From an uncultured Psychroserpens sp. (GTDB taxonomy: Bacteria; Bacteroidota; Bacteroidia; Flavobacteriales; Flavobacteriaceae), in contig CANKZZ010000002.1 in assembly GCA_947488655.1 (NCBI GenBank), positions 558,001-622,000 of the forward strand: a stretch of 64,000 nucleotides of DNA. The letters are read 5' to 3'. This document shows positions 1-64,000 of the stretch, piece after piece. Positions within the stretch are counted from its first letter, which is position 1. Every line of letters starts with the position of its first letter. The notes under the pieces are model-generated. The model was not told the origin of the DNA. It saw only the letters and a program-made list of their open reading frames with translations, and ran no database searches. Made by a program: the position numbers and the translations under genes.

Positions 1-1148
1 TAATTAATGTGCTAGATGTAGGAGGAGCTGGCTCTGAACCAGATGTATCAAAAACAGATTATCTATTTGGCAATCCTTATCCGTCTGCTATAGACGCACA
101 CCAATTTATAGACGATAATGCAGGCGTTTGTGATGGTGTTATTTATTTATGGGAACAATGGTCTGGAGATAGTCATATACTTAATGAGTATGATGGTGGC
201 TATGCAATGCTAAATAAAGCAACAAAGGTAAGAGCATATCAATTTACAGGAATATCTGGAGATAATACTGGCTCGCAAGATGGCACAAAATTACCAACTC
301 GATTTTTGCCAGTTGGTCAAGGTTTCATGACAGAAATTATTGCAGACGGAACCATTAAATTTAACAATGCTCAAAGAATTTTTAAACAAGAAGCGTTAAA
401 TGAGTCTGTCTTTTTTAGAGCAGGAGAAGAGGTTGCGCAAAACGATAATGAGTATAATGCAGATGAGTTAAGCGTTATAAAACTTCAACTACAAATAAGT
501 AATGGCAACATAAGAGAAATAGCATTAGCCTTTGGTAATATGACTACAGATGCGTATGACTACGGTTATGATGCAAAATTAGGAGTATTTAATTCAAATG
601 ATATTGCAACAACATTAGATGGAGATAAATTTGCAATTCAATCCTATTCTCAAATAACACCAGAAAAAGAAATAGATTTAGTTTTAAATACAGATGGCAC
701 TTTAAATTACACTATTCAAATTTCAGCGTTAGAGAATATTGAGCCTAATCAAAATATATATTTATTTGATGCTTATCAAAATCTATACATAAATTTAAAA
801 AATACTAATTATAGTTTTTCTTCGGAAATATCTGGTGAAGTAACTAATCGATTTAAAATTGTTTTTTCGGCAAATGAAACCCTTTCTATAGCCAATCAAT
901 CAAATAGTTCTCCTATAATTTATCTAGATTATCAAACGAATAAACTGCATGGTAGTGGTTTAACCGAAAATGTAGATGAAGTTGGTGTAACTAACATTTT
1001 AGGACAGAGCGTTAAAAAATTTAGTGACTTAACTGCTCAACAACTTAAAAATGGATTAATATTAGATAATCTTAGTTCTGGTATGTATAACGTAGATGTC
1101 AAAACCAAAAGCAATGCAATAATTTCAAAAAAAATAATCATTAATTAA
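1..1148 (+). CDS. Secreted protein with type IX sorting domain, C-terminal part (5' truncated by window)
   Basis: The reading frame is open from the first bases of the window and has no credible start here, so this is the 3' end of a larger gene. Roughly the last 75 residues look like a type A (Por secretion system) C-terminal sorting domain: they contain NILGQSV, then LDNLSSGMYNV and a final KKIIIN, the usual pattern (x-N-x-x-G-Q-x-V ... L-x-x-G-x-Y). Such domains direct proteins through the type IX system, whose core genes gldKLMN lie at 14.6-19.3 kb. The preceding 300 residues are Asn/Asp-rich and beta-like, without a catalytic motif I recognise, so substrate or function cannot be named. 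A strong terminator follows immediately. Confidence 0.85.
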   Translation, partial: INVLDVGGAGSEPDVSKTDYLFGNPYPSAIDAHQFIDDNAGVCDGVIYLWEQWSGDSHILNEYDGGYAMLNKATKVRAYQFTGISGDNTGSQDGTKLPTRFLPVGQGFMTEIIADGTIKFNNAQRIFKQEALNESVFFRAGEEVAQNDNEYNADELSVIKLQLQISNGNIREIALAFGNMTTDAYDYGYDAKLGVFNSNDIATTLDGDKFAIQSYSQITPEKEIDLVLNTDGTLNYTIQISALENIEPNQNIYLFDAYQNLYINLKNTNYSFSSEISGEVTNRFKIVFSANETLSIANQSNSSPIIYLDYQTNKLHGSGLTENVDEVGVTNILGQSVKKFSDLTAQQLKNGLILDNLSSGMYNVDVKTKSNAIISKKIIIN

Positions 1149-1152
1149 TATA

Positions 1153-1190
1153 AAAAATGCCTTTGATATCATCAAAGGCATTTTTAAATT
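1153..1190. terminator. Bidirectional intrinsic terminator
   Basis: Perfect 15-bp inverted repeat (1153-1167 with 1171-1185, 3-base loop) starting in A5 and ending in T5. It lies between the convergent secreted-protein gene and groEL and can serve both strands. Confidence 0.85.
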
Positions 1191-1232
1191 TTTATTAGCT
1201 CTAAACAAAGAGCAGGTAAATAGTGATTACCA

Positions 1233-2876
<1,644 letters not shown>

Positions 2877-2973
2877 TTAATTTTAAAGTTCTCATAAAAA
2901 TGAGAATCTCTTTATCGTTAATTAATTTTTATATTTAGTGCTAAAAGCGAAAGGCTAGTAGCTAAACGCAATT

Positions 2974-3249
2974 TTAAATAATTGCTAAAATATCACTCTC
3001 ACGCATAATGAGGTAATCTTTACCTTCTAGTTTTAACTCTGTGCCTGCATACTTCCCGTAGAGAACAGTATCGCCAGATTTTACTGTCATTGGTTCATCT
3101 TTTGTGCCTTTACCAACAGCGACAACTTTTCCTTTTTGTGGTTTTTCTTTAGCGTTGTCTGGAATAATAATTCCTGAAGCTGTCTTAGTTTCAGCTTGTA
3201 CAGGTTCTATAAGAACTCTATCTGCTAATGGTTTAATGTTTAAGCTCAT
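2974..3249 (-). CDS. groES: Co-chaperonin GroES (10 kDa)
   Basis: Heptameric lid of the GroEL chamber. At 91 residues it has the normal length, with the mobile-loop region ([21 protein letters not shown]) and the [28 protein letters not shown]-terminus typical of the family. It is the first gene of the groES-groEL operon. The 5' leader is unusual for Flavobacteria: it carries a -24/-12 element and two adjacent palindromes rather than a TAnnTTTG promoter. Confidence 0.98.
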
Positions 3250-3282
3250 TTGTTATGTATGTTTTTTAATTAAATATTGTTA

Positions 3283-3309
3283 GTTGATTACAATCAACGC
3301 TTAAGCGTT
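3283..3309. promoter_or_regulatory. Two adjacent palindromes in the groES leader
   Basis: AACGCTTAAGCGTT (3296-3309) is a perfect 14-bp palindrome and GTTGATT-ac-AATCAAC (3283-3298) a second one overlapping it by 3 bases. If transcription starts about 12 bases after the -12 box (near 3300), the first covers the start site and the second forms a hairpin in the 5' UTR. This is not the CIRCE operator (TTAGCACTC-N9-GAGTGCTAA). Its role as an operator or RNA element is inference. Confidence 0.4.
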
Positions 3310-3310
3310 A

Positions 3311-3327
3311 TGCTAAAAATGTGCCAA
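3311..3327 (-). promoter_or_regulatory. Sigma-54-like -24/-12 promoter of groES-groEL
   Basis: On the minus strand the sequence reads TTGGCAC-ATTTT-TAGCA. The sigma-54 consensus is TGGCAC-N5-TTGC, and the invariant GG and GC are spaced exactly 10 bases apart. One base of the -12 element (TTGC to TAGC) differs. The gene for a sigma-54 activator lies 2 kb upstream in the adjacent operon. Confidence 0.55.
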
Positions 3328-3400
3328 CAGTGTTTAACTGACAAAGTTGCAGAGGTATCCCGTTTCCGAAGAAAAAGATAATTTACGTAAGTATGAGGCA

Positions 3401-3430
3401 AAAAAAAATGCCAACTAGATAGTTGGCATT
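3401..3430 (-). terminator. Terminator of the miaB-secG operon
   Basis: Ten-base-pair perfect stem (3407-3416 with 3421-3430, 4-base loop). Read on the minus strand it is followed by a run of eight T, directly after secG. Confidence 0.85.
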
Positions 3431-3452
3431 CATATATGTTATAAATAGAATA

Positions 3453-3809
3453 CTATTTTAATGAATCTGCAGGTGTTGCAATATCTTCTGCAGCAGTATC
3501 TACAGGTGTAGCTGCTGGAGCAGTAGTTGTTGTGTCACTACCATTAATTACTTTAGAATCTTGAGAACCTCCTGCACCAGGAATTGCAAAATTAGATGCT
3601 AAAATTAATGCTAATAACAAGGTTGCTAAAGCCCAAGTACTTTTGTCTAAAAAGTCTGTAGTTTTTTTAACACCGCCTAATTGCTGTGTGCCACCACCAC
3701 CAAATGAAGAAGATAATCCTCCTCCTTTTGGGTTTTGAACCATAACGACTACAACTAGTAAAAACGATACTAGTATAATTAAGATTAAAAAAATTGTAAA
3801 CGTATTCAT
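3453..3809 (-). CDS. secG: Protein translocase subunit SecG
   Basis: Small inner-membrane subunit of the SecYEG channel. Two hydrophobic segments (about residues 4-24 and 58-78) flank the conserved loop VQNPKGGGLSSSFGGGG, which is diagnostic for SecG. An Ala/Thr/Asp-rich low-complexity tail extends past the second helix, as is common in Bacteroidetes, giving 118 residues. It is the last gene of the operon and is followed at once by a terminator; the TPR gene upstream ends 4 bp before its start. Confidence 0.93.
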   Translation of the reverse strand: MNTFTIFLILIILVSFLLVVVVMVQNPKGGGLSSSFGGGGTQQLGGVKKTTDFLDKSTWALATLLLALILASNFAIPGAGGSQDSKVINGSDTTTTAPAATPVDTAAEDIATPADSLK

Positions 3810-3813
3810 TATT

Positions 3814-4785
3814 TTATGTATTATTTTCTTGTAATTCTTTTACTGCTTTAATTTGGTCTGCAAAGAAACCACTTTTTTCTGGATATTTCAAACTTAATAT
3901 TTTATAAGATTGAATTGCCTTTGCATAGTTGTTTTGCTCTAGGTAAATTCTTGCTAGAGTCTCTGTCATTAAACCATCGTGTGCAACTTTATCACTAGTA
4001 TCTATATTGATTTTTTTTAACTCTTTGGTTGGGACAATTTTAGGGTTATTTTCTAAAAATTTGTCTATTAAATCAAATTTTTTGTTGATTGAGGTAGATT
4101 TTTCTTCTTGTGTATTATCGCTACTCTCAATTGTTTTTTCTTCGGAAACATTAGCATCTACCTCATTTTGGTCTCGTTGAATGGGCTTAAAGCTTGTTAT
4201 TTTTAACCACTCTGTAAAGGAGTGCGTTTCTTCTTTAGCAAATTCTAGTGGTTTACCTATTTGAAGAATTTCTTCTGGTTTTTTCTCAATTTGCTTTGCG
4301 TCGATATCGATAATAACTTGCTCTGGAGTGGTTTTTGGTAACGCTAAAAAATGAGCAACATCATCTGTATTTATTTTTTGTTCAAATAGATTTGGATCTA
4401 AAACACCTTCGGTATTTTTAATATGTTGTTTTAGTGCATCGTCTATGGTAACACTTTTGTTAACCGATATGTCGTCAATCTCATTAACTGTTATATCTTT
4501 TAAATGCTCTGAGTTTTGTTTAATTACCTGAGAGATTTCATTTTGATTGAAAACATCTGAAGTAATAAAATCAAACAAAATACTACGATCTGTTGTGTAA
4601 GCAGCAGTGGTTTTTAATTCCTGGTTATATTTAAAACTATCTGTGTTTTTTAAACCTTTAAGATGTAATGCTCTTGCCGATTGAAAATAAGGATATTTTA
4701 CACTTAACGTATGCAGTTCTTTTGTTTGCTCATTAGTAATGTGCTGAGGGTTTTGCAGTATATATGTAAAATCTAATTTATTCAT
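3814..4785 (-). CDS. TPR-containing protein, function unknown
   Basis: A 323-residue cytoplasmic-looking protein without signal peptide. The N-terminal part (NKLDFTYILQNP..) and a KYPYFQSARALHLKGLKN segment resemble a half-TPR. The C-terminus (about 271-318, TLARIYLEQNNYAKAIQSYKILSLKYPE) is one clear tetratricopeptide repeat followed by a capping helix. The centre is acidic and low in complexity. It starts one base after lptE ends and precedes secG by 4 bp, so it is tightly coupled to two envelope-biogenesis genes. A scaffolding role in envelope assembly is inference only. Confidence 0.8.
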   Translation of the reverse strand: MNKLDFTYILQNPQHITNEQTKELHTLSVKYPYFQSARALHLKGLKNTDSFKYNQELKTTAAYTTDRSILFDFITSDVFNQNEISQVIKQNSEHLKDITVNEIDDISVNKSVTIDDALKQHIKNTEGVLDPNLFEQKINTDDVAHFLALPKTTPEQVIIDIDAKQIEKKPEEILQIGKPLEFAKEETHSFTEWLKITSFKPIQRDQNEVDANVSEEKTIESSDNTQEEKSTSINKKFDLIDKFLENNPKIVPTKELKKINIDTSDKVAHDGLMTETLARIYLEQNNYAKAIQSYKILSLKYPEKSGFFADQIKAVKELQENNT

Positions 4786-5289
4786 TTACCATTTAGCCAA
4801 AGTTGCATTAAATATATCTTGTGTTAAACGTTCAAAAATTTCTTCATGAGCTGCATCTTTTTGTGCACCTATGAGTTGAGCGTTACCGCTAAAGTCAAAA
4901 AAGAAAGAAAAACGTTGCTCAAATTCTTCGTCTGGATTGTATTTATCAAAAAGCCTTACATTAACTCCAATTGTTAATCTGTTTTGGGCAGCTGTACTGT
5001 TGGCTTGTGCAGTTGTTGGAGATATACGATATTCTACAATCTCACCTTCGTACACTAAATCTCCATTTGTATTTGTTAAAATTAAATTAGTTTGATTAAC
5101 TATTAAATCTTGTAAAGCCAATGTGAAATCTCTATCTAATCCTGGCTCAATTAAATTTGCAGTGTTTTGAAAGTAATTTACCTGAAAGGTATCTGCTTTT
5201 AAATCTTGAACGCCTGTAAATGAATACGGTCCACAGCCAAATATAAGTAGCGAAAATGAGGCAATAATTATGAGTTTGATACTTTTCAT
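4786..5289 (-). CDS. lptE: LptE-family LPS-assembly lipoprotein
   Basis: The signal peptide ends in the lipobox LIFGC, so Cys19 would be lipidated and the mature protein anchored in the outer membrane. The 167-residue protein starts with GCGPYSFTG and contains the beta/alpha pattern of the LptE/RlpB family of Bacteroidetes; LptE plugs the LptD barrel that inserts lipopolysaccharide. Motifs such as DRDFTLALQDLIVNQT and the closing LTQDIFNATLAKW fit this family. It stands between a 65-aa protein and the TPR gene with almost no spacing. Confidence 0.8.
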   Translation of the reverse strand: MKSIKLIIIASFSLLIFGCGPYSFTGVQDLKADTFQVNYFQNTANLIEPGLDRDFTLALQDLIVNQTNLILTNTNGDLVYEGEIVEYRISPTTAQANSTAAQNRLTIGVNVRLFDKYNPDEEFEQRFSFFFDFSGNAQLIGAQKDAAHEEIFERLTQDIFNATLAKW

Positions 5290-5292
5290 GTA

Positions 5293-5490
5293 TTAATAGG
5301 TGTTTGGTTTTTTCATGGTTATATACGCATAGATATAACCTGCGTTATCTGCAACATCAAAATCTATATTGATAACTCTATAACCTTGATAATGTTTTTC
5401 GTTTACTAAGTCTTCAGCCTCTTTTCTAATGGCTTCAGAGCTATTGCGAGTAAACGACTTTTTAATCATAAAAATTTCTATTGCCTTCAT
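5293..5490 (-). CDS. Small hypothetical protein (65 aa)
   Basis: A compact 65-residue frame fitted without gaps between the sigma-54 activator (16 bp upstream) and lptE (3 bp downstream), which argues that it is a real gene. The sequence alternates a charged helix (SEAIRKEAEDLVNEKHYQGY) and beta strands (VINIDFD, GYIYAYITMK). There is no signal peptide or membrane segment. An internal Met at residue 8 (MIKKSF) is an equally good start. I do not recognise the family. Confidence 0.6.
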   Translation of the reverse strand: MKAIEIFMIKKSFTRNSSEAIRKEAEDLVNEKHYQGYRVINIDFDVADNAGYIYAYITMKKPNTY

Positions 5491-5506
5491 AAACTTTTCC
5501 TAAAAC

Positions 5507-6778
5507 TTAAAGGTCGTATTGCTTAATCTTTCTATATAATGTTCGTTCACTAATGCCTAACTCTGCAGCAGCTAGTTTACGTTTACCTTGATGACGTTCT
5601 AAAGATTTTTTTATTAATTCTAATTCTTTATCATGTAAAGATAAGGTTTCTTCTTCTTCAATTTCTTCGGCAAAATGATATTTGTCTACATTTTGATTTT
5701 TATCGTCTGGGTCAAAATGGTCATCAGTTTTTTCTGGGATTGCCATAACTTCTAAATCTTCAAACTCATCTGTATAACTGTCTTTTTTAGCATCTCCATA
5801 AATTTTGTTTATCAAGCTCTCATTATCTTTTTCTACATCAGAGACATTACCACTTTTCATGAGTTCCATTGTTAACTTTTTGAGATCGTTTAAGTCGCTT
5901 TTCATATCAAAAAGCACTTTGTAAAGTATTTCTCTTTCGTTACTAAAATCACTATCAGATTTTGAGTTGTTTATTACAGCAGGAAGGTTGTTGCTTCCGT
6001 CTGGCAAATAACCATGAAGTGTAGCAGCGCTAATGATACGATTTTGTTCTAATACAGAAATTTGCTCAGCTACATTTCGCAATTGGCGAATGTTACCATT
6101 CCAACGGTGTTTTTGTAATATGGGTATAGCATCATCTGCAATTTTAATCGTTGGCATTTTATACTTTAAAGCAAAATCACTAGCAAATTTTCTAAACAGT
6201 AAATGTATATCTTCTTTACGTTCTCTTAATGGCGGAATATTTATATCTACAGTACTTAATCTATAGTAAAGGTCTTCTCTAAATTTTTCTTTTTTAATAG
6301 CTTCAAACATGTTTACGTTTGTTGCTGCAACTATTCTAACATTGGTTTTTTGAACTTTACTAGAACCTACTTTAATAAATTCTCCATTTTCTAAAACACG
6401 TAATAAACGCACTTGAGTTGTTAATGGTAGTTCTCCAACTTCGTCTAAAAAAATAGTACCACCATCTGCAACTTCAAAATATCCAGATCGCGTTGATGTA
6501 GCACCTGTAAAAGCACCTTTTTCATGACCAAAAAGTTCACTATCAATAGTTCCTTCTGGGATTGCACCACAGTTTACAGCAATATATTTACCGTGTTTAC
6601 GATGCGATAATTGATGTATGATTTTTGGGATACTCTCTTTACCAACACCACTTTCTCCAGTGACCAATACCGAAATATCTGTTGGTGCAACTTGGATTGC
6701 TTTTTCAATCGCTCTATTAAGTTTTGGATCGTTTCCTATAATCCCGAAACGCTGTTTTATGGCTTGAATGCTTTCCAT
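5507..6778 (-). CDS. Sigma-54-dependent transcriptional activator (AAA+/Fis)
   Basis: Enhancer-binding protein that opens RNA polymerase-sigma-54 complexes. The AAA+ domain starts almost at the N-terminus: Walker A GESGVGKE (41-48), the sigma-54-contacting loop GAFTGA (88-93), Walker B IFLDE near 109-113 and the arginine-finger region YYRLSTVDINIPPLRER. After an acidic low-complexity linker the last 45 residues form a Fis-type HTH (GKRKLAAAELGISERTLYRK). There is no receiver or PAS domain, so it is not an ordinary response regulator; activity may be set by expression or a partner. It lies in an operon with envelope genes and near a sigma-54-like groES promoter. Confidence 0.93.
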   Translation of the reverse strand: MESIQAIKQRFGIIGNDPKLNRAIEKAIQVAPTDISVLVTGESGVGKESIPKIIHQLSHRKHGKYIAVNCGAIPEGTIDSELFGHEKGAFTGATSTRSGYFEVADGGTIFLDEVGELPLTTQVRLLRVLENGEFIKVGSSKVQKTNVRIVAATNVNMFEAIKKEKFREDLYYRLSTVDINIPPLRERKEDIHLLFRKFASDFALKYKMPTIKIADDAIPILQKHRWNGNIRQLRNVAEQISVLEQNRIISAATLHGYLPDGSNNLPAVINNSKSDSDFSNEREILYKVLFDMKSDLNDLKKLTMELMKSGNVSDVEKDNESLINKIYGDAKKDSYTDEFEDLEVMAIPEKTDDHFDPDDKNQNVDKYHFAEEIEEEETLSLHDKELELIKKSLERHQGKRKLAAAELGISERTLYRKIKQYDL

Positions 6779-6784
6779 TTAATT

Positions 6785-7261
6785 TTATTTTTTGATTGAT
6801 CTAATCATTTTTTTAAAGTAACTGGTCAACTTAGATCGTTTTCTTGATGATTTTAATATGTCATTATTATTGTTATCAAGACTATATATAATAATCACTG
6901 GATTTGTTTTAATAACCTCAGTTTTACTATTGGTTTTTACTACTTTTCCAAGATATGTTGTTGTTATGTAAATGTCGATTGGTTTCTTTGACCATTTTTT
7001 GTTAGTAATAGCGTTCCATTTGTATATAAAATTATCAGTATTTTTATTTTCAACAATTTCATATGGCCCATATTCATTACTAAATTTTTTAATTAAAGGA
7101 TTGGCATCAAATGAAAGATGAATTGTAATATTATTAATCATCCTATTGCCTTCTATGGCAAGAGTTCCATTATAAACCTCGTCAAGTTTTGGTTCAAACT
7201 GTGCAGAAGCATTATAGAAACAAAAAATTGAGAAAATTATAAATATATGTTTCAGGTTCAT
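6785..7261 (-). CDS. Hypothetical secreted protein (158 aa)
   Basis: Residues 1-20 form a clear signal peptide ending FYNASA, cleaved before QFEPK. The mature part is beta-rich and polar with a strongly basic end (KSSRKRSKLTSYFKKMIRSIKK). No cysteine lipobox and no known motif is visible. It sits between miaB (12 bp) and the sigma-54 activator (6 bp) in one operon. I do not recognise it. Confidence 0.65.
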   Translation of the reverse strand: MNLKHIFIIFSIFCFYNASAQFEPKLDEVYNGTLAIEGNRMINNITIHLSFDANPLIKKFSNEYGPYEIVENKNTDNFIYKWNAITNKKWSKKPIDIYITTTYLGKVVKTNSKTEVIKTNPVIIIYSLDNNNNDILKSSRKRSKLTSYFKKMIRSIKK

Positions 7262-7273
7262 AATTATAAAGTT

Positions 7274-8716
7274 TTACTTTTTTGAATATCCTACCGCTTC
7301 ACCAATCAAAGTAGCACTAGTACAATCTAGTACTTTAACCTTGACCAAATCTCCAACTTTATAATTTTCCTTCGGAAAAACAGCTACAATATTTTGCGAG
7401 GTTTTACCAGACCATTGCTCGTTAGATTTTTTAGACTCACGCTCAATGAGGACTTCAACTTCGGTATTTATATATTGTTCAATTTGCTCTGCACCAAGTT
7501 CTCGTTGTAATTGTACAATTTCTGCGAGACGTCGTTTTTTAACATCTTCTGGTACATCATCCTCTAATTTGCGTTCTGCTAAAGTTCCAGGACGTTCTGA
7601 GTACATATACATAAACCCAAAGTTGTACTTAACGTATTGCATTAAACTTAACGTGTCTTGGTGGTCTTGTTCTGTTTCCGTAGGAAAACCAGCAATCATA
7701 TCTTGGCTAATTGAGCATTCTGGTAGAATACGTCTAATATTATCAATAAGTTCAAAATACTCTTCTCGCGTATGTAAACGATTCATTTCTTTTAGAATAC
7801 GATTGCTTCCGCTTTGTACTGGTAAATGAATGTGTTTACAAATATTATCGTATTTAGCCATCGTGTGAATCACATCAAGGGTTAAATCTTGCGGATTGGA
7901 GGTTGAGAATCTAATACGCATATTTGGTTGTGCTATGGCACACATTTCTAGTAATTGCGGAAAATGGACAGCAGTTGCTCTTTGCATCTCGCTGGCTTTT
8001 GTGAAATCCTTTTTGAGTCCGCCTCCATACCATAAATAACTATCTACATTTTGACCTAATAGTGTTATTTCCTTATAGCCTTTACTCCATAAATCATTAA
8101 TCTCTTTTATAATACTTTGTGGGTCACGACTGCGCTCACGTCCTCTGGTAAAAGGCACTACGCAAAAGGTGCACATATTATCACAACCACGTGTGATAGA
8201 AACGAGAGCACTTACGCCATTTGTATTAAGTCTCACAGGAGCTACATCTCCATAAGTTTCGTCTTTTGAGAGAATTACATTTATAGCATCTCTACCTTCA
8301 TCTACTTCGGCTAATAAATTTGGTAAATCTTTGTAAGCATCTGGTCCTACAACAAGATCTACAATTTTTTCTTCCTCTAAAAATTTTGTTTTTAAGCGCT
8401 CAGCCATACAGCCAAGAACGCCAACTTTCATTTTAGGATTTATACGTTTTACAGCATTATATTTTTCTAAACGTTTTCTAACAGTTTGCTCTGCTTTGTC
8501 TCTAATAGAGCACGTGTTAACCAAAACTAAATCTGCATCTTCTAGATTTTGAGTCGTATTAAAACCTTGATCTGCAAGAATGGAAGCTACAATTTCACTA
8601 TCGCTAAAATTCATAGCACAGCCATAACTTTCTATGAAAAGCTTACGAGTGTTGCCTTCTTTTTGTTCTAAAACGAGGTTGTTACCTTGTTTGCTTTCGT
8701 CAATTGTTTTGTCCAT
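7274..8716 (-). CDS. miaB: tRNA-2-methylthio-N6-dimethylallyladenosine synthase MiaB
   Basis: Radical-SAM methylthiotransferase that converts i6A37 to ms2i6A37 in tRNAs. All landmarks are present (numbered from an alternative start 5 codons upstream at 8731): the N-terminal UPF0004 domain with cysteines 38, 74 and 108 for one Fe-S cluster, the radical-SAM motif RGCDNMCTFC (183, 187, 190) for the second, and a C-terminal TRAM domain. I prefer the Met at 8716 (MDKTIDES) because it follows an A/T-rich stretch and avoids a small hairpin at the 8731 start. First gene of the operon, with a good promoter at 8783-8815. Confidence 0.97.
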   Translation of the reverse strand: MDKTIDESKQGNNLVLEQKEGNTRKLFIESYGCAMNFSDSEIVASILADQGFNTTQNLEDADLVLVNTCSIRDKAEQTVRKRLEKYNAVKRINPKMKVGVLGCMAERLKTKFLEEEKIVDLVVGPDAYKDLPNLLAEVDEGRDAINVILSKDETYGDVAPVRLNTNGVSALVSITRGCDNMCTFCVVPFTRGRERSRDPQSIIKEINDLWSKGYKEITLLGQNVDSYLWYGGGLKKDFTKASEMQRATAVHFPQLLEMCAIAQPNMRIRFSTSNPQDLTLDVIHTMAKYDNICKHIHLPVQSGSNRILKEMNRLHTREEYFELIDNIRRILPECSISQDMIAGFPTETEQDHQDTLSLMQYVKYNFGFMYMYSERPGTLAERKLEDDVPEDVKKRRLAEIVQLQRELGAEQIEQYINTEVEVLIERESKKSNEQWSGKTSQNIVAVFPKENYKVGDLVKVKVLDCTSATLIGEAVGYSKK

Positions 8717-8782
8717 ATAAAAGTATACCATCCCAAAAATATGGGAAGATTCAATTTAAAATTTTAGTTGTCAATAAACATG

Positions 8783-8815
8783 CAAAGATAATATAATTTA
8801 GATGATTGTGACAAA
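8783..8815 (-). promoter_or_regulatory. Bacteroidetes-type promoter of the miaB operon
   Basis: On the minus strand TTTG (8812-8815) is followed after 21 bases by TATCTTTG (8783-8790), matching the -33 TTTG / -7 TAnnTTTG consensus. A small inverted repeat TGACA-aag-TGTCA (8809-8821) overlaps the -33 box and could be an operator. Confidence 0.65.
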
Positions 8816-8890
8816 GTGTCATAGTGTATTTTGTTTTGACGATGCGATTAATTTTACTTTATTTGATAATGTTAATCAACTTATAAGTAG

Positions 8891-9676
8891 ATGTCATTTA
8901 CAGATATACAAAACAAAATAGCCAACGCTAAACCGCTCGATTTTGGTAATCTCTTAAATAATAGTATCGAGCTTTTTAAAAAAGTTTGGCTTCAAGGTCT
9001 CTTAATGTTACTAATTATGTTTGCTTTTATTATACCTTTTGTATTTATAATATATATTCCGCTACTAATTTTTGGAATTATTGACGCAACAAATCCTGGT
9101 CAATATAATAGTCTCGCACCAATTGCTTTATTATTAGTGGTTGTTGCTTATTTAATATTTGTCTTTATAATGATTGTAATATCTTTTGGTTTAAAAGCAG
9201 GCTTGTTTAGAATTATGCGCCAAAAAGATTTGAATGAGCCAGGAGTAGAAGATTATTTTTATTTTCTTAAGAAAACCTACCTCTCCAAGACCATCTATTT
9301 ATCACTGGCATATTTTGGTATCACTTTATTAGCATTTTCGCTTTGTTTCTTTCCTGTTATATATGTGATGGTGCCACTTAATTTATTAGTAGTAATGTAT
9401 GCTTTTAATCCAAACATATCTAGTTCTAATCTCATTAAAGCTAGCTTTGATTTAGGGAATAGAAAATGGTTAATCACCTTTGGTATTACTTTAGTAGCAG
9501 GTTGGTTAGCACAAATTGTTGGCGTTTTAATGTGTGGTGTTGGGATTTTTGCAACAGCGTCGTTTGCAGTTATTCCGCTCTATTTTATATATAAGGAGGT
9601 ATTTGGATTTAACCAAAATACAGGTGAAGTTAAACTGATAGGTAATAATGAAGACTTTGACGCAACCATTTTATAA
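8891..9676 (+). CDS. Multi-pass membrane protein, function unknown
   Basis: A 261-residue integral membrane protein with about six hydrophobic segments (roughly 33-60, 77-105, 135-165, 195-235) separated by short polar loops, and a short acidic cytoplasmic tail. A soluble N-terminal amphipathic stretch (DFGNLLNNSIELFKKVWLQG) resembles the beginning of DUF975-like or glycerophosphoryl-diester-phosphodiesterase membrane domains, but no catalytic residues are visible. It is divergent from the miaB operon. Function unknown. Confidence 0.75.
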   Translation: MSFTDIQNKIANAKPLDFGNLLNNSIELFKKVWLQGLLMLLIMFAFIIPFVFIIYIPLLIFGIIDATNPGQYNSLAPIALLLVVVAYLIFVFIMIVISFGLKAGLFRIMRQKDLNEPGVEDYFYFLKKTYLSKTIYLSLAYFGITLLAFSLCFFPVIYVMVPLNLLVVMYAFNPNISSSNLIKASFDLGNRKWLITFGITLVAGWLAQIVGVLMCGVGIFATASFAVIPLYFIYKEVFGFNQNTGEVKLIGNNEDFDATIL

Positions 9677-9707
9677 GTTTTGCATCTAATAATTAAATAA
9701 TTATAAT

Positions 9708-10145
9708 ATGAAATTAACTAGAATAATAATAGCTTGTTTTTGTTTTACACTATTATTGATGAATACACAATGTGATGATGACGATGTAGTAAGTATACCG
9801 TGTGACCAAACCGTAGTTGTTGATAATGGTTTTTATGAAACAGCAGAGTCTAATATGTATGAAGTTGGTAATATAGTATTTAATGACAATTGCTTGAGTA
9901 TTGAAATTTCGGCGAGCGGATGCGATGGTAATTCTTGGAGTATGGTTTTAGTTGATTCTGGTAATGTTGCAGAGTCATCACCAGAGCAACGGTATTTAAA
10001 ATTTGTTTTAACAAACCAAGAAGTTTGTTTAGCATTTATATCTCAAGAACGTTCTTTTGATTTAACACCATTGCAAATAGATGGTAGTAACGAAATAATT
10101 TTAAATATTGAAGGCTTTCCAGAGTCATTGACATATAATTATTAG
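9708..10145 (+). CDS. Putative lipoprotein, tandem paralogue 1
   Basis: The signal peptide ends in LLLMNTQC, a plausible lipobox, followed by an Asp-rich DDDD spacer typical of surface-exposed or retained Bacteroidetes lipoproteins. The mature part (about 120 residues) has spaced cysteines in contexts C-D-Q-T-V-V-V, D-N-C-L-S-I-E, G-C-D-G-N-S-W and E-V-C-L-A-F that recur in the next gene. The pair are clearly paralogues. No known domain is recognised. Confidence 0.7.
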   Translation: MKLTRIIIACFCFTLLLMNTQCDDDDVVSIPCDQTVVVDNGFYETAESNMYEVGNIVFNDNCLSIEISASGCDGNSWSMVLVDSGNVAESSPEQRYLKFVLTNQEVCLAFISQERSFDLTPLQIDGSNEIILNIEGFPESLTYNY

Positions 10146-10158
10146 TTTTTATAACACA

Positions 10159-10575
10159 ATGAGAAATCACAATTTACTTTATATCATATTTCTATTCATC
10201 TTTGTTTCTTGTAATTCTGATGATGATAAAATTATGTTTGCCTGTGGTGATAATATTATAGTAAACGAAAATTTATTTTCTCAAGAATCTCCAAATGACT
10301 TTTCCATTCAAAATGCACAAATAAGCGAGGACTGTATTTTTATAACTATAGTCTCTAATGGTTGCGATATGGAAACTTGGGTCGCTGACCTGGTTACAGA
10401 CGGGTTAGAAACGACGAGTATACCACCAGGAAGATTGCTTAGTTTAAAGTTTACCAACCTAGAAGATTGTGAAGCAGCCTTTATAAAAACGTATCAATTT
10501 TATTTGGGCAATGAGACACAGACTGTTATCTACGCACTAGAAGGTTGGGATGGAGAGCTGGTTCATAATCCTTAA
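10159..10575 (+). CDS. Putative lipoprotein, tandem paralogue 2
   Basis: Lipobox FVSCNSDDD at residues 14-22 of a 138-residue protein. It aligns over its whole length with the preceding gene: C-G-D-N-I-I-V, E-D-C-I-F-I-T, G-C-D-M-E-T-W and E-D-C-E-A-A-F take the same order and spacing. The gap between the genes is 13 bp, so they probably form one transcript and arose by tandem duplication. Function unknown. Confidence 0.7.
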   Translation: MRNHNLLYIIFLFIFVSCNSDDDKIMFACGDNIIVNENLFSQESPNDFSIQNAQISEDCIFITIVSNGCDMETWVADLVTDGLETTSIPPGRLLSLKFTNLEDCEAAFIKTYQFYLGNETQTVIYALEGWDGELVHNP

Positions 10576-10709
10576 GATGTTTTGTAAAATAAAACTGAAT
10601 TTAAAAATCCCAGGTTTTTTCACACTTTTTAAATAGATAAAACATCTCTTTTTTAAGATAAATTACAATCGATATTAACTTAAATTAGGAACATAACTTT
10701 TTTTTCGCA

Positions 10710-10717
10710 TACATTTG
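10710..10717 (+). promoter_or_regulatory. -7 element before topA
   Basis: TACATTTG fits TAnnTTTG 22 bases before the topA start codon; no convincing TTG box lies at the right distance upstream. Confidence 0.4.
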
Positions 10718-10736
10718 TAGCCTCAAAAAATCATAT

Positions 10737-13262
10737 ATGCCGAAGAATTTAGTCATTGTAGAGTCACCAGCAAAAGCCAAAACCATAGAAAAATTTCTTG
10801 GAAAAGATTTTAAAGTAGAATCTAGTTTTGGTCATATTGCAGATTTACCTTCAAAGGAATTAGGAGTTGATGTAGAAGGTGATTTTGATCCTAAATATCA
10901 AGTTTCTAAAGACAAAAAAGATGTCGTTAAAAAATTAAAAGATCTTGCAAAAAAAGCTGAAATTGTTTGGCTAGCAAGTGATGAGGATCGTGAGGGAGAA
11001 GCAATTGCTTGGCACTTAGCCGAAACTTTAGGTTTAGATAAATCCAAAACAAAACGTATAGTTTTTCATGAGATTACTAAAAGTGCGATTCAAAAAGCAA
11101 TTGAAAATCCAAGAGATATAGATTATGATTTAGTTGATGCTCAACAAGCACGTCGTATACTAGATAGAATTGTAGGTTATGAGTTGTCTCCAGTATTATG
11201 GAGAAAAGTTAAAGGAGGTTTATCTGCAGGACGTGTACAATCGGTTTCTGTACGATTAATTGTAGAGAGAGAAAGAGAAATTATAGATTTTTCACCAGAA
11301 GCCTCATATAGAATTGATGCAGAATTTTCTAACGAAGATGGTCAAACATTTAAAGCAAAGCTTCCGAAGAACTTCTCAACAAAAGAAGAGGCATATAAAT
11401 TTTTAGAGTCTAATGCAAAGGCAGATTTTAAAGTAGCAGATTTAACCAAAAAACCTGCAAAGAAATCGCCAGCTGCACCATTTACAACATCTACTTTACA
11501 ACAAGAAGCATCTAGAAAAATTGGTTTCTCAGTAAGTAGAACAATGCAAAACGCACAACGTTTGTATGAAGCAGGTTTAATTACATATATGAGAACCGAT
11601 AGTGTAAATTTATCTGATGAAGCTAGAAAAGGAGCTAAGGCAGAAATAGAACACGCTTACGGAGAGAAATTTAGTAAATCAAGACAATATAAAGGTAAGT
11701 CTAAAGGAGCTCAAGAGGCTCACGAAGCAATTAGACCAACAGATTTTAAGAAACACTCTGTAGATATAGAACGAGATCAAGCTAAATTATATGATTTAAT
11801 TTGGAAACGTGCCATTGCATCACAAATGAGCGATGCACAATTAGAGCGTACCAATGTAAAAATTGAAGCCTCGACTCATAATGAAACATTCACTGCGAAT
11901 GGAGAAGTTATCACTTTTGAAGGATTTTTAAAAGTATATTTAGAAGGTACAGATGACGAAGATATTGAGCAAGAAGGTATGTTACCAGCTATGAAAGTTA
12001 ATGAAACTTTGTTAAATAGCTACATTACTGCAACAGAGCGTTTTTCTCGTGCACCATATAGATTTACAGAAGCATCATTAGTAAAACAATTAGAAGAGTT
12101 GGGTATTGGTAGACCATCTACTTACGCACCAACTATTTCTACAATACAAAATAGAAATTACGTAGAGAAAGGATCTAATGAAGGTGTAGAGCGTGATTAC
12201 ACTCAATTAATCCTACAAGACGGTAATGTTAAAGATAATAGCTTAACCGAAAAAGTTAATAGCGATAAAGGTAAACTTGTACCAACAGATATAGGTATGA
12301 TTGTGACCGATTTTTTAGTAACTCACTTCGGAAACATTCTAGACTATAATTTTACAGCTAAAGTGGAGGCAGATTTTGACGAAATTGCCGAAGGTAAAGA
12401 GGACTGGAAAAAGATGATGAAAGATTTTTATAAGCGCTTTCATCCAGTAGTTGTCGATGTACAAGAAAATGCCGATAGAGAATCTGGTGAACGCATCTTG
12501 GGTAAAGATCCAAAAACGGGTAAACAAGTTAGTGTGCGTTTAGGAAAATTTGGACCAATGGTACAAATAGGTACAGTAGACGATGAAGAGAAACCAACAT
12601 TTGCTAGTTTATCACCAGATCAACAACTAACCACTATAACTTATGAGGAAGCAATGGATTTGTTTCAATTGCCAAAAAGTTTAGGTACATATGAAGGAGA
12701 ACCTGTTGAGGTTAATAATGGTCGTTTTGGTCCTTATGTAAAATTTGGTAAAGCCTTTGTGTCATTGCCTAAAGGAACAAACCCATTAGATGTAGAAATG
12801 GATCAGGCTATTGAGCTTATTAAAGAGAAGCAAAAGGCAGATGCTCCTATTTATATGTATAAAGATTTACCAGTACAAAAAGGTAAAGGACGTTTTGGAC
12901 CATTTATAAAATGGAACAATATGTTTATCAACGTTAATAAAAAATACGATTGGGATAATTTATCTGACAATGATATCGTAACATTGATAGAAGAAAAAAT
13001 TCAAAAAGAAATAGATAAGGTAATTCATAACTGGGAAGATGAAGGTATTCGTGTAGAGAAAGCAAGATGGGGAAGACACAACATCATTAAAGGTAAAATC
13101 AAAGTAGAGCTACCAAAAACTGTTGATGTTACAGAAATGACCCTAGAGGAAGCTAAAGCCGAAATTGAAAAGAAAGCGCCAAAGAAAAAAGCAGCAGCCA
13201 AAAAGAAAGCACCAGCAAAGAAGAAAACTACTGCTAAAAAGAAAACAACTACTAAAAAATAA
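10737..13262 (+). CDS. topA: DNA topoisomerase I (type IA)
   Basis: Relaxes negative supercoils by single-strand passage. The TOPRIM domain at the N-terminus holds the metal site SDEDREGE (81-88), and the active-site tyrosine is Tyr284 in GLITYMRTDS. The C-terminal half contains repeated GRFGPFV/K blocks (topoisomerase C-terminal repeats) instead of Cys4 zinc ribbons. It finishes with a Lys/Ala-rich tail (from about 812) of histone-like repeats, a common addition in Bacteroidetes. The 841-residue length is normal. The following gene starts 7 bp downstream. Confidence 0.98.
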   Translation: MPKNLVIVESPAKAKTIEKFLGKDFKVESSFGHIADLPSKELGVDVEGDFDPKYQVSKDKKDVVKKLKDLAKKAEIVWLASDEDREGEAIAWHLAETLGLDKSKTKRIVFHEITKSAIQKAIENPRDIDYDLVDAQQARRILDRIVGYELSPVLWRKVKGGLSAGRVQSVSVRLIVEREREIIDFSPEASYRIDAEFSNEDGQTFKAKLPKNFSTKEEAYKFLESNAKADFKVADLTKKPAKKSPAAPFTTSTLQQEASRKIGFSVSRTMQNAQRLYEAGLITYMRTDSVNLSDEARKGAKAEIEHAYGEKFSKSRQYKGKSKGAQEAHEAIRPTDFKKHSVDIERDQAKLYDLIWKRAIASQMSDAQLERTNVKIEASTHNETFTANGEVITFEGFLKVYLEGTDDEDIEQEGMLPAMKVNETLLNSYITATERFSRAPYRFTEASLVKQLEELGIGRPSTYAPTISTIQNRNYVEKGSNEGVERDYTQLILQDGNVKDNSLTEKVNSDKGKLVPTDIGMIVTDFLVTHFGNILDYNFTAKVEADFDEIAEGKEDWKKMMKDFYKRFHPVVVDVQENADRESGERILGKDPKTGKQVSVRLGKFGPMVQIGTVDDEEKPTFASLSPDQQLTTITYEEAMDLFQLPKSLGTYEGEPVEVNNGRFGPYVKFGKAFVSLPKGTNPLDVEMDQAIELIKEKQKADAPIYMYKDLPVQKGKGRFGPFIKWNNMFINVNKKYDWDNLSDNDIVTLIEEKIQKEIDKVIHNWEDEGIRVEKARWGRHNIIKGKIKVELPKTVDVTEMTLEEAKAEIEKKAPKKKAAAKKKAPAKKKTTAKKKTTTKK

Positions 13263-13269
13263 ATAACTC

Positions 13270-14436
13270 ATGAATTTTAATTTTTTGTCTCCTGTCTCTG
13301 ATGCAGTTTTAGCTCATAACGAACTATTGTCTGACCAAGCACTGGGAAAGAAAATGAAAATTCATTCTGCACAAAACGGTATTCCAGACCTTAAAGAGGT
13401 CAAAATGGCCATAATTGGTGTTAAGGAAAATCGTAATGATGTTAACTATATGGGAGAAGAATTAAACTTCGATACCATTAGAACATCTTTATATGCACTA
13501 TTTCCAGGTAATTGGCATTCTGTCGTAGCCGATTTAGGAGATATACCAGCAGGTGCAACAATAGAAGATACTTATTATGCATTACGTACAATAATTTCGG
13601 TATTAATAGAAAATAAAGTAATACCAATTATTATAGGAGGTAGTCAAGATTTAACATATGCTAATTATCGCGCATATGATACAATGTCACCTATGATAAA
13701 TATTGTTAATGTAGATTCTAACTTTGATCTTGGTGATGCTTCCGTAGAAATGAAAAATAATAGTTTCCTCGGAAAAGTAATTTTAGAGCAACCTTATAAT
13801 CTATTCAATTATTCTGTGGTAGGGTATCAAACCTATTTTAACTCACAAGAAGAAATTGATTTAATGGAGAAGTTATATTTTGAAGCCTATCGTTTAGGTG
13901 AAGTAACACACTCTATTAATTTGGTAGAACCAGTGATGAGAGATGCGCATATAGTTACAATGGATTTAAAATCTGTTAGAGCAGCAGAGGTTGGTGCTAA
14001 ACAAAAGTTTTCTCCAAACGGTTTTAATGGTAAAGAGATATGTGCTATTGCTAGATACGCAGGTATAAGTAATAAGGTGTCATCATTTGGGATTTACGAA
14101 TTTAAATCAACTAACGAGTTAGACGCAACACCAATGTTAATCTCTCAAATGATATGGTATTTCATTGAAGGTTTTAATTGCAGAGTTAACGATGACGATT
14201 TTAGTAATGCTGCTAATCATCTTAAATATAATGTTCTAATAGATGATGACGAATTAATATTTTATAAAAGCGCCAAAACGGGACGTTGGTGGATAGAAAT
14301 TCCTTTTTTACCAAATGTTAATAATAAATTAAAAAAGCATACGTTATTACCTTGCACGCATGAAGATTATGTAGAAGCTAGTCATGGCAAAATACCAGAG
14401 CGTTGGTATAAAGCATATAAGAAGAACGGTATTTAA
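13270..14436 (+). CDS. Ureohydrolase (arginase/formimidoylglutamase)-like protein, probably catalytically inactive
   Basis: The 388-residue protein has the arginase/agmatinase/formimidoylglutamase fold pattern: a GGSQD segment where active enzymes have GGDHS, NVDSNFDLG in place of DAHxDxR, and MDLKSVRA in place of the SxDxDxxDP box. The manganese ligands His, His and two of the Asp are therefore missing, so hydrolysis of a guanidino compound is unlikely. The gene follows topA by 7 bp and lies directly upstream of gldK, from which a 186-bp gap with its own promoter separates it. A structural or regulatory role is inference. Confidence 0.75.
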   Translation: MNFNFLSPVSDAVLAHNELLSDQALGKKMKIHSAQNGIPDLKEVKMAIIGVKENRNDVNYMGEELNFDTIRTSLYALFPGNWHSVVADLGDIPAGATIEDTYYALRTIISVLIENKVIPIIIGGSQDLTYANYRAYDTMSPMINIVNVDSNFDLGDASVEMKNNSFLGKVILEQPYNLFNYSVVGYQTYFNSQEEIDLMEKLYFEAYRLGEVTHSINLVEPVMRDAHIVTMDLKSVRAAEVGAKQKFSPNGFNGKEICAIARYAGISNKVSSFGIYEFKSTNELDATPMLISQMIWYFIEGFNCRVNDDDFSNAANHLKYNVLIDDDELIFYKSAKTGRWWIEIPFLPNVNNKLKKHTLLPCTHEDYVEASHGKIPERWYKAYKKNGI

Positions 14437-14522
14437 TATCGTTAAAATGATAAATTTAACATATCTTTAATCGACGAAATGTTAACTTTTTGGGATTAAG
14501 TGCAAAAAAGATTGAAAAAAAA

Positions 14523-14553
14523 TTGGATTTATCAATATATATAAATATGTTTA
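14523..14553 (+). promoter_or_regulatory. Candidate promoter of the gldKLMN operon
   Basis: TTG (14523-14525), 20 bases, then TATGTTTA (14546-14553), one base off TAnnTTTG. It lies 70 bases before gldK. Confidence 0.45.
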
Positions 14554-14622
14554 CATCCTTAAAAAAATTAAGCACAACAATTAACACATAATTACAACTA
14601 AATAATTTAACCTCAAGTTTCT

Positions 14623-15993
14623 ATGAATATTAAGAAGTTTGCCTTATTAACAACTGTTTTAGCCCTTATGGTTAGCTGTAACTCTGGAGACAGAGGACAA
14701 CTAGTAGGAGTTAAAGGAAAGAAATGGCACCCAGAAAAACCTTACGGTATGACACTCATACCAGGTGGTGCATTTATTATGGGAAAATCTGATGACGATT
14801 TAGCTGGAGTACAAGATGCTCCAACTAGAACCGTAACAGTAAGAGCCTTTTATATGGATGAGACAGAAATCACTAATAGTGAGTATCGTCAATTCGTAGA
14901 ATGGGTAAGAGATTCTACTCTAAGAACCAAATTAGCAATTTTAGCTGATGAGATTGGTGAAACTCCAGGTAATGGTGGTATTGGAGAGTTTGCATTTCAA
15001 GGTGCAGATCCAGAAGAAATGACTGTATATGAAAAGTATATGGACAATAATTACAGTGGCTTAGGACCTACAGGCTACGAAGGGAAAAAATTAAATAAAG
15101 ATGTTGATTTGATCTTTGACACAGCAGATTATCCAGATGAATATTATGCTGAGGTTATGGATACAATGTATCTTCCTATAGAGGAGTCTTACAATGGTCA
15201 ACGTACTTGGGATGTATCAAAATTTAAATTTCAGTATAAATACATGGACATTCAAAAAGCTGCTAAAAACAGAGATTTGAAGCGTAGTGATGTTATTATT
15301 ACTGAAGAAGTAAAAATATATCCAGATACTACTGCATGGATTAGAGATTTTTCTTACTCATACAATGAGCCTATGCATAATGATTATTTCTGGCATGACG
15401 CTTATGGAGATTATCCAGTAGTGGGTGTGTCTTGGAAACAAGCTAAAGCATTCTGTCAATGGAGAACTCTTTATCACAACGCTTATAGAAAATCAAAAGG
15501 AAATCATTTTGTAAATTCTTATAGATTACCTTCAGAAGCAGAATGGGAATATGCTGCAAGAGGTGGTCTTCAAGGAGCAACATATCCTTGGGGTGGACCA
15601 TATGCTAAAAATGATAGAGGTTGCTTTATGGCAAACTTTAAACCATTACGTGGTGATTATGCTGCAGATCAAGCTTTATATACAGTAGAGGCTGATGCTT
15701 ATGAGCCAAACGATTTCAACCTATACAATATGGCTGGTAACGTTTCAGAATGGGTACAAGGTTCTTACGATGCTGCATCTTACGAATATATGGCATCATT
15801 TAATCCAAATGTGAACAATCCAGATAACGAACGTAAAGTTGTTCGTGGAGGATCTTGGAAAGATGTTGCATACTTTTTACAAGTAAGTTCAAGGGATTAT
15901 GAATATGCAGATTCTGCAAGAAGCTATATTGGATTTAGAACTGTTCAAGATTACATGGGAACTGAGGTAACAAAGAACGCTGCAACAAACTAA
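14623..15993 (+). CDS. gldK: Gliding motility / type IX secretion lipoprotein GldK
   Basis: Outer-membrane lipoprotein that with GldN forms the periplasmic ring of the type IX secretion system. The signal peptide ends in the lipobox LMVSC (Cys19). From about residue 44 the chain has a formylglycine-generating-enzyme (SUMF1-like) fold: MTLIPGGAFIMG, TEITNSEYRQFV, PVVGVSWKQAKAFCQWR, RLPSEAEWEYAARGG and VVRGGSWKD are all recognisable. GldK is thought to use the fold structurally rather than enzymatically. First gene of gldK-L-M-N. Confidence 0.96.
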   Translation: MNIKKFALLTTVLALMVSCNSGDRGQLVGVKGKKWHPEKPYGMTLIPGGAFIMGKSDDDLAGVQDAPTRTVTVRAFYMDETEITNSEYRQFVEWVRDSTLRTKLAILADEIGETPGNGGIGEFAFQGADPEEMTVYEKYMDNNYSGLGPTGYEGKKLNKDVDLIFDTADYPDEYYAEVMDTMYLPIEESYNGQRTWDVSKFKFQYKYMDIQKAAKNRDLKRSDVIITEEVKIYPDTTAWIRDFSYSYNEPMHNDYFWHDAYGDYPVVGVSWKQAKAFCQWRTLYHNAYRKSKGNHFVNSYRLPSEAEWEYAARGGLQGATYPWGGPYAKNDRGCFMANFKPLRGDYAADQALYTVEADAYEPNDFNLYNMAGNVSEWVQGSYDAASYEYMASFNPNVNNPDNERKVVRGGSWKDVAYFLQVSSRDYEYADSARSYIGFRTVQDYMGTEVTKNAATN

Positions 15994-16070
15994 TCAAACA
16001 AATAATTAACTAAACTAAATATTAATCTACTTAAGTTACAACTGACTTAAAAAACTAAAAACACAAAATT

Positions 16071-16706
16071 ATGGCACAGAAAGGAAAAATCACAATCGCT
16101 AATATGGTCTATGGACTAGGAGCTGCAATCGTTATACTTGGAGCTTTATTTAAAATTCAACACTGGCCAGGAGGTTCGTTGATTTTAACAATTGGGATGA
16201 TTGTTGAGGCCTTAGTATTTACATATTCTGCATTCGAAAGACAACAATCAGATTTAGATTGGTCATTAGTATATCCTGAATTAGCTGGAGGAGCAACAAC
16301 AACTAGAAAAGCTAAAAAAGAGGAGCCTAAAGATGCAGAAGGATTATTATCTAAAAAATTAGACAACTTATTAAAAGATGCTAAAATTGACGGTGAGTTA
16401 ATGGCAAGTTTAGGTAACAGTATCAAGAATTTTGAAGGTGCTGCTAAAGGAATTAGCCCAACTGTTGATGCTATGGCTGCTCAAAAGAAGTACAGCGAAG
16501 AAATGTCTTTAGCTGCTGCACAAATGGAGTCTTTAAATAGTCTTTATAAAGTACAAATGGATTCTGCAAACCGTCAGGCTGCAATTAATGAGGAGTCTGT
16601 TACAAATGCTGAGAAATTAAAAGAGCAAATGCAATCATTAGCATCTAACTTATCTTCATTAAATGGAGTATATGGTGGTATGTTATCTGCAATGAATAAG
16701 AACTAA
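16071..16706 (+). CDS. gldL: Gliding motility / type IX secretion protein GldL
   Basis: Inner-membrane half of the proton-driven GldLM motor that energises type IX secretion and gliding. Two transmembrane helices lie near residues 10-27 and 32-52, with the buried FKIQHWPGG segment conserved in GldL. A long cytoplasmic coiled-coil, Ala/Lys/Glu-rich domain follows. Its 211 residues match the family. The spacing of 77 bp from gldK and 52 bp to gldM suits a single operon. Confidence 0.95.
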   Translation: MAQKGKITIANMVYGLGAAIVILGALFKIQHWPGGSLILTIGMIVEALVFTYSAFERQQSDLDWSLVYPELAGGATTTRKAKKEEPKDAEGLLSKKLDNLLKDAKIDGELMASLGNSIKNFEGAAKGISPTVDAMAAQKKYSEEMSLAAAQMESLNSLYKVQMDSANRQAAINEESVTNAEKLKEQMQSLASNLSSLNGVYGGMLSAMNKN

Positions 16707-16758
16707 TTAGTTTTTTGAACTATAATTAATTTATTAACTACTAAAAAAACTAATTAAC

Positions 16759-18321
16759 ATGGCAGGAGGAAAATTATCTGCAAGGCAGAAAATGATTAAC
16801 TTAATGTACTTAGTCTTCATTGCGATGATGGCTATGAACATGTCGAAAGAAGTATTATCTGCTTTCGGTTTAATGGAAGCTAAATTTGCGAGCGCAAATG
16901 TAGTTACAGCTGATATGAATGAAAAGTTACTTGCTAACTTAGAAGTCAAAGCTGAAGAAAAACCAGCCGAATTTGCTACAGCAGCAAATAAGGCAAAAGA
17001 AATCAGTGTTGCATCTGATGAATTCTTTAAATATTTAGAATCATTAAAAACGCAACTTTTACAAAAAGGCGATTACGCTATAGACCCTAAAACAGGAAAG
17101 CTTCCTTTTGAAGCGATGGATAAAACCGATATTCTTGATGAAATGTGGTTTACAGGAGATAGATTGACAAAAGAAGGTCAAGCTGTAATGGCTAAAATTG
17201 ATGCTTATAAATCTAAAGTAAAAAGTATTATTGGTAATGACGTAAAATATCAAAAAGCAATAGAGAACTTTGAGAACAGGTTTAGTACAGCTCAAGAAGA
17301 GAATAAAGATGGAAAGAAAATAGATTGGTTAGATTACCATTTTAAAGGATTTCCTGCAATTGCATCTTATACTAAATTAACAGCATTACAAAATGATGTT
17401 AAAGTAACAGAGGCAAACATGTTTAACGTATTTTTAGGTAACACTTTAGACGAGGCTGTTTCTCTTAAAAACTATACTGCGATTGTAATTGCAGATAAGT
17501 CTGCATTCTTTGCAGGAGAGAAATTTCAAGGTAAAGTTGTATTAGGAAAATACGCAAACGTAACACCAACAGGATTAAGTGTAGGTGGTTCTTCAGTAGA
17601 TTTAGAAAAAGCTATCGATTCAACTGGTGCTGCTCGTTTAGATTTTGGAGTTGGTGGAGTTGGTGAACATGAAATCGATGGTGTTTTTACATTCTTAGAA
17701 GATGGTAAGCCATTAGAAATTCCAATTAAAGGAAACTATGTAGTAGTACCTCGTCCAAACTCTGCAACTATTTCTGCAGATAAGATGAACGTAGTATATC
17801 GTGGTGTTGTTAACCCAATGACTATATCTTTTGCTGGTGTACCAGATAATAAAGTATCTGCTTCAGGTGCTGGATTAAAAAGAGGATCAGGTACAGGGAA
17901 ATATACAATGGTACCAACATCTGGTAGAGAAGTTACAATTAATGTAACTGCAACACTTGATGACGGTTCTAAAGTTAGTGATAAAGCTGTATTTAGAATT
18001 AAGGATATACCAAAACCTTCTGGTCAAATGGCAGGTCAAAGTAATCCTAAATTACCTAGAAACAATGTTGCAGTAGGAAAAGTTGAGGCTGTTTTAGAAG
18101 ATTTTGATTTTGACTTACCATTAACTGTAACTGGATTTAAAATGAAAGTAGAAGGTAAACCTTCAGTAACATGTTCTGGTAACAGATTAAATGGTGCTGC
18201 AAAGTCTGCATTAGCAAGTGCTAAGCGTGGATCTCAAGTTCAAATTTTTGATATCAAATCAAGAAGTAATGGACCTGCGATTAAGCCAGCATCACCTATT
18301 GTTATTGAGTTAACTAACTAA
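16759..18321 (+). CDS. gldM: Gliding motility / type IX secretion protein GldM
   Basis: Partner of GldL in the motor: a single N-terminal transmembrane helix (about 14-34, within RQKMINLMYLVFIAMMAMNMS) followed by a large periplasmic region of four beta-rich domains that reach the GldK/N ring. The opening MAGGKLSARQKMIN and 520-residue length are typical. The Ig-like repeats are visible as alternating strands rich in Val/Thr. Third gene of the operon. Confidence 0.96.
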   Translation: MAGGKLSARQKMINLMYLVFIAMMAMNMSKEVLSAFGLMEAKFASANVVTADMNEKLLANLEVKAEEKPAEFATAANKAKEISVASDEFFKYLESLKTQLLQKGDYAIDPKTGKLPFEAMDKTDILDEMWFTGDRLTKEGQAVMAKIDAYKSKVKSIIGNDVKYQKAIENFENRFSTAQEENKDGKKIDWLDYHFKGFPAIASYTKLTALQNDVKVTEANMFNVFLGNTLDEAVSLKNYTAIVIADKSAFFAGEKFQGKVVLGKYANVTPTGLSVGGSSVDLEKAIDSTGAARLDFGVGGVGEHEIDGVFTFLEDGKPLEIPIKGNYVVVPRPNSATISADKMNVVYRGVVNPMTISFAGVPDNKVSASGAGLKRGSGTGKYTMVPTSGREVTINVTATLDDGSKVSDKAVFRIKDIPKPSGQMAGQSNPKLPRNNVAVGKVEAVLEDFDFDLPLTVTGFKMKVEGKPSVTCSGNRLNGAAKSALASAKRGSQVQIFDIKSRSNGPAIKPASPIVIELTN

Positions 18322-18358
18322 TCAACTTAATAGAATAACCCAAATTAAAATTAAAAAG

Positions 18359-19258
18359 ATGAATTATAAATTTTTATTATCAATCATTGCCACAGTTTGT
18401 ATAACATCTAGTGTATGTTCTCAAGCTAACATTTTAAATGCCAAGAAACCTGCAGAGGTTGGTGTTAAAACTGAAGCGCAATTAGCATTAGATTATGACA
18501 AACCTTTAGAATACGGTTATGTTGATGATAGAGACATTTTATTTTCTAAAATGACTTGGGAAAAAGTGGTTTTAGATGAACGTGTTAATTTTCCATTATA
18601 CTTTCCAGTAGATACTAATAATATCGGTAAAGAAAGACGCTCTTTATATCATACGTTGATTAAAGGTGTAAAAGATGGTAAAATAACAAATGTTTATAAT
18701 GATTCTTATTTTTCTCAAAAGAGAACACAAAAGGAACTTCAAGACATCACAACTAAAGTTGATACTTTAGATATTGGTTATGACCAATTAAATGCAGATG
18801 GTTATGTAGATCCAGAATATATCACAACAACAACTATCGAAGCGTATCATATTAGTGCTTATTTAATTAAAGGCCTTTGGTATTTTGATAAGCGTCATGG
18901 AGAATTAAAGTATAGAATTCTTGGTATTGCACCTGCAGCACCAGATGTGAACTTCTTAGATTCTGAAGATGAGGCTCAAAAAATGCCTAATGCATTATTT
19001 TGGGTATTCTATCCAGAAGCAAGAGAGGTGTTACATGCAGGTAAAGCATTTAATAACAAAAACAGTGCTATGCCATTAACATTTGATCACTTACTTAATT
19101 CTAGACGTTTTAATGGTTATATGTACAAAGAAGAAAATGTATATGGTGATAGAGAAGTAAAAGACTATGTTACAGACAATGCACTTATGCAACTTTTAGA
19201 GTCAGATCGTATTAAAGAGAAGATTCGTAACTTCGAACAAGACATGTGGTCTTACTAA
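18359..19258 (+). CDS. gldN: Gliding motility / type IX secretion protein GldN
   Basis: Periplasmic ring partner of GldK. A signal peptide (about 1-21, ending SSVCSQ) precedes a soluble domain with the GldN hallmarks YVDDRDILFSKMTWEKVVLDERVN and, near the centre, AYHISAYLIKGLWYFDKRHGELKYRILGIAP. The length of 299 residues is normal. It closes the gldKLMN operon and is followed by a strong terminator 20 bp downstream. Loss of GldN in related bacteria abolishes secretion and gliding. Confidence 0.95.
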   Translation: MNYKFLLSIIATVCITSSVCSQANILNAKKPAEVGVKTEAQLALDYDKPLEYGYVDDRDILFSKMTWEKVVLDERVNFPLYFPVDTNNIGKERRSLYHTLIKGVKDGKITNVYNDSYFSQKRTQKELQDITTKVDTLDIGYDQLNADGYVDPEYITTTTIEAYHISAYLIKGLWYFDKRHGELKYRILGIAPAAPDVNFLDSEDEAQKMPNALFWVFYPEAREVLHAGKAFNNKNSAMPLTFDHLLNSRRFNGYMYKEENVYGDREVKDYVTDNALMQLLESDRIKEKIRNFEQDMWSY

Positions 19259-19278
19259 GAGAATATAAATATTATAGA

Positions 19279-19310
19279 AACGCTCACTTTTAAAGTGGGC
19301 GTTTTTTTTT
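19279..19310 (+). terminator. Terminator of gldKLMN
   Basis: Twelve-base-pair stem with one T-G pair (19279-19290 with 19292-19303) followed by a run of T up to 19310. Confidence 0.9.
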
Positions 19311-19411
19311 GTTTTATAACTTCGGAAATTGGAATCTTTTAAGTAAAGTCAAATCATTGTAATTATATCTTGTTTACATTTGTGTTTCCATTTATTAAAA
19401 TTGGTTAACTA

Positions 19412-20458
19412 GTGAAAGAGGTAGATTACATTATAGTTGGTAACGGATTAGCAGGAATTGCTTTTTGCGAACAATTGAGAGCCAATAAAAAAGATTTCGT
19501 AGTCTTTGATGATAACTCGCAACAATCTTCTAGTGTTGCTGCAGGATTATACAATCCTGTGATTTTAAAACGGTTTACTAAAGTTTGGAATGCCAAAGAG
19601 CAATTAGCCTTAGCAATGCCAAAGTATAAAGAGCTCGAACAACTTCTCAATATAAAAATAGACCATCAATTGCCAGTGTACAGGCGATTTACTTCGGTAG
19701 AAGAACAGAATGATTGGTTCACAGCCTCAGATAAACCTGTTTTAGAAGACTTCTTATCTACTAAGCTAGTCAAGAATACAAACGCTGTTATTAATGCAGA
19801 GTTTGGTTTTGGAGAGGTCTTACATTCAGGTAGAGTTGATACTTCTCAATTAGTTAAGTCTTATAGCGAGTATCTTCTTAAAGAGAACAAACTTGTAGCT
19901 AAAAAATTTCAGTATACATTATTAAATATACAGCCTCATTGTATACAATATAACGATATTAAAGCAAAACATATCGTGTTTGCGGAAGGCTTCGGAATTA
20001 AAAATAACCCATTTTTTAATTATCTGCCATTAAACGGAACCAAAGGAGAGATGTTAACGATTGAAGCTCCAGAGTTAAAGATGGAGTTTATTATGAAATC
20101 TTCGGTATTTATTGTTCCGTTAGGAAATGATTTATTTTGGATTGGTGCCACCTACGAACGTGAAGATAAAACGCATAACATTACAGAGAATGCTAAACAA
20201 GAACTAGTAGATAAGCTCAAACAAATAATTAAATGTGATTTTAAGATTGTTAAGCAAGTTGCTGGTATTAGGCCAACCACAAGAGATAGAAGACCTTTAG
20301 TTGGTACACATTTAGATTATAAAAATATACATATTTTAAATGGTTTAGGAACACGAGGTGTTATGATATCGCCTTACGTAGCAGCTCAGCTCTATAATCA
20401 TATTGAAAATAGCGCATTGCTTAATCCAGAAATAGATATTAAAAGAATCAAAAAATAG
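19412..20458 (+). CDS. FAD-dependent oxidoreductase (DAO family)
   Basis: N-terminal dinucleotide-binding motif VGNGLAGIAFCE and the VAAGLYNPV segment place it in the D-amino-acid-oxidase-like family. Late in the chain PTTRDRRPLVG and NGLGTRGVMISPYVA are the usual FAD C-terminal contacts. No signal peptide; 348 residues. The start is a GTG at 19412, about 30 bases after the -7-like TACATTTG at 19375-19382. The substrate cannot be read from sequence: D-amino acid, glycine or a tRNA-modification type activity are all possible. Confidence 0.85.
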   Translation: MKEVDYIIVGNGLAGIAFCEQLRANKKDFVVFDDNSQQSSSVAAGLYNPVILKRFTKVWNAKEQLALAMPKYKELEQLLNIKIDHQLPVYRRFTSVEEQNDWFTASDKPVLEDFLSTKLVKNTNAVINAEFGFGEVLHSGRVDTSQLVKSYSEYLLKENKLVAKKFQYTLLNIQPHCIQYNDIKAKHIVFAEGFGIKNNPFFNYLPLNGTKGEMLTIEAPELKMEFIMKSSVFIVPLGNDLFWIGATYEREDKTHNITENAKQELVDKLKQIIKCDFKIVKQVAGIRPTTRDRRPLVGTHLDYKNIHILNGLGTRGVMISPYVAAQLYNHIENSALLNPEIDIKRIKK

Positions 20459-20556
20459 GGTGTTAGTCTCTTATTTCCGAAGAAAATAATCTAATCGTAA
20501 TACGATGAGGTTAAAACAAATTTAAGGTTCTAAAAATCCGCTTTAATTTTAGGGTA

Positions 20557-20943
20557 TTAAACCTTTTTGTTTCGAGTACTCTTATCGTAGCTCACAAACA
20601 TATTAATCCAGATATTTCTAGACAGTCTCATTATAAATGGACCTAATAATACCAGAGTTAGAACAATAGCTATAAACGAAGTCATTAGTGAAGTCTCAAA
20701 CCCAAGATAACTTATTAAAAAAGCAGCAATAGCAAAGGCTATACCCACACCATAGCTTACATACATAGATCCATAAAAAAATGAAGGTTCTAATCGGTAT
20801 TGTAGATTGCAATTAGAACAATTATCGTTCATTTTAAAAACGTCATTAAGTACATAAGGATTTTTGTTTTCGTACATAGATTCTTGATGACATCTTGGAC
20901 AAACTCCTGTAATAATACTATAAATTTTACTGCCTTTTAACAT
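20557..20943 (-). CDS. DUF983 family membrane protein
   Basis: A 128-residue protein with two CxxC knuckles (Cys15/18 in CPRCHQES and Cys42/45 in CSNCNLQY), probably a zinc ribbon, followed by two transmembrane helices (about 59-79 and 84-106). The signature RLEPSFFYGSMYVSY is that of DUF983. Function unknown. It converges with the oxidoreductase gene and is divergent from the ABC-F gene; a TAnnTTTG-like box (TAATTTTG, minus strand, 20982-20989) lies upstream. Confidence 0.9.
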   Translation of the reverse strand: MLKGSKIYSIITGVCPRCHQESMYENKNPYVLNDVFKMNDNCSNCNLQYRLEPSFFYGSMYVSYGVGIAFAIAAFLISYLGFETSLMTSFIAIVLTLVLLGPFIMRLSRNIWINMFVSYDKSTRNKKV

Positions 20944-21055
20944 GACTTAATTTTGTTTACTTTTGTCCTCTTTACTTATTACAAAATTAAATTAATTGTT
21001 TGTAAAGTAGGAGGTAATTACAATGTTTATTGTAATTCTAATATTAAAAAAAACT

Positions 21056-22963
21056 ATGCTTAATATACATAATCTTTCCATTTCTTTTCAAGGCGAATAC
21101 TTATTTGAAGATATCACTTTTAAACTTAGTCCAGGAGACCGTATTGGTTTGATCGGTAAAAATGGAGCAGGTAAATCTACAATGCTTAAAATCTTGTCTA
21201 AAGAACTAGAACCAGATTCTGGGCAAATTGCAGCAGATAAAAACTTAAGTTTTGGGTTTTTAAAGCAAGATATTGATTTTGTTTTGGGTAGAACTGTACT
21301 TGAAGAATCGTATGAGGCATTTAAAGAAATTAAAGAGTTAGAGGCCAAAATGGAGTTTGTCAATACAGAATTGGCAGAGCGAACCGATTATGAAAGTGAA
21401 GGTTATAACCAGTTGATGATTGATTTAAACGAAGTGCAACATCAATACGAAATTCTTGGAGGTTATAATTATCAAGGTGAAACCGAAAAGATTTTACAAG
21501 GTTTAGGATTTAAACGAGAAGATTTTGAAAAGCTAACAGATACCTTTTCTGGTGGTTGGAGAATGAGAATTGAATTGGCAAAACTGTTACTTCAAAATAA
21601 TGACATATTATTACTCGATGAGCCAACAAACCACTTAGATATAGAGTCTATTATTTGGCTAGAGAATTTTTTAAAAGGATATTCTGGTGCAGTTGTTATA
21701 GTCTCACACGATAAAATGTTTTTAGATAATGTGACTAACCGTACTATTGAAATTTCGCTCGGAAGGATTTACGATTATCCAAAACCATATTCTAAGTTTT
21801 TATTACTTAGAAACGAAATTAAAGCGCAACAGTTAGCATCTCAAAAAAATCAGCAAAAGCAAATAGAACAAACTGAGAAACTTATTGAAAAGTTTAGAGC
21901 TAAAGCCAGTAAGGCAACAATGGCACAATCGCTTATCAAAAAGTTAGATAGAATGGATCGTATTGAGGTTGATGAAGATGATAATAGTGTAATGACCTTA
22001 AACTTTCCAGTATCTATAACGCCAGGTAAAGTGGTTGTTGAGGCAGAGAATATCTCAAAAAACTATGGTGATAATCATGTATTGTCTAACGTTAATCTTC
22101 TAATAGAGAGAGATAGTAAAACAGCATTTGTTGGACAAAACGGACAAGGGAAGTCTACATTAGCAAAAATAATTGTTGGCGAATTAAAACATCAAGGCGA
22201 TTTAAAATTAGGGCACAATGTGCAAATTGGTTATTTCGCTCAAAACCAAGCAGAATATCTAGATGGCAGTAAAACCGTTTTAGATACTATGATTGATGCA
22301 GCTAACGAAACCAATAGAAGTAAGGTTCGTGATATTTTAGGGTCGTTTTTATTTAGAGGTGAAGAAGCCGAAAAATATGTGCGTGTATTATCAGGAGGCG
22401 AACGTAATCGTTTAGCTTTAGCAAAACTGATGCTCCAGCCTCTTAATATGTTGGTTATGGATGAGCCAACAAATCACTTAGATATTAAATCTAAAAACGT
22501 ATTAAAAGAGGCGCTCAAAAAATTTGAAGGCACTTTAATTTTAGTATCTCACGATAGAGATTTTTTACAAGGTTTAACTAACAATGTTTACGAATTTAAA
22601 GATCAAAAAATAAAAGAATATTTAGGGGATATAGACTTCTACTTAGAAGAGCGTAATGTTGAAAATCTACGTGAAGTAGAAAAAAGAACTGTTATTAAAG
22701 ACACACCTAAAGAGACAAATAAGCAATCTTACCAAGACCAGAAAAAACTTAAATCTTTAAATAATAAATTAAGTAATATTGAGTCTAAGATTAATGCGTT
22801 AGAAAAAGATATCAAAAAAGATGACGTTGAATTAGCTACTAATTATGACGCTACTGCTGCCGATGCTAGTTTTTTTGATCGTTACCAAACTAAAAAAGAT
22901 AAGCTTCAAAAATTAATGTCAGATTGGGAAACAATCACCTTAGAGTTAGACGAATTGAGTTAA
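21056..22963 (+). CDS. ABC-F family ATPase (ribosome-associated)
   Basis: Two ABC domains without membrane segments. Domain 1: Walker A GKNGAGKST, signature FSGGWRMR, Walker B LLLDEPTNHLD. Domain 2: GQNGQGKST, LSGGERNR, LVMDEPTNHLD. A charged linker lies between them, and a C-terminal coiled coil (about the last 80 residues) is of the Uup/YdiF type. Such proteins bind the ribosomal E site and relieve stalling. An ATG at 21023 would add 11 residues and has a chance AGGAGG before it; MLNIHNLSISF at 21056 is the family's conserved beginning, so I chose it. Confidence 0.93.
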   Translation: MLNIHNLSISFQGEYLFEDITFKLSPGDRIGLIGKNGAGKSTMLKILSKELEPDSGQIAADKNLSFGFLKQDIDFVLGRTVLEESYEAFKEIKELEAKMEFVNTELAERTDYESEGYNQLMIDLNEVQHQYEILGGYNYQGETEKILQGLGFKREDFEKLTDTFSGGWRMRIELAKLLLQNNDILLLDEPTNHLDIESIIWLENFLKGYSGAVVIVSHDKMFLDNVTNRTIEISLGRIYDYPKPYSKFLLLRNEIKAQQLASQKNQQKQIEQTEKLIEKFRAKASKATMAQSLIKKLDRMDRIEVDEDDNSVMTLNFPVSITPGKVVVEAENISKNYGDNHVLSNVNLLIERDSKTAFVGQNGQGKSTLAKIIVGELKHQGDLKLGHNVQIGYFAQNQAEYLDGSKTVLDTMIDAANETNRSKVRDILGSFLFRGEEAEKYVRVLSGGERNRLALAKLMLQPLNMLVMDEPTNHLDIKSKNVLKEALKKFEGTLILVSHDRDFLQGLTNNVYEFKDQKIKEYLGDIDFYLEERNVENLREVEKRTVIKDTPKETNKQSYQDQKKLKSLNNKLSNIESKINALEKDIKKDDVELATNYDATAADASFFDRYQTKKDKLQKLMSDWETITLELDELS

Positions 22964-23059
22964 AACAATTAGTTTTTATTTTTTTAAGGAATAATTAACA
23001 ACCAAACATTAAACTTACCAATATTTTTGCGGTCTAACTAGTTCAACCAAATTAGATCA

Positions 23060-24247
23060 ATGCGTAATATTATACTCTCCATTATTGGTATCGTTTTAAT
23101 TGTAGGCTCATTTTTTATAGCCAAACGATTAATTGATAATAAGAAAAAGCCTAAACCTGTACCCGAAAAAGTTGTAAAAACAATATTTACAGATACTGTT
23201 CAAAATGGTACAGTACAAATCGTAATTCCTGCAAACGGAAGTTTGGTAGCTAAGCGTCGCGTAGAATTGTATGCCGAAGTTCAAGGTGTATTTAGAACGA
23301 GTGGGAAACTATTTAAACCAGGACAAGAATACAACCAAGGCGAAAATTTAATTCGTATTGATGCTGCGGAATATTATGCAAGCGTGCAATCTTCAAAAAG
23401 TAATCTGTATAATTCTATTGCTGCAATAATGCCAGATTTGCGTTTGGATTTCCCAGAGGTTTTTCCAAAATGGCAAGCGTATCTTAATGGTTTTGATTTA
23501 AATAAATCTACACCTAAGTTACCAGAAATGACTTCGGAAAAGGAAAATTATTTCATAACTGGTCGTGGCATTGTATCTAATTACTACAACGTAAAAAATT
23601 TAGAACAACGATTAGCAAAATATAATATAAGAGCACCATTTAAAGGTATATTAACTGAAGCGCTAGCTACGGAAGGTTCTTTAATTAGAAGCGGACAAAA
23701 ATTAGGAGAATTTATTGATCCAACATCCTACGAAATGGAAGTTGCTCTAAGTAAAACCTATGCAAGTCTTTTAAATGTAGGAGAAACTGTGAAACTTAAT
23801 AACCTTGACAATACAGAGGAGTTTACTGGTGTAATTTCACGTGTTAACGGAAGTATAGATGCAACTACACAAACCATAATAGCTTTTATAGAAGTAAATG
23901 ATAAGAGTTTAAAAGAAGGTTTGTATTTGGAAGCTAAACTTAACGCAAAGAGCGAATCTGATGCGATTGAGATTGATAGAAATTTAGTGTTAGAAGGTAA
24001 TCAGATTTATGTGGTTAGAGATAGTATTCTGGACGTTATGGATGTAAAGCCTGTTTATTTTTCAGATTCAAAAGTGGTATTAAAGAATGTCCCAAATGGG
24101 TCTATAATATTAGCAAAACCAGTTCCTGGAGCTTATGCAGGAATGCTTGTTAAAGCTTTTGTAGACGAAAATGATGAACAGCCAATTTCCGAAGAAAAGG
24201 AAGAGATAAATAAGGACGCTGTAACGAAATCTAAAAAAGCAAAATAG
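23060..24247 (+). CDS. RND efflux periplasmic adaptor (membrane fusion protein)
   Basis: An N-terminal membrane anchor (about 3-22) is followed by a periplasmic HlyD/AcrA-like chain: the lipoyl half-motifs VELYAEVQGVF and YNIRAPFKGILTEALATEGSLIRSGQKLG flank a helical hairpin, and a beta-barrel domain follows. The 395-residue protein links the pump at 24251 to the TolC-like channel at 27438. A TATTTTTG box at 23022-23029 may be the -7 element of the operon. Substrate unknown. Confidence 0.92.
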   Translation: MRNIILSIIGIVLIVGSFFIAKRLIDNKKKPKPVPEKVVKTIFTDTVQNGTVQIVIPANGSLVAKRRVELYAEVQGVFRTSGKLFKPGQEYNQGENLIRIDAAEYYASVQSSKSNLYNSIAAIMPDLRLDFPEVFPKWQAYLNGFDLNKSTPKLPEMTSEKENYFITGRGIVSNYYNVKNLEQRLAKYNIRAPFKGILTEALATEGSLIRSGQKLGEFIDPTSYEMEVALSKTYASLLNVGETVKLNNLDNTEEFTGVISRVNGSIDATTQTIIAFIEVNDKSLKEGLYLEAKLNAKSESDAIEIDRNLVLEGNQIYVVRDSILDVMDVKPVYFSDSKVVLKNVPNGSIILAKPVPGAYAGMLVKAFVDENDEQPISEEKEEINKDAVTKSKKAK

Positions 24248-24250
24248 GAC

Positions 24251-27200
24251 ATGAGAAAGCTAATTGCCTATTTTATTCGTTATCACGTTGCAGTCAATAT
24301 TTTTATTATTGCGTTTGTTATTTTTGGTGTTTTAGGATATAGATCTTTAAAATCATCATTTTTTCCACTTGTTGATTCTAAAATTATCAATGTAAATATT
24401 ACTTATCCTGGAGCGTCTCCACAAGAGATTGAAGAAGGTATTGTTTTGCAAATTGAAGATAACCTCAAAGGACTTCGAGGGATTGATCGTGTGACATCTA
24501 CCTCAAGTGAAAACAGCGGTACAATTACTGTTGAGATAGAGAAAGGAGAAAACATAGATTTCATGCTGCTTGAAGTTAAAAACGCAGTAGATCGAGTGCC
24601 ATCATTTCCTACAGGTATGGAGCCTTTAGTGGTTTCTAAACGTGAGGAAGTAAGAGAAACAATCTCATTTGCTTTGAGTGGAGAAAATGTTCCTTTGGCT
24701 ACATTAAAACAGATAGGTCGACAAGTAGAAAACGATTTGCGTGCTATTGACGGAATATCACAAGTTGAAGTATCTGGTTATCCTGCCGAAGAAATTGAAA
24801 TTGCTGTTAACGAAATTGATTTATTAGCTTATAACTTAACATTTAATGAGGTTGCTCTGGCAGTAAGTACTTCTAATATATTAGTCACTGGAGGTAATAT
24901 TAAAACCGATGCCGAAGAGTACTTAATTCGTGCTAATAATCGCGCTTATTATGGAGATGAATTATCTAATTTAGTAGTGCGTGCAACTCCAGATGGTAAA
25001 ACGGTAAGATTAAAAGATGTCGCAATTGTTAGAGATCGTTTTTCTGAAACTCCAAATGCTACTTATTTTAATCAAGATTTATCTATAAATATCGCAGTAA
25101 CAAGTACCAATAATGAAGATTTAGTTGCGTCTGCTCAAAAGGTAAAAGATTATATAGAAGACTATAACCAAAAGTATGAAAATGTAAGATTAGATGTCGT
25201 TAGAGATTTATCTATTACCTTAGAACAACGTACTGCATTACTTGCAGAGAATGCTATAGTTGGGATGATATTGGTACTTATATTTTTGTCAATTTTCTTA
25301 AACACACGACTCGCATTTTGGGTAGCATTTGGTTTGCCTATTTCATTTTTAGGAATGTTTATTTTTGCAGGTCAGTTTGATGTTACCATCAATGTTTTGT
25401 CTCTTTTTGGGATGATAATTGTTATTGGTATTTTGGTAGATGATGGTATTGTTATTGCCGAAAATATCTATCAACATTACGAGAAAGGTAAAACTCCAAT
25501 TGAAGCAGCAATTGATGGGACGATGGAAGTGATTCCTCCAGTTATTTCTGCAATTATAACAACAATATTAGCCTTCTCTTTATTCTTGTTTTTAGATAGT
25601 AGGATAGGTGAGTTTTTTGGAGAAGTATCAGTAATCGTTATTTTAACATTAGTGGTTTCTCTTGTAGAGGCTCTCATTATTTTACCTGCGCATTTAGCAC
25701 ATTCTAAAGCACTTAGAAAACAGGAAGTCGAAGAAAATCCATCAAAATTCAAACAATTTTTCGCTAAAATGAGAGGTATAAATGCCTTTGGTGATAAAAT
25801 AATGAGTTTTTTACGAGATAAAATATATTCTCCAATATTAGATTTTGTACTCAAATTTAAAATATTGTCTTTAGGTATTTTTGTGGCGCTTTTAATCTTA
25901 ACATTTGGAGCAATGGGTGGAGGCATAATTGGTGTTACAATTTTTCCTTCAATTGCTAGTGATCGTGTATCTATTGAATTGGATATGCCTAATGGTACTA
26001 ATGAAAAAATAACAGATTCAATCATCTCTATGATTGAAGAAAAATCTTTTATTGTCAATAAAGAGTTTACTGAGCAGTATTTAGAAGGAAGCGATAAAGA
26101 ACTTTTTGAAAATACCATATTAACACTAAATAGCAGTTCTAGTGCTCGTCTGGTAATTAATATGTTGCCAGGTGAGGAGCGACCAGATGAGATTAAATCT
26201 TCAATGATTGCAAATAGATTACGCGAGTTAGTTGGTCCTGTAGTTGGAGCAGAGCGATTAATTTATGGTTCTGGTGGAAATTTTGGAGGAAGTCCTGTTT
26301 CCGTAGCATTATTAGGTAATAATATTGAAGAATTAAAAGCAGCCAAAAACGAGTTAAAAATAATTTTACAAGAAAATCCTCTTTTGAAAGATGTAGAGGA
26401 TAATGATCCTGCTGGTATTAAAGAAATTAGGTTAGAACTTAAAGAGAGCGCATATCTCCTTGGTCTGGATTTAAGAACGGTAATGTCTCAAGTACGCTCA
26501 GGATTTTTTGGAGCTCAGGCACAACGTTTTCAGAGAGGACAAGACGAAATTAGAGTTTGGGTACGTTATGATAGAAGTAATCGTGCATCTATAAATGATT
26601 TAGATGATATGCGAATTTTAACACCAACAGGTGAGCGTGTAACCCTTAAAGATATCGCATCATATACTATAGAAAGAGGTGATGTAGCAATTAATCACTT
26701 AGATGGACAAAGAGAAATTAGAGTTTCTGCAGATTTAAAAGACCCAAGCTCTAGTGCAACAGATATTCTTGATGACCTTAAGTCAAATGCTATTGTAGAT
26801 TTACACTCTAAATATCCAACAATTACAGCAGCTTTTGAAGGTCAAAACCGAGAGGCACAAAAACTAAATAGTTCTCTAGCAGCAGCAGGTATTCCTATTT
26901 TATTACTAATTTATGTGACGATTGCGTTTACGTTCCGTAGCTATAGTCAGCCACTATTATTAATCCTACTTGTGCCATTTAGTTTAACAGCTGTAGCTTG
27001 GGGACATTGGATTTTTGATTTTCCTGTTAACGTATTATCATTGTTAGGTATCATCGCACTAATTGGGATTATGGTTAACGATGGTTTGGTACTTATTGGT
27101 AAATTTAATACCAATTTAAAAGAAGGCATGCGCTTTGATTTAGCTATTTCCGAAGCTGGTAAATCCCGTTTTAGAGCTATTTTCTTAACCTCGTTAACAA

Positions 27201-27448
27201 CAGTTGCAGGTTTAGCACCATTACTTTTGGAGAAAAGTAGACAAGCACAATTTTTAAAACCAATGGCAATTTCTATTTCCTTTGGTATTGCGTATGCAAC
27301 TATTTTAACATTGTTAGTGTTACCATTATTCTTATCATTTAGTAATAGCATCAAGAAAAATGCAAAATGGTTATGGACAAATAAGGAGGTGACAAAAGAA
27401 GAAGTAGAACGCGCTATAAAAGAGCAAAACGAAGCTAATGAACATTAA
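24251..27448 (+). CDS. RND family efflux pump, inner-membrane subunit (AcrB/HAE1 or MMPL-like)
   Basis: Proton-driven trimeric transporter of 1065 residues with the standard plan: one N-terminal helix, a large periplasmic porter domain, five helices, a second large loop and five more helices. DIDR-like GLRGIDRVTS, PGASPQEIEEG and the central NVLSLFGMIIVIGILVDD motif (two conserved Asp for proton relay) are present; the second bundle has NVLSLLGIIALIGIMVNDGLV. It starts 3 bp after the adaptor and overlaps the TolC gene by 11 bp. Confidence 0.95.
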   Translation: MRKLIAYFIRYHVAVNIFIIAFVIFGVLGYRSLKSSFFPLVDSKIINVNITYPGASPQEIEEGIVLQIEDNLKGLRGIDRVTSTSSENSGTITVEIEKGENIDFMLLEVKNAVDRVPSFPTGMEPLVVSKREEVRETISFALSGENVPLATLKQIGRQVENDLRAIDGISQVEVSGYPAEEIEIAVNEIDLLAYNLTFNEVALAVSTSNILVTGGNIKTDAEEYLIRANNRAYYGDELSNLVVRATPDGKTVRLKDVAIVRDRFSETPNATYFNQDLSINIAVTSTNNEDLVASAQKVKDYIEDYNQKYENVRLDVVRDLSITLEQRTALLAENAIVGMILVLIFLSIFLNTRLAFWVAFGLPISFLGMFIFAGQFDVTINVLSLFGMIIVIGILVDDGIVIAENIYQHYEKGKTPIEAAIDGTMEVIPPVISAIITTILAFSLFLFLDSRIGEFFGEVSVIVILTLVVSLVEALIILPAHLAHSKALRKQEVEENPSKFKQFFAKMRGINAFGDKIMSFLRDKIYSPILDFVLKFKILSLGIFVALLILTFGAMGGGIIGVTIFPSIASDRVSIELDMPNGTNEKITDSIISMIEEKSFIVNKEFTEQYLEGSDKELFENTILTLNSSSSARLVINMLPGEERPDEIKSSMIANRLRELVGPVVGAERLIYGSGGNFGGSPVSVALLGNNIEELKAAKNELKIILQENPLLKDVEDNDPAGIKEIRLELKESAYLLGLDLRTVMSQVRSGFFGAQAQRFQRGQDEIRVWVRYDRSNRASINDLDDMRILTPTGERVTLKDIASYTIERGDVAINHLDGQREIRVSADLKDPSSSATDILDDLKSNAIVDLHSKYPTITAAFEGQNREAQKLNSSLAAAGIPILLLIYVTIAFTFRSYSQPLLLILLVPFSLTAVAWGHWIFDFPVNVLSLLGIIALIGIMVNDGLVLIGKFNTNLKEGMRFDLAISEAGKSRFRAIFLTSLTTVAGLAPLLLEKSRQAQFLKPMAISISFGIAYATILTLLVLPLFLSFSNSIKKNAKWLWTNKEVTKEEVERAIKEQNEANEH

Positions 27449-28757
27449 ATTATACAGTGCTTTTGTTTTATTTTTCTTCGGAATGATAATTCATGCACAA
27501 CAAGTTTTAACTACAGATGAAGCTATTAAATTAGTTTTAGAACATAACTACGGAATTAAAATAGCTAATAACACTGTTGAAGTTGCAGAGAATAATACTG
27601 GTATTTTAAACTCTGGATACTTGCCAAGTTTAACAGGTAACGCAGGTGCGTCTATAGATGTTCAAGACTCTGAAGGTCAACGAGTAGATGGAGATGTTAT
27701 TATTGCCGAAGGTGTTGAGACACGACGTTATAATGCCTCTGTAAATTTAAATTACACGTTGTTTGATGGTTTAGGACGTTTATATAATTACAAACGTTTA
27801 AAAGAAGAATATCAATTGTCTGAATTGGAAGCTCGCGAAACTATAGAAACTACAATGTTACAGTTGTTTTCAATATACTATACAGTTGCGCAATTATCAG
27901 AAAACACAGACGCTTTAGAAGAAACATTGATAATTTCAAAAGACAGATTAACAAGAGCAGGCTATCAATTTGATTATGGTCAAAGTACAAAGTTGGGTGT
28001 TTTAAACGCAGAAGTTGATATTAATAATGATAGTATTAATCTTATAAATGCTAAACAACAATTAAGAAATACAAAGCGTGATTTGAACGTTGTTTTAGGA
28101 AATCAAATACTTGAAGATTTTGATGTGGATACAGATTTAAGTTTTTTACTGGCTTTAAATAAAGAGGAGCTTTTAGAGAAAACAAAAGCTAATAACGTGT
28201 CTTTACTTCAAACGGAACGTAATATAAATATAAGTCAGTTTGATATTAAAACTAACAAAGCACAGTTTTTACCAACAATAGGTTTGGTTGGGTCTTATGG
28301 TTGGAACGAATCTTCTACTGATAACCCTTTAGCATTCACGATCCAAAGTACAGTGTCTGGCTTGTCTGCAGGCGTTAATTTAACTTGGAATATCTTTGAT
28401 GGTGGTAGCAACATAACGAGAGTTAAAAACGCAAAAATTGTTTTAGAGAATCAACAACTTCAAAAAGAACAATTAATTATCGATGTTGAAAGAAACTTCA
28501 ATAACGCTTGGGATGATTATCAAAACAAATTAGTTATATATCGAGTGCAAGAAGCAAATATAAAAACCTCTCAAAATAATTTTGAACGTACCCAAGAAAA
28601 ATTTAAAATTGGGCAAGTAACCTCAATAGAGTTTAGACAAGCGCAACTAAATTTACTTAATTCTGAGCTTAGTAGAAATCAAGCAAAATATGATGCTAAG
28701 TTAGCAGAGTTAACAGTGCTTCAATTAAGCGGAGAATTATTGAACATTGCATTTTAG
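27438..28757 (+). CDS. TolC family outer-membrane channel
   Basis: A signal peptide (about 1-20, ending IIHAQQ) is followed by two homologous halves of long alpha-helical barrel segments and short beta strands, as in TolC/OprM. The repeated pattern (F-D-G-L-G-R in half 1, F-D-G-G-S-N in half 2) marks the two beta-barrel hairpins. At 439 residues it is of usual length. Last gene of the tripartite efflux operon; its first 11 bp overlap the pump gene, implying translational coupling. Confidence 0.93.
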   Translation: MNIKLYSAFVLFFFGMIIHAQQVLTTDEAIKLVLEHNYGIKIANNTVEVAENNTGILNSGYLPSLTGNAGASIDVQDSEGQRVDGDVIIAEGVETRRYNASVNLNYTLFDGLGRLYNYKRLKEEYQLSELEARETIETTMLQLFSIYYTVAQLSENTDALEETLIISKDRLTRAGYQFDYGQSTKLGVLNAEVDINNDSINLINAKQQLRNTKRDLNVVLGNQILEDFDVDTDLSFLLALNKEELLEKTKANNVSLLQTERNINISQFDIKTNKAQFLPTIGLVGSYGWNESSTDNPLAFTIQSTVSGLSAGVNLTWNIFDGGSNITRVKNAKIVLENQQLQKEQLIIDVERNFNNAWDDYQNKLVIYRVQEANIKTSQNNFERTQEKFKIGQVTSIEFRQAQLNLLNSELSRNQAKYDAKLAELTVLQLSGELLNIAF

Positions 28758-28798
28758 TTACAAAGCACTTTGTAAATTGACAAAGAAAATAAAATAGT

Positions 28799-28981
28799 AT
28801 GCAAGAACATTTTTTTCAATGTCCATATTGCTGGGAATCAATATCTATGCTAATAGATGTATCACAAACTTATCAATCATACATAGAAGATTGTGAGGTG
28901 TGTTGTAACCCAATACAATTACAAATTTCTACTGAAAACCAAGAAATAGTAAGTTTTTCCGCAGAAAACATAGAACAGTAA
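28799..28981 (+). CDS. CPXCG motif-containing cysteine-rich protein
   Basis: A 60-residue protein with Cys8-x-x-Cys11 in QCPYCWES and a second group Cys32/35/36 in EDCEVCCNP, the spacing of the small CPXCG family in which the pairs probably bind one zinc ion. The first knuckle reads CPYCW here instead of CPXCG. It lies 42 bp after the TolC gene and could be on its transcript. Function unknown. Confidence 0.85.
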   Translation: MQEHFFQCPYCWESISMLIDVSQTYQSYIEDCEVCCNPIQLQISTENQEIVSFSAENIEQ

Positions 28982-28994
28982 TTATTTTTTAAGT

Positions 28995-29053
28995 AACTGC
29001 AAATCAATTAATTAAAAAACTTTTCGATGAACGACATTGCAGTTCATCGAAAA
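28995..29053. ncRNA. Intergenic hairpins, mutually exclusive
   Basis: TTTTCGATGAAC (29021-29032) pairs perfectly with 29042-29053. AACTGC (28995-29000) also pairs with GCAGTT (29039-29044), sharing bases with the first stem. No T-run follows on the plus strand; on the minus strand the stem is followed by AAGTTTTTTAAT. It could be a terminator, attenuator or small RNA. Confidence 0.3.
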
Positions 29054-29056
29054 TAA

Positions 29057-29087
29057 TTGTCGTATAACGGTTATTCTGCTATATTCG
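29057..29087 (+). promoter_or_regulatory. Promoter of the leucine-rich-repeat gene
   Basis: TTG (29057-29059), 20 bases, TATATTCG (29080-29087), one base off TAnnTTTG. It lies 35 bases before the start codon at 29123 and shows that the upstream TTG at 29057 is promoter rather than start. Confidence 0.5.
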
Positions 29088-29122
29088 TAATAGAAATGCC
29101 TCCCTCAGCCAAATCTATTATT

Positions 29123-30037
29123 ATGAAAACCGCTAAACTTACACTATTACTTTGTTTTGTTACCTTATTGTCCTTTGGTAGCATATCAACGAAAGAAAAA
29201 GAAGCTTTAAAAGCAATTTATAATTCTACAAACGGAGCACTTTGGAGAACCACTTGGGATTTAAATAAACCCGTTAATGAGTGGCATGGTGTTACTGTAA
29301 AAGGAGATAAAGTTATTGGACTTAATTTAGAATTCAATAATCTTAGAGGTACTATACCACAAGAGATTGGAGATTTAGTTCATTTAAAACATATCAATTT
29401 CTTTAGAAATAAAATTTCGGGAGGTATTCCTGCAACTATTCAAAACTTAAAATCGTTAGTAACTTTTAATGTGGCATTTAATATGCTTTCAAATCCTATT
29501 CCAGAAGAAATTGGAGGGTTAGAATCTTTAAAAAACTTAAAGTTATTTATGAATATGATTAGTGGAGAAATTCCTAACACAATTGGAGATCTAACTAATT
29601 TAAACACACTAGAGTTATACAACAACCAATTAACGGGTGAGTTACCATCATCTATTGGTAAGTTAACAAAATTAAAAGAGTTGTTATTAAGTAGTAATCA
29701 AATTACTGGTAAGCTGCCTTCTACGATATCTAATGTAAAAGGGTTAAAAATTTTAAGTCTTTTTGAGAATAATTTCTTCGGAACATTGCCAAACTCAATA
29801 TGTAGTTTAATAAATCTTGAAGAGTTAGTCATCTCTAATAATGCATTCTACGGAAAATTGCCTAATCAAATGGCTAATCTATCAAATTTAAAAGTATTAC
29901 TAATTGGTAATAATGATTTTAAAGGTGAGCTTGTTGAGTTGCAATCTAAGTTTCCTAACTTAAAGCAATTTGATTTTGTAGATATCAACAATCAAGGAGC
30001 AATAGCTACTCTTGACTCTGAAGATGACGACGATTAA
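29123..30037 (+). CDS. Secreted leucine-rich-repeat protein
   Basis: A signal peptide (MKTAKLTLLLCFVTLLSFGS) is followed by a cap STKEKEALKAIYNSTNGALWRTTWD, the plant-type LRR N-terminal cap, and about eight repeats of 24 residues with the consensus L-x-x-L-x-x-L-x-L-x-x-N-x-L-x-G-x-I/L-P. An acidic tail (DSEDDDD) ends the 304-residue protein. No type IX sorting domain or anchor is visible. I place the start at 29123 because the preceding residues overlap the promoter. A binding or adhesion function is likely but unproved. Confidence 0.85.
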   Translation: MKTAKLTLLLCFVTLLSFGSISTKEKEALKAIYNSTNGALWRTTWDLNKPVNEWHGVTVKGDKVIGLNLEFNNLRGTIPQEIGDLVHLKHINFFRNKISGGIPATIQNLKSLVTFNVAFNMLSNPIPEEIGGLESLKNLKLFMNMISGEIPNTIGDLTNLNTLELYNNQLTGELPSSIGKLTKLKELLLSSNQITGKLPSTISNVKGLKILSLFENNFFGTLPNSICSLINLEELVISNNAFYGKLPNQMANLSNLKVLLIGNNDFKGELVELQSKFPNLKQFDFVDINNQGAIATLDSEDDDD

Positions 30038-30066
30038 CAATATTTATTTGGTTTTAAATTAAAATT

Positions 30067-30099
30067 AGCTCTCAACATTATTATGTTGGGAGCTTTTTT
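30067..30099 (+). terminator. Terminator after the LRR gene
   Basis: Twelve-base-pair stem with one T-G pair (30067-30078 with 30083-30094) followed by T6. Confidence 0.85.
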
Positions 30100-30204
30100 A
30101 TGGATATTACTTATCAATTTATTATCACGCATAGAGTTTAAAACCTTAATGATTAGGTAAATATAGATTAAGATAATAATCTATTAAAATCTTCTCAAAA
30201 TATA

Positions 30205-30235
30205 TTGGTAATATCTAAAAAAGCTATTATATTTG
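30205..30235 (+). promoter_or_regulatory. Promoter of tRNA-Met(init)
   Basis: TTG (30205-30207), 20 bases, then a perfect TATATTTG (30228-30235), matching the Flavobacterium consensus. Confidence 0.75.
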
Positions 30236-30308
30236 CAGTCCTAAAATGATTGAGTCGGCATTATGAACCGAAAGTTAAAAGCTAAGCAAGTCATTATATA
30301 TATTAAAT

Positions 30309-30386
<78 letters not shown>

Positions 30387-30404
30387 GCGAAAGCCAATGA
30401 AATC

Positions 30405-30436
30405 AACGGATTGTGTTCTCGCAATCCGTTTTTTTA
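30405..30436 (+). terminator. Element-borne tRNA terminator
   Basis: Nine-base stem (30405-30413 with 30422-30430) followed by a run of T, just after attL. It replaces the native terminator, which was displaced to 45289-45321. Confidence 0.75.
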
Positions 30437-30465
30437 TGTCATCATTTTCCTTATTTTTACGTTCA

Positions 30466-30486
30466 GTACACGATAGAGTACACGAT
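30466..30486. repeat. Paired GTACACGAT repeats (left), probable integrase arm sites
   Basis: GTACACGAT at 30466-30474 and 30478-30486, 12-bp period, same orientation. The same pair with the same period occurs at 45171-45191 near the other end. They precede the integrase start codon at 30493. Confidence 0.7.
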
Positions 30487-30492
30487 TACCCG

Positions 30493-31785
30493 ATGAAATT
30501 AACCTACTCAGAACCTAAAATATACACTGGTGGTGTGGACGTCACCCAATGGTCTAAGCTCAATAGAGCGGAGCAAAAAATCGCACTATCCAAATCTTGG
30601 TATGTTTATTACTCATATCGACATCCTCAAACCAATAAGTTAGTACGTCAAAAGAATATTAAGGGAGGAGCGAATACTTTTAATACAAGAAAAGAGCGTC
30701 TAATAATTCTCAAACAGCTTAAAAAAGCATTGATGTTCGTCTTGGATAGGGGCTATAATCCTTATGATAAAAGTCTGGATTTAAAATCTGAAATTAAAAA
30801 CATATTGGAATCGGGACAAGACTTTACTTTCGGTACTAATATAAAGCCGAAAAATAGTCCAAAAGTTGAGGGTGTTGATTTAGAGGTCAAGACCACTATT
30901 AAAGAAGCTTTCGAAAAGGCAATGCTCTTAAAAAAGCAAACGCTAAAGTCAAATTCATATTCACGTTATAAAAGTCGTATTAATCAATTTAGGAAATGGC
31001 TTAACAATATTGGAATTAAAGAGTCTCAGGATATCTCAATTATTACAAAGAAAACAGTTATTGATTTTCTAAACGGTGTACTTATTAAAACGAGTCCACG
31101 TAATAGAAATAATTCCAGAGCAGATATTACGTCCCTATTTCAAGTAATGTATGACAACGATATTATTGAGGCGAATTTTGTAAAACAAATCAATGTGTTA
31201 AAGTCAAATCCAGAGCGTAATAAGACCTACAAGCCTGATAAATTAGATGAGATCTTGTCTTACCTAAAGGAACATGACAAAACACTACTGTTATTTATTG
31301 AATTCATATCCTACGGTTTGTTACGACCAATAGAAATTTGTCGTCTTACAGTTGGAGATATTGATATTAATGATGCAAAAATGTACATAAAGGCAAAGAA
31401 TAAGCCTATTAAAATTAAACTTATCCCAGATATTTTAATTAAGGAACTTCCAGATTTGAGTGATAAGAAAGACTCTTTGAGTTTATTCACTCCAGAGGGT
31501 TTTGCAAACGTGTGGAGTATTTCCGACGATAACAAAAGAGATTATTTTACCAAACGGTTTAAGAAGGTTAAGGACAAATTTGAACTCGGAAAGGATTATG
31601 GATTATATAGTTTTAGACATACCTATGTGACCAAATTATATAGGTCATTAAGAGAAGGTAAGACACCTTTTGAAGCAAAGAGTACCTTAATGCAAATTAC
31701 GGGGCACAGTACAATGGATGCATTGGATAAATATCTTAGAGATATTGACGCGGAGCTTCCAGAAGATTTCTCACAGTATTTTTAA
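30493..31785 (+). CDS. int: Tyrosine recombinase / integrase
   Basis: Site-specific recombinase that would integrate and excise the element at tRNA-Met. An N-terminal SAM-like core-binding region (about 110-215) precedes the catalytic domain with the box-I arginine in GLLRPIEICRL, YSFRHTYVTKLY (box-II Arg-His; the usual first His is Tyr), GHSTMDALDKYL with His and the nucleophilic Tyr. I start at MKLTYSEPKIYTGG (30493); an ATG at 30397 would force translation through the terminator and arm repeats. The gene runs away from attL into the element. Confidence 0.93.
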   Translation: MKLTYSEPKIYTGGVDVTQWSKLNRAEQKIALSKSWYVYYSYRHPQTNKLVRQKNIKGGANTFNTRKERLIILKQLKKALMFVLDRGYNPYDKSLDLKSEIKNILESGQDFTFGTNIKPKNSPKVEGVDLEVKTTIKEAFEKAMLLKKQTLKSNSYSRYKSRINQFRKWLNNIGIKESQDISIITKKTVIDFLNGVLIKTSPRNRNNSRADITSLFQVMYDNDIIEANFVKQINVLKSNPERNKTYKPDKLDEILSYLKEHDKTLLLFIEFISYGLLRPIEICRLTVGDIDINDAKMYIKAKNKPIKIKLIPDILIKELPDLSDKKDSLSLFTPEGFANVWSISDDNKRDYFTKRFKKVKDKFELGKDYGLYSFRHTYVTKLYRSLREGKTPFEAKSTLMQITGHSTMDALDKYLRDIDAELPEDFSQYF

Positions 31786-31794
31786 TTAGATTTT

Positions 31795-32724
31795 ATGAAT
31801 TATTTTGGAATTATACAAATGTACGAGATTGATGAAGTGATTAAAAAAGATCAACTCGAAAATTATTTAGTCCATAAAGGATATTATGAAAAATATAATA
31901 CCATTAGTATCTCAGATTTTTCAGATCACATTGAGAAGAGTATAAAGCCAAATAAAGACCTTTTAGATGCTTTCTACAATTATATCATTACAAAATATCA
32001 AGTTGTAATTGACCGAAACATTCATTCCTTTTTTTATGATTTTGAAGAATTAGTTTATGGATTAGACGATAAGGATTCAAAAAGAATTGCACTTCAAAAA
32101 TTTAATGAAATTTATCGCGTCATCAACATAAAAGGATTGAATTTTAGTAATAATTATAAGTCTGAAAATGGAATTAATATCACTCAAAGTAAGGGCAGAA
32201 TGTTTATGCTTTTTGGGATTAGGGAAGCAATGAAAAGTTCAATAGGATTACAGGAAAATATAGTATCATTTTTAATTGGCTTCGACGAATACTTCACAAG
32301 CCCAGAATTTACAGATGAAGAAGTATTTAAAGATTTGATAAGATTTGAAAGTAATCTTAAAATATTGGTACAATTAAACGAGCAATATAAGTTTGAACCA
32401 GACTATTACTTTACAAATTTTAAAAAGTACTCAGATCTCTTTAGAAAATATAAGCACATTTTTAAATCGGTTAAAATTGTGCAGTTTGTGTACGAATTAA
32501 TTGAAGTAAACTCATCAAATTTATCATCCTATAATGACAGCCTTTATCAAGTGCTAAAAGAATATGATTTGGTTAAAGGGACTAAAGAAAATTATATTAA
32601 ATTCTTAAAGACTGAATTTGATTCAAAGAAAAAGGATATCAAAATATATGCGCCTGATTCTAATCTTGAACACGACAAAAGAGTAAAAAAAATAAGAGAG
32701 AAATTATCACATTTGACCTCTTAA
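31795..32724 (+). CDS. Hypothetical island protein (309 aa)
   Basis: Follows the integrase by 9 bp on the same strand. The chain is strongly helical, rich in Lys, Glu, Tyr and Asp, has no signal peptide or membrane segment, and ends with a basic KKIREKLSHLTS tail. Aromatic pairs (YYF, FFYDFEE) recur. An in-frame Met at residue 9 (MYEIDEV) is an alternative start. Position suggests a partner of the integrase such as an excision or regulatory protein, but I recognise no family. Confidence 0.65.
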   Translation: MNYFGIIQMYEIDEVIKKDQLENYLVHKGYYEKYNTISISDFSDHIEKSIKPNKDLLDAFYNYIITKYQVVIDRNIHSFFYDFEELVYGLDDKDSKRIALQKFNEIYRVINIKGLNFSNNYKSENGINITQSKGRMFMLFGIREAMKSSIGLQENIVSFLIGFDEYFTSPEFTDEEVFKDLIRFESNLKILVQLNEQYKFEPDYYFTNFKKYSDLFRKYKHIFKSVKIVQFVYELIEVNSSNLSSYNDSLYQVLKEYDLVKGTKENYIKFLKTEFDSKKKDIKIYAPDSNLEHDKRVKKIREKLSHLTS

Positions 32725-32741
32725 TTATCTAAAAAAAACCT

Positions 32742-32798
32742 TCCCGCATAAATTTCACAATTTCCGCAGATATTTAAGTATTTCCGCAGGATTCCGCA
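32742..32798. repeat. Phased TTCCGCA repeats (iteron-like)
   Basis: TTCCGCA (the first copy TCCCGCA) starts at 32742, 32762, 32782 and 32792: spacings of 20, 20 and 10 bp, i.e. whole helical turns on one face. The cluster lies in the gap upstream of the replication-module genes. Confidence 0.6.
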
Positions 32799-32865
32799 TG
32801 TTCATTATTCTCTGATAAGTAGGGTGTTGTATTAATTTTATAACGTAACCAAATACTTATAAAAC

Positions 32866-33075
32866 ATGAACATAAAAATTAAAAAGAAGTTAAAAGAAAT
32901 TAAGTTAAACGAAGATTTTAGACAATCAATTCAAGATTGTTTAATTGATGTTAGTCTTATAGAATGGATTCTCTTTCCAATCATTATAAAAATGGAAATT
33001 GCCACTGTCTATTTTTTCATCAAATTAAGGTTCCGATGGATTCCAAATATGTTTAATCAACTAAAGTTTAATTAA
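32866..33075 (+). CDS. Small hypothetical protein (69 aa)
   Basis: Starts with a basic helix (NIKIKKKLKEIKLNEDF) and has one hydrophobic stretch (about 30-52, WILFPIIIKMEIATVYFFI) that may be a membrane helix. The stop is one base before the start of the next short gene, which supports translation as part of the operon. No family recognised. Confidence 0.5.
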   Translation: MNIKIKKKLKEIKLNEDFRQSIQDCLIDVSLIEWILFPIIIKMEIATVYFFIKLRFRWIPNMFNQLKFN

Positions 33076-33076
33076 G

Positions 33077-33220
33077 ATGAAAAAGAATAAAGCAAGATCA
33101 GTTACTATTCGCTTTACGGAAAATGATTTTATAAATATTGAGTGTGCTGCTAAGGAAGAAGGTATGTCCATTTCTGAATATATACGTGAACAATCTGTGC
33201 CTAAATATATATTGATATGA
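33077..33220 (+). CDS. Small ribbon-helix-helix-like protein (47 aa)
   Basis: The frame encodes 47 residues: basic start MKKNKARSVTIRFTE with a beta-strand pattern, then a helix N-D-F-I-N-I-E-C-A-A-K-E-E and G-M-S-I-S-E-Y-I-R-E-Q, the arrangement of the ribbon-helix-helix/MobC-like DNA-binding fold. It begins 1 bp after the previous gene and its stop overlaps the ATG of the ATPase gene (ATGATGA), indicating coupled translation. It may repress the operon or bind the nearby repeats. Confidence 0.65.
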   Translation: MKKNKARSVTIRFTENDFINIECAAKEEGMSISEYIREQSVPKYILI

Positions 33221-34257
33221 TGAATGATACTACAGAAAAAATAAAGTCATTATCTGAAGCAATCAAAGGCGATGAAGCAAAACTAATTCACGGGACTTCA
33301 AATTCTGGTTGTCTTATTGTAAAGCCTGCAAATGCATGGATAGAAGAAGCAAAGTTAAGACCAATACCGAAGATGTTGTTTGGGGAGTTTTGGTTTGAAG
33401 GAGAGGTTTCAGTGCTATTTGCAGATACCAATGTCGGTAAATCAATATTAGCAGTCCAAATAGGAGATAGTATTAGTAAGGGCCAGCACATTGAAGGATT
33501 TAAATTAGAAGTTCCTCCAAAGAAAGTAGCTTATTTAGATTTTGAATTATCAGATAAACAGTTTGAGAAACGGTATTCAGATAATTACACAAACCACTAT
33601 CATTTTCATGATAATTTCTTGAGAGCTGAAATTGATCCTGAAGCTGAGTTACCTAAGGAGTTTGAAAGTGTTGAGGAACATTTAAATCATTCTTTTTCAA
33701 GTGTTATTGAAGACAGTGGGGCTGAAGTGCTAATAATCGATAATATTACGTTTCTAAAAAGCGATAACGAAAGGGCTAAGGACGCATTATTAATAATGAA
33801 GCATCTCAAACAGCTAAACAGAGCTTATGGAATATCCATTCTTGTTTTGGCTCATACACCAAAGCGTAATTCAGCAAATCCATTAACCAAGAATGATTTA
33901 GCAGGAAGTAAAATGCTCATGAATTTCTGTGATAGCGCTTTTGCAATAGGGGAAAGTGCTTCAGAACCAGATATTCGGTATTTGAAACAAATTAAGCAAC
34001 GAAATACGGAGAAAATTTATAATGATAATAATGTTGTTATGACACGTATTGCACAACCATTGAATTTCTTAAAATTTGAATTCATTGGATTTGGAAATGA
34101 AACTGAACATTTAAGGAAAATTGAGATGAATGACATTGAAGACAGAGATGTCAGGATACATGAGCTTAAAGAAAAAGGACTTCCGAATACAGAAATAGCA
34201 AAGGAGTTAGGTATAAGTGAGGGAACGGTTAGAAACAGGTTGAAGAAAATAGCGTAG
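33217..34257 (+). CDS. RepA-like RecA-superfamily ATPase with HTH
   Basis: Contains a RecA/AAA_25-type domain: Walker A ADTNVGKS (69-76), Walker B VLIIDN (171-176) and a polar segment LVLAHTPKRN matching motif 3 of RepA/DnaB-like helicases of small mobile elements. The last 25 residues form a HTH (GLPNTEIAKELGISEGTVRNRL), unusual for plain replication ATPases. Its start overlaps the RHH-like gene. With the primase-like gene downstream it probably forms the replication module of the element; autonomous replication is inference. Confidence 0.82.
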   Translation: MMNDTTEKIKSLSEAIKGDEAKLIHGTSNSGCLIVKPANAWIEEAKLRPIPKMLFGEFWFEGEVSVLFADTNVGKSILAVQIGDSISKGQHIEGFKLEVPPKKVAYLDFELSDKQFEKRYSDNYTNHYHFHDNFLRAEIDPEAELPKEFESVEEHLNHSFSSVIEDSGAEVLIIDNITFLKSDNERAKDALLIMKHLKQLNRAYGISILVLAHTPKRNSANPLTKNDLAGSKMLMNFCDSAFAIGESASEPDIRYLKQIKQRNTEKIYNDNNVVMTRIAQPLNFLKFEFIGFGNETEHLRKIEMNDIEDRDVRIHELKEKGLPNTEIAKELGISEGTVRNRLKKIA

Positions 34258-34264
34258 TAATAAA

Positions 34265-34441
34265 ATGAATGCAGAGACAGTATATACAGTGTTTAAAGCC
34301 CTTCCTCAAGAGGAAAGGTCAAAGCTGTATACCATGTTGAAGCAAGACTATGACATTGAATTGCCAAAGATTAAGAAGAGAGAAATTATTCAGTTTTCCG
34401 ATGCTGATGCCCTTAAATACATATATAATAATCTGTTTTAA
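34265..34441 (+). CDS. Small hypothetical protein (58 aa)
   Basis: A 58-residue frame starting 7 bp after the ATPase gene: helical, charged (KALPQEERSKLYTMLKQDYD), with a short C-terminal DADALKYIYNNLF. No family recognised; size and position suit an accessory regulator of the replication module. Confidence 0.6.
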   Translation: MNAETVYTVFKALPQEERSKLYTMLKQDYDIELPKIKKREIIQFSDADALKYIYNNLF

Positions 34442-34448
34442 ATAATTG

Positions 34449-34519
34449 ATTCGTAATTCGTAACTGTCGTAAACCTCGTAACAGTTACGAGAGTTACGAT
34501 TACTACGAGGATTACGAAT
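34449..34519. repeat. Compound dyad of CGTAA motifs (candidate origin or operator)
   Basis: Four CGTAA motifs (34452, 34459, 34468, 34477) are followed by three inverted TTACG copies (34485, 34494, 34512). Nested perfect inverted repeats: ATTCGTAAT (34449-34457) with ATTACGAAT (34511-34519); CGTAACTG (34459-34466) with CAGTTACG (34482-34489); CTCGTAAC (34475-34482) with GTTACGAG (34484-34491). It fills the gap between the ATPase operon and the primase-like gene. Confidence 0.6.
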
Positions 34520-34529
34520 ATAAAATAAA

Positions 34530-35477
34530 ATGAATAGTTTTAAATATAGTTTAGACCGCACCAGTAAAAAATTTTTTTGTCCCAAATGTTCAAAGAAAAC
34601 CTTTGTAAGGTATTTTGATTCTGAAACGAGTAATTACTTAAATGACACTATTGGTAGGTGTGATAGAGAAAGTAAATGTGGCTATCATTTGACACCAAAA
34701 GGTAATAAGCCATTAGTTAAACTATCAGATTTGAATATACACGAGCGATTACCAAGCTTTCATAATGATAATCTAATCGGGTTATTTGGCAAAAACTATT
34801 CAAATAATTTATTTATTCAGTACTTAAAAACAAAATTCGTTCCTGTTGATATCGAAGATGTCATAAAACGGTATTTTATTGGGTCGTCAAATCACTGGAA
34901 TGGTGCAACCATATTTTGGCAAGTTGATGAGGAAATGAGAATTCGAGCAGGAAAAGTTATGCTTTACAATCCCAGTTCTGGAAAACGTGTAAAACACCCA
35001 TACCCACATATTAACTGGATGCATAAGGTCTTACATTCAGATAATTACGAGATATTGAATACAAATATTATCAAGTGTCATACAGGTGTCTTACGAAAAG
35101 ACCAAAATGTATTACATAAAGATAACCCATTTGTATTACAACAATGCTTGTTTGGTTTGCATAATCTACATAACGAAATTTATAAGACAATTGCTCTTGT
35201 TGAATCTGAAAAAACAGCAATTATGATGAGCATTTATTTGCCCTGTTATTTATGGATGGCTACTGGGTCGAAATCTAATTTTAAATCAAGTGTATTACAA
35301 CCATTAAAAGGTCGAAAAATCATAGCCTTCCCCGATAAGACTGAGTATAAAGTCTGGAATGCAAAATCTTCGATATTAAGAAAAGAGGGATTTAATATTG
35401 TTTGCAGTGAAATATTAGAGAAAATTAAACTTGAAGATGGTGATGACTTAGTTGATCTTTTACTTACAAATCATTAA
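34530..35477 (+). CDS. Primase-like protein with zinc finger and TOPRIM-like region
   Basis: N-terminal zinc-binding residues Cys17/Cys20 (FFCPKC) and Cys44/Cys50 (CDRESKC) form a CHC2-like finger. The centre is poorly conserved. The C-terminal third resembles a TOPRIM or DUF6371 domain: IALVESEKTAIM, WMATGSKSNF, KGRKIIAFPDKTEY and EDGDDLVDLLL in place of the DxD region. Such proteins accompany RepA-like ATPases in Bacteroidetes islands. It is the last rightward gene before the defence operons. Confidence is moderate because the catalytic residues are degenerate. Confidence 0.75.
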   Translation: MNSFKYSLDRTSKKFFCPKCSKKTFVRYFDSETSNYLNDTIGRCDRESKCGYHLTPKGNKPLVKLSDLNIHERLPSFHNDNLIGLFGKNYSNNLFIQYLKTKFVPVDIEDVIKRYFIGSSNHWNGATIFWQVDEEMRIRAGKVMLYNPSSGKRVKHPYPHINWMHKVLHSDNYEILNTNIIKCHTGVLRKDQNVLHKDNPFVLQQCLFGLHNLHNEIYKTIALVESEKTAIMMSIYLPCYLWMATGSKSNFKSSVLQPLKGRKIIAFPDKTEYKVWNAKSSILRKEGFNIVCSEILEKIKLEDGDDLVDLLLTNH

Positions 35478-35850
35478 CTTAATTTGTATTAACTACTTAA
35501 TAAAAATGTTTGCTGATAAAAGATAAAGGCTTTCAAATAATGAATGATTTTTATAAATAATTAATCTTTTCTCCATTGCTTAGAAAAATCATCACTTTCA
35601 GTGCCTAATGGAAATAATATATGGTACCATAGACAGTTAAAAGTATATCTTAAATATCTATACCAATATGGTTTCTTTTTTTTCATTTATCTTAAATGTT
35701 TTGAACTTGATTGTCTATACCCAGCATCCCGATGGGTATTAGATATATATGTATCCTATTTCTATTCATTCTTTTCTTTCCAAAATTGGATTGAAAGTCC
35801 TTTGAAAACCCAGGGACGCGGATTGTTATGCGATTGAACTTGCGTTGACT
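35478..35850. other. 373-bp intergenic region between convergent operons
   Basis: A/T-rich and without a believable gene. The open frame at 35601-35837 has low-complexity aromatic content and no relatives that I know. A 7-bp stem ATACCCA/TGGGTAT (35717-35723 with 35733-35739) is the only structure I noticed; no T-run follows it. Confidence 0.5.
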
Positions 35851-38451
35851 TTAGCTTACTATGTTTTCTAAGCTTTTTTCAAATTCAGGTTTTTTTATTA
35901 TTTCATTATAGAAAGGCATTCCCCAAATGGTATAGTTTCTACCTTTCCATAATTGCTCCAAAAAATGTTCTTCTCTTAACTGCATTAAGAATTTCTCCTT
36001 CCATTCGTCCTTTTTTAATAAGTGTTCTCCTTTAGGCTCAATAAATATTTGGTAGTGCAAACCTTCTTCGGGTTGGTGGTTAACCATAAACAGAACAAAG
36101 TCCGGTTCCGTAGGTCTACCATCATCAAAGTTGTAAATCCTAAAATGCCTTTCATTACGTACTAAGTAAATTTCCTCGAATTTTGCCTTAAGTTTCTCGT
36201 AAGCTTTATCTATGAATTTGATTAAAAGCTTTTCTTCTGATGTACCAAAACAATCTTCAAATACATACCAATCTCTATTACCTAAATCAAGGTAGTAATT
36301 GGTTTCTGTTGGATTAATCATTGATTTACCGAACTCTTTATCTGTACTATCACTCAGGGCAAAATTTAAGACCTTATCTGTGATTTTATCTTTTACCAAA
36401 AAAGGCTTGAACTCTTTACTTCCCTTAAATTCAATCTTATCAGAAGTAATAACCGTGGCTATATCTGCTAATACTTTAATGGCTGCATCCAGTTTTTCTC
36501 TTGATGTAAGATTTATAATTTGGTCTGGTAGCCCCGAAACATCTAATTTTACTTTACCTAAATAATCCTTAGAATCAATAAACTCTGAAATTGATTTAAG
36601 ATTAGGTAGATGTACTCTAAGATTAGAGAACTTATAAAAATCAAGCCTATTGATTGCCTTACGAATAATATGTTCTCCAAAATCAGCTAATTTATATTCC
36701 TTTTCTTTTTTATCTACCGCAGCTGTGGAGGCTTTACCAAAAGCAATACTTGACTTGGTGTAACCTGTTTTTAGTGAAACTTTGTGAGTTTGTTCAATGA
36801 GTGTAGATTTAAGACTAAATACATCCTCGCGATTGTACTTCTCTTGCTTATTTAGAAATATGAAACCTGCTTTGTAAAATGAAGTTTCTTTGAAATCAGA
36901 TTTTAGCCTCATTGGTCTTTCTATAGACTGTTTTGCTTTAATACCAATTTCTTCTAATGCTGTGTTTAACTCTTGAATGTAACGTGGATTGTAGGCACTA
37001 TGGTAATACAGTTCTTCACAAACCCTCAATTCATTTGTTACATCATTATCAAACTTTCGGCTAAAAAATTGTTGCTCTTCTGAAATTTGAAATGGACAAT
37101 ATCTTGCACCTCTTCCAATAAGCTGTGCTTCGGCCATTGTTGTTTTACCAGGTTTACCTTGTTTGGCATCTCTTGTGTCATAAAGTCTTACAATATCAAA
37201 TAGGTTTAATACATCCCAACCTTCGTTTAGTTTATCAACAGCAAATACAGCTCTGTATTCGTTTTCTTCATCTTCTAATGAATTGACCGCTAATTGCTTT
37301 TCTTCACTTTCATTTTTACTATTTACAGAAATGAGTTTTTCTTCTGAGAAATCTTCTTTAAGCTCTGTAATTAGGTTTTCAAGACTAATGTTATTATCTT
37401 TTAAATATTGAAACACTTTTGCAATGGCTTCATCAGGATTAGAATTTTTAATTTTTTCTAAATCAGAAACCCTTAGGTTTTTGATGCCCTCTGCAAATTC
37501 GTCAAAGAAGTTTTGACTATCCCTAATGGTTTTGGACTTAAAGAGAATTACAGGCTTGATAAGCTTTTTGTACTTCTCAAATACCTTACGCCTGTATTGA
37601 CTTAATAAAACTCCCTGAATGGCTCTATCGAATTGAGAAAGGTCTGCTTGCAGCACCTTGACTTCTTTAGAGTAGCCATCAATTCGGAATTGCTTTAGCG
37701 GATAATCAAAAACGAGCTTGTCACTATATTTTTCCTCAATTTGTGAGTTTGATAAATCAGCTGTTGCAGTGAACTCTAACAGTAGATTTTCTTTATTGGC
37801 ATTAAAAATACGGTTAACTGTACCTTCCCAACTTAGTATATCTTCAACCTCATCTTTTTTAAGCTCGTTTTTCTTTTTGGTTTCTGCGTTAATATGGTGG
37901 GCTTCATCTGAAATTAGGACGATTTTAGTTTCTTCAAAATCATCATACGTAAGGCTGTTTTCTTTAGGTGTGTTTAGCCTTGAATGTAATCCCTGAATAG
38001 TTGAGAATACAATATTTATATCTTCTTGGTTTGCCGCTTGAAAATTATCTACTTCTTTAATTTTAATTTGTTTATCACCAATTGAAATGCTATCTGCAAA
38101 TAAGTATTTAGATGATGTAGTATTGAAGAAGTTATCTCTTGTTTTTTCAATAATGTTAGTACTGTTTACAAAGAACAAGAAGTTACGATACCCTTGCTCA
38201 TACAAGTAAATGATAAGACCCGCCATAACAAGCGTTTTACCACTACCAGTTGCCATATGGAACAGTAATTGAGAAGGTGTAACTCTGTTGTTATAAAATT
38301 CAAAATAGAATAGAAAACGAGAAAAAGCTTCTTTTTGATAAGGTCTTAAATCAAAAGTAGAATTAAGATTTTCTGGTATATATAAAGGTACATTTGGGCG
38401 TGGAATGCCCATTTCAAAACCAACTGATATTTTTTGTTCAAGTGTTTGCAT
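35851..38451 (-). CDS. res: Type III restriction endonuclease subunit Res
   Basis: Superfamily-2 helicase/nuclease subunit of a type III restriction-modification complex; it translocates along or senses DNA and cleaves between two unmethylated head-to-head sites. Walker A MATGSGKT (67-73), DEAH box (182-185), and the motif-VI region QLIGRGARYCPF are present. A C-terminal PD-(D/E)xK nuclease follows: Pro-Asp at 783-784, Glu805-Pro-Lys807. Length 866 residues. It is the last gene of the operon, 7 bp downstream of the small nuclease-like gene. Confidence 0.93.
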   Translation of the reverse strand: MQTLEQKISVGFEMGIPRPNVPLYIPENLNSTFDLRPYQKEAFSRFLFYFEFYNNRVTPSQLLFHMATGSGKTLVMAGLIIYLYEQGYRNFLFFVNSTNIIEKTRDNFFNTTSSKYLFADSISIGDKQIKIKEVDNFQAANQEDINIVFSTIQGLHSRLNTPKENSLTYDDFEETKIVLISDEAHHINAETKKKNELKKDEVEDILSWEGTVNRIFNANKENLLLEFTATADLSNSQIEEKYSDKLVFDYPLKQFRIDGYSKEVKVLQADLSQFDRAIQGVLLSQYRRKVFEKYKKLIKPVILFKSKTIRDSQNFFDEFAEGIKNLRVSDLEKIKNSNPDEAIAKVFQYLKDNNISLENLITELKEDFSEEKLISVNSKNESEEKQLAVNSLEDEENEYRAVFAVDKLNEGWDVLNLFDIVRLYDTRDAKQGKPGKTTMAEAQLIGRGARYCPFQISEEQQFFSRKFDNDVTNELRVCEELYYHSAYNPRYIQELNTALEEIGIKAKQSIERPMRLKSDFKETSFYKAGFIFLNKQEKYNREDVFSLKSTLIEQTHKVSLKTGYTKSSIAFGKASTAAVDKKEKEYKLADFGEHIIRKAINRLDFYKFSNLRVHLPNLKSISEFIDSKDYLGKVKLDVSGLPDQIINLTSREKLDAAIKVLADIATVITSDKIEFKGSKEFKPFLVKDKITDKVLNFALSDSTDKEFGKSMINPTETNYYLDLGNRDWYVFEDCFGTSEEKLLIKFIDKAYEKLKAKFEEIYLVRNERHFRIYNFDDGRPTEPDFVLFMVNHQPEEGLHYQIFIEPKGEHLLKKDEWKEKFLMQLREEHFLEQLWKGRNYTIWGMPFYNEIIKKPEFEKSLENIVS

Positions 38452-38458
38452 CCTTTAT

Positions 38459-39220
38459 CTATTTAATGAAATCTTGAAAATCTACAATACCATCAAGCTC
38501 TATTGGAGGAGTATTATTAAAATTAACAGAAAACAACTTTAACTTAGACGCATCATCAAAAAATGGAGATTTATGTCTGACGTTGTAAAGTATCTTAAAT
38601 GTTGTACCAGCGCTATTACAAAGTTTTGATAATAACCTAAAATTGTTGTAGTCATCTCTAAATGGAGCCCATCTATCTAATGAATAGTAAGACCTCTTCA
38701 ACTCATATATGGTTGTCGGGTTACCATTAGCACCTACCTTGTATAAATCAATATCAGATACTTTTAAACTACTACCAAGACTACCTCTTTGCCATTTATG
38801 ATAAGCACTGGATGTTCTGTCATTTAAGTATTTACCAGTAGTACTATTAGAAATAGGTAAGTTGTAACTTGAAAAAACCTGCATTAATTCCATCATATTT
38901 TTCAATTCAAAATTCGTACCGTCAGTAGAAAGGAGTACTTCGGTAACCTCTGAAATGTCAGTACGGAATTTAATTAAAATATAAGGCACTCCTGTAATTG
39001 CTGATAAATGTTTATAAAAATCAACCCCTTCTTGGTCTGCATTACTTAGGTTTGAATTATATTCGCTCTCGTTTTTACCAAAAACATAAACTAATAATTT
39101 TGGGTCGCAATTTGCATCTCCATATATTAATTGCCATTCATTACCAGTTACAAACTTTAGGTGATTAACACTATTTTTTATTAGTTCATCATAGACTGCA
39201 TTTCCTTTATAGTAGCTCAT
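38459..39220 (-). CDS. PD-(D/E)xK-like protein between mod and res
   Basis: A 253-residue protein without membrane segments. Residues 156-175 (SDIDLY ... TIYELK) hold Asp158, Glu173 and Lys175, i.e. D-x14-E-x-K, the core of the PD-(D/E)xK nuclease fold, with a following helix (about 183-202). The fold assignment is inference from this motif and neighbouring beta strands. It lies inside the type III operon, 5 bp after mod and 7 bp before res, so it is probably made with them. I know no standard component of type III systems of this kind. Confidence 0.75.
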   Translation of the reverse strand: MSYYKGNAVYDELIKNSVNHLKFVTGNEWQLIYGDANCDPKLLVYVFGKNESEYNSNLSNADQEGVDFYKHLSAITGVPYILIKFRTDISEVTEVLLSTDGTNFELKNMMELMQVFSSYNLPISNSTTGKYLNDRTSSAYHKWQRGSLGSSLKVSDIDLYKVGANGNPTTIYELKRSYYSLDRWAPFRDDYNNFRLLSKLCNSAGTTFKILYNVRHKSPFFDDASKLKLFSVNFNNTPPIELDGIVDFQDFIK

Positions 39221-39225
39221 TTCCT

Positions 39226-41142
39226 TTATTTCTTATAAAAATTATGGTTATTAATAATTGTCTCATCTGTAATGGAGTAAGTTTGGTCATCTATCTCTGA
39301 ATAATTTACATATAGCTGATTCTTATCCAAAATTGCGATTAAGGCCTTTATCATTTCATCCTGTTTTAATGCAGAAAAGGCATCTAACTCATTATTCAAA
39401 ATATCTCTATTAAGACTAAATTGTATGTAGTTGTTACTATATAAGCTCTTATATATCTCAATTAAAGCTACTGAGTCAGTGGCTTTTTGCATGATTTCAA
39501 CGATTGAGGAATTAAGAGATAAAAGTTCTGCATATATAAATTCACCTCCTCCTTTCCAATCAACAATGGATGAAATGCCCGAGGGGTCTCCTTTTAGACA
39601 TTTTTGTAATCTAGAAACTGCATCATTTTTACCATAGAATAATTGTTCTATTCCAATAAATTGACGACCAAGCTTTAGGGCTACAGCCGCAGTAGTACCG
39701 CTACCAAGGAAAAAGTCTAAAACTATATCACCAGGTTCAGTACTAAATTCAATTACTCTTTTAAGTAGCTTCTCAGGTTTTTTACCTTTTTTAAGAATAA
39801 CACCACCTTCCTTTGCTATCCCTTGAAATGGTATATCATCCCAAAAATTAGTTAATGGTTCAGCGGTAACTAATTCTCCATCAATTTCACGTAACTTATT
39901 TTTATAAAATAAAATTCTCTGACCTTTCTGTAAATAAATGTCCAAATGATTTTCTCTGGTCTGTCTGAATATTTTTGATGGTTCTTTTTTAGAGGCATCA
40001 ATCAATTCTCTTGTTTCTTTACCAACACCATCATAATTTGGCTCTGCAAACCTTATAACTTGATTTGGAAATTTAGCAATGAGTTTGTCTGCATCTTTAA
40101 TATTGAATTGCTTTAAAGCTTCTTTTACTGAGATAAACCTCCATTTTTCAAAATCTTCTCCATAGTTGATCACAAACTTATTATAAGCCTTATCATAATC
40201 TCTTTTAGTATATGATTTTTTATATATCCATTGACTTTTAACTTTAGCATAACCAATTAGGTAATCCGTTACAGATATTGGAGAAGGATTAATTGATTTA
40301 TGACCAGTAGCAGCACTTCTCTTTATGGAAGTTAAGTTGAGGAAGTTTTCTTTACCAAATATTTCATCACATAAAATCATTAAGTATGGAAGCTCATTAT
40401 CATCAATGTTCATCCAAATTGAACCATTATTAGAAAGTAGCTTTTTTGCAACCTCTAATCGGTTTTTCATAAAAGTTAACCAAGTAGAGTGATTAAAGCT
40501 GTCATTATATTTAAAGCTATCATTACCTGTATTATAAGGAGGGTCAATATATATGAGCTTTACTTTCTTGTTATACTTAGGCAAAATGCTATAAAGACCT
40601 AATAGGTTATTTCCTTTAAGTATTAGATTATCGTCTGACTTAATTTCAGTAACTTTTTGCTCACCATTTTTTGTAAAACGTTTCCAGTTTGATAAAACTT
40701 TAGGATCTAATAGTCTATCTATTTCATCTGGTGCTAAGGTTGTATTCCAAAAAACTTCTTTTCTCTTATTGTCTTCTTTTGTTTGACCTCCTTCTAAAAC
40801 ACAATCTTTATATGGCCAAGCCAAAACGACATCTTTATTCTCTTTAATAAATTCATCATCTTCCATTAGACCAATACGATTCTTAAAAGATGTGTAGCTA
40901 TCAGGCAAAAAGGCTTTGTTACTTACAAATTTTTGGAATTTGATTTTATCAAAAACCATAATTCCTTCTACATCTTGAAAGAAATGCTTTTTGATACTTT
41001 CGTATGAAAGAAGCATTTTAATTAATATAACGTCAAGTTGTAAAGCTAACTCAATGATTTTGTTTTTGAGTAGCTTACCATCTACTACAAGTCTTTCATC
41101 TTGTTGGAGTAGCCTTTTTAAATCTTCTAATAGGTTCTGCAT
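39226..41142 (-). CDS. mod: Type III DNA methyltransferase subunit Mod
   Basis: N6-adenine methyltransferase that recognises the target site for both modification and restriction. The order of motifs is beta-class, as expected: DPPYNTGN (from residue 200, motif IV) comes first, and the SAM-binding FLGSGTTAAVALKLGRQFIGIE (motif I) follows near residue 450. The N-terminal 160 residues and the region between the motifs supply target recognition, so the site cannot be predicted. 638 residues. The HTH regulator lies 30 bp upstream. Confidence 0.94.
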   Translation of the reverse strand: MQNLLEDLKRLLQQDERLVVDGKLLKNKIIELALQLDVILIKMLLSYESIKKHFFQDVEGIMVFDKIKFQKFVSNKAFLPDSYTSFKNRIGLMEDDEFIKENKDVVLAWPYKDCVLEGGQTKEDNKRKEVFWNTTLAPDEIDRLLDPKVLSNWKRFTKNGEQKVTEIKSDDNLILKGNNLLGLYSILPKYNKKVKLIYIDPPYNTGNDSFKYNDSFNHSTWLTFMKNRLEVAKKLLSNNGSIWMNIDDNELPYLMILCDEIFGKENFLNLTSIKRSAATGHKSINPSPISVTDYLIGYAKVKSQWIYKKSYTKRDYDKAYNKFVINYGEDFEKWRFISVKEALKQFNIKDADKLIAKFPNQVIRFAEPNYDGVGKETRELIDASKKEPSKIFRQTRENHLDIYLQKGQRILFYKNKLREIDGELVTAEPLTNFWDDIPFQGIAKEGGVILKKGKKPEKLLKRVIEFSTEPGDIVLDFFLGSGTTAAVALKLGRQFIGIEQLFYGKNDAVSRLQKCLKGDPSGISSIVDWKGGGEFIYAELLSLNSSIVEIMQKATDSVALIEIYKSLYSNNYIQFSLNRDILNNELDAFSALKQDEMIKALIAILDKNQLYVNYSEIDDQTYSITDETIINNHNFYKK

Positions 41143-41172
41143 ATATTTAATTTCTTCGATTGGTTTCTCGTG

Positions 41173-41370
41173 CTATTTTTTTTTATTAGGTACTAAAAGT
41201 TCTCTTATGTCAACGTTTAAAATTTCAGCAATTCTATAAAGGTCTTCTATGCTTGGTTGTCGTCTGTTCTTAGCATAAGAATTTACCATATTATAGCTCT
41301 TCTCCAACTTCTTTGCTAACCAGATTTGCTTGATTCCTTTTTCTTCTAAAACCTCTTTTATTCGGTTCAT
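41173..41370 (-). CDS. XRE-family transcriptional regulator
   Basis: A 65-residue helix-turn-helix protein from Met at 41370 (MNRIKEVLEEKG; nine extra residues if the upstream frame is used). IKQIWLAKKLEKSYNMVNSYAKNRRQPS is a Cro/C1-type HTH and IEDLYRIAEILNVDIRELL its usual last helix. It precedes mod and resembles C-proteins that time methyltransferase and nuclease expression. A palindrome CTCATT-a-AATGAG at 41420-41432, 50 bp upstream of the start, is a good operator candidate. Confidence 0.88.
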   Translation of the reverse strand: MNRIKEVLEEKGIKQIWLAKKLEKSYNMVNSYAKNRRQPSIEDLYRIAEILNVDIRELLVPNKKK

Positions 41371-41397
41371 TTTTATGAAAATTAATTCAGTCAGCAA

Positions 41398-41748
41398 AAT
41401 AGAGATTATATTTCAGTATCTCATTAAATGAGTATTAAAATAATCATTCAATTTTGGTGGCAAAGGAGAATTAAAGCTCTATTGCCAATGCGGCTCGAAG
41501 CGACATATATGCTTGAACGAGATATGGTTTGTCATTTTTTCAACGGCGTATGGAGGCCGTTTATATGGCTCGTAGCGTGCGAAATAGCTATTGTTTTCCG
41601 GTTAGGTACAAGCGAGATTTTTAAATTTTATTATTCATTTTTTATCGGAAATCGTCAAATTTAAAAATTTGGCGACTTTCCAAATATGCCTTAACCTTCT
41701 AAAGGCAACAGCCGAGCTATGAGCTATATACATCTTAAGTATGTAGTT
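41398..41748. other. 351-bp region between the HTH gene and the HNH gene
   Basis: Higher in GC than its surroundings between 41480 and 41600, with no convincing gene. It contains the palindrome 41420-41432, two imperfect copies of GGCTCG(A/T)AGCG (41492-41502 and 41567-41577), a GGCGTATGGAGGCC stretch and an imperfect hairpin around 41646-41680 (GGAAATCGTCAAATT paired with AATTTGGCGACTTTCC). It may be a structured RNA, a recombination scar or the leader of the restriction operon. Confidence 0.4.
41420..41432. promoter_or_regulatory. Candidate operator for the XRE regulator
   Basis: Perfect 6+1+6 palindrome CTCATT-a-AATGAG between the HTH gene start and the structured gap. Confidence 0.45.
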
Positions 41749-42588
41749 CTATATAAATTCTCCATTGCAAAAATCTATGTTTTGATATAAACAATCATAA
41801 AAAGCTGTTTGCCAAGAGTTTTTGTTTACCACATATCTACTACTATAGCAATCTTTAAGATGTGCTTTTAAATGGTTGCTTCCTGCACTTTCAAATAATA
41901 TCGTTATTTGTTGTTTTATGTTTTCAAATTCTTCAATTGCGTGAATAGAGTACAACTCGTTAAGTAAATAGGAAGCAAAATGATTTCTTAGTCGCTCTCT
42001 TAATAAAGTAGGCCAATCATCAGGAGGCAATACGTAATATTCAAATGTAATTGGATTAAGAGTAATTATTTTAGCTTTTAGCCAATCATAATCTTCAATA
42101 TCATCAAAATATGGATGTAAAGTTTCTTCTTCACTATTTGTTGGAGAGTCAACCAACTTGTCTTTATTACAGTCACTACAGGATGGTACTAAATTATTTG
42201 GTGTTATTGATAGTATTGGATATTTTGATTTAGGTAAATAATGATCTAAAGTTCTAACTTGTTTAACATTACAAAATGGGCATTTTCCATTTGGAGCAGA
42301 GATAAATATTGAGTTGTAATATTTCCTTCCCTTATTATTCTTATTTACCAGTCTATCTGTATAGATTCCTTTTAAAACTGTTGCGTTAATTGTATCACTA
42401 ATATTTACATTTTGGTGTATTTGGTATAATGTATTCGTTAGTTTTTTATTATTAAAGTCTGATTCTGCTGTTGTGAATTGATCTACTGAGTCAATTATTT
42501 CTTGTTTAAGAACTGTATTTTGTAAATTATCAATACAATCAAGAATAACTTCTGATACTAAAAATGATGGTTTTGCTATTTTTTTCAT
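41749..42588 (-). CDS. ptuB: HNH endonuclease (Septu PtuB-like)
   Basis: 279 residues. The HNH motif is plain: Cys103/Cys106 (KCPFC), LDH at 114-116 with His116, NN at 131-132, and Cys137/Cys140 (SCSDCNKDK) holding a structural zinc. Its start overlaps the stop of the upstream ATPase gene by 4 bp (ATGA), so the two proteins are made together. An AAA ATPase followed by an HNH nuclease is the layout of the Septu anti-phage system, in which the nuclease acts under ATPase control. Assignment rests on motifs and order, not on a database match. Confidence 0.82.
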   Translation of the reverse strand: MKKIAKPSFLVSEVILDCIDNLQNTVLKQEIIDSVDQFTTAESDFNNKKLTNTLYQIHQNVNISDTINATVLKGIYTDRLVNKNNKGRKYYNSIFISAPNGKCPFCNVKQVRTLDHYLPKSKYPILSITPNNLVPSCSDCNKDKLVDSPTNSEEETLHPYFDDIEDYDWLKAKIITLNPITFEYYVLPPDDWPTLLRERLRNHFASYLLNELYSIHAIEEFENIKQQITILFESAGSNHLKAHLKDCYSSRYVVNKNSWQTAFYDCLYQNIDFCNGEFI

Positions 42589-44093
42589 TTATTATGCATT
42601 AATGTTCTTAAAATAGCTTTTCCCTCTTGACCAATTTTATTATTTAAAATACCAACAGCCTCTTCAAAATCATTTGAGTTGTTTACTATTTCCTTTAAAA
42701 TATTATGAAAACCAGAATCTGTCACTTCTAAACCAAATATTTCTTGTGTCAGTAGGCCAACATTTTCTCCAAAAGATTCAATTTCTAATCGTTCTGCAAT
42801 CGCATCTGCTCCGTGCCTTCTTAACTTCCATACAGAACTTTTTGGGACTTCTTGTAATACAACAGGTGAATGAGTACCAATTATAGCTACTGCATTTCTT
42901 TGTATAAGTATATCCGATAATGCTCTGATAAATGCAGAAAGTAATGGAGGATGTAAATACCCTTCTGGCTCATCTAAAAGGACAAGACTTCTTTCCTCGA
43001 TAGTCTCAACAATTTGAGTAATAGTTAATAATACTATTTTATGTCCAGAACTTAATTTATTAAAAATTAAAGAAGCTTTTTCGATTAATTGTAAATTGTC
43101 TTCAATTTCTAAAATATGAGATACCTCAGACTCATTAAATACAGGATCTGTTTCAAGGACTTTTACTGCATTTTCCCACCTATTTCTCTTTCCTTGTAAT
43201 TTACATTTTTCAATACTTTTTACAAATTCATTTTTTAGTATTGTTGGGCTTTTTGGTCTATCATTATTCTTTTCAGCTCTTTTTAATCCAATATATGAAT
43301 AATTTAAATGTTTAGTTTTATCTCTTTTTTCAACAATAGGATTTGTTTCATCAAATGCACTAAATGAAACTGAGATAAGATTAGCAAAAGGATTTTTTGA
43401 TTCTTCAAGAGAATTTGTGAAAAAACCATTTTTTCCATTTCTTCGATTTCCACCAAGTAGCGAAGTAATCATACTATTGAAAAGATGAGTTTTACCAACA
43501 CCATTACGTCCTATAATTACATTAATATTTGATGGAGGATTTGATTTAGGAATAACGTTAAAATCCAAAACCATATCGCATACTAAACTTTTAGGATGTT
43601 TAGGTAAATGGAACTTGAAATTGTAAGGTGTTAATTCAGAATTACCAGTAGCCAATCTTCTAAATTGACCTTCTACTGAAGTTGTACTAACATCTCTCAA
43701 TAGAGAAATTTTCGTTACATTTTCTTTTAATGAACGTTTGTAAATATTAGTTTTCAATGCTAAATCGTTCAGTGCATTTAAAACCTCGTCTCTAAAATCT
43801 ACGCTAATTAAACTTAATCTTTCATAATAACTAACATCTTGCCCCAGAGAGAAAAAGGTTTCCTCTAATACTTCAAAAGAATTTGGCAAATTAGGGGTTC
43901 TCATTTGCGAGCCCATATTAAATTTTCCGATTTTTACAGATCCCAAATTATGTCTGAGTCCTTCATTATCATAATAATAAAGTGTATACAAAGTGGAGTA
44001 GGTAAACCAATCATCCCAGTTTGAGTGAAACAGAAAAACAACATTGATTTTTTGTATTTCAGAATTAGTATCGTTGTTGAGATAAAAGTTCAT
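42585..44093 (-). CDS. ptuA: AAA/ABC-type ATPase (Septu PtuA-like)
   Basis: 502 residues. Walker A GRNGVGKT (195-202), a late ABC-like signature LSSGHKIV and Walker B LVLLDEPEGYLHPP are followed by the switch-His region IIGTHSPVVLQEVP, the arrangement of OLD/AAA_15/AAA_21 ATPases. The N-terminal 190 residues hold no known motif. It is first of a two-gene operon with the HNH gene, matching PtuA-PtuB. The 244 bp upstream contains nested inverted repeats GCGTCAA/TTGACGC and TAACG/CGTTA around 44130-44185 that may regulate it. Confidence 0.8.
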   Translation of the reverse strand: MNFYLNNDTNSEIQKINVVFLFHSNWDDWFTYSTLYTLYYYDNEGLRHNLGSVKIGKFNMGSQMRTPNLPNSFEVLEETFFSLGQDVSYYERLSLISVDFRDEVLNALNDLALKTNIYKRSLKENVTKISLLRDVSTTSVEGQFRRLATGNSELTPYNFKFHLPKHPKSLVCDMVLDFNVIPKSNPPSNINVIIGRNGVGKTHLFNSMITSLLGGNRRNGKNGFFTNSLEESKNPFANLISVSFSAFDETNPIVEKRDKTKHLNYSYIGLKRAEKNNDRPKSPTILKNEFVKSIEKCKLQGKRNRWENAVKVLETDPVFNESEVSHILEIEDNLQLIEKASLIFNKLSSGHKIVLLTITQIVETIEERSLVLLDEPEGYLHPPLLSAFIRALSDILIQRNAVAIIGTHSPVVLQEVPKSSVWKLRRHGADAIAERLEIESFGENVGLLTQEIFGLEVTDSGFHNILKEIVNNSNDFEEAVGILNNKIGQEGKAILRTLMHNK

Positions 44094-44337
44094 CTTATAT
44101 TTTCAGTAATTGCAGACCACGAGTTTGTGAAAGCGTCAATAACGGGAAAAAGCGTTAGTTTTTTTTCGTTGACGCAACTAAGTTAATTAAAAGTACTTAA
44201 TTTCCAATAGGGAATTCTGTAGTTATTTCCTTTACACATTGTTATGCTTTGAAATTGTTTCCAGAGAAAATTCTGAAGGAATTTTGTATATAAGCATTTG
44301 CCAAAACAAATAATTATATAAGGTGTTCCTATATGTA

Positions 44338-44931
44338 TTATAAATCATCAAGACTATTTTTGTTCGATTCCTTATTTCTTAATTCTAAATATTTGTCTGT
44401 AAACTCATATTTTATATTGGCATTTTGAGAAAAGATGTCATACTCATTTTCTTGAAAACCTTTATCAAATGTGATTACTTTATTCTCAATTACCCATTCG
44501 TACCTTCGTACTGGTTCCTCCCAATCATATTTAACTAAAGGTTCTCCGTATTTGCTCTTATATAATGATAGTAAATTTTCCACGTCATTTTTATAACTTT
44601 TATAGTACATAATTGTAGCTCCCATTCCAGCTCCATCAGGTTTAGTTAGTTCACCAATATTTATATTAATTCGTCTTAATTCGTTGTATTTGAAATCTCC
44701 ATCAAATATTATGCGAATTTTGTTTCCATCAATGTTATAATTATATCTGTAATAGTTTCGACGCGAGTGTTTATAGATTTTTTCATTCGCAAGTAGTGTA
44801 TCAATAGTTTTTTCGTATATATCCTTTGATATTCCTAATTTGAAATCAAGAAAATCAATTTCTTTGTCTGCTGAATTTGAACAACTGAATAAAACAATGA
44901 TTGCAATTAAATTAATTAGTTTAATTTTCAT
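44338..44931 (-). CDS. Hypothetical lipoprotein (197 aa)
   Basis: The signal peptide ends in VLFSC (Cys17), so it should be a lipoprotein. The mature chain is charged and mixed alpha/beta, with a KYGEPLVKYDWEEPVRRYEW segment and a polar Asn/Ser tail. It is the last gene of the island before attR, oriented toward the Septu pair. Nothing in the sequence links it to defence; it may be a passenger gene. Confidence 0.7.
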   Translation of the reverse strand: MKIKLINLIAIIVLFSCSNSADKEIDFLDFKLGISKDIYEKTIDTLLANEKIYKHSRRNYYRYNYNIDGNKIRIIFDGDFKYNELRRININIGELTKPDGAGMGATIMYYKSYKNDVENLLSLYKSKYGEPLVKYDWEEPVRRYEWVIENKVITFDKGFQENEYDIFSQNANIKYEFTDKYLELRNKESNKNSLDDL

Positions 44932-45170
44932 TTGATGTGTTTTTTAATGTGTTGCAACAAATATAAATATATACTGGTTACTAAATATCTATTTTAAGAT
45001 CCATAAAATGAATTTATTAAATTCATATCTTCAATTTACAAGAAATTGAAAATATATGAGAAATAATATGCGTAGCTCTACGGAATTTTATATGATCAAA
45101 TCACTTTGAAACAATATACCGTTAACTGCTGTTAAAATATTTTTTATATTTGAATCAATGTATAATTAGA

Positions 45171-45191
45171 GTACACGATTGCGTACACGAT
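45171..45191. repeat. Paired GTACACGAT repeats (right)
   Basis: Copies at 45171-45179 and 45183-45191 with the same 12-bp period and orientation as the left pair, 49 bp inside attR. Confidence 0.7.
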
Positions 45192-45240
45192 TTCAATCGT
45201 GGGAGGTATTTTAAGTGCCAAATTCGAGGTTTGATTCAAA

Positions 45241-45287
45241 CTCATAACCCGAAGGTCACTGGTTCGAGTCCAGTTCCCGCTACTAAG
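45241..45287. repeat. attR core, partial tRNA-Met copy
   Basis: Exact copy of 30340-30386. It lacks the 5' half of the tRNA and is preceded by TTTGATTCAAA, so it is a displaced 3' fragment and not a functional tRNA. Confidence 0.95.
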
Positions 45288-45288
45288 T

Positions 45289-45321
45289 AAAAAGTCGCAA
45301 CTTTAGAGTTGCGACTTTTTT
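45289..45321. terminator. Displaced native tRNA terminator, also sulfatase terminator
   Basis: Strong stem (AAAAAGTCGCAAC at 45289-45301 with 45308-45321) with T run, just after attR. It would have ended the tRNA gene before integration and can now also end the minus-strand sulfatase transcript. Confidence 0.8.
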
Positions 45322-45372
45322 GTTGGTTTAAACTATAGATTATTTGTTTATCTTCTGGCTTACTGCAATTGA

Positions 45373-46857
45373 CTATTTTATATTAGCCTTACACCATGCG
45401 TTAAAAGCCTCTTGTAATTCTTTGACTTTTTCAGGGTGCTCAGCAGAAACGTCATAACGCTCTCCTGGATCATTTTCTAAATCAAATAATTTAATAGATA
45501 AATCGTCCCTAATTGGCGCAATGTATTGTGCAGAGGGTTCACTTTTCCAATGGTTTTCTTTTGCATTAGTAATTTTCCATTTTCCCTTACGCGCAGCCCA
45601 AGTTTTTTGCCATTTCCAAACTAATAATCTCTCGTTGTTAGCATCATTAAATAAGTTGATGCCATCTAAATCTTTATCTGTAATAGTTACTCCTCCAGCT
45701 TTTGCAAGCGTTGGTAAAATATCTGTAGCAGACACATACTTAGTTTCTACTTTACCTGCTTCCACTTGTCCTGGCCAACTTACAGCCATTGGTACTCTAA
45801 TACCGCCTTCCCAAAGTGAATATTTTCCTCCTGTTAATGGTGCATTGTTAGAACCTGTTAATGGAGAACCTCCATTATCTGAAATAAAAATAATCAATGT
45901 ATTACTATCTAATTCTTGTTCTTTTAATGCATCAAGTACACGACCAATATTATCGTCAAGGCAATTGAGATTTGCTAAATAATACTTGCGTAAATCGTCT
46001 GTATTTATGGCTCCAACTCTAGAATACTTATCATAATAGGCAGAGTAAGTTCCTGCATCATGTTTGCCATAAGCGACCAGACTGTCTGGTTCGTAATTAG
46101 GAATTTCTTTAACGTTATACTTATCTAAATATTTTTTTGGTACTTCATGTATTAAATGATGAACTGCGCTATAAGACAAGGTTAAAAAGAAAGGTTTGTC
46201 TCTTTTCTGTTTTAGATAAGAAATTGATTCGTCAGTAAAAATATCTGTAAGATATCCATCTTCGTAACTTTTTTCTCCCATATTATGCATTAATGGTCCA
46301 AGTAAAGCACTGGTGCCATAAGGATCTGGAGTGCGGTCTTTAATACTTTGAGAATTCAACCAATAATCATGTGCGTGAGCAGAAAATCCTAAAAACTCAT
46401 CATAACCATGATGTAATGGGTATTCTCTAACATCATTTTTGTGAAAATTTCGACCCAAATCATTTTTACCAATTCTTGCGGTTTGGTAGCCAGCTTCTTT
46501 TAAATATTCTGCTATAGTTTTAACATCATCAGGCAGTCCTGGTCCCCAACTTGCAGGTTTATCCCATCTAAATTGATTTTTTCCAGTGATGATACCTGCT
46601 CGTGACGGACTACAAACTGGAGCAGTCACATAAGCTTGTGTGTACACAGTTCCTGCTTTCCCTAATTTTGTAATATTTGGTGTGGCAATCGATTTATCGT
46701 GATTCTCAAATGGAGAAAAATCATTATAACCTTGATCGTCAACCACTATTAGTAATATATTTGGTTTAACCTGTGTATTTGTTATGTCTTTACGCTCTTC
46801 TTTTGATTTACACGAGAATAAAACCAATAATAAAAGTGATAGTGCAGCCTGTTTCAT
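45373..46857 (-). CDS. Sulfatase (S1 family, formylglycine-dependent) lipoprotein
   Basis: A signal peptide with lipobox LFSC (Cys16) is followed by a full sulfatase fold of 494 residues. Metal-ligand aspartates in VVDDQGYNDF (about 39-48), the active cysteine in CSPSRAG (Cys82; converted to formylglycine, activating residues SPSR) and the downstream ISDNGGSPLTG motif are present. It would cleave sulfate esters from polysaccharides in the periplasm or at the surface. It follows the DeoR-family gene by 25 bp in the same direction, so the two are probably one operon. The specific sulfated substrate is unknown. Confidence 0.92.
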   Translation of the reverse strand: MKQAALSLLLLVLFSCKSKEERKDITNTQVKPNILLIVVDDQGYNDFSPFENHDKSIATPNITKLGKAGTVYTQAYVTAPVCSPSRAGIITGKNQFRWDKPASWGPGLPDDVKTIAEYLKEAGYQTARIGKNDLGRNFHKNDVREYPLHHGYDEFLGFSAHAHDYWLNSQSIKDRTPDPYGTSALLGPLMHNMGEKSYEDGYLTDIFTDESISYLKQKRDKPFFLTLSYSAVHHLIHEVPKKYLDKYNVKEIPNYEPDSLVAYGKHDAGTYSAYYDKYSRVGAINTDDLRKYYLANLNCLDDNIGRVLDALKEQELDSNTLIIFISDNGGSPLTGSNNAPLTGGKYSLWEGGIRVPMAVSWPGQVEAGKVETKYVSATDILPTLAKAGGVTITDKDLDGINLFNDANNERLLVWKWQKTWAARKGKWKITNAKENHWKSEPSAQYIAPIRDDLSIKLFDLENDPGERYDVSAEHPEKVKELQEAFNAWCKANIK

Positions 46858-46882
46858 GGTATAATGTATTTAGATTTATTGT

Positions 46883-47638
46883 CTATCCTACAATAGTTAC
46901 TTTAATATCTCTTTCTTCAAGTTTTTTTCTAAGAGAGCCAGAGATTCCTTTATCTGTTATAATTTCATGTATATGTGATAAATCACAAATACGTGCAAAG
47001 CTCTTTTTTCCAAACTTTGAAGAATCTGCCAAAATGATAACTTTCTGTGCAGCATTAAGCATTTTTTTATTTAACTCCGCCTCTTCTAAATTGGTAGTAG
47101 ACAAACCGTATTCTAAATCAATACCATCAACTCCTAAAAATAATTTACTGCATGAAACATTTTTTAAAATATACTCGGTATAATTTCCAATAACCGAAGC
47201 CGAGCTGTGACGTATGTAACCACCAAGTTGTAATATCTCAATGTTTTTATCATGTATTAAATTGAGGACTACATGTAAAGATGATGTTATGACTGTTAGT
47301 TTGTTTTTTGGCTTTATAAATTTAGATAATGCTTGCACTGTAGTCCCAGATGCTATTAAAATAGAATCGTTTTCTACAATTTTGGATGCTGCTAATTGTG
47401 CAATTCCATTTTTTTCCTCCACAGAGATTTTCTCTTTGTCAATAACAGTGCGTTCATTTATATAAGGATTCTCTAGAGATGCTCCACCGTGTGTTCTATG
47501 CAATAAGCCTTTTTGTTCTAATAATTTTAAATCTTTTCTAATCGTAACCGCAGATACATTTAAAATTTCACATAACTCAAGTACCTCAAGATGTTTTTCT
47601 TGAGCCAGTCTATTTAATATCTCTTTATGTCTCTTCAT
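46883..47638 (-). CDS. DeoR/GlpR family transcriptional regulator
   Basis: 251 residues: N-terminal DeoR winged HTH (HKEILNRLAQEKHLEVLELCEILNVSAVTIRKDL, residues 3-36) and a C-terminal DeoR sensor domain (GVDGIDLEYGLSTTNLEEAELN; KVIILADSSKFGKKSFA). It is divergent from glpD with 142 bp between, and transcribed with the sulfatase. Repression of the glp operon, with glycerol-3-phosphate as inducer, is the expected role and rests on position. Confidence 0.88.
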   Translation of the reverse strand: MKRHKEILNRLAQEKHLEVLELCEILNVSAVTIRKDLKLLEQKGLLHRTHGGASLENPYINERTVIDKEKISVEEKNGIAQLAASKIVENDSILIASGTTVQALSKFIKPKNKLTVITSSLHVVLNLIHDKNIEILQLGGYIRHSSASVIGNYTEYILKNVSCSKLFLGVDGIDLEYGLSTTNLEEAELNKKMLNAAQKVIILADSSKFGKKSFARICDLSHIHEIITDKGISGSLRKKLEERDIKVTIVG

Positions 47639-47653
47639 GAAAACAAATATAAC

Positions 47654-47735
47654 AAAACGAAATAATATGAAGTTAAAATCTATTAATTTATTTGATATAT
47701 GTATAATTTAAGTTTCGTTTTCTTTCGTTTCGTTA
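47654..47735. promoter_or_regulatory. Operator cluster in the glpD/DeoR intergenic region
   Basis: AAAACGAAAT at 47654-47663 and three tightly packed TTTCGTTT/TTTCGTTA copies at 47713-47735. The second group would cover the -33 region of the glpD promoter, and the first the DeoR promoter on the other side. Repeats like these fit GlpR-type operators (TTCG/CGAA), with binding inferred. Confidence 0.5.
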
Positions 47736-47744
47736 TAAATTTTA

Positions 47745-47752
47745 TATATTTG
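47745..47752 (+). promoter_or_regulatory. -7 element of the glpDKF operon
   Basis: TATATTTG, an exact TAnnTTTG match, 29 bases before the GTG start; its -33 region overlaps the TTTCGTTT operator repeats. Confidence 0.6.
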
Positions 47753-47780
47753 AAATTAATTGTAAAATATAACAGCAAAA

Positions 47781-49346
47781 GTGTTTAGTAGAGAAACCTT
47801 AATAAATAAGATTAGTACAAACAAAGATTGGGATGTAATCATCATTGGAGGTGGAGCAACAGGTTTAGGAGTTGCTTTAGATTGTACGACCAGAGGTTAT
47901 AAGACATTGCTTTTAGAGCAAGTAGATTTTGCTAAAGGAACATCGAGTAGGAGTACCAAATTAGTACATGGAGGCGTGAGATACTTAGCTCAAGGTAATA
48001 TAGATTTGGTTCGAGAAGCTTTGTATGAAAGAGGTCTAATGCTTAAAAATGCTTCACACCTAGTAAGTAATCAATCATTTATTATCCCTAACTATAAGTG
48101 GTGGGACAATATCTTTTATACCGTTGGATTAAAAGTTTACGATTTTCTATCTGGTAAATTAAGTTTTGGAAAATCGACTAGAATAAAAAAATCTGAAACT
48201 ATTTCAAGATTATCTACACTAGAAACCTCAAATTTAAAAGGAGGTGTCGTGTATCATGATGGGCAATTTGACGATTCTAGATTAGCTATAAATATTGCAC
48301 AAAGTTGTATAGAAAATGGAGCAACAGTTATAAATCATTGTAAGGTTAAAAATTTATTGAAAAATGAAAAAGGAAATGTTGATGGTGTAATTGCAATTGA
48401 TACCGAAACTAATATAGGATATACCTTACACGCCAAAACTGTAATCAATGCAACAGGTGTTTTTACTGATGAAGTGTTAAAAATGGATGATGCCTCTGCA
48501 AAAAATACAATTAGACCAAGTCAAGGTGTTCACTTAGTTTTTGACAAATCGTTTTTACCTGGAAATGATGCTATTATGATTCCTAAAACCAATGATGGTC
48601 GTGTTTTGTTTTTAGTGCCTTGGCATGATAAAGTTGTAGTTGGTACAACAGATACTTTATTAGATAGTCATAGTTTAGAGCCAAAACCATTAGATAAAGA
48701 AGTAGATTTTATTATTGAAACTGCTAATCGTTATCTTAATAAAGACGTTTCAAAAAGTGATGTGTTGAGCATTTTTGCAGGCTTACGTCCTTTAGCAGCT
48801 CCAAAAGACAAATCTGAAAAAACCAAAGAAATCTCAAGAAGCCATAAAATTATCGTATCCGATTCTGAATTGATTACCATCACAGGAGGAAAATGGACCA
48901 CCTATCGCAAAATGGCCCAAGACACTGTAGATAAAATTATCCAGTTACATAAACTGCCAAGCGCCACATGCAAAACGAAGGAGCTATTAATTCATGGCGC
49001 AAATGGCACAGTAGATCGCTCAAATCATTTGTATGTTTATGGAACAGATAAAATCAAAATTGAAAACTTAATTAAAGAACAACCTAATTTGTCTGAGCGC
49101 TTACATGAACGACTTCAATTTACTAAGGCAGAAGTAGTATTTGCTGTAAGACACGAAATGGCAAGAACTATAGAAGACGTGCTTGCAAGACGTGTACGCG
49201 TGCTATTTTTAGATGCTAAAGCTGCCATAGAGATTGCTCCTATTGTTGGAGAGATTATTAGAGGAGAATTAAATCAAACAGATGATTGGCGAGCACAGCA
49301 AATTTCGAAATTTATAGAAATAGCAGACCAATATGTATTAAAATAA
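47781..49346 (+). CDS. glpD: Aerobic glycerol-3-phosphate dehydrogenase GlpD
   Basis: FAD flavoprotein that oxidises glycerol-3-phosphate to dihydroxyacetone phosphate and passes electrons to quinones at the inner membrane. N-terminal VIIIGGGATGLGVALDCTTRGYK binds FAD and the following TSSRSTKLVHGGVRYLAQGN is diagnostic. 521 residues. The start is a GTG at 47781. First gene of the glpD-K-F cluster, 57 bp before glpK. Confidence 0.96.
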   Translation: MFSRETLINKISTNKDWDVIIIGGGATGLGVALDCTTRGYKTLLLEQVDFAKGTSSRSTKLVHGGVRYLAQGNIDLVREALYERGLMLKNASHLVSNQSFIIPNYKWWDNIFYTVGLKVYDFLSGKLSFGKSTRIKKSETISRLSTLETSNLKGGVVYHDGQFDDSRLAINIAQSCIENGATVINHCKVKNLLKNEKGNVDGVIAIDTETNIGYTLHAKTVINATGVFTDEVLKMDDASAKNTIRPSQGVHLVFDKSFLPGNDAIMIPKTNDGRVLFLVPWHDKVVVGTTDTLLDSHSLEPKPLDKEVDFIIETANRYLNKDVSKSDVLSIFAGLRPLAAPKDKSEKTKEISRSHKIIVSDSELITITGGKWTTYRKMAQDTVDKIIQLHKLPSATCKTKELLIHGANGTVDRSNHLYVYGTDKIKIENLIKEQPNLSERLHERLQFTKAEVVFAVRHEMARTIEDVLARRVRVLFLDAKAAIEIAPIVGEIIRGELNQTDDWRAQQISKFIEIADQYVLK

Positions 49347-49361
49347 CTAATGCTACTCTGA

Positions 49362-50906
<1,545 letters not shown>

Positions 50907-50912
50907 AATCAC

Positions 50913-51641
50913 ATGACACCATTTATAGCAGAAATTATCGGAACAGCTATTTTAATTCTATTAGGTGGAGGCGTTGTTGCCAACGTAGTTCTTAACAAAA
51001 CAATAGGTCATAATAGTGGATGGATTGTCATAACAACAGGTTGGGCATTAGCAGTGTATGTGGCTGTTGTAATTGCAGGTCCTCATAGTGGAGCGCACAT
51101 TAATCCAGCAGTAACTGTAGCATTAGCAATTACTGGTAAATTTCCATGGGCAGATGTCCCAATGTATGTTTTAGCTCAAATGTTAGGAGCAATGATAGGC
51201 TCTACAACTGTTTGGCTTACGTATAAAAAACACTTTGATATTACCCAAGATGCAGAGGCAAAAAAAGCAGTGTTTTGTACTGCTCCAGCAATTAGAAATA
51301 CAATATCAAACTTTTTTAGTGAAGCATTAGGGACTTTTGTATTACTATTCACAATATTATATTTTACAGATGCTACCATTAATGATACGCAAACTGTAAT
51401 AGGTTTAGGGTCTTTGGGAGCTTTACCAGTTGCATTTTTAGTTTGGTCTATTGGTTTGTCTTTAGGAGGTACCACAGGTTACGCAATAAATCCTGCCCGA
51501 GATTTAGGTCCAAGAATTATGCACGCCATACTTCCTATAAAAAACAAAGCTAAAAGTGATTGGTCTTACTCATGGATTCCTGTCTTAGGCCCTTTAGTTG
51601 GTGGAAGTTTAGCAGCTTTACTTATGTTAGGATTATCTTAG
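50913..51641 (+). CDS. glpF: Glycerol facilitator GlpF (aquaglyceroporin)
   Basis: Six transmembrane helices plus the two half-helix NPA motifs (HINPAVTVALA and YAINPARDLGPR) of the MIP family; NPARD in the second motif is the glycerol-facilitator signature. 242 residues. Third gene of the glp operon. Uptake of glycerol by this channel feeds GlpK and GlpD. A terminator follows. Confidence 0.96.
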   Translation: MTPFIAEIIGTAILILLGGGVVANVVLNKTIGHNSGWIVITTGWALAVYVAVVIAGPHSGAHINPAVTVALAITGKFPWADVPMYVLAQMLGAMIGSTTVWLTYKKHFDITQDAEAKKAVFCTAPAIRNTISNFFSEALGTFVLLFTILYFTDATINDTQTVIGLGSLGALPVAFLVWSIGLSLGGTTGYAINPARDLGPRIMHAILPIKNKAKSDWSYSWIPVLGPLVGGSLAALLMLGLS

Positions 51642-51667
51642 AGAATTCGAGATTAATTATTAAATAT

Positions 51668-51700
51668 AAAATGTCAATTCATTATGAATTGGCATTTTGT
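51668..51700 (+). terminator. Terminator of glpDKF
   Basis: Fifteen-base stem with one T-G pair (51668-51682 with 51684-51698) and terminal T4. Confidence 0.85.
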
Positions 51701-51734
51701 TTGTTCGGTTTCTCAAAGTATCTTTACATAACAA

Positions 51735-54500
51735 ATGAAAAACTTTTTTACATTTATATGTCTTTGTCTAGTCTTGTCTTTTCAAGCACAAGAGTTACCT
51801 CCTATAGAAAAATATACCGCAATAGATTACGGTGGAGATAACCAAAACTGGATGATTTCTCAAGACAGTAACAATTTTATTTATGTCGCAAATAATAAAG
51901 GTTTATTAGAGTTTAATGGATCGGTTTGGAGTAATTATGAGTCTCCAAATAATTCTGTAATGCGAGCAGTAAATGTAATAGACAATAGAATTTACACAGG
52001 TTGTTATGAAGAGTTTGGGTATTGGGAGAGAGCTAATACAGGTGTGTTGCAATACACATCTTTAATTCCGAAGTTAAAAAACGCTAGTTTAAAAGATGAT
52101 CAAATTTGGAACATTTTATCCTATAACGAATGGGTTTTATTTCAATCTGGTCATGCGCTTTATTTTTATAACAAAACTAACGACACTTTTAAAATTATTT
52201 CTTCGGAAAATATAATCTACAAAGTTTTTTTAGTTGGAGATCACTTGTATTACCACGTGGCAAACGAAGGCTTATACAGGATAGTTAATGCCCAACCAAA
52301 ATTAATTAATAAAGATCCTATTGTTTTAGACGATCGTGTAATTAATATTTTTGAGCATCAAAACAAATTATTAGTACTTACTAGAAATTCTGGCTTTTAT
52401 TTTTTAGAAGATAATTTGCTCAAACAATGGGATATTGAGAGTCTCATTACCTTAAAAGCGTATAGTATTTTTAATAGTATACAGTTAGATGATGGAAGTT
52501 ATATTTTAGGAACAATATCTAACGGTCTATTAAAAATTAATAGTAACGGTGAGATAGAATATGTTATAAATCAAAAAAAAGGATTAGGGAACAATACCAT
52601 CTTAACACTTTTTGAGGATAATGATCATAACGTTTGGGCAGGATTAGACAATGGTATTAATTGTATAAATGTTACATCTCCAATTAGAACATTTATTGAT
52701 TATGAAGGCGATTTGGGTACAGTCTACTGTACCACCATTTTTGATGATAATCTATATGTGGGTACAAATCAAGGTTTGTTTTATAAACCTTTAAATCAAA
52801 AAAATCAAAAATTTAATTTTATTGAAGGTACTGCAGGTCAAGTTTGGAGTCTATTTAATTACAAGAATCAAAATTTAATTTGTGGTCATCATTTAGGCAC
52901 ATTTGTGATAGAAGAAGGCAAAGCAAAACTTGTAAGTTCAATCTTAGGTGCATGGAATTTTAAAACAATACCAAATCATGATAATTTGCTTTTACAGGGA
53001 AATTACAGCGGACTGTATGTTTTAGAACAAGCTAACAATAACTGGAGTTTAAAACATAAAATTGATGGGTTTACAAATTCGGCTCGATTTTTTGAAATAA
53101 ATAATAACAGTGTTTTCGTAAATCATGAATACAAGGGCTTGTATAGTATGCAACTCGATACATCATTAAAAAAAATAGATAACTTAAAACTTCACACAGA
53201 GGTCCCGTCGAGTAATAGTTCTAGCTTAATATCCTATCGTAAAACTATTTTGTATGCCTCACAAGAAGGTGTCTTTAAATATGATATAGAAACCTCTAAT
53301 TTTAAAAAAGACACTTTAATAAGTGATTTATTGATTCCTTCGGAATATACATCAGGTAAAATGGAGGTCGATAACACAGGTAAGTTATGGTTTTTTTCAA
53401 AAAATAATATCAGCTATATCAAAAACGATGATCTTACTAATACACCAGAAATTACTAATATTCCAATTCCATCTCACTTAAGAGGAGGTGTTTTAGGTTT
53501 TGAGAATATAGAGCATATAAACAGAGAGACTTATGTTTTGGGGACTTCAAATGGTTATCTCACTTTAGATGTTTCTAAAGCCGAATCTCAAAAAGAATAT
53601 ACTGTATTTATAAAAGATATTGCTATTAAACATTTAGAAGAAAATGTAGAGCAATTATCGCTCAAAGATAATGGTGTGTTTGACCATAAAAAGGAAATTT
53701 TAACTTTTAGCTACTCGATACCACAATATGATAAATATTTAGATGTCAAATATCAATATCGTTTAGATGGTAGAATGGAAAATTGGAGTGCTTGGTCTAC
53801 CAAAAACTCAATTCAATTTGAGAATTTACCTTTTGGAGATTATATTTTTGAAGTTAGAGGTAAAGTGGGTAATCAATTATCTCAAAATACTAGTAAATAT
53901 AATTTCAAAATTAATAGACCTTGGTACATTTCTAATTTGGCGTTAGTGCTGTATTTATTAATGTTAGTAGGTATTGGTTTCTTTATACATAAAGCGTATA
54001 AATTTTACTATGCACGAATATTGAAGCATGAACAAATCAAAAACGAAAAAACTATTATTCAAATTAAAAATGAAAAATTAAATCAGGATATAGAGAGTAA
54101 AAATCGCGAATTAGCAATTTCTACAATGAGTATTATAAAAAAGAATGAGCTCTTAAGTAAAATAAAAAAAGAGCTAAAGAAAAATAATTCTAAAGAAGTT
54201 GGTGATGCTATAAATCTTATAGATACTAATTTAAACAATAATAAAGATTGGAAATTCTTTAAACAGGCATTTAATAATGCAGATAAGGATTTTTTAGACA
54301 AAATAAAAACAGAGCATCCAGATTTAACACCTAACGATTTAAGATTTTGTGCTTATTTAAGACTCAATTTATCATCAAAAGAAATTGCTCCATTACTTAA
54401 TATTTCAATTAAAAGTGTAGAGACAAAACGATACAGACTTCGAAAACGATTGAAATTAAACCATGATGATAGCTTAGTTAATTATATCTTAAAATTCTAA
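51735..54500 (+). CDS. Membrane-spanning propeller/YYY/HTH transcriptional regulator of the PUL
   Basis: 921 residues: signal peptide, a periplasmic beta-propeller built of Reg_prop-type repeats (NNFIYVANNKGLLEFNG, NHNVWAGLDNGIN), a YYY domain (about 620-715, VKYQYRLDGRMENWSAWST), one transmembrane helix (near 735-755), a cytoplasmic coiled coil and a C-terminal LuxR-like HTH (DLRFCAYLRLNLSSKEIAPLLNISIKSVETKRYRLRKRL). There is no histidine kinase, so it is a direct sensor-to-DNA regulator, expected to bind an oligosaccharide and activate the adjacent susCD genes. Confidence 0.88.
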   Translation: MKNFFTFICLCLVLSFQAQELPPIEKYTAIDYGGDNQNWMISQDSNNFIYVANNKGLLEFNGSVWSNYESPNNSVMRAVNVIDNRIYTGCYEEFGYWERANTGVLQYTSLIPKLKNASLKDDQIWNILSYNEWVLFQSGHALYFYNKTNDTFKIISSENIIYKVFLVGDHLYYHVANEGLYRIVNAQPKLINKDPIVLDDRVINIFEHQNKLLVLTRNSGFYFLEDNLLKQWDIESLITLKAYSIFNSIQLDDGSYILGTISNGLLKINSNGEIEYVINQKKGLGNNTILTLFEDNDHNVWAGLDNGINCINVTSPIRTFIDYEGDLGTVYCTTIFDDNLYVGTNQGLFYKPLNQKNQKFNFIEGTAGQVWSLFNYKNQNLICGHHLGTFVIEEGKAKLVSSILGAWNFKTIPNHDNLLLQGNYSGLYVLEQANNNWSLKHKIDGFTNSARFFEINNNSVFVNHEYKGLYSMQLDTSLKKIDNLKLHTEVPSSNSSSLISYRKTILYASQEGVFKYDIETSNFKKDTLISDLLIPSEYTSGKMEVDNTGKLWFFSKNNISYIKNDDLTNTPEITNIPIPSHLRGGVLGFENIEHINRETYVLGTSNGYLTLDVSKAESQKEYTVFIKDIAIKHLEENVEQLSLKDNGVFDHKKEILTFSYSIPQYDKYLDVKYQYRLDGRMENWSAWSTKNSIQFENLPFGDYIFEVRGKVGNQLSQNTSKYNFKINRPWYISNLALVLYLLMLVGIGFFIHKAYKFYYARILKHEQIKNEKTIIQIKNEKLNQDIESKNRELAISTMSIIKKNELLSKIKKELKKNNSKEVGDAINLIDTNLNNNKDWKFFKQAFNNADKDFLDKIKTEHPDLTPNDLRFCAYLRLNLSSKEIAPLLNISIKSVETKRYRLRKRLKLNHDDSLVNYILKF

Positions 54501-54803
54501 GACCTCGACAATGCGTTTTTTTACCTAGACTTTACCCCTACATAGTGCTATTCTAAGCCTAATGTCAAGGTTTTTTTTAAATTTATTGTTCTTGTACTTT
54601 AATACGTATTTGCAGTTGGTACAAGCGTTTATCATTGTTAAATTAACGCTTAAATTTGCGATGTTCGTTTTTTATCGTGGTAATAATTATCAATCTATCA
54701 TTTTATTGCTGTTAAATTTACATAATCATAATATTAAGATGAATATGATCTTAAAACTTAGCAATAGTTTTGGTTCTTTATTCTTAAACAAACTGAACAA
54801 TCC
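54501..54803 (+). other. Intergenic leader before susC
   Basis: 303 bp without a convincing gene. It holds the -7 element TAAATTTG at 54651-54658 for the susC promoter (no clear TTG box) and a 145-base untranslated leader. The short frame near 54562-54807 is low-complexity and probably not a gene. Confidence 0.6.
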
Positions 54804-57800
54804 ATGAATTTAAAATTACAAAGACCGAGAATTGAAATATTCTTATTCCTTATTTTTCTCTGCAGTTCTTTTTCCGTTTGGGCTCAGACCACTGTAAAAG
54901 GAGCAGTACTTTCTGCAACAGATAACATGCCTTTAATAGGCGCTTCTGTAATAGAAAAAGGAACCGCTAACGGAGCATCAACAGATTTTGATGGAAACTT
55001 CACTTTAACACTCAATAATCCTGGTGCAACACTGGTCGTGTCATACTTGGGTTTTGAAACTAAAGAAGTTATTGCTTCTAATTCACAAATGACGATTTTG
55101 CTTACCGAAGACGCAAGTGCTTTAGATGAGGTGGTTGTAGTAGGTTATGGTACACAAAGAAAAAGCGATTTAGTTAATGCTGTTGCTACAGTTGATTTAG
55201 AAGAAGCTGTATTATCTCCAACATCAGACGTTAATGAAATGCTTAGAGGTAGAATTGCAGGTTTGCAAGTAAATGTTGGAGGAGGAACGCTAAGACCTGG
55301 AGGAACTTCAGATATTATCTTTAGAGGTCAAGGTTCTATAGAAGGTGGTACTAGTGCTATATATGTAGTAGATGGTATTATTAGAGATGGTGGTATTGAA
55401 GACATCGATCAAGACGATATTCAATCTGTAGAATTTTTAAAAGATGCTTCTGCACAAGCTATTTATGGTTCTCGTGGAGCAAATGGTGTCGTTTTAATTA
55501 CGACCAAAAGAGGGAAAAATAAAAAAATGCAAGTGAGTTATCATGGGTATTTAACAACAAAATCAATCGAAAGAAATTTTGATGTATATAGTGGTGCAGA
55601 GTTTGCTCAATTAAAACGAGAAGCTCATAGATCAAATAATGCTAATGATGAGTATTCACTAGATGAAGATATTTTTTCTGAATTAGAATTAGAGTCTATA
55701 GCTAATAATGAGTTTGTAGATTGGGAAGAAGAATTAGTTAGCAATGGTCGCGTAAATAGTCAAGCTATTAGTATTAGTGGTGGTACAGAAAAAACTAAAG
55801 TGTTTGGTAGTATAAATTATTTTGAAGAAGAAGGATTAATACCAACATCAAATTATGTTAGAAAAACTTTTCGTCTAAATGTAGATCAAAAAATAAATGA
55901 TAAATTCTCAGTTAATTTTGATTTAAACTTATTAAACGATGATACAGATAGGGCAGCTAATGTAAACGTAATTACATTTTCACCTTTAGGTAGAGCCTAT
56001 GACGAAGATGGTAACTTAACAAGGTTTCCAAGCGGAGAAGAGTCGTCTCCTGTAAATCCAATTTGGAATTTAAGAGAACAAAATAATGAAGAAAAAGGTA
56101 ATGATTTTGTTATTAATATTACTCCGCAATGGCAAATCACAGATAACTTACTTTATCAATTAAAAACAAACTTTACAAGAAGAACATCAGAGAGAGGACA
56201 ATACCAGTCTACACTTAGTGGTGCAGCAGATGATGTTAATGGAAGAGCAATTATAGATAACAGGTTACAAGAATCTTTTTTAGTAGAGAATATATTAACC
56301 TATAATAAAGAAATAAACGAAAACAATAAGTTTGATATAACATTGGTACAGTCTATTCAAGAAGACGAAAATTCTAGGACTATATCAACAGGAGAAGGAT
56401 TTGTAAATGACGCTCCAGGTTATAATGGTATTGCAGATGCAACAGGAGAAATAACTATCGCTAGGCAAAATGCAACTATTAATCGTGTTGGTTTAATGGC
56501 AAGAGGACGTTATACTTTAATGGATAAGTATTTGATTACAGCAACAGCTAGAAACGATGCAAGTTCAGTTAATGCAGAAGGTAGTAAATGGAGTACAAAT
56601 TTTGGTGGTTCATTTGCATGGAAAATTCATAACGAGAATTTCTTAGCAGATGTAGAATCTATTAGAGAGTTAAAATTTAGAGCAAGTTATGGTTCATTAG
56701 TTAATGATTTAAATAGATCGCTAACAAGTTTTTTTAGAGCAGATGGTCAAAATTATATATTTGACGAACAGTCAGAGTCTGGTTATGTGCCATTAAATGT
56801 TTTGCCAAATCAAAATTTAAAATTTGAAACCGTTACAACATTCAATTTAGGATTAGATTTTGCTTTATTTAATAATATTCTTACTGGTAATGTAAATTAT
56901 TATGACGCAAGAACTACAGATTTATTGTTGAGACGCCAAGTACCTTCAATTACAGGATATGACTTTACATATTTTAATGCTGGAGAATTACAAAATACAG
57001 GTGTAGAAGTTAGCTTAACAGCTAATATTATTAATACAGACGATTTTAAATGGTCGGTTTCTACAAATTGGTCTAATAATGAAAACAAAATTTTAGAACT
57101 ATATAACGATGGCGATGGAAATGCAATTACCGAAGATGATGGTTATGGATATTATGTAGGACAGTCTATTGGTGTAATTAGACAATATCAATTTGATGGT
57201 ATCTGGCAAGAAGGTGACGATTTTGCAAATGCACCTCAGGCCAATCCAGAATCAACAATATCACAAGATAATTTAAGACCTGGAGATATTAGAGTAGCCG
57301 ATGTAAATGGAGATGGTATAATTACTCAAGACGACCGTGTGTTTACAGATCAAAATCCAGATTGGTTTGGCTCATTTTCGACAAACTTGGCTTACAAGGG
57401 ATTTGATTTATTTGTAGATTTCTATGTTGTAGAAGGCGCAACTAAAGTTAATCCATTTCTATCAGACTTTAATAATGGTGGGACATTATCTGGTAAGCTA
57501 AATGGTGTAAAAGTAGATTATTACACACCAGAAAATCCGTCTACAACTTTTCCAAGACCAAATTTTGATTCTACACCTCTTTACTTAAATGCTTTAGCGG
57601 TTAAAGACGCCTCATATGTTAGATTAAGAACAGTTAGTTTAGGTTATTCTCTGTCAAACAATGCTTTAGAGCAAATAGGTTTAGATCAAGTGAGATTGTA
57701 TGTAACAGGAACAAATTTATTTACAAGTACAGATTATATAGGTTACAGCCCAGAAGTAAATATTAGAAGTACTTTCTCTAACGCAGATACTGGTTATCCA

Positions 57801-57842
57801 GATGCTAGAAGTTTCACATTTGGAATACGTTTAAAATTTTAA
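54804..57842 (+). CDS. SusC/RagA TonB-dependent oligosaccharide transporter
   Basis: 1012-residue outer-membrane barrel. After the signal peptide comes a carboxypeptidase-D-like domain (VKGAVLSATDNMPLIGASV ... FDGNFTLTL), the TonB box area ALDEVVVVGYGTQRKSD, the plug (AIYVVDGIIRDG; VEFLKDASAQAIYGSRGANGVVLI) and the barrel ending in FTFGIRLKF. It imports the oligosaccharide captured by the SusD partner next to it. Start ATG follows the leader; the SusD frame begins right after its stop. Confidence 0.96.
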   Translation: MNLKLQRPRIEIFLFLIFLCSSFSVWAQTTVKGAVLSATDNMPLIGASVIEKGTANGASTDFDGNFTLTLNNPGATLVVSYLGFETKEVIASNSQMTILLTEDASALDEVVVVGYGTQRKSDLVNAVATVDLEEAVLSPTSDVNEMLRGRIAGLQVNVGGGTLRPGGTSDIIFRGQGSIEGGTSAIYVVDGIIRDGGIEDIDQDDIQSVEFLKDASAQAIYGSRGANGVVLITTKRGKNKKMQVSYHGYLTTKSIERNFDVYSGAEFAQLKREAHRSNNANDEYSLDEDIFSELELESIANNEFVDWEEELVSNGRVNSQAISISGGTEKTKVFGSINYFEEEGLIPTSNYVRKTFRLNVDQKINDKFSVNFDLNLLNDDTDRAANVNVITFSPLGRAYDEDGNLTRFPSGEESSPVNPIWNLREQNNEEKGNDFVINITPQWQITDNLLYQLKTNFTRRTSERGQYQSTLSGAADDVNGRAIIDNRLQESFLVENILTYNKEINENNKFDITLVQSIQEDENSRTISTGEGFVNDAPGYNGIADATGEITIARQNATINRVGLMARGRYTLMDKYLITATARNDASSVNAEGSKWSTNFGGSFAWKIHNENFLADVESIRELKFRASYGSLVNDLNRSLTSFFRADGQNYIFDEQSESGYVPLNVLPNQNLKFETVTTFNLGLDFALFNNILTGNVNYYDARTTDLLLRRQVPSITGYDFTYFNAGELQNTGVEVSLTANIINTDDFKWSVSTNWSNNENKILELYNDGDGNAITEDDGYGYYVGQSIGVIRQYQFDGIWQEGDDFANAPQANPESTISQDNLRPGDIRVADVNGDGIITQDDRVFTDQNPDWFGSFSTNLAYKGFDLFVDFYVVEGATKVNPFLSDFNNGGTLSGKLNGVKVDYYTPENPSTTFPRPNFDSTPLYLNALAVKDASYVRLRTVSLGYSLSNNALEQIGLDQVRLYVTGTNLFTSTDYIGYSPEVNIRSTFSNADTGYPDARSFTFGIRLKF

Positions 57843-57860
57843 TTGATAAAAAGAAATATT

Positions 57861-59450
57861 ATGAAAACATTACTTTTTTATAGAGAGACAAAATATAGTT
57901 TCTTTTTAGTGCTAATCTCTTTATTCACACTGTCTTCTTGTGAAGACTTTTTGGAAGAGCAGCCAACTACCGAAATTGACGCTAATTATATTTATTCATC
58001 AGAAGCAGGTTTAAAATCTGGTATCGTAGGATTATATAGTTTAGAAAGAGAGCGTTACGAAACAGGAACTGAAGATTATATGGGCTCTGTACTAATGTCT
58101 TCTAGAAGTGATTTAGCTTTTAGTAGAACAGGTTATACGGGTTTAATGGGACGATATGAGAGAGGTGTTTCTCCAATAGACCAAGGTACTAATTTTACAT
58201 CTTCGTTATTTTGGGATCATTATTATAGTATAGCAACAAAAGCTACCGAAATTATTAATGCTGCGGAAGTTCTTGATGATATCGAAGAAGAATCTAGAAA
58301 TCAAATTATTGCAGAAGCAAAGTTTTTTAGAGCACATTCTTACTTTTATTTATATAGAATGTATAATAATATTTATGTGACTACCCAATCTTTAGAAAGT
58401 GCATTTGATGTTATTAATGATAAATCTTCCGAAGAAGAAATATTTACACTACTCAACGATGATTTAACATTTGCAATTGCTAATCTAGAATGGACAGATA
58501 CTTTTGGTCGTATTACAAAAGGTACAGCAAAGCATGTAAAAGCTAAAGTAGCTATGTGGCAAGGCGATTGGATCGAAGCAAAAAACCAGGCTCTGGGAGT
58601 AATTGAAGGTCCAGATAGTCCTCATAGCTTAGTAAGCTCTACAGCCGATGTGTTTGCAGGAGATAGAAATAACTCTGAGTCTTTATTTGTTATTCAAAGA
58701 AATAACGAATTAGCTGGTGGTGGAGGTTTAAATATGATGAATGCAAATTATGTTACTCAGTATTTTCAAATAAGCGGTATAGAATCTAATAATGAACAAG
58801 GAGGAAGAGGATTTTCTCGTATTTTACCAAACAGATATTTAATGGGTTTAATTGCAGAAGATCCAAATGATACAAGAGATGACGATACTTATTTTAGATT
58901 AAAATGGTACTATACATCAGGTTCTAATTTTGGAGAAGAAGTTGATAATTATGCGCCTTTTCCATCTACCGATTATCAAAATTATTATAAAAGAATGCAT
59001 CCATCATGCATTAAATTTGCTCAAGAAGATGGTAATCAAGATTCTTATCTTATTACTGGTAATATATTAGTGTATAGATTAGCCGAAACGTATTTAATTG
59101 CAGCAGAGGCTATCATGAATTCTACAGGAAATCCATTACCTTACATTAACGCAATTAGAACGCGTGCTAATGCTGCACCTTTAGCAAGTGTAAGTCAACA
59201 AGATATTTTAGATGAACGTGCAAGAGAATTAGCTTTTGAAGGTCAAAGATGGTTTACTTTAAAGCGAATGGGACAAGCAGTAATAGATTTTCAAATGACC
59301 AATTATGCAGGAGATGGTGAATTTTTTCCTGCCAACTTAGGATCAAAAGATCCACGAGAAAACTGGATGCCACATTTTATAAACTGGCCTATAGCTCAAA
59401 GAGACCTAGACTTACTAGGTGCTGGTTATCCTCAAAACGACGGATATTAA
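57861..59450 (+). CDS. SusD/RagB-like glycan-binding lipoprotein
   Basis: 530 residues from the Met at 57861; a TTG six codons upstream is possible but less likely. A signal peptide with lipobox LSSC is followed by the SusD start CEDFLEEQPTTEID. The helical TPR-like scaffold shows AEAKFFRAHSYFYLYRMYNN, VYRLAETYLIAAEA and the C-terminal ERARELAFEGQRWFTLKRMG. It acts as the lid for SusC. 18 bp after susC; together they define the PUL. Confidence 0.96.
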   Translation: MKTLLFYRETKYSFFLVLISLFTLSSCEDFLEEQPTTEIDANYIYSSEAGLKSGIVGLYSLERERYETGTEDYMGSVLMSSRSDLAFSRTGYTGLMGRYERGVSPIDQGTNFTSSLFWDHYYSIATKATEIINAAEVLDDIEEESRNQIIAEAKFFRAHSYFYLYRMYNNIYVTTQSLESAFDVINDKSSEEEIFTLLNDDLTFAIANLEWTDTFGRITKGTAKHVKAKVAMWQGDWIEAKNQALGVIEGPDSPHSLVSSTADVFAGDRNNSESLFVIQRNNELAGGGGLNMMNANYVTQYFQISGIESNNEQGGRGFSRILPNRYLMGLIAEDPNDTRDDDTYFRLKWYYTSGSNFGEEVDNYAPFPSTDYQNYYKRMHPSCIKFAQEDGNQDSYLITGNILVYRLAETYLIAAEAIMNSTGNPLPYINAIRTRANAAPLASVSQQDILDERARELAFEGQRWFTLKRMGQAVIDFQMTNYAGDGEFFPANLGSKDPRENWMPHFINWPIAQRDLDLLGAGYPQNDGY

Positions 59451-59458
59451 ATTATAAT

Positions 59459-59503
59459 AACTCATCATTGTTTTATCTATATTACGATAAATAATGATGA
59501 GTT
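59459..59503 (+). terminator. Stem-loop between susD and the GH16 gene
   Basis: About 18 bp with one bulge (59459-59477 with 59486-59503), loop TATATTAC, then a weak T-rich tail. It could reduce read-through from susCD into the enzyme genes. Confidence 0.5.
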
Positions 59504-59600
59504 TCTCTAAGTTTTTTAATAGCTCATAATCCCTATCCCTAATAATTAATAGCAGCTATAATTATCTGCGAAACTGTATTTTCGCTTAAAAGTCTAAACT

Positions 59601-61172
59601 ATGCGTTACATATTTTTTGTTTTAGTCTCCATTGTATTAATGTCCTGTGAGCCTTCAAAGGTCGAAAATATTAGTTTTGCAGATAATAAAGTTATAGCTC
59701 ACCGAGGAGCTTGGAAAACCAAAAATTTACCAGAAAATTCTATTGCTTCTTTAAAGCATGCCATAAATTTAAATTGTGCAGGATCTGAGTTTGATGTTCG
59801 CATGACTTTAGATAAAGTGCTTATTGTTACGCACGATGCAGATTATAATGGGTTAAATGTAGAAACTTCTACTTATAAAGAATTATCCAAAAGCAAACTT
59901 TCTAATGGAGAAGTGCTTCCAACTTTAAGAGATTATATAATAGCAGGAATGACCAATAATACCTCAACAGGATTGGTCTGTGAAATAAAGCCATCAAAAA
60001 CACAAGGTCGTAATATAGAAATTACCAATAAAGTTCTAGACCTTGTAAAAGAATTAAAGGCAGAGTCTTATATCTCTTATTATATTAGTTTTAGCTATGA
60101 GATTTTAAAACATATTACAACAATAAATCCAAATGCAAAGACCCTTTATCTCGATGGGTCTAAAGCTCCAAATGTCTTAAAAAATGATAGTATAACTGGT
60201 TTAGATTATTTAATGTTTAAATTAAAGAAAAAGCCACAATGGATTAAGGAGGCTAAAGATTTGGGTTTAATTTTAAATGCATGGACAGCAAATTCTATAG
60301 ACGATATAGATTGGCTCATTGCAAACGATTTTGATTACATAACAACCAATGAACCTGAGTTGGTTTTTGATAGAATTAAATCTAGTCCCACAAAAGAGGA
60401 CTATAAATTGGTTTGGAGCGATGAGTTTAATTACTTCGGAAAACCAGATAGCTCTAAATGGCATCATGAAATTGGATTAATAAGAAATCATGAAAAACAA
60501 TATTATACAGATAGTTTAAAAAACTCCAGAGTTGAAGATGGTTTTCTTATTTTAGAAACTCATAAAGAAAAAATTAAAAATGCTTCATATGAAAATAGCG
60601 ACGTTAAAAATTGGAGAAAAAATCAACCTTTTGCAAATTACACTGCAGCTAGTTTAACCACTCGAGATTTAGCAGAGTGGAAATATGGTCGTATAGATAT
60701 AAGAGCAAAATTGCCAAAAGGTGTTGGCTTATGGCCTGCATTTTGGATGTTAGGTGCTAACTATGGCGAGGTTGGATGGCCAGAGTGTGGTGAGATAGAT
60801 ATTATGGAGCATGTAGGTTTTAGTGCAGATTCTATTTTTGGCACCATTCACACAAAATCATATAATCATATGAGAGGCACTCAAAAAGGAAAAAATATCT
60901 TTGTAGAAAATCCTTATGATACATTTCACACCTATACATTAATCTGGACACCAGATTATATGGATTTTGTTTTAGATGAAAAAGTATATAATCATATAGA
61001 GAACGAGCATAAAACCTCTCATGAGTGGCCTTTTGATCAAAAGTTTCATCTAAAAATTAATGTAGCGGTTGGAGGCATGTTAGGTGGTAGAAAAGGTATT
61101 GATGATGACGCTTTTCCTAACAAAATGATGATAGATTATGTGAGAGTTTATCAAAAAGAAGACAAATTATGA
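59601..61172 (+). CDS. Fusion lipoprotein: glycerophosphodiester phosphodiesterase + GH16 glucanase
   Basis: 523 residues. Lipobox VLMSC (Cys16). The N-terminal domain (about 30-260) is a GDPD: HRG (34-36), EFD (63-65), THD (77-79) and CEIKPSK (127-133), all catalytic positions intact. The C-terminal domain (about 265-520) is glycoside hydrolase family 16, with SDEFNYF, WPAFWMLG and the catalytic pair Glu398/Glu403 in GEIDIME, like endo-beta-1,3-glucanases (laminarinases). Fusion of these two activities is unusual. Fourth gene of the PUL; the next gene overlaps by 4 bp. Confidence 0.92.
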   Translation: MRYIFFVLVSIVLMSCEPSKVENISFADNKVIAHRGAWKTKNLPENSIASLKHAINLNCAGSEFDVRMTLDKVLIVTHDADYNGLNVETSTYKELSKSKLSNGEVLPTLRDYIIAGMTNNTSTGLVCEIKPSKTQGRNIEITNKVLDLVKELKAESYISYYISFSYEILKHITTINPNAKTLYLDGSKAPNVLKNDSITGLDYLMFKLKKKPQWIKEAKDLGLILNAWTANSIDDIDWLIANDFDYITTNEPELVFDRIKSSPTKEDYKLVWSDEFNYFGKPDSSKWHHEIGLIRNHEKQYYTDSLKNSRVEDGFLILETHKEKIKNASYENSDVKNWRKNQPFANYTAASLTTRDLAEWKYGRIDIRAKLPKGVGLWPAFWMLGANYGEVGWPECGEIDIMEHVGFSADSIFGTIHTKSYNHMRGTQKGKNIFVENPYDTFHTYTLIWTPDYMDFVLDEKVYNHIENEHKTSHEWPFDQKFHLKINVAVGGMLGGRKGIDDDAFPNKMMIDYVRVYQKEDKL

Positions 61173-62053
61173 GATGGAGCACATTATTAATAGGGTTTCT
61201 TTTAATTAGCGCATTTAGTTGTGATAAAAAAGTAAATTCACATTTAAAAACTAACGAGGATAGCATGCAAAGTAAAACTTCACAATTAAAAGTAATGACC
61301 TATAATATGCGTTTAGATATCGCGTCAGATGGTGATAACGCATGGCCGAATAGAAAGGAGTTTTTTAGTTCTCAATTATTGTTTTTAGAGCCAGATATTT
61401 TTGGTGTTCAAGAGGCAAGGCCAAATCAAATAGAAGATTTAAAGTCAACCTTTGTAAATTATAAATACATTGGCACAGGACGAGATGGTAATAATTCTGG
61501 AGAATATTCTGCTATTTACTATAACTCAAATAAAATTAAAGTAGAACAAGAACATACATTTTGGTTATCTCAAACTCCTAACGAAATTTCTAAAGGCTGG
61601 GATGCAGCATACCCTAGAATATGCACTTATGGTTTATTTACCCATTTAGCATATAATAGTAAAATTTGGGTATTTAATACACATTTAGACCATGTGGGAG
61701 TAGAAGCACAAAAAGAAGGTATTAAGCTCATAATTAAAAAAATAAAGGCTATTAATACACAAAATTTACCAGTTATACTTATGGGAGATTTTAATGTAGA
61801 ACCTAACAGCGAGGTAATAGCTTCAGCCAGACTAGAGCTAAATGATTCAAAAGATTTAGCAAAGGTTAAATTTGGTCCAAACGGTACATTTAATGGTTTT
61901 AAATATGATGAACCTGCAACGAGACGTATAGATTATATCTTAGTTTCAAAATCATCAAATGTTGAGGTAAATAAATATGCTGTTTTTTCTAGTGCTATCA
62001 ATTTTAAATACCCTTCAGATCATTTTCCTGTTTATGTAGAATTAGAATTTTAA
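61169..62053 (+). CDS. Endonuclease/exonuclease/phosphatase (EEP) family lipoprotein
   Basis: 294 residues with lipobox AFSC (Cys18). The EEP-fold catalytic set is complete: TYNMR (Asn), VQEA (Glu), NTHLDH (His/Asp), MGDFNVEP (Asp/Asn) and PSDHFPV (SDH). The fold cleaves phosphodiesters or phosphomonoesters and includes sphingomyelinases and inositol phosphatases as well as nucleases. The start overlaps the fusion gene by ATGA and the GH3 gene starts 9 bp later, so it belongs to the PUL operon. A DNA substrate is unlikely in this setting; the true substrate is unknown. Confidence 0.85.
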   Translation: MRWSTLLIGFLLISAFSCDKKVNSHLKTNEDSMQSKTSQLKVMTYNMRLDIASDGDNAWPNRKEFFSSQLLFLEPDIFGVQEARPNQIEDLKSTFVNYKYIGTGRDGNNSGEYSAIYYNSNKIKVEQEHTFWLSQTPNEISKGWDAAYPRICTYGLFTHLAYNSKIWVFNTHLDHVGVEAQKEGIKLIIKKIKAINTQNLPVILMGDFNVEPNSEVIASARLELNDSKDLAKVKFGPNGTFNGFKYDEPATRRIDYILVSKSSNVEVNKYAVFSSAINFKYPSDHFPVYVELEF

Positions 62054-62062
62054 TACGTTTTT

Positions 62063-64000
62063 ATGAGATTATCACCATTATTTTTTTACAAGTTTGTTAT
62101 TGGTTTTATTGTAGTTATTATTGTGTTTACAAGCTATACTAAACTTACTGCACAAGATAAATCTGGGCCTTCTCAAATTGTTTTAGATGCAAACAGGTCT
62201 TCTAGTAATCACAAAAATAGCAGTATAGAGAATAAAGTAGATTCAGTATTATCACTAATGAAAATCAACGAAAAAGTTGGTCAACTCGTGCAGTATAGTG
62301 GTAAATGGAATATGACAGGACCATCATCATCAAAAGGAGATCAGTATAAATTAGATAAACTTAAAAAAGGAGAAGTTGGGTCTATGCTCAACATAACATC
62401 CGTAGCGTCAATTAGAGAAACACAACGTATTGTTATGGAAAATTCTAGGCTAAAAATACCTTTAATTTTTGCCTATGATGTTATTCATGGTTATAAAACC
62501 ATATTTCCAATCCCATTAGGAGAAAGTGCAAGTTGGGATTTAGATATTATACAACAATCTGCAGCTGTGGCTGCCAAAGAATCTGCAGCGTCTGGACTAA
62601 ACTGGACTTTTGCGCCAATGATAGACGTCTCAAGAGATGCACGTTGGGGACGTTCTATGGAAGGAGCAGGAGAAGATCCATATTTAACTACGGAAATTGG
62701 AGTTGCAAGAATAAATGGCTTTCAAGGTAAAGATTTGGCAAACAAATATACTATTGCAGCTTGTGCTAAGCATTTTGCTGGCTATGGTTTTGGAGAGGCA
62801 GGACGTGATTATAATACAGTAAATATTGGTGAGTTCGAATTGCATAATACAATTTTACCTCCATTTAAAGCTGCAGCAAAAGCTAATGTAGCCACCTTTA
62901 TGAATGCTTTTAATGAAATTGATGGGATTCCTGCTACAGGTCACAGTGTATTACAAAGAGACTTATTAAAAGGAGAATGGAATTGGAATGGTTTCATGGT
63001 GTCAGATTGGGGAAGTATTGGAGAAATGGTTGCTCATGGTTATGCCAAAGATAAAAACCATGCAGCACAAATAGCATTAAATGCAGGTAGTGATATGGAT
63101 ATGGAGTCTTATGCTTATGAGGCAGCCTTAGAGACATTGCTGGAAGAAAATAAAATAAGCATAACGCATATAGACGACGCAGTTAGACGTGTATTACGAA
63201 TAAAATTTGAATTAGGATTATTTGATGACCCTTACAAATATTGTAATGAAGAGCGAGAGCAAACTCAAGTTTATTCTGAAGAAAATATAGCTATTGCTCG
63301 TGATGTAGCTAAAAAATCAATTGTACTTCTAAAAAATGAAAATAATATTCTTCCGCTATCAAAAAACATTGGTAGTATAGCAGTAATTGGTCCGTTGGCA
63401 GATGATAAAGATTCGCCTTTAGGTAATTGGAGAGCTAAGGCAGAGTATAATTCTGCTATTTCATTATTAGAAGGCGTAAAAGCTTCCGTAGAAAAAAACA
63501 CAACTGTTTATTTTGAAAAAGGAATTGATTTAACAATTCCTAATATAAAACCAGGAGATAACCAGTTTTTACATCCTTTAAATTTTAATACTACCAATCG
63601 GTCGGGCATTGAGAAAGCAGTGCAGATTGCAAAAAAAGCAGATGTAGTATTATTGGCAATTGGCGAAGATGCTTACCAAACTGGAGAGGGAAGAAGTCAA
63701 GCAGATATTGGCTTTAAAGGGTTGCAGTTAGAGTTGTTAGATGCTGTAAGAGCTGTAAATTCTAATATTGTGGTGGTTTTAATGAATGGTAGGCCAATGG
63801 ATTTAAGTTATCCAGCTAAAACAGTACCTTCTATTTTAGAATGTTGGCATTTAGGTTCTCAATCTGGTCATGCTATTGCAGATGTACTTTTTGGAGATTA
63901 TAATCCGTCAGGTAAATTACCTGTTTCATTTCCGCACAATGTTGGTCAAGAGCCTTTATATTATAATCAAAAAAATACAGGAAGACCGTATAATAATAAG
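62063..64000 (+). CDS. bglX: GH3 beta-glucosidase, 5' part (cut by window end)
   Basis: Starts at ATG 62063 and stays open to the last codon of the window (646 residues seen, about 750 expected). A hydrophobic N-terminal segment (about 8-25) ends before TAQDK, acting as signal peptide. The (alpha/beta)8 domain has CAKHFAGYG, and the nucleophile Asp315 lies in MVSDWG. The second domain begins with KKSIVLLKNENNILPLS. Resembles periplasmic BglX-type beta-glucosidases, which would finish the oligosaccharides released by the GH16 domain. Confidence 0.95.
   Translation, partial: MRLSPLFFYKFVIGFIVVIIVFTSYTKLTAQDKSGPSQIVLDANRSSSNHKNSSIENKVDSVLSLMKINEKVGQLVQYSGKWNMTGPSSSKGDQYKLDKLKKGEVGSMLNITSVASIRETQRIVMENSRLKIPLIFAYDVIHGYKTIFPIPLGESASWDLDIIQQSAAVAAKESAASGLNWTFAPMIDVSRDARWGRSMEGAGEDPYLTTEIGVARINGFQGKDLANKYTIAACAKHFAGYGFGEAGRDYNTVNIGEFELHNTILPPFKAAAKANVATFMNAFNEIDGIPATGHSVLQRDLLKGEWNWNGFMVSDWGSIGEMVAHGYAKDKNHAAQIALNAGSDMDMESYAYEAALETLLEENKISITHIDDAVRRVLRIKFELGLFDDPYKYCNEEREQTQVYSEENIAIARDVAKKSIVLLKNENNILPLSKNIGSIAVIGPLADDKDSPLGNWRAKAEYNSAISLLEGVKASVEKNTTVYFEKGIDLTIPNIKPGDNQFLHPLNFNTTNRSGIEKAVQIAKKADVVLLAIGEDAYQTGEGRSQADIGFKGLQLELLDAVRAVNSNIVVVLMNGRPMDLSYPAKTVPSILECWHLGSQSGHAIADVLFGDYNPSGKLPVSFPHNVGQEPLYYNQKNTGRPYNNK

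Follow-up and report, generated by a model that had tools for sequence, protein, structure and literature searches.

A putative PD-(D/E)xK nuclease gene in a variably filled position between mod and res of a type III restriction-modification operon

The window analysed here, a stretch of 64,000 nucleotides from an uncultured Psychroserpens sp. (GenBank assembly GCA_947488655.1, contig CANKZZ010000002.1, positions 558,001 to 622,000), contains an integrative element of ~15 kb (30340–45287) delimited by 47-bp direct repeats at 30340–30386 and 45241–45287, the first copy being the 3' part of tRNA-Met. Inside the element lie genes for a tyrosine integrase (30397–31785), an AAA_25 ATPase (33217–34257) and a DUF6371 protein (34530–35477), and its cargo comprises two defence systems: a full minus-strand type III operon, in the order mod-X-res, and a minus-strand pair encoding a PtuB-like HNH nuclease and a PtuA-like ATPase (41749–44093; PADLOC PDC-M01B, 2e-98, and PDC-M01A, 2e-197), a candidate Septu-like system. 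A small Cro/C1-type HTH gene (41173–41397, minus strand; ORF and domain match) directly upstream of mod is a candidate controller. Both of the two same-genus genomes searched have the left flank of the element at 72–75% identity with one repeat copy alongside; the right flank was unmatched in these two genomes.

Type III systems are commonly regarded as two-gene enzymes. The usual layout has mod adjoining res, which the enzyme itself does not require; in the window X (38459–39220, minus strand), an ORF of 253 aa with an ATG start, intervenes between mod (39226–41142, minus strand; 638 aa) and res (35851–38451, minus strand; 866 aa), with 5 bp separating the X start from the mod stop (39226) and 7 bp the X stop from the res ATG (38451). 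An earlier note on this DNA had described such a gene with gaps of 5–7 bp, as we find it. Codon usage and frame length both mark X as a real gene: its frame scores +0.144 bits/codon under host usage, each of the other five frames scores below zero, and at its base composition 253 codons free of stops would arise by chance with a probability of ~3e-10. Mod matches PF12564 (1.3e-23), PF01555 (2.4e-42) and the PADLOC MTase_III model PDLC03635 (2e-179), and Res matches PF04851 (7.8e-33) and the PADLOC REase_III model PDLC03651 (5e-137); judged by these matches both are genuine type III subunits, with predicted methylase domains, SF2 helicase and C-terminal PD-ExK nuclease all present. The nuclease of Res, which the earlier note had also reported, is borne out by P783-D784...E805-P-K807, invariant across six aligned relatives. 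In Mod and Res families, gene order and catalytic motifs, the window's operon is the same as EcoP15I/EcoP1I-type systems, from which it differs in having a third gene between mod and res; the available portion of PMC3874151 gives the EcoP1 mod-res gap as 2 bp.

X had been taken for a nuclease from D158-x14-E173-x-K175. The residues are present, and by themselves are weak evidence for that identity: the loose form D-x(9,20)-[DE]-x-K occurs in 73% of shuffled X sequences and in 35 of the 41 window ORFs of at least 150 aa, the exact form D-x14-ExK in 5.8% of shuffled copies and 11/41 of these ORFs, and the motif with hydrophobic neighbours in 2.8% and 2/41, respectively.

Better support comes from the sole clear homologue of X, which keeps all three residues in a methylase-helicase setting. 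This is an unannotated 274-aa ORF on plasmid pMESIL02 of Allomeiothermus silvanus (L101:7860–8684), which surfaced with a match at E 0.01 in a plasmid search after the E limit had been raised to 10. Compared directly, the two proteins match at E 6e-10 with 25% identity over 187 columns; D-I-D, E-L-K and W-x-P-x-x-D-D-x-x-N, as well as a downstream region, are in register, and D158, E173 and K175 are all kept in this one homologue compared. The corresponding motif block of X (D156-I-D158...E173-L-K175...W184-x-P186...D189-D190...N193) covers residues 156–193 (38642–38755, minus strand). The A. silvanus ORF follows an Eco57I/MmeI-like methylase gene and a small gene and directly precedes a PLD/SNF2 helicase gene, with a D12 methylase gene also in the operon. 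Lying thus between methylase and helicase, it places the gene at a like position in a second, different methylase-helicase operon, not of type III. Near this operon, a reading frame annotated only as a zinc ribbon protein (L101:639–2249) matches Cas12f/Cas12u1 models (4e-94).

X and the A. silvanus ORF are the two known members of their family. Queried against Pfam, NCBIfam, PADLOC, PHROGs and PDB sequences, X had no match that rose above noise (the best PADLOC match, to C3a186, had E 0.0076 over 56 residues), a PDB search with the A5 alignment gave no match, tblastn in phages and plasmids yielded no relative at E<=0.01, and pattern scans of viral_contigs and genome_contigs found none. Among 298 other family genomes there were two matches beyond the window's own genome, both spurious, one falling within a SusC-like protein (L002) and the other opposite an acyltransferase (L003). 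The phylum sample, which may overlap with the family sample, had X in 0/394 other genomes; weak matches of the A2 profile there (L104, L105) are spurious judging from their ORFs.

Folded alone, X gave a model with pLDDT 35.5, and with the A5 alignment (four slot-type relatives) one with pLDDT 45.6 and pTM 0.45. In the latter, low-confidence model, residues 138–231 form a helix, two strands, a helix and two strands surrounding D158, E173 and K175 (strands 159–162, 168–175 and 207–215 and helix 188–203, at pLDDT 45.6). The PD-(D/E)xK core is alpha-beta-beta-beta-alpha-beta, and the beta-beta-alpha-beta order about the motif is, at the low confidence of the model, what such a core would give. No entry of the PDB or a viral library matched the model at E<=0.001 in Foldseek; among the named viral entries further down the list, many are PD-(D/E)xK nucleases. 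The best VIA Z was 6.3, for a match over residues 31–102, and most rows span residues 27–102, away from the motif region. The two lists include Rai1/DXO, LHK exonuclease, Cas4, Hjc and many viral PD-(D/E)xK proteins, and also acetyl-CoA carboxylase and pyrophosphatase, and since none of their entries reached E<=0.001 or Z>=8 we do not take them as proof. Structure prediction, among the checks proposed in the earlier note, gives at low confidence a nuclease-like local order of elements and no significant structural match. A PD-(D/E)xK fold for X is likely on this model, and a PD-(D/E)xK nuclease, with predicted activity, is its most likely identity, because the motif is kept in the homologue and lies in a modelled beta-beta-alpha-beta arrangement. 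A copy of the Res nuclease domain was rejected as an origin of X (A5 versus A1 profile, probability 0.1%).

The mod-res gap was surveyed in Res relatives gathered from 11 of 298 other family genomes (E<=1e-60), 5 of 394 other class genomes (E<=1e-100) and genome_contigs, which contributed the best 80 of at least 525 confirmed loci and makes the sample a biased one. From 97 loci (L004–L100) we dropped duplicates (L013, L092, L097) and loci without mod (L015, L043, L061, L063, L087, L093), and kept 88; L010 is counted, its mod end having been confirmed in an extended stretch, and L009 is scored as filled on a 54-aa ORF only. With the window included and the genome_contigs part being those best 80 of at least 525, the gap is empty in 62/88 operons and filled in 26/88, that is, in 25/87 operons other than the window's. 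The defined three-component system envisaged in the earlier note is thus not what its proposed operon survey returned: fillers recur, but they are varied, and X is not fixed among them. At one locus of the survey, a gill-symbiont operon (L031), two tandem mod genes stand ahead of res (tblastn 291–2135 and 2222–4252).

Six fillers are PD-(D/E)xK-like with support beyond the motif (window X, L006, L016, L017, L090, L095) and two on the motif alone (L051, L074), whereas 12 of the 26 filled gaps hold known or suspected toxin or defence genes. The latter comprise Abi_2 (L008) and RhuM (L010) proteins, both by Pfam; Bro-N/DinD-like proteins, by Pfam in L014 and L080 and by 76% identity to L014 in L046, the DinD label resting on similarity or sequence reading; HepT/MNT-like proteins, by Pfam in L019 and by similarity or sequence reading in L030 and L033; a 755-aa AAA_13 protein (PF13166, by Pfam) in a WOR-3 operon (L022:3551–5818), of a family that includes PrrC; NYN (L044) and kinase (L079) proteins by Pfam; and a candidate PIN and ASCH-like protein (L064), with PIN at 24.8 bits, under the cut-off of 27, and ASCH by similarity or sequence reading. 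Six fillers are without class (L005, L009, L042, L065, L069, L077), that of L069 having no Pfam match; X and ten nuclease-like or class-less slot proteins had none at the curated Pfam cut-off. Because they have no family support beyond the motif, L005/L077, L051 and L074 are not counted as supported nucleases. By phylum, 19/41 gaps are filled in Bacteroidota and 7/47 elsewhere, and supported PD-(D/E)xK fillers are found in 6/41 Bacteroidota operons and 0/47 others, again among 88 operons whose genome_contigs part is the best 80 of at least 525.

On the Res tree (94 rows), the filled or empty state requires at least 17 changes. Within the window's own clade (six operons, branch support 100), five have a nuclease-like gap gene, each different, supported in the window (L004), L016, L017 and L090 and by motif only in L074, while the gap of L083 is empty; genes are tightly spaced in the window's operon and in its sisters. 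We rejected on these grounds the idea that all slot genes encode a single fixed subunit, with the gap mostly empty or holding different genes across relatives and the state changing often on the tree. The best reading of the mod-res gap is a cargo slot with frequent turnover.

Some slot nucleases are related to one another: the proteins of L016 and L095 (4.5e-6) and those of L006 and L017a (4.9e-6). A profile built from L016, L095 and a Halobaculum protein also finds L017b (2e-5, probability 77%), with a score of 45, where the runner-up among the window and slot proteins compared scores 21.7. The 145-aa slot protein of L090 is a type II REase relative, from its match to PADLOC REase_II (2e-17), and showed no profile link to X. 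As for X itself, its motif aligns with that of L017b, which scores 27.0 against a maximum of 22.6 in 150 shuffled versions. We rejected this similarity as proof of common descent: in a scan of 454 proteins, L017b ranked second, below a spurious match to an outer-membrane efflux protein (by Pfam), and profile A2 of X against profile A3 of the sister slot nucleases gave a probability of 0.6%, which is not significant. With L017b second to a spurious match, descent of X in common with the other slot nucleases is only possible. Every row of the joint slot alignment keeps D158 and E173, and some rows have R or Q in place of K175, among them the L016 and L095 genes with ExR/ExQ instead of ExK.

Finding the gene alone, without mod and res, would have told against X in the earlier note's own terms. 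The outcome is mixed. The X homologue is in a different operon, still with methylase and helicase genes; the L095/L016 family, from the same slot in sister operons, also has members away from restriction operons (L106, L107, L102, H7), namely in virus-like contigs, in a Halobaculum plasmid region that has phage genes, and in a Fusobacterium phage. Likewise, a 61% relative of the L090 slot protein (L108:3663–4103) adjoins terminase-like genes in a viral contig.

Comparison of the window with its nearest relatives reveals an exchange around X. Res is 80% identical to that of L016 overall and 88% over residues 201–600, and L016 is the closest of all surveyed loci (genome_contigs part, best 80 of at least 525) for Mod 1–130, Res 41–200 and Res 201–600. 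Counting ranks from zero, however, L016 is 20th for Mod 131–262, absent for Mod 263–450, 43rd for Mod 451–550, 86th for Mod 551–638 and 60th for Res 1–40, and relative to L016/L017 identity is 8–12% over Mod 263–450 against 83–88% over Res 201–600. At the DNA level, similarity to L016 ends at 40358 in mod and returns at 38347 in res; L095 shows a like break, and so does L017, where a single 42-bp stretch within the block still matches. The block without DNA homology to the nearest relatives (38347–40358, minus strand) thus runs from about codon 262 of mod through the whole of X into res, of which it includes the first ~35 codons; in the protein comparison the break may start as early as Mod codon ~131 (40752). 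From these ranks and the DNA break, it follows that one of the two lineages underwent a joint replacement of the recognition domain, the Mod C-terminus, X and the start of Res.

One reading of this block is that the mod-res gap of Bacteroidota type III operons is a dedicated exchangeable effector slot, in which a single cassette of recognition domain and slot nuclease is exchanged, flanked by a Mod N-terminus and a Res body that stay constant, with the nuclease functionally tied to the recognition domain or to Mod/Res. The operons L005 and L077 speak for a tie between effector and recognition domain, with slot proteins (L005:4104–4706 and L077:5402–5995, no family match) 78% identical and Mod recognition domains 96/81% alike; L014 and L046 speak against it, their Bro-N genes being 76% alike and their recognition domains 11–14%. 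Hitchhiking explains the joint exchange with X having no functional tie to the recognition domain, and we consider the cassette reading rather doubtful. Were it true, type III systems would be modular, swapping target site and second effector in a single recombination, and such exchange makes a coupling of effector to DNA specificity testable.

Our preferred reading, to which we give an even chance, is that X is a divergent PD-(D/E)xK-type nuclease, an exchangeable cargo of the mod-res gap that serves as an accessory, second-line defence nuclease on the tRNA-Met element. X would be translated together with Mod and Res from the tightly packed gene row, presumably as one transcript, and would attack the DNA (RNA being less likely) of incoming phages or plasmids when restriction by Mod/Res has been evaded or blocked; otherwise it might be kept in check through methylation by Mod or through its association with Mod/Res. 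We propose this back-up role mainly because sister gaps take known types of suicide and defence genes and because guard genes have precedents. Guards within restriction operons are established for PrrC (EcoprrI) and proposed for HEPN and RhuM proteins in the accessible parts of PMC3710099 and PMC12707154. Like X, the PrrC, HEPN, RhuM and Doc guards of those parts are embedded in restriction operons, and several such classes sit in the type III gaps surveyed here; unlike X, which looks like a PD-(D/E)xK protein in a type III operon, PrrC-type guards as treated there are mainly RNases or protein modifiers, and the worked example is type I. The PrrC hallmark, an ABC-ATPase with a HEPN anticodon nuclease, was not found in X with Pfam, NCBIfam and PADLOC, and by analogy X may at most work like a PrrC guard and is not a PrrC member.

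Other known systems share single features with the window. In some type III systems mod is preceded on its 5' side by an additional SF2 helicase/ATPase gene without PD-ExK, nearby in >500 genomes according to the portion of PMC8259958 available; a third gene is attached to mod/res there too, but outside the pair, whereas that of the window is nuclease-like, separates mod from res and is not conserved. Dnd loci, in the part of PMC10853773 available, surround a phosphorothioate modification core with varied endonucleases, for which a role in restriction or as suicide effectors has been proposed, and so resemble the window's slot in their exchangeable nucleases, placed downstream or at the borders instead of between mod and res. 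The modA recognition domain has moved as a block in Neisseria/Haemophilus, as in the window, and the accessible part of PMC3311624 describes no accessory gene exchanged along with it. In the open-licence PMC full text searched, no nuclease gene was reported from the mod-res gap. If back-up nucleases and toxins use this gap as a cargo site, a major restriction type carries undescribed second-line effectors, and inspecting the gene between mod and res would be a simple search rule for new anti-phage effectors.

Among the alternatives to an accessory nuclease, the one that survives best, though we hold it unlikely, is a site-matched endonuclease that would read the site of Mod and be blocked by Mod methylation, giving two cutters (Res and X) per Mod and obliging X to travel with the recognition domain. 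The exchange of both in one block between the window and L016/L017 would fit, as would the parallel likeness of slot gene and recognition domain in L005/L077 and the resemblance of the L090 slot gene to a type II REase. A gap gene between the recognition domain and res would nevertheless hitchhike in any such exchange, the L005/L077 gene is not among the supported nucleases, and the L014/L046 pair indicates that slot genes can move separately.

Improbable, and ranked next, is a role for X as a control subunit or structural part of Mod/Res, with a nuclease-derived fold that no longer cuts. A second cutter is not needed with the nuclease motif of Res intact, and ExR/ExQ in the L016/L095 slot genes would suit such a loss; X and its homologue, however, retain D, E and K, and the two-gene operon is the commonest (62/88, genome_contigs part best 80 of at least 525), which argues that a type III enzyme in general needs no slot subunit.

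Lower again we place a selfish intergenic, homing-like endonuclease for which the operon would be a landing site. Members of slot families are indeed seen away from restriction operons, in virus-like contigs (L106/L107), the Halobaculum plasmid region and the Fusobacterium phage, and beside a terminase-like gene in L108. Sites without insert are frequent, the gap being empty in 62/88 operons (genome_contigs part as above, the best 80 of at least 525), yet other gaps hold unrelated genes. Against it, the X homologue also sits in a methylase-helicase operon, the gap accepts unrelated toxin genes too, and the tight packing of X with mod and res suits an operon member. Least probable of all is an unrelated fold with an accidental motif, for although the motif is frequent by chance and no profile library names X, the homologue keeps the triad and W-x-P-x-x-D-D-x-x-N in identical register and the low-confidence model places the expected beta-beta-alpha-beta around the motif.

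Follow-up and report, generated by a model that had tools for sequence, protein, structure and literature searches.

A flavobacterial beta-glucan locus linked to glycerol genes and a sulfatase, and the glycan that it may address

Introduction

Laminarin-like glucans make up a large share of the carbon flux in the sea, where phosphorus is in short supply. The locus described here raises the question of what substrate would call for a laminarinase-like GH16 domain fused to a GDPD domain, a predicted phosphatase and, close by, the genes of glycerol catabolism. It lies in a stretch of 64,000 nucleotides, here termed the window, of a Flavobacteriaceae genome (G000, contig C2:558001-622000).

Organisation of the locus

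The relevant features, with positions counted within the window, are:

45373..46857, minus strand: sulfatase lipoprotein with a CSPSR formylglycine motif, behind the DeoR gene
46883..47638, minus strand: DeoR/GlpR-like repressor, divergent from glpD (PF00455/PF08220)
47712..47730, plus strand: tandem putative operator GTTTCGTTTTCTTTCGTTT of the DeoR/GlpR-like repressor, upstream of the glpD promoter
47781..49346, plus strand: glpD, glycerol-3-phosphate dehydrogenase
49404..50906, plus strand: glpK, glycerol kinase
50913..51641, plus strand: glpF, glycerol facilitator (PF00230; conserved link)
51735..54500, plus strand: REG, a Reg_prop/Y_Y_Y/LuxR-HTH one-component regulator (domain matches; conserved in the locus)
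54804..57842, plus strand: SusC/RagA TonB-dependent transporter (TIGR04056, 765 bits)
57843..59450, plus strand: SusD-like lipoprotein (PF07980/PF14322)
59601..61172, plus strand: GDPD-GH16 fusion lipoprotein, 523 aa (ORF list, Pfam, full-length match to 7ww4/7wwc)
61169..62053, plus strand: EEP-family lipoprotein, probable sugar-/glycerol-phosphate phosphatase (Pfam PF03372, PDB relatives)
62063..64000, plus strand, cut by the window end: GH3 beta-glucosidase, BglX-like (complete gene 788 aa)

The neighbouring susC and susD genes, the glycan-active enzymes and the regulator mark the region as a predicted PUL. The first-pass annotation had described a GDPD domain fused to a laminarinase-type GH16 domain and had placed the fusion and the EEP gene after susCD, and both statements are borne out: the fusion is a single uninterrupted ORF (59601-61172) in which Pfam finds both domains, and SusC (54804-57842) and SusD (57843-59450) lie directly upstream. 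It was also right that the glp genes lie about 8 kb upstream on the same strand, the distance from the end of glpF to the start of the fusion being 7.96 kb, but the order given, glpF-glpK-glpD, has to be corrected to glpD-glpK-glpF (47781-51641). The EEP ORF overlaps the fusion ORF by 4 bp and the GH3 ORF begins 10 bp after EEP. GH3 had been taken as the last gene of the set, but its ORF extends outside the window, and a gene for an MFS sugar porter follows it after 44 bp. ORFs resembling an alginate-lyase cluster begin ~0.5 kb past the porter.

The fusion protein and the EEP phosphatase

Within the fusion, Pfam places GDPD at residues 34-253 (E 1e-18) and GH16 at residues 345-514 (E 8e-23). 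The motifs of the GDPD family (PF03009), namely HRG, ExD, H and ExK, are present, and alignment of 19 fused homologues showed invariance of the GDPD catalytic and metal residues (H34, R35, E63, D65, H78, E128 and K130), of E398, D400 and E403 in the GH16 domain (motif EIDIMEHVG) and of the lipobox cysteine C16. With stand-alone GDPDs included, the catalytic residues were kept in 34/35 domains, the sole exception (L051) being a shortened sequence slice. Structures 3iln, 6xqf and 4dfs are among the nearest to the GH16 domain, whose fold agrees with that of solved laminarinases and which is by sequence laminarinase-like (GH16_3-like).

The two-domain GDPD-GH16 architecture is already known from a crystal structure, which is unpublished. 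Entries 7ww4 and 7wwc match the fusion end to end in a phmmer search (478 bits), and the predicted fold of the window protein (AlphaFold2, pLDDT 89.9) superposes on them with TM 0.88/0.96 over 500 columns at 46% identity. Both are titled as a multidomain beta-1,3(4)-glucanase, 7WWC with laminaritriose; that is, the GH16 of a homologue has been crystallised with a beta-1,3-gluco-oligosaccharide. The protein comes from Pedobacter terrae and 7WWC is without an accompanying publication (PMC12448869, one sentence of which gives the code 7WWC to a different enzyme). It resembles the window fusion in having GDPD and then GH16 over its entire length, with identical GDPD catalytic residues, but it was deposited only as a glucanase, whereas the window fusion sits in a SusCD/EEP/glp locus. 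The literature found reports neither a phosphodiesterase activity nor a genomic context for 7WW4/7WWC.

For the EEP protein, the nearest PDB structures are 3mpr and 4c1r (mannosyl-6-phosphatase) with E ~1e-47, and residues N46, E82, H172, D207, N209, D255 and H285 of the active site are invariant in 22 homologues. It probably fits the role of a phosphatase. Although these Bacteroides phosphatases are its nearest solved relatives, the EEP of the window is found in a beta-glucan and glycerol setting.

Distribution and variants of the locus

A search for the same fusion elsewhere, as the first-pass annotation had proposed, covered a sample of 299 Flavobacteriaceae genomes and found it in full in 11, the other copies being 63-67% identical to that of the window and two 51%. 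Beyond this sample it occurs in Fulvivirga and a Saccharicrinis MAG. Its recurrence in 11/299 genomes and in a solved structure rules out an error of assembly. Plasmid records matched the GH16 part only, with the full fusion absent. Fused or adjoining, GDPD and GH16 occupy the same place in the locus (L050, L054, L055, L077 and L081), and the tree requires at least four changes between the fused and separate states; one genome, G225, stands outside the fusion count, GDPD and GH16 being two ORFs there.

The remainder of the locus is also variable. In G157 it consists of the sulfatase, DeoR, glpDKF, REG, susCD, GDPD and EEP, without GH16 and without GH3, and in G125 it is without GH3, so that the glucan part appears dispensable in these two genomes. 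Conversely, EEP is found next to GH16 where GDPD is missing (L049 and L086), and G181 has both the fusion and EEP inside a GH16-GH30-GH30-GH3 locus, which is a beta-1,3/1,6-glucan PUL. G045 and G267, which belong to the same genus as the window genome, have neither the full fusion nor the sulfatase, DeoR and glpD, and at the strict threshold they are without glpK as well.

Linkage to the glycerol genes

Window-type glpK, defined by matches at E <= 1e-240, was found in 40/299 genomes; of the 11 fusion genomes, eight have it. It lies ~6-11 kb from the fusion in seven of these eight; in the eighth, G047, a contig break leaves the fusion on a contig of 8 kb, and glpDKF is followed by GH3 after 5 bp. 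The commonest order, the window's included, has glpDKF before REG-susCD. In Flaviramulus (L041/L153) glpDKF lies behind the GH3 gene of the PUL in the same orientation, in Polaribacter porphyrae (L151) the order is SULF-glpKF-REG with no glpD, in G133 (L055 and L149) glpDKF is further downstream, in G225 (L148) glpKF immediately precedes the split GDPD and GH16 genes, and in L159 the glp genes are followed by a GH3. None of 20 control genomes with a close glpK and no fusion (L160-L179) had a PUL of this kind beside glp, and these controls and the linkage counts rule out a chance association. A special lineage of linked glpK was also ruled out: linked and unlinked copies are interleaved in the glpK tree (where G225 is marked as unlinked, its glpK in fact being linked), so that glpK is of the ordinary flavobacterial type. 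A caveat that must be applied to the statistics is that the genomes are related and are not independent samples, so p-values overstate independence; the shuffled gene orders and the controls carry more weight.

The fact that glp is tied to the PUL across genera and in shuffled orders makes glycerol very likely a product of the locus. No glpK was found in nine genomes that carry the locus, among them Algibacter, Tamlana and Cellulophaga, even at the looser cut-off of E <= 1e-100, which suggests that glycerol catabolism is an optional and not an obligatory partner. The earlier proposal that GDPD would release glycerol or glycerol-3-phosphate (G3P) is favoured in part, by the kept catalytic residues and the glp linkage, although the fusion also occurs in genomes in which no glpK was found. 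None of 23 genomes searched contained a GlpT above the cut-off for that family, and a G3P permease route of the GlpT type was ruled out on this basis. G3P would thus lose its phosphate before entry, glycerol probably being freed before import, and such dephosphorylation ahead of uptake would give EEP a natural place before GlpF-GlpK-GlpD.

A putative shared operator and the sulfatase

Between DeoR and glpD, a tandem TTTCGTTTnnTTTCGTTT is conserved immediately ahead of a TAnnTTTG promoter element, and in the window a TATATTTG -7 element of the glpD promoter stands just downstream of the tandem operator-like site. Exact searches located the 18-bp core of the putative operator once in the whole window genome, at glpD, and genome-wide in G125 and G300 only at glpD and the sulfatase. 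A matrix trained solely on DeoR-glpD intergenic sites gave 26 matches of at least 20 bits in 5.66 Mb, both strands and the DeoR/glpD regions included. Operator-like sites were present ahead of the sulfatase, at a distance of 41-140 bp, in 4/5 relatives in which it has its own promoter (L142, L143, L145 and L150), with the promoter layout seen at glpD; in G269 (L053) one such site lies 28 bp before a GDPD gene that stands alone. The matrix scan gave no site before REG, susC or the fusion, and none at the unlinked sulfatase of G119 or at the sulfatase of G244. In relatives the DeoR/GlpR-like repressor seems, from the placement of these sites, also to control the sulfatase.

The first-pass annotation had left the sulfatase aside, claiming no linkage to its operon; the distribution of the gene speaks for such a link. 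Orthologues (70-82% identity) were found in 8/299 genomes, and every one of these has the locus: seven are fusion genomes and the eighth is G157, with its GH16-less locus. This corresponds to 7/11 fusion genomes against 1/288 others (Fisher 7e-11, the genomes being related). In a wider genome set 11 of 12 orthologues are at the locus, and in Flaviramulus and Formosa algae the gene lies between EEP and GH3. The CSPSR motif is kept in all orthologues examined. All 12 sulfatase-bearing genomes have glpK, and the sulfatase occurs in 12/21 glpK-bearing against 0/9 glpK-less locus genomes (Fisher 0.003 without correction for kinship). Judged by gene distribution, the sulfatase belongs to the system and is bound to it as tightly as glp. 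Its closest solved relatives are carrageenan sulfatases, which act on galactose sulfate, but at ~200 bits these are too distant for its substrate to be named.

Proposed function and alternatives

The simplest reading of GDPD, EEP and glp taken together with GH16 and GH3 is a glycerophosphoryl beta-1,3-glucan, probably sulfated. We would put at about an even chance the proposal that the region from 45373 to beyond 64000 forms one cassette for a beta-1,3-glucan, or an oligosaccharide, with phosphodiester-linked glycerol and very probably a sulfate ester. The catalytic steps that we infer, along with this substrate, from gene content, active-site residues, linkage and operator-like sites are as follows. 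The lipid-anchored GH16 would cut the glucan backbone while the attached GDPD would cut the glycerophosphodiester, and the glucan pieces would be imported by SusCD. Leftover phosphate, as sugar-phosphate or glycerol-3-phosphate, would be stripped by the EEP phosphatase and sulfate taken off by the sulfatase. GH3 would free glucose for the MFS porter, and glycerol admitted by GlpF would be burned by GlpK and GlpD under the DeoR/GlpR-like repressor.

It could be argued instead that the core of the locus (SusCD, GDPD, EEP and glp) scavenges glycerophosphodiesters such as deacylated phospholipid head groups and similar small anionic glycerol compounds, with GH16 and GH3 as accessories for laminarin from the same dying algal cells. 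The locus of G157, which keeps GDPD, EEP, susCD and glp without either glycoside hydrolase, and the solitary GDPD of G269 with a putative glp-type operator at its promoter are in keeping with this. However, GH16 is covalently joined to GDPD in most genomes and the coupling has been made or lost several times, which would be odd for unrelated substrates; EEP adjoins GH16 even without GDPD, and small diesters hardly call for a beta-glucanase or a sulfatase. Scavenging as the core function is thus unlikely. That the locus is an ordinary laminarin PUL, with GDPD a minor fusion partner and glp nearby by inherited synteny, would agree with its laminarinase-like GH16, GH3, susCD and REG, which are typical of laminarin PULs, and with the ordinary type of its glpK. 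This is quite unlikely given that the link survives rearranged orders and is shown by 0/20 controls, that the GDPD catalytic residues are invariant and that GDPD is retained in G157 where GH16 is not.

Two further alternatives concern the chemistry of the decoration. The co-variation of sulfatase with glpK (12/12 against 0/9), while GDPD persists without glpK, means that the sulfatase step rather than GDPD may yield the glycerol unit. The sulfatase would then free a glycerol-bearing group (a sulfated glycerol unit), and GDPD and EEP would remove an unrelated phosphate decoration; the putative glp operator at the sulfatase of relatives points the same way. Such chemistry is speculative, the closest sulfatases of solved structure have the galactose sulfate of carrageenan as their target and GDPD itself carries the operator-like site once (L053), and we consider this very unlikely. 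Osmoregulated periplasmic glucans (OPGs) with phosphoglycerol, which the first-pass annotation had offered as an example target, or cyclic beta-1,3/1,6-glucans with other phosphodiester groups, have in their favour that phosphoglycerol or similar groups have been documented on them. We know of no OPG that bears sulfate. Groups 1-3, including the E. coli type, have a beta-1,2 backbone, and group 4 a beta-1,3/1,6 backbone (PMC10514313). The former lies outside GH16 specificity, which makes E. coli-type OPGs a poor fit, and the locus holds no beta-1,2-glucanase, its glycoside hydrolases being GH16 and GH3. A possible match is confined to the cyclic beta-1,3/1,6 class, in that its backbone could be cut by a GH16, and an OPG-type target is highly improbable overall.

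Comparison with known systems and implications

The glp regulon of E. coli comprises GlpR, a DeoR-family repressor, with GlpD, GlpFK and the periplasmic GlpQ. The window system is similar in its DeoR-family repressor, GlpF, GlpK and GlpD and in an exported GDPD that would supply glycerol or G3P. It differs in that no GlpT was found, in that GDPD is fused to a glucanase in a SusCD locus, and in the putative operator that the sulfatase has in common with glp in relatives. Laminarin PULs of North Sea Flavobacteriia (variants A-D of Kappelmann et al., PMC6298971) likewise combine SusCD with GH16 and GH3, the enzymes of the beta-1,3-glucan backbone. What sets the window locus apart is that it also includes GDPD, EEP, a sulfatase and glp; the main text of that paper does not use the terms phosphodiesterase, phosphatase or glycerol.

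Literature searches for GDPD together with GH16, laminarin, SusD or PUL found nothing on this locus, and no earlier description was found of the cassette as a whole, including its glp genes, sulfatase and putative shared operator. Nor did they find a polysaccharide of the proposed structure or a phosphoglycerol laminarin, and we know of no beta-1,3-glucan bearing glycerophosphate. The only related trace was an old report of Phytophthora phosphoglucans, encountered as a citation.

We suggest, tentatively, that an undescribed marine beta-1,3-glucan with glycerol phosphate and sulfate may exist, widely available to alga-associated Flavobacteriia, and that a dedicated cassette may channel its sugar, glycerol and phosphate together. 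If so, some beta-glucans would be anionic and glycerol-bearing, features that escape standard glycan analysis, a function would be at hand for a solved but unpublished two-domain enzyme, and PUL biology would be tied to the glp regulon.

Genomic surroundings of the glucan locus

Upstream in the window lie the following genes, which together probably form a defence island:

30397-31785, integrase-like ORF, near the two sets below
35851-41142, type III restriction-modification set, adjoining the pair below
41749-44093, minus strand, HNH-type protein and AAA ATPase pair, with PADLOC matches to PDC-M01B and PDC-M01A/PtuA (Septu-like defence)

Past the window end, directly behind the glucan locus (C2 ~624400-634000 of the window genome; L005:9376-18999), are ORFs that look like genes for alginate-lyase-type enzymes, gluconokinase and 6-phosphogluconate dehydrogenase as well as for a transporter and an SDR, names that were assigned by eye from the translations.

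Other GDPD genes

The window genome carries two more GDPD genes, neither of which lies in any PUL or has a GH16 domain:

C2:198699-199352, GDPD gene
C6:94397-95161, GDPD gene

In Fulvivirga (L076:9869-12327) another GDPD gene, ordinary and stand-alone, comes immediately after the GDPD-GH16 fusion, and the GDPD domain of this fusion is divergent, with THG and NSG in place of the THD and NAW of the others.

Predicted operators and the sulfatase

A predicted glp-type operator was also found in genome G269, directly at the promoter of a solitary GDPD gene (L053:9501-9519) whose product shares 64% identity with the window GDPD domain; a search of G269 for close glpK, glpD and DeoR genes found none. 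DeoR/GlpR-type operators were likewise predicted 5' of the sulfatase gene in four relatives (L142:9111, L143:12033, L145:11845 and L150:10094), where the promoter layout is that of glpD. In genome G225 a sulfatase gene (L148:14437-15888) stands 61 bp ahead of glpK-glpF-GDPD-GH16. Its product is from another subfamily, scoring 148 bits against the window sulfatase, and it looks as if it had replaced the usual sulfatase.
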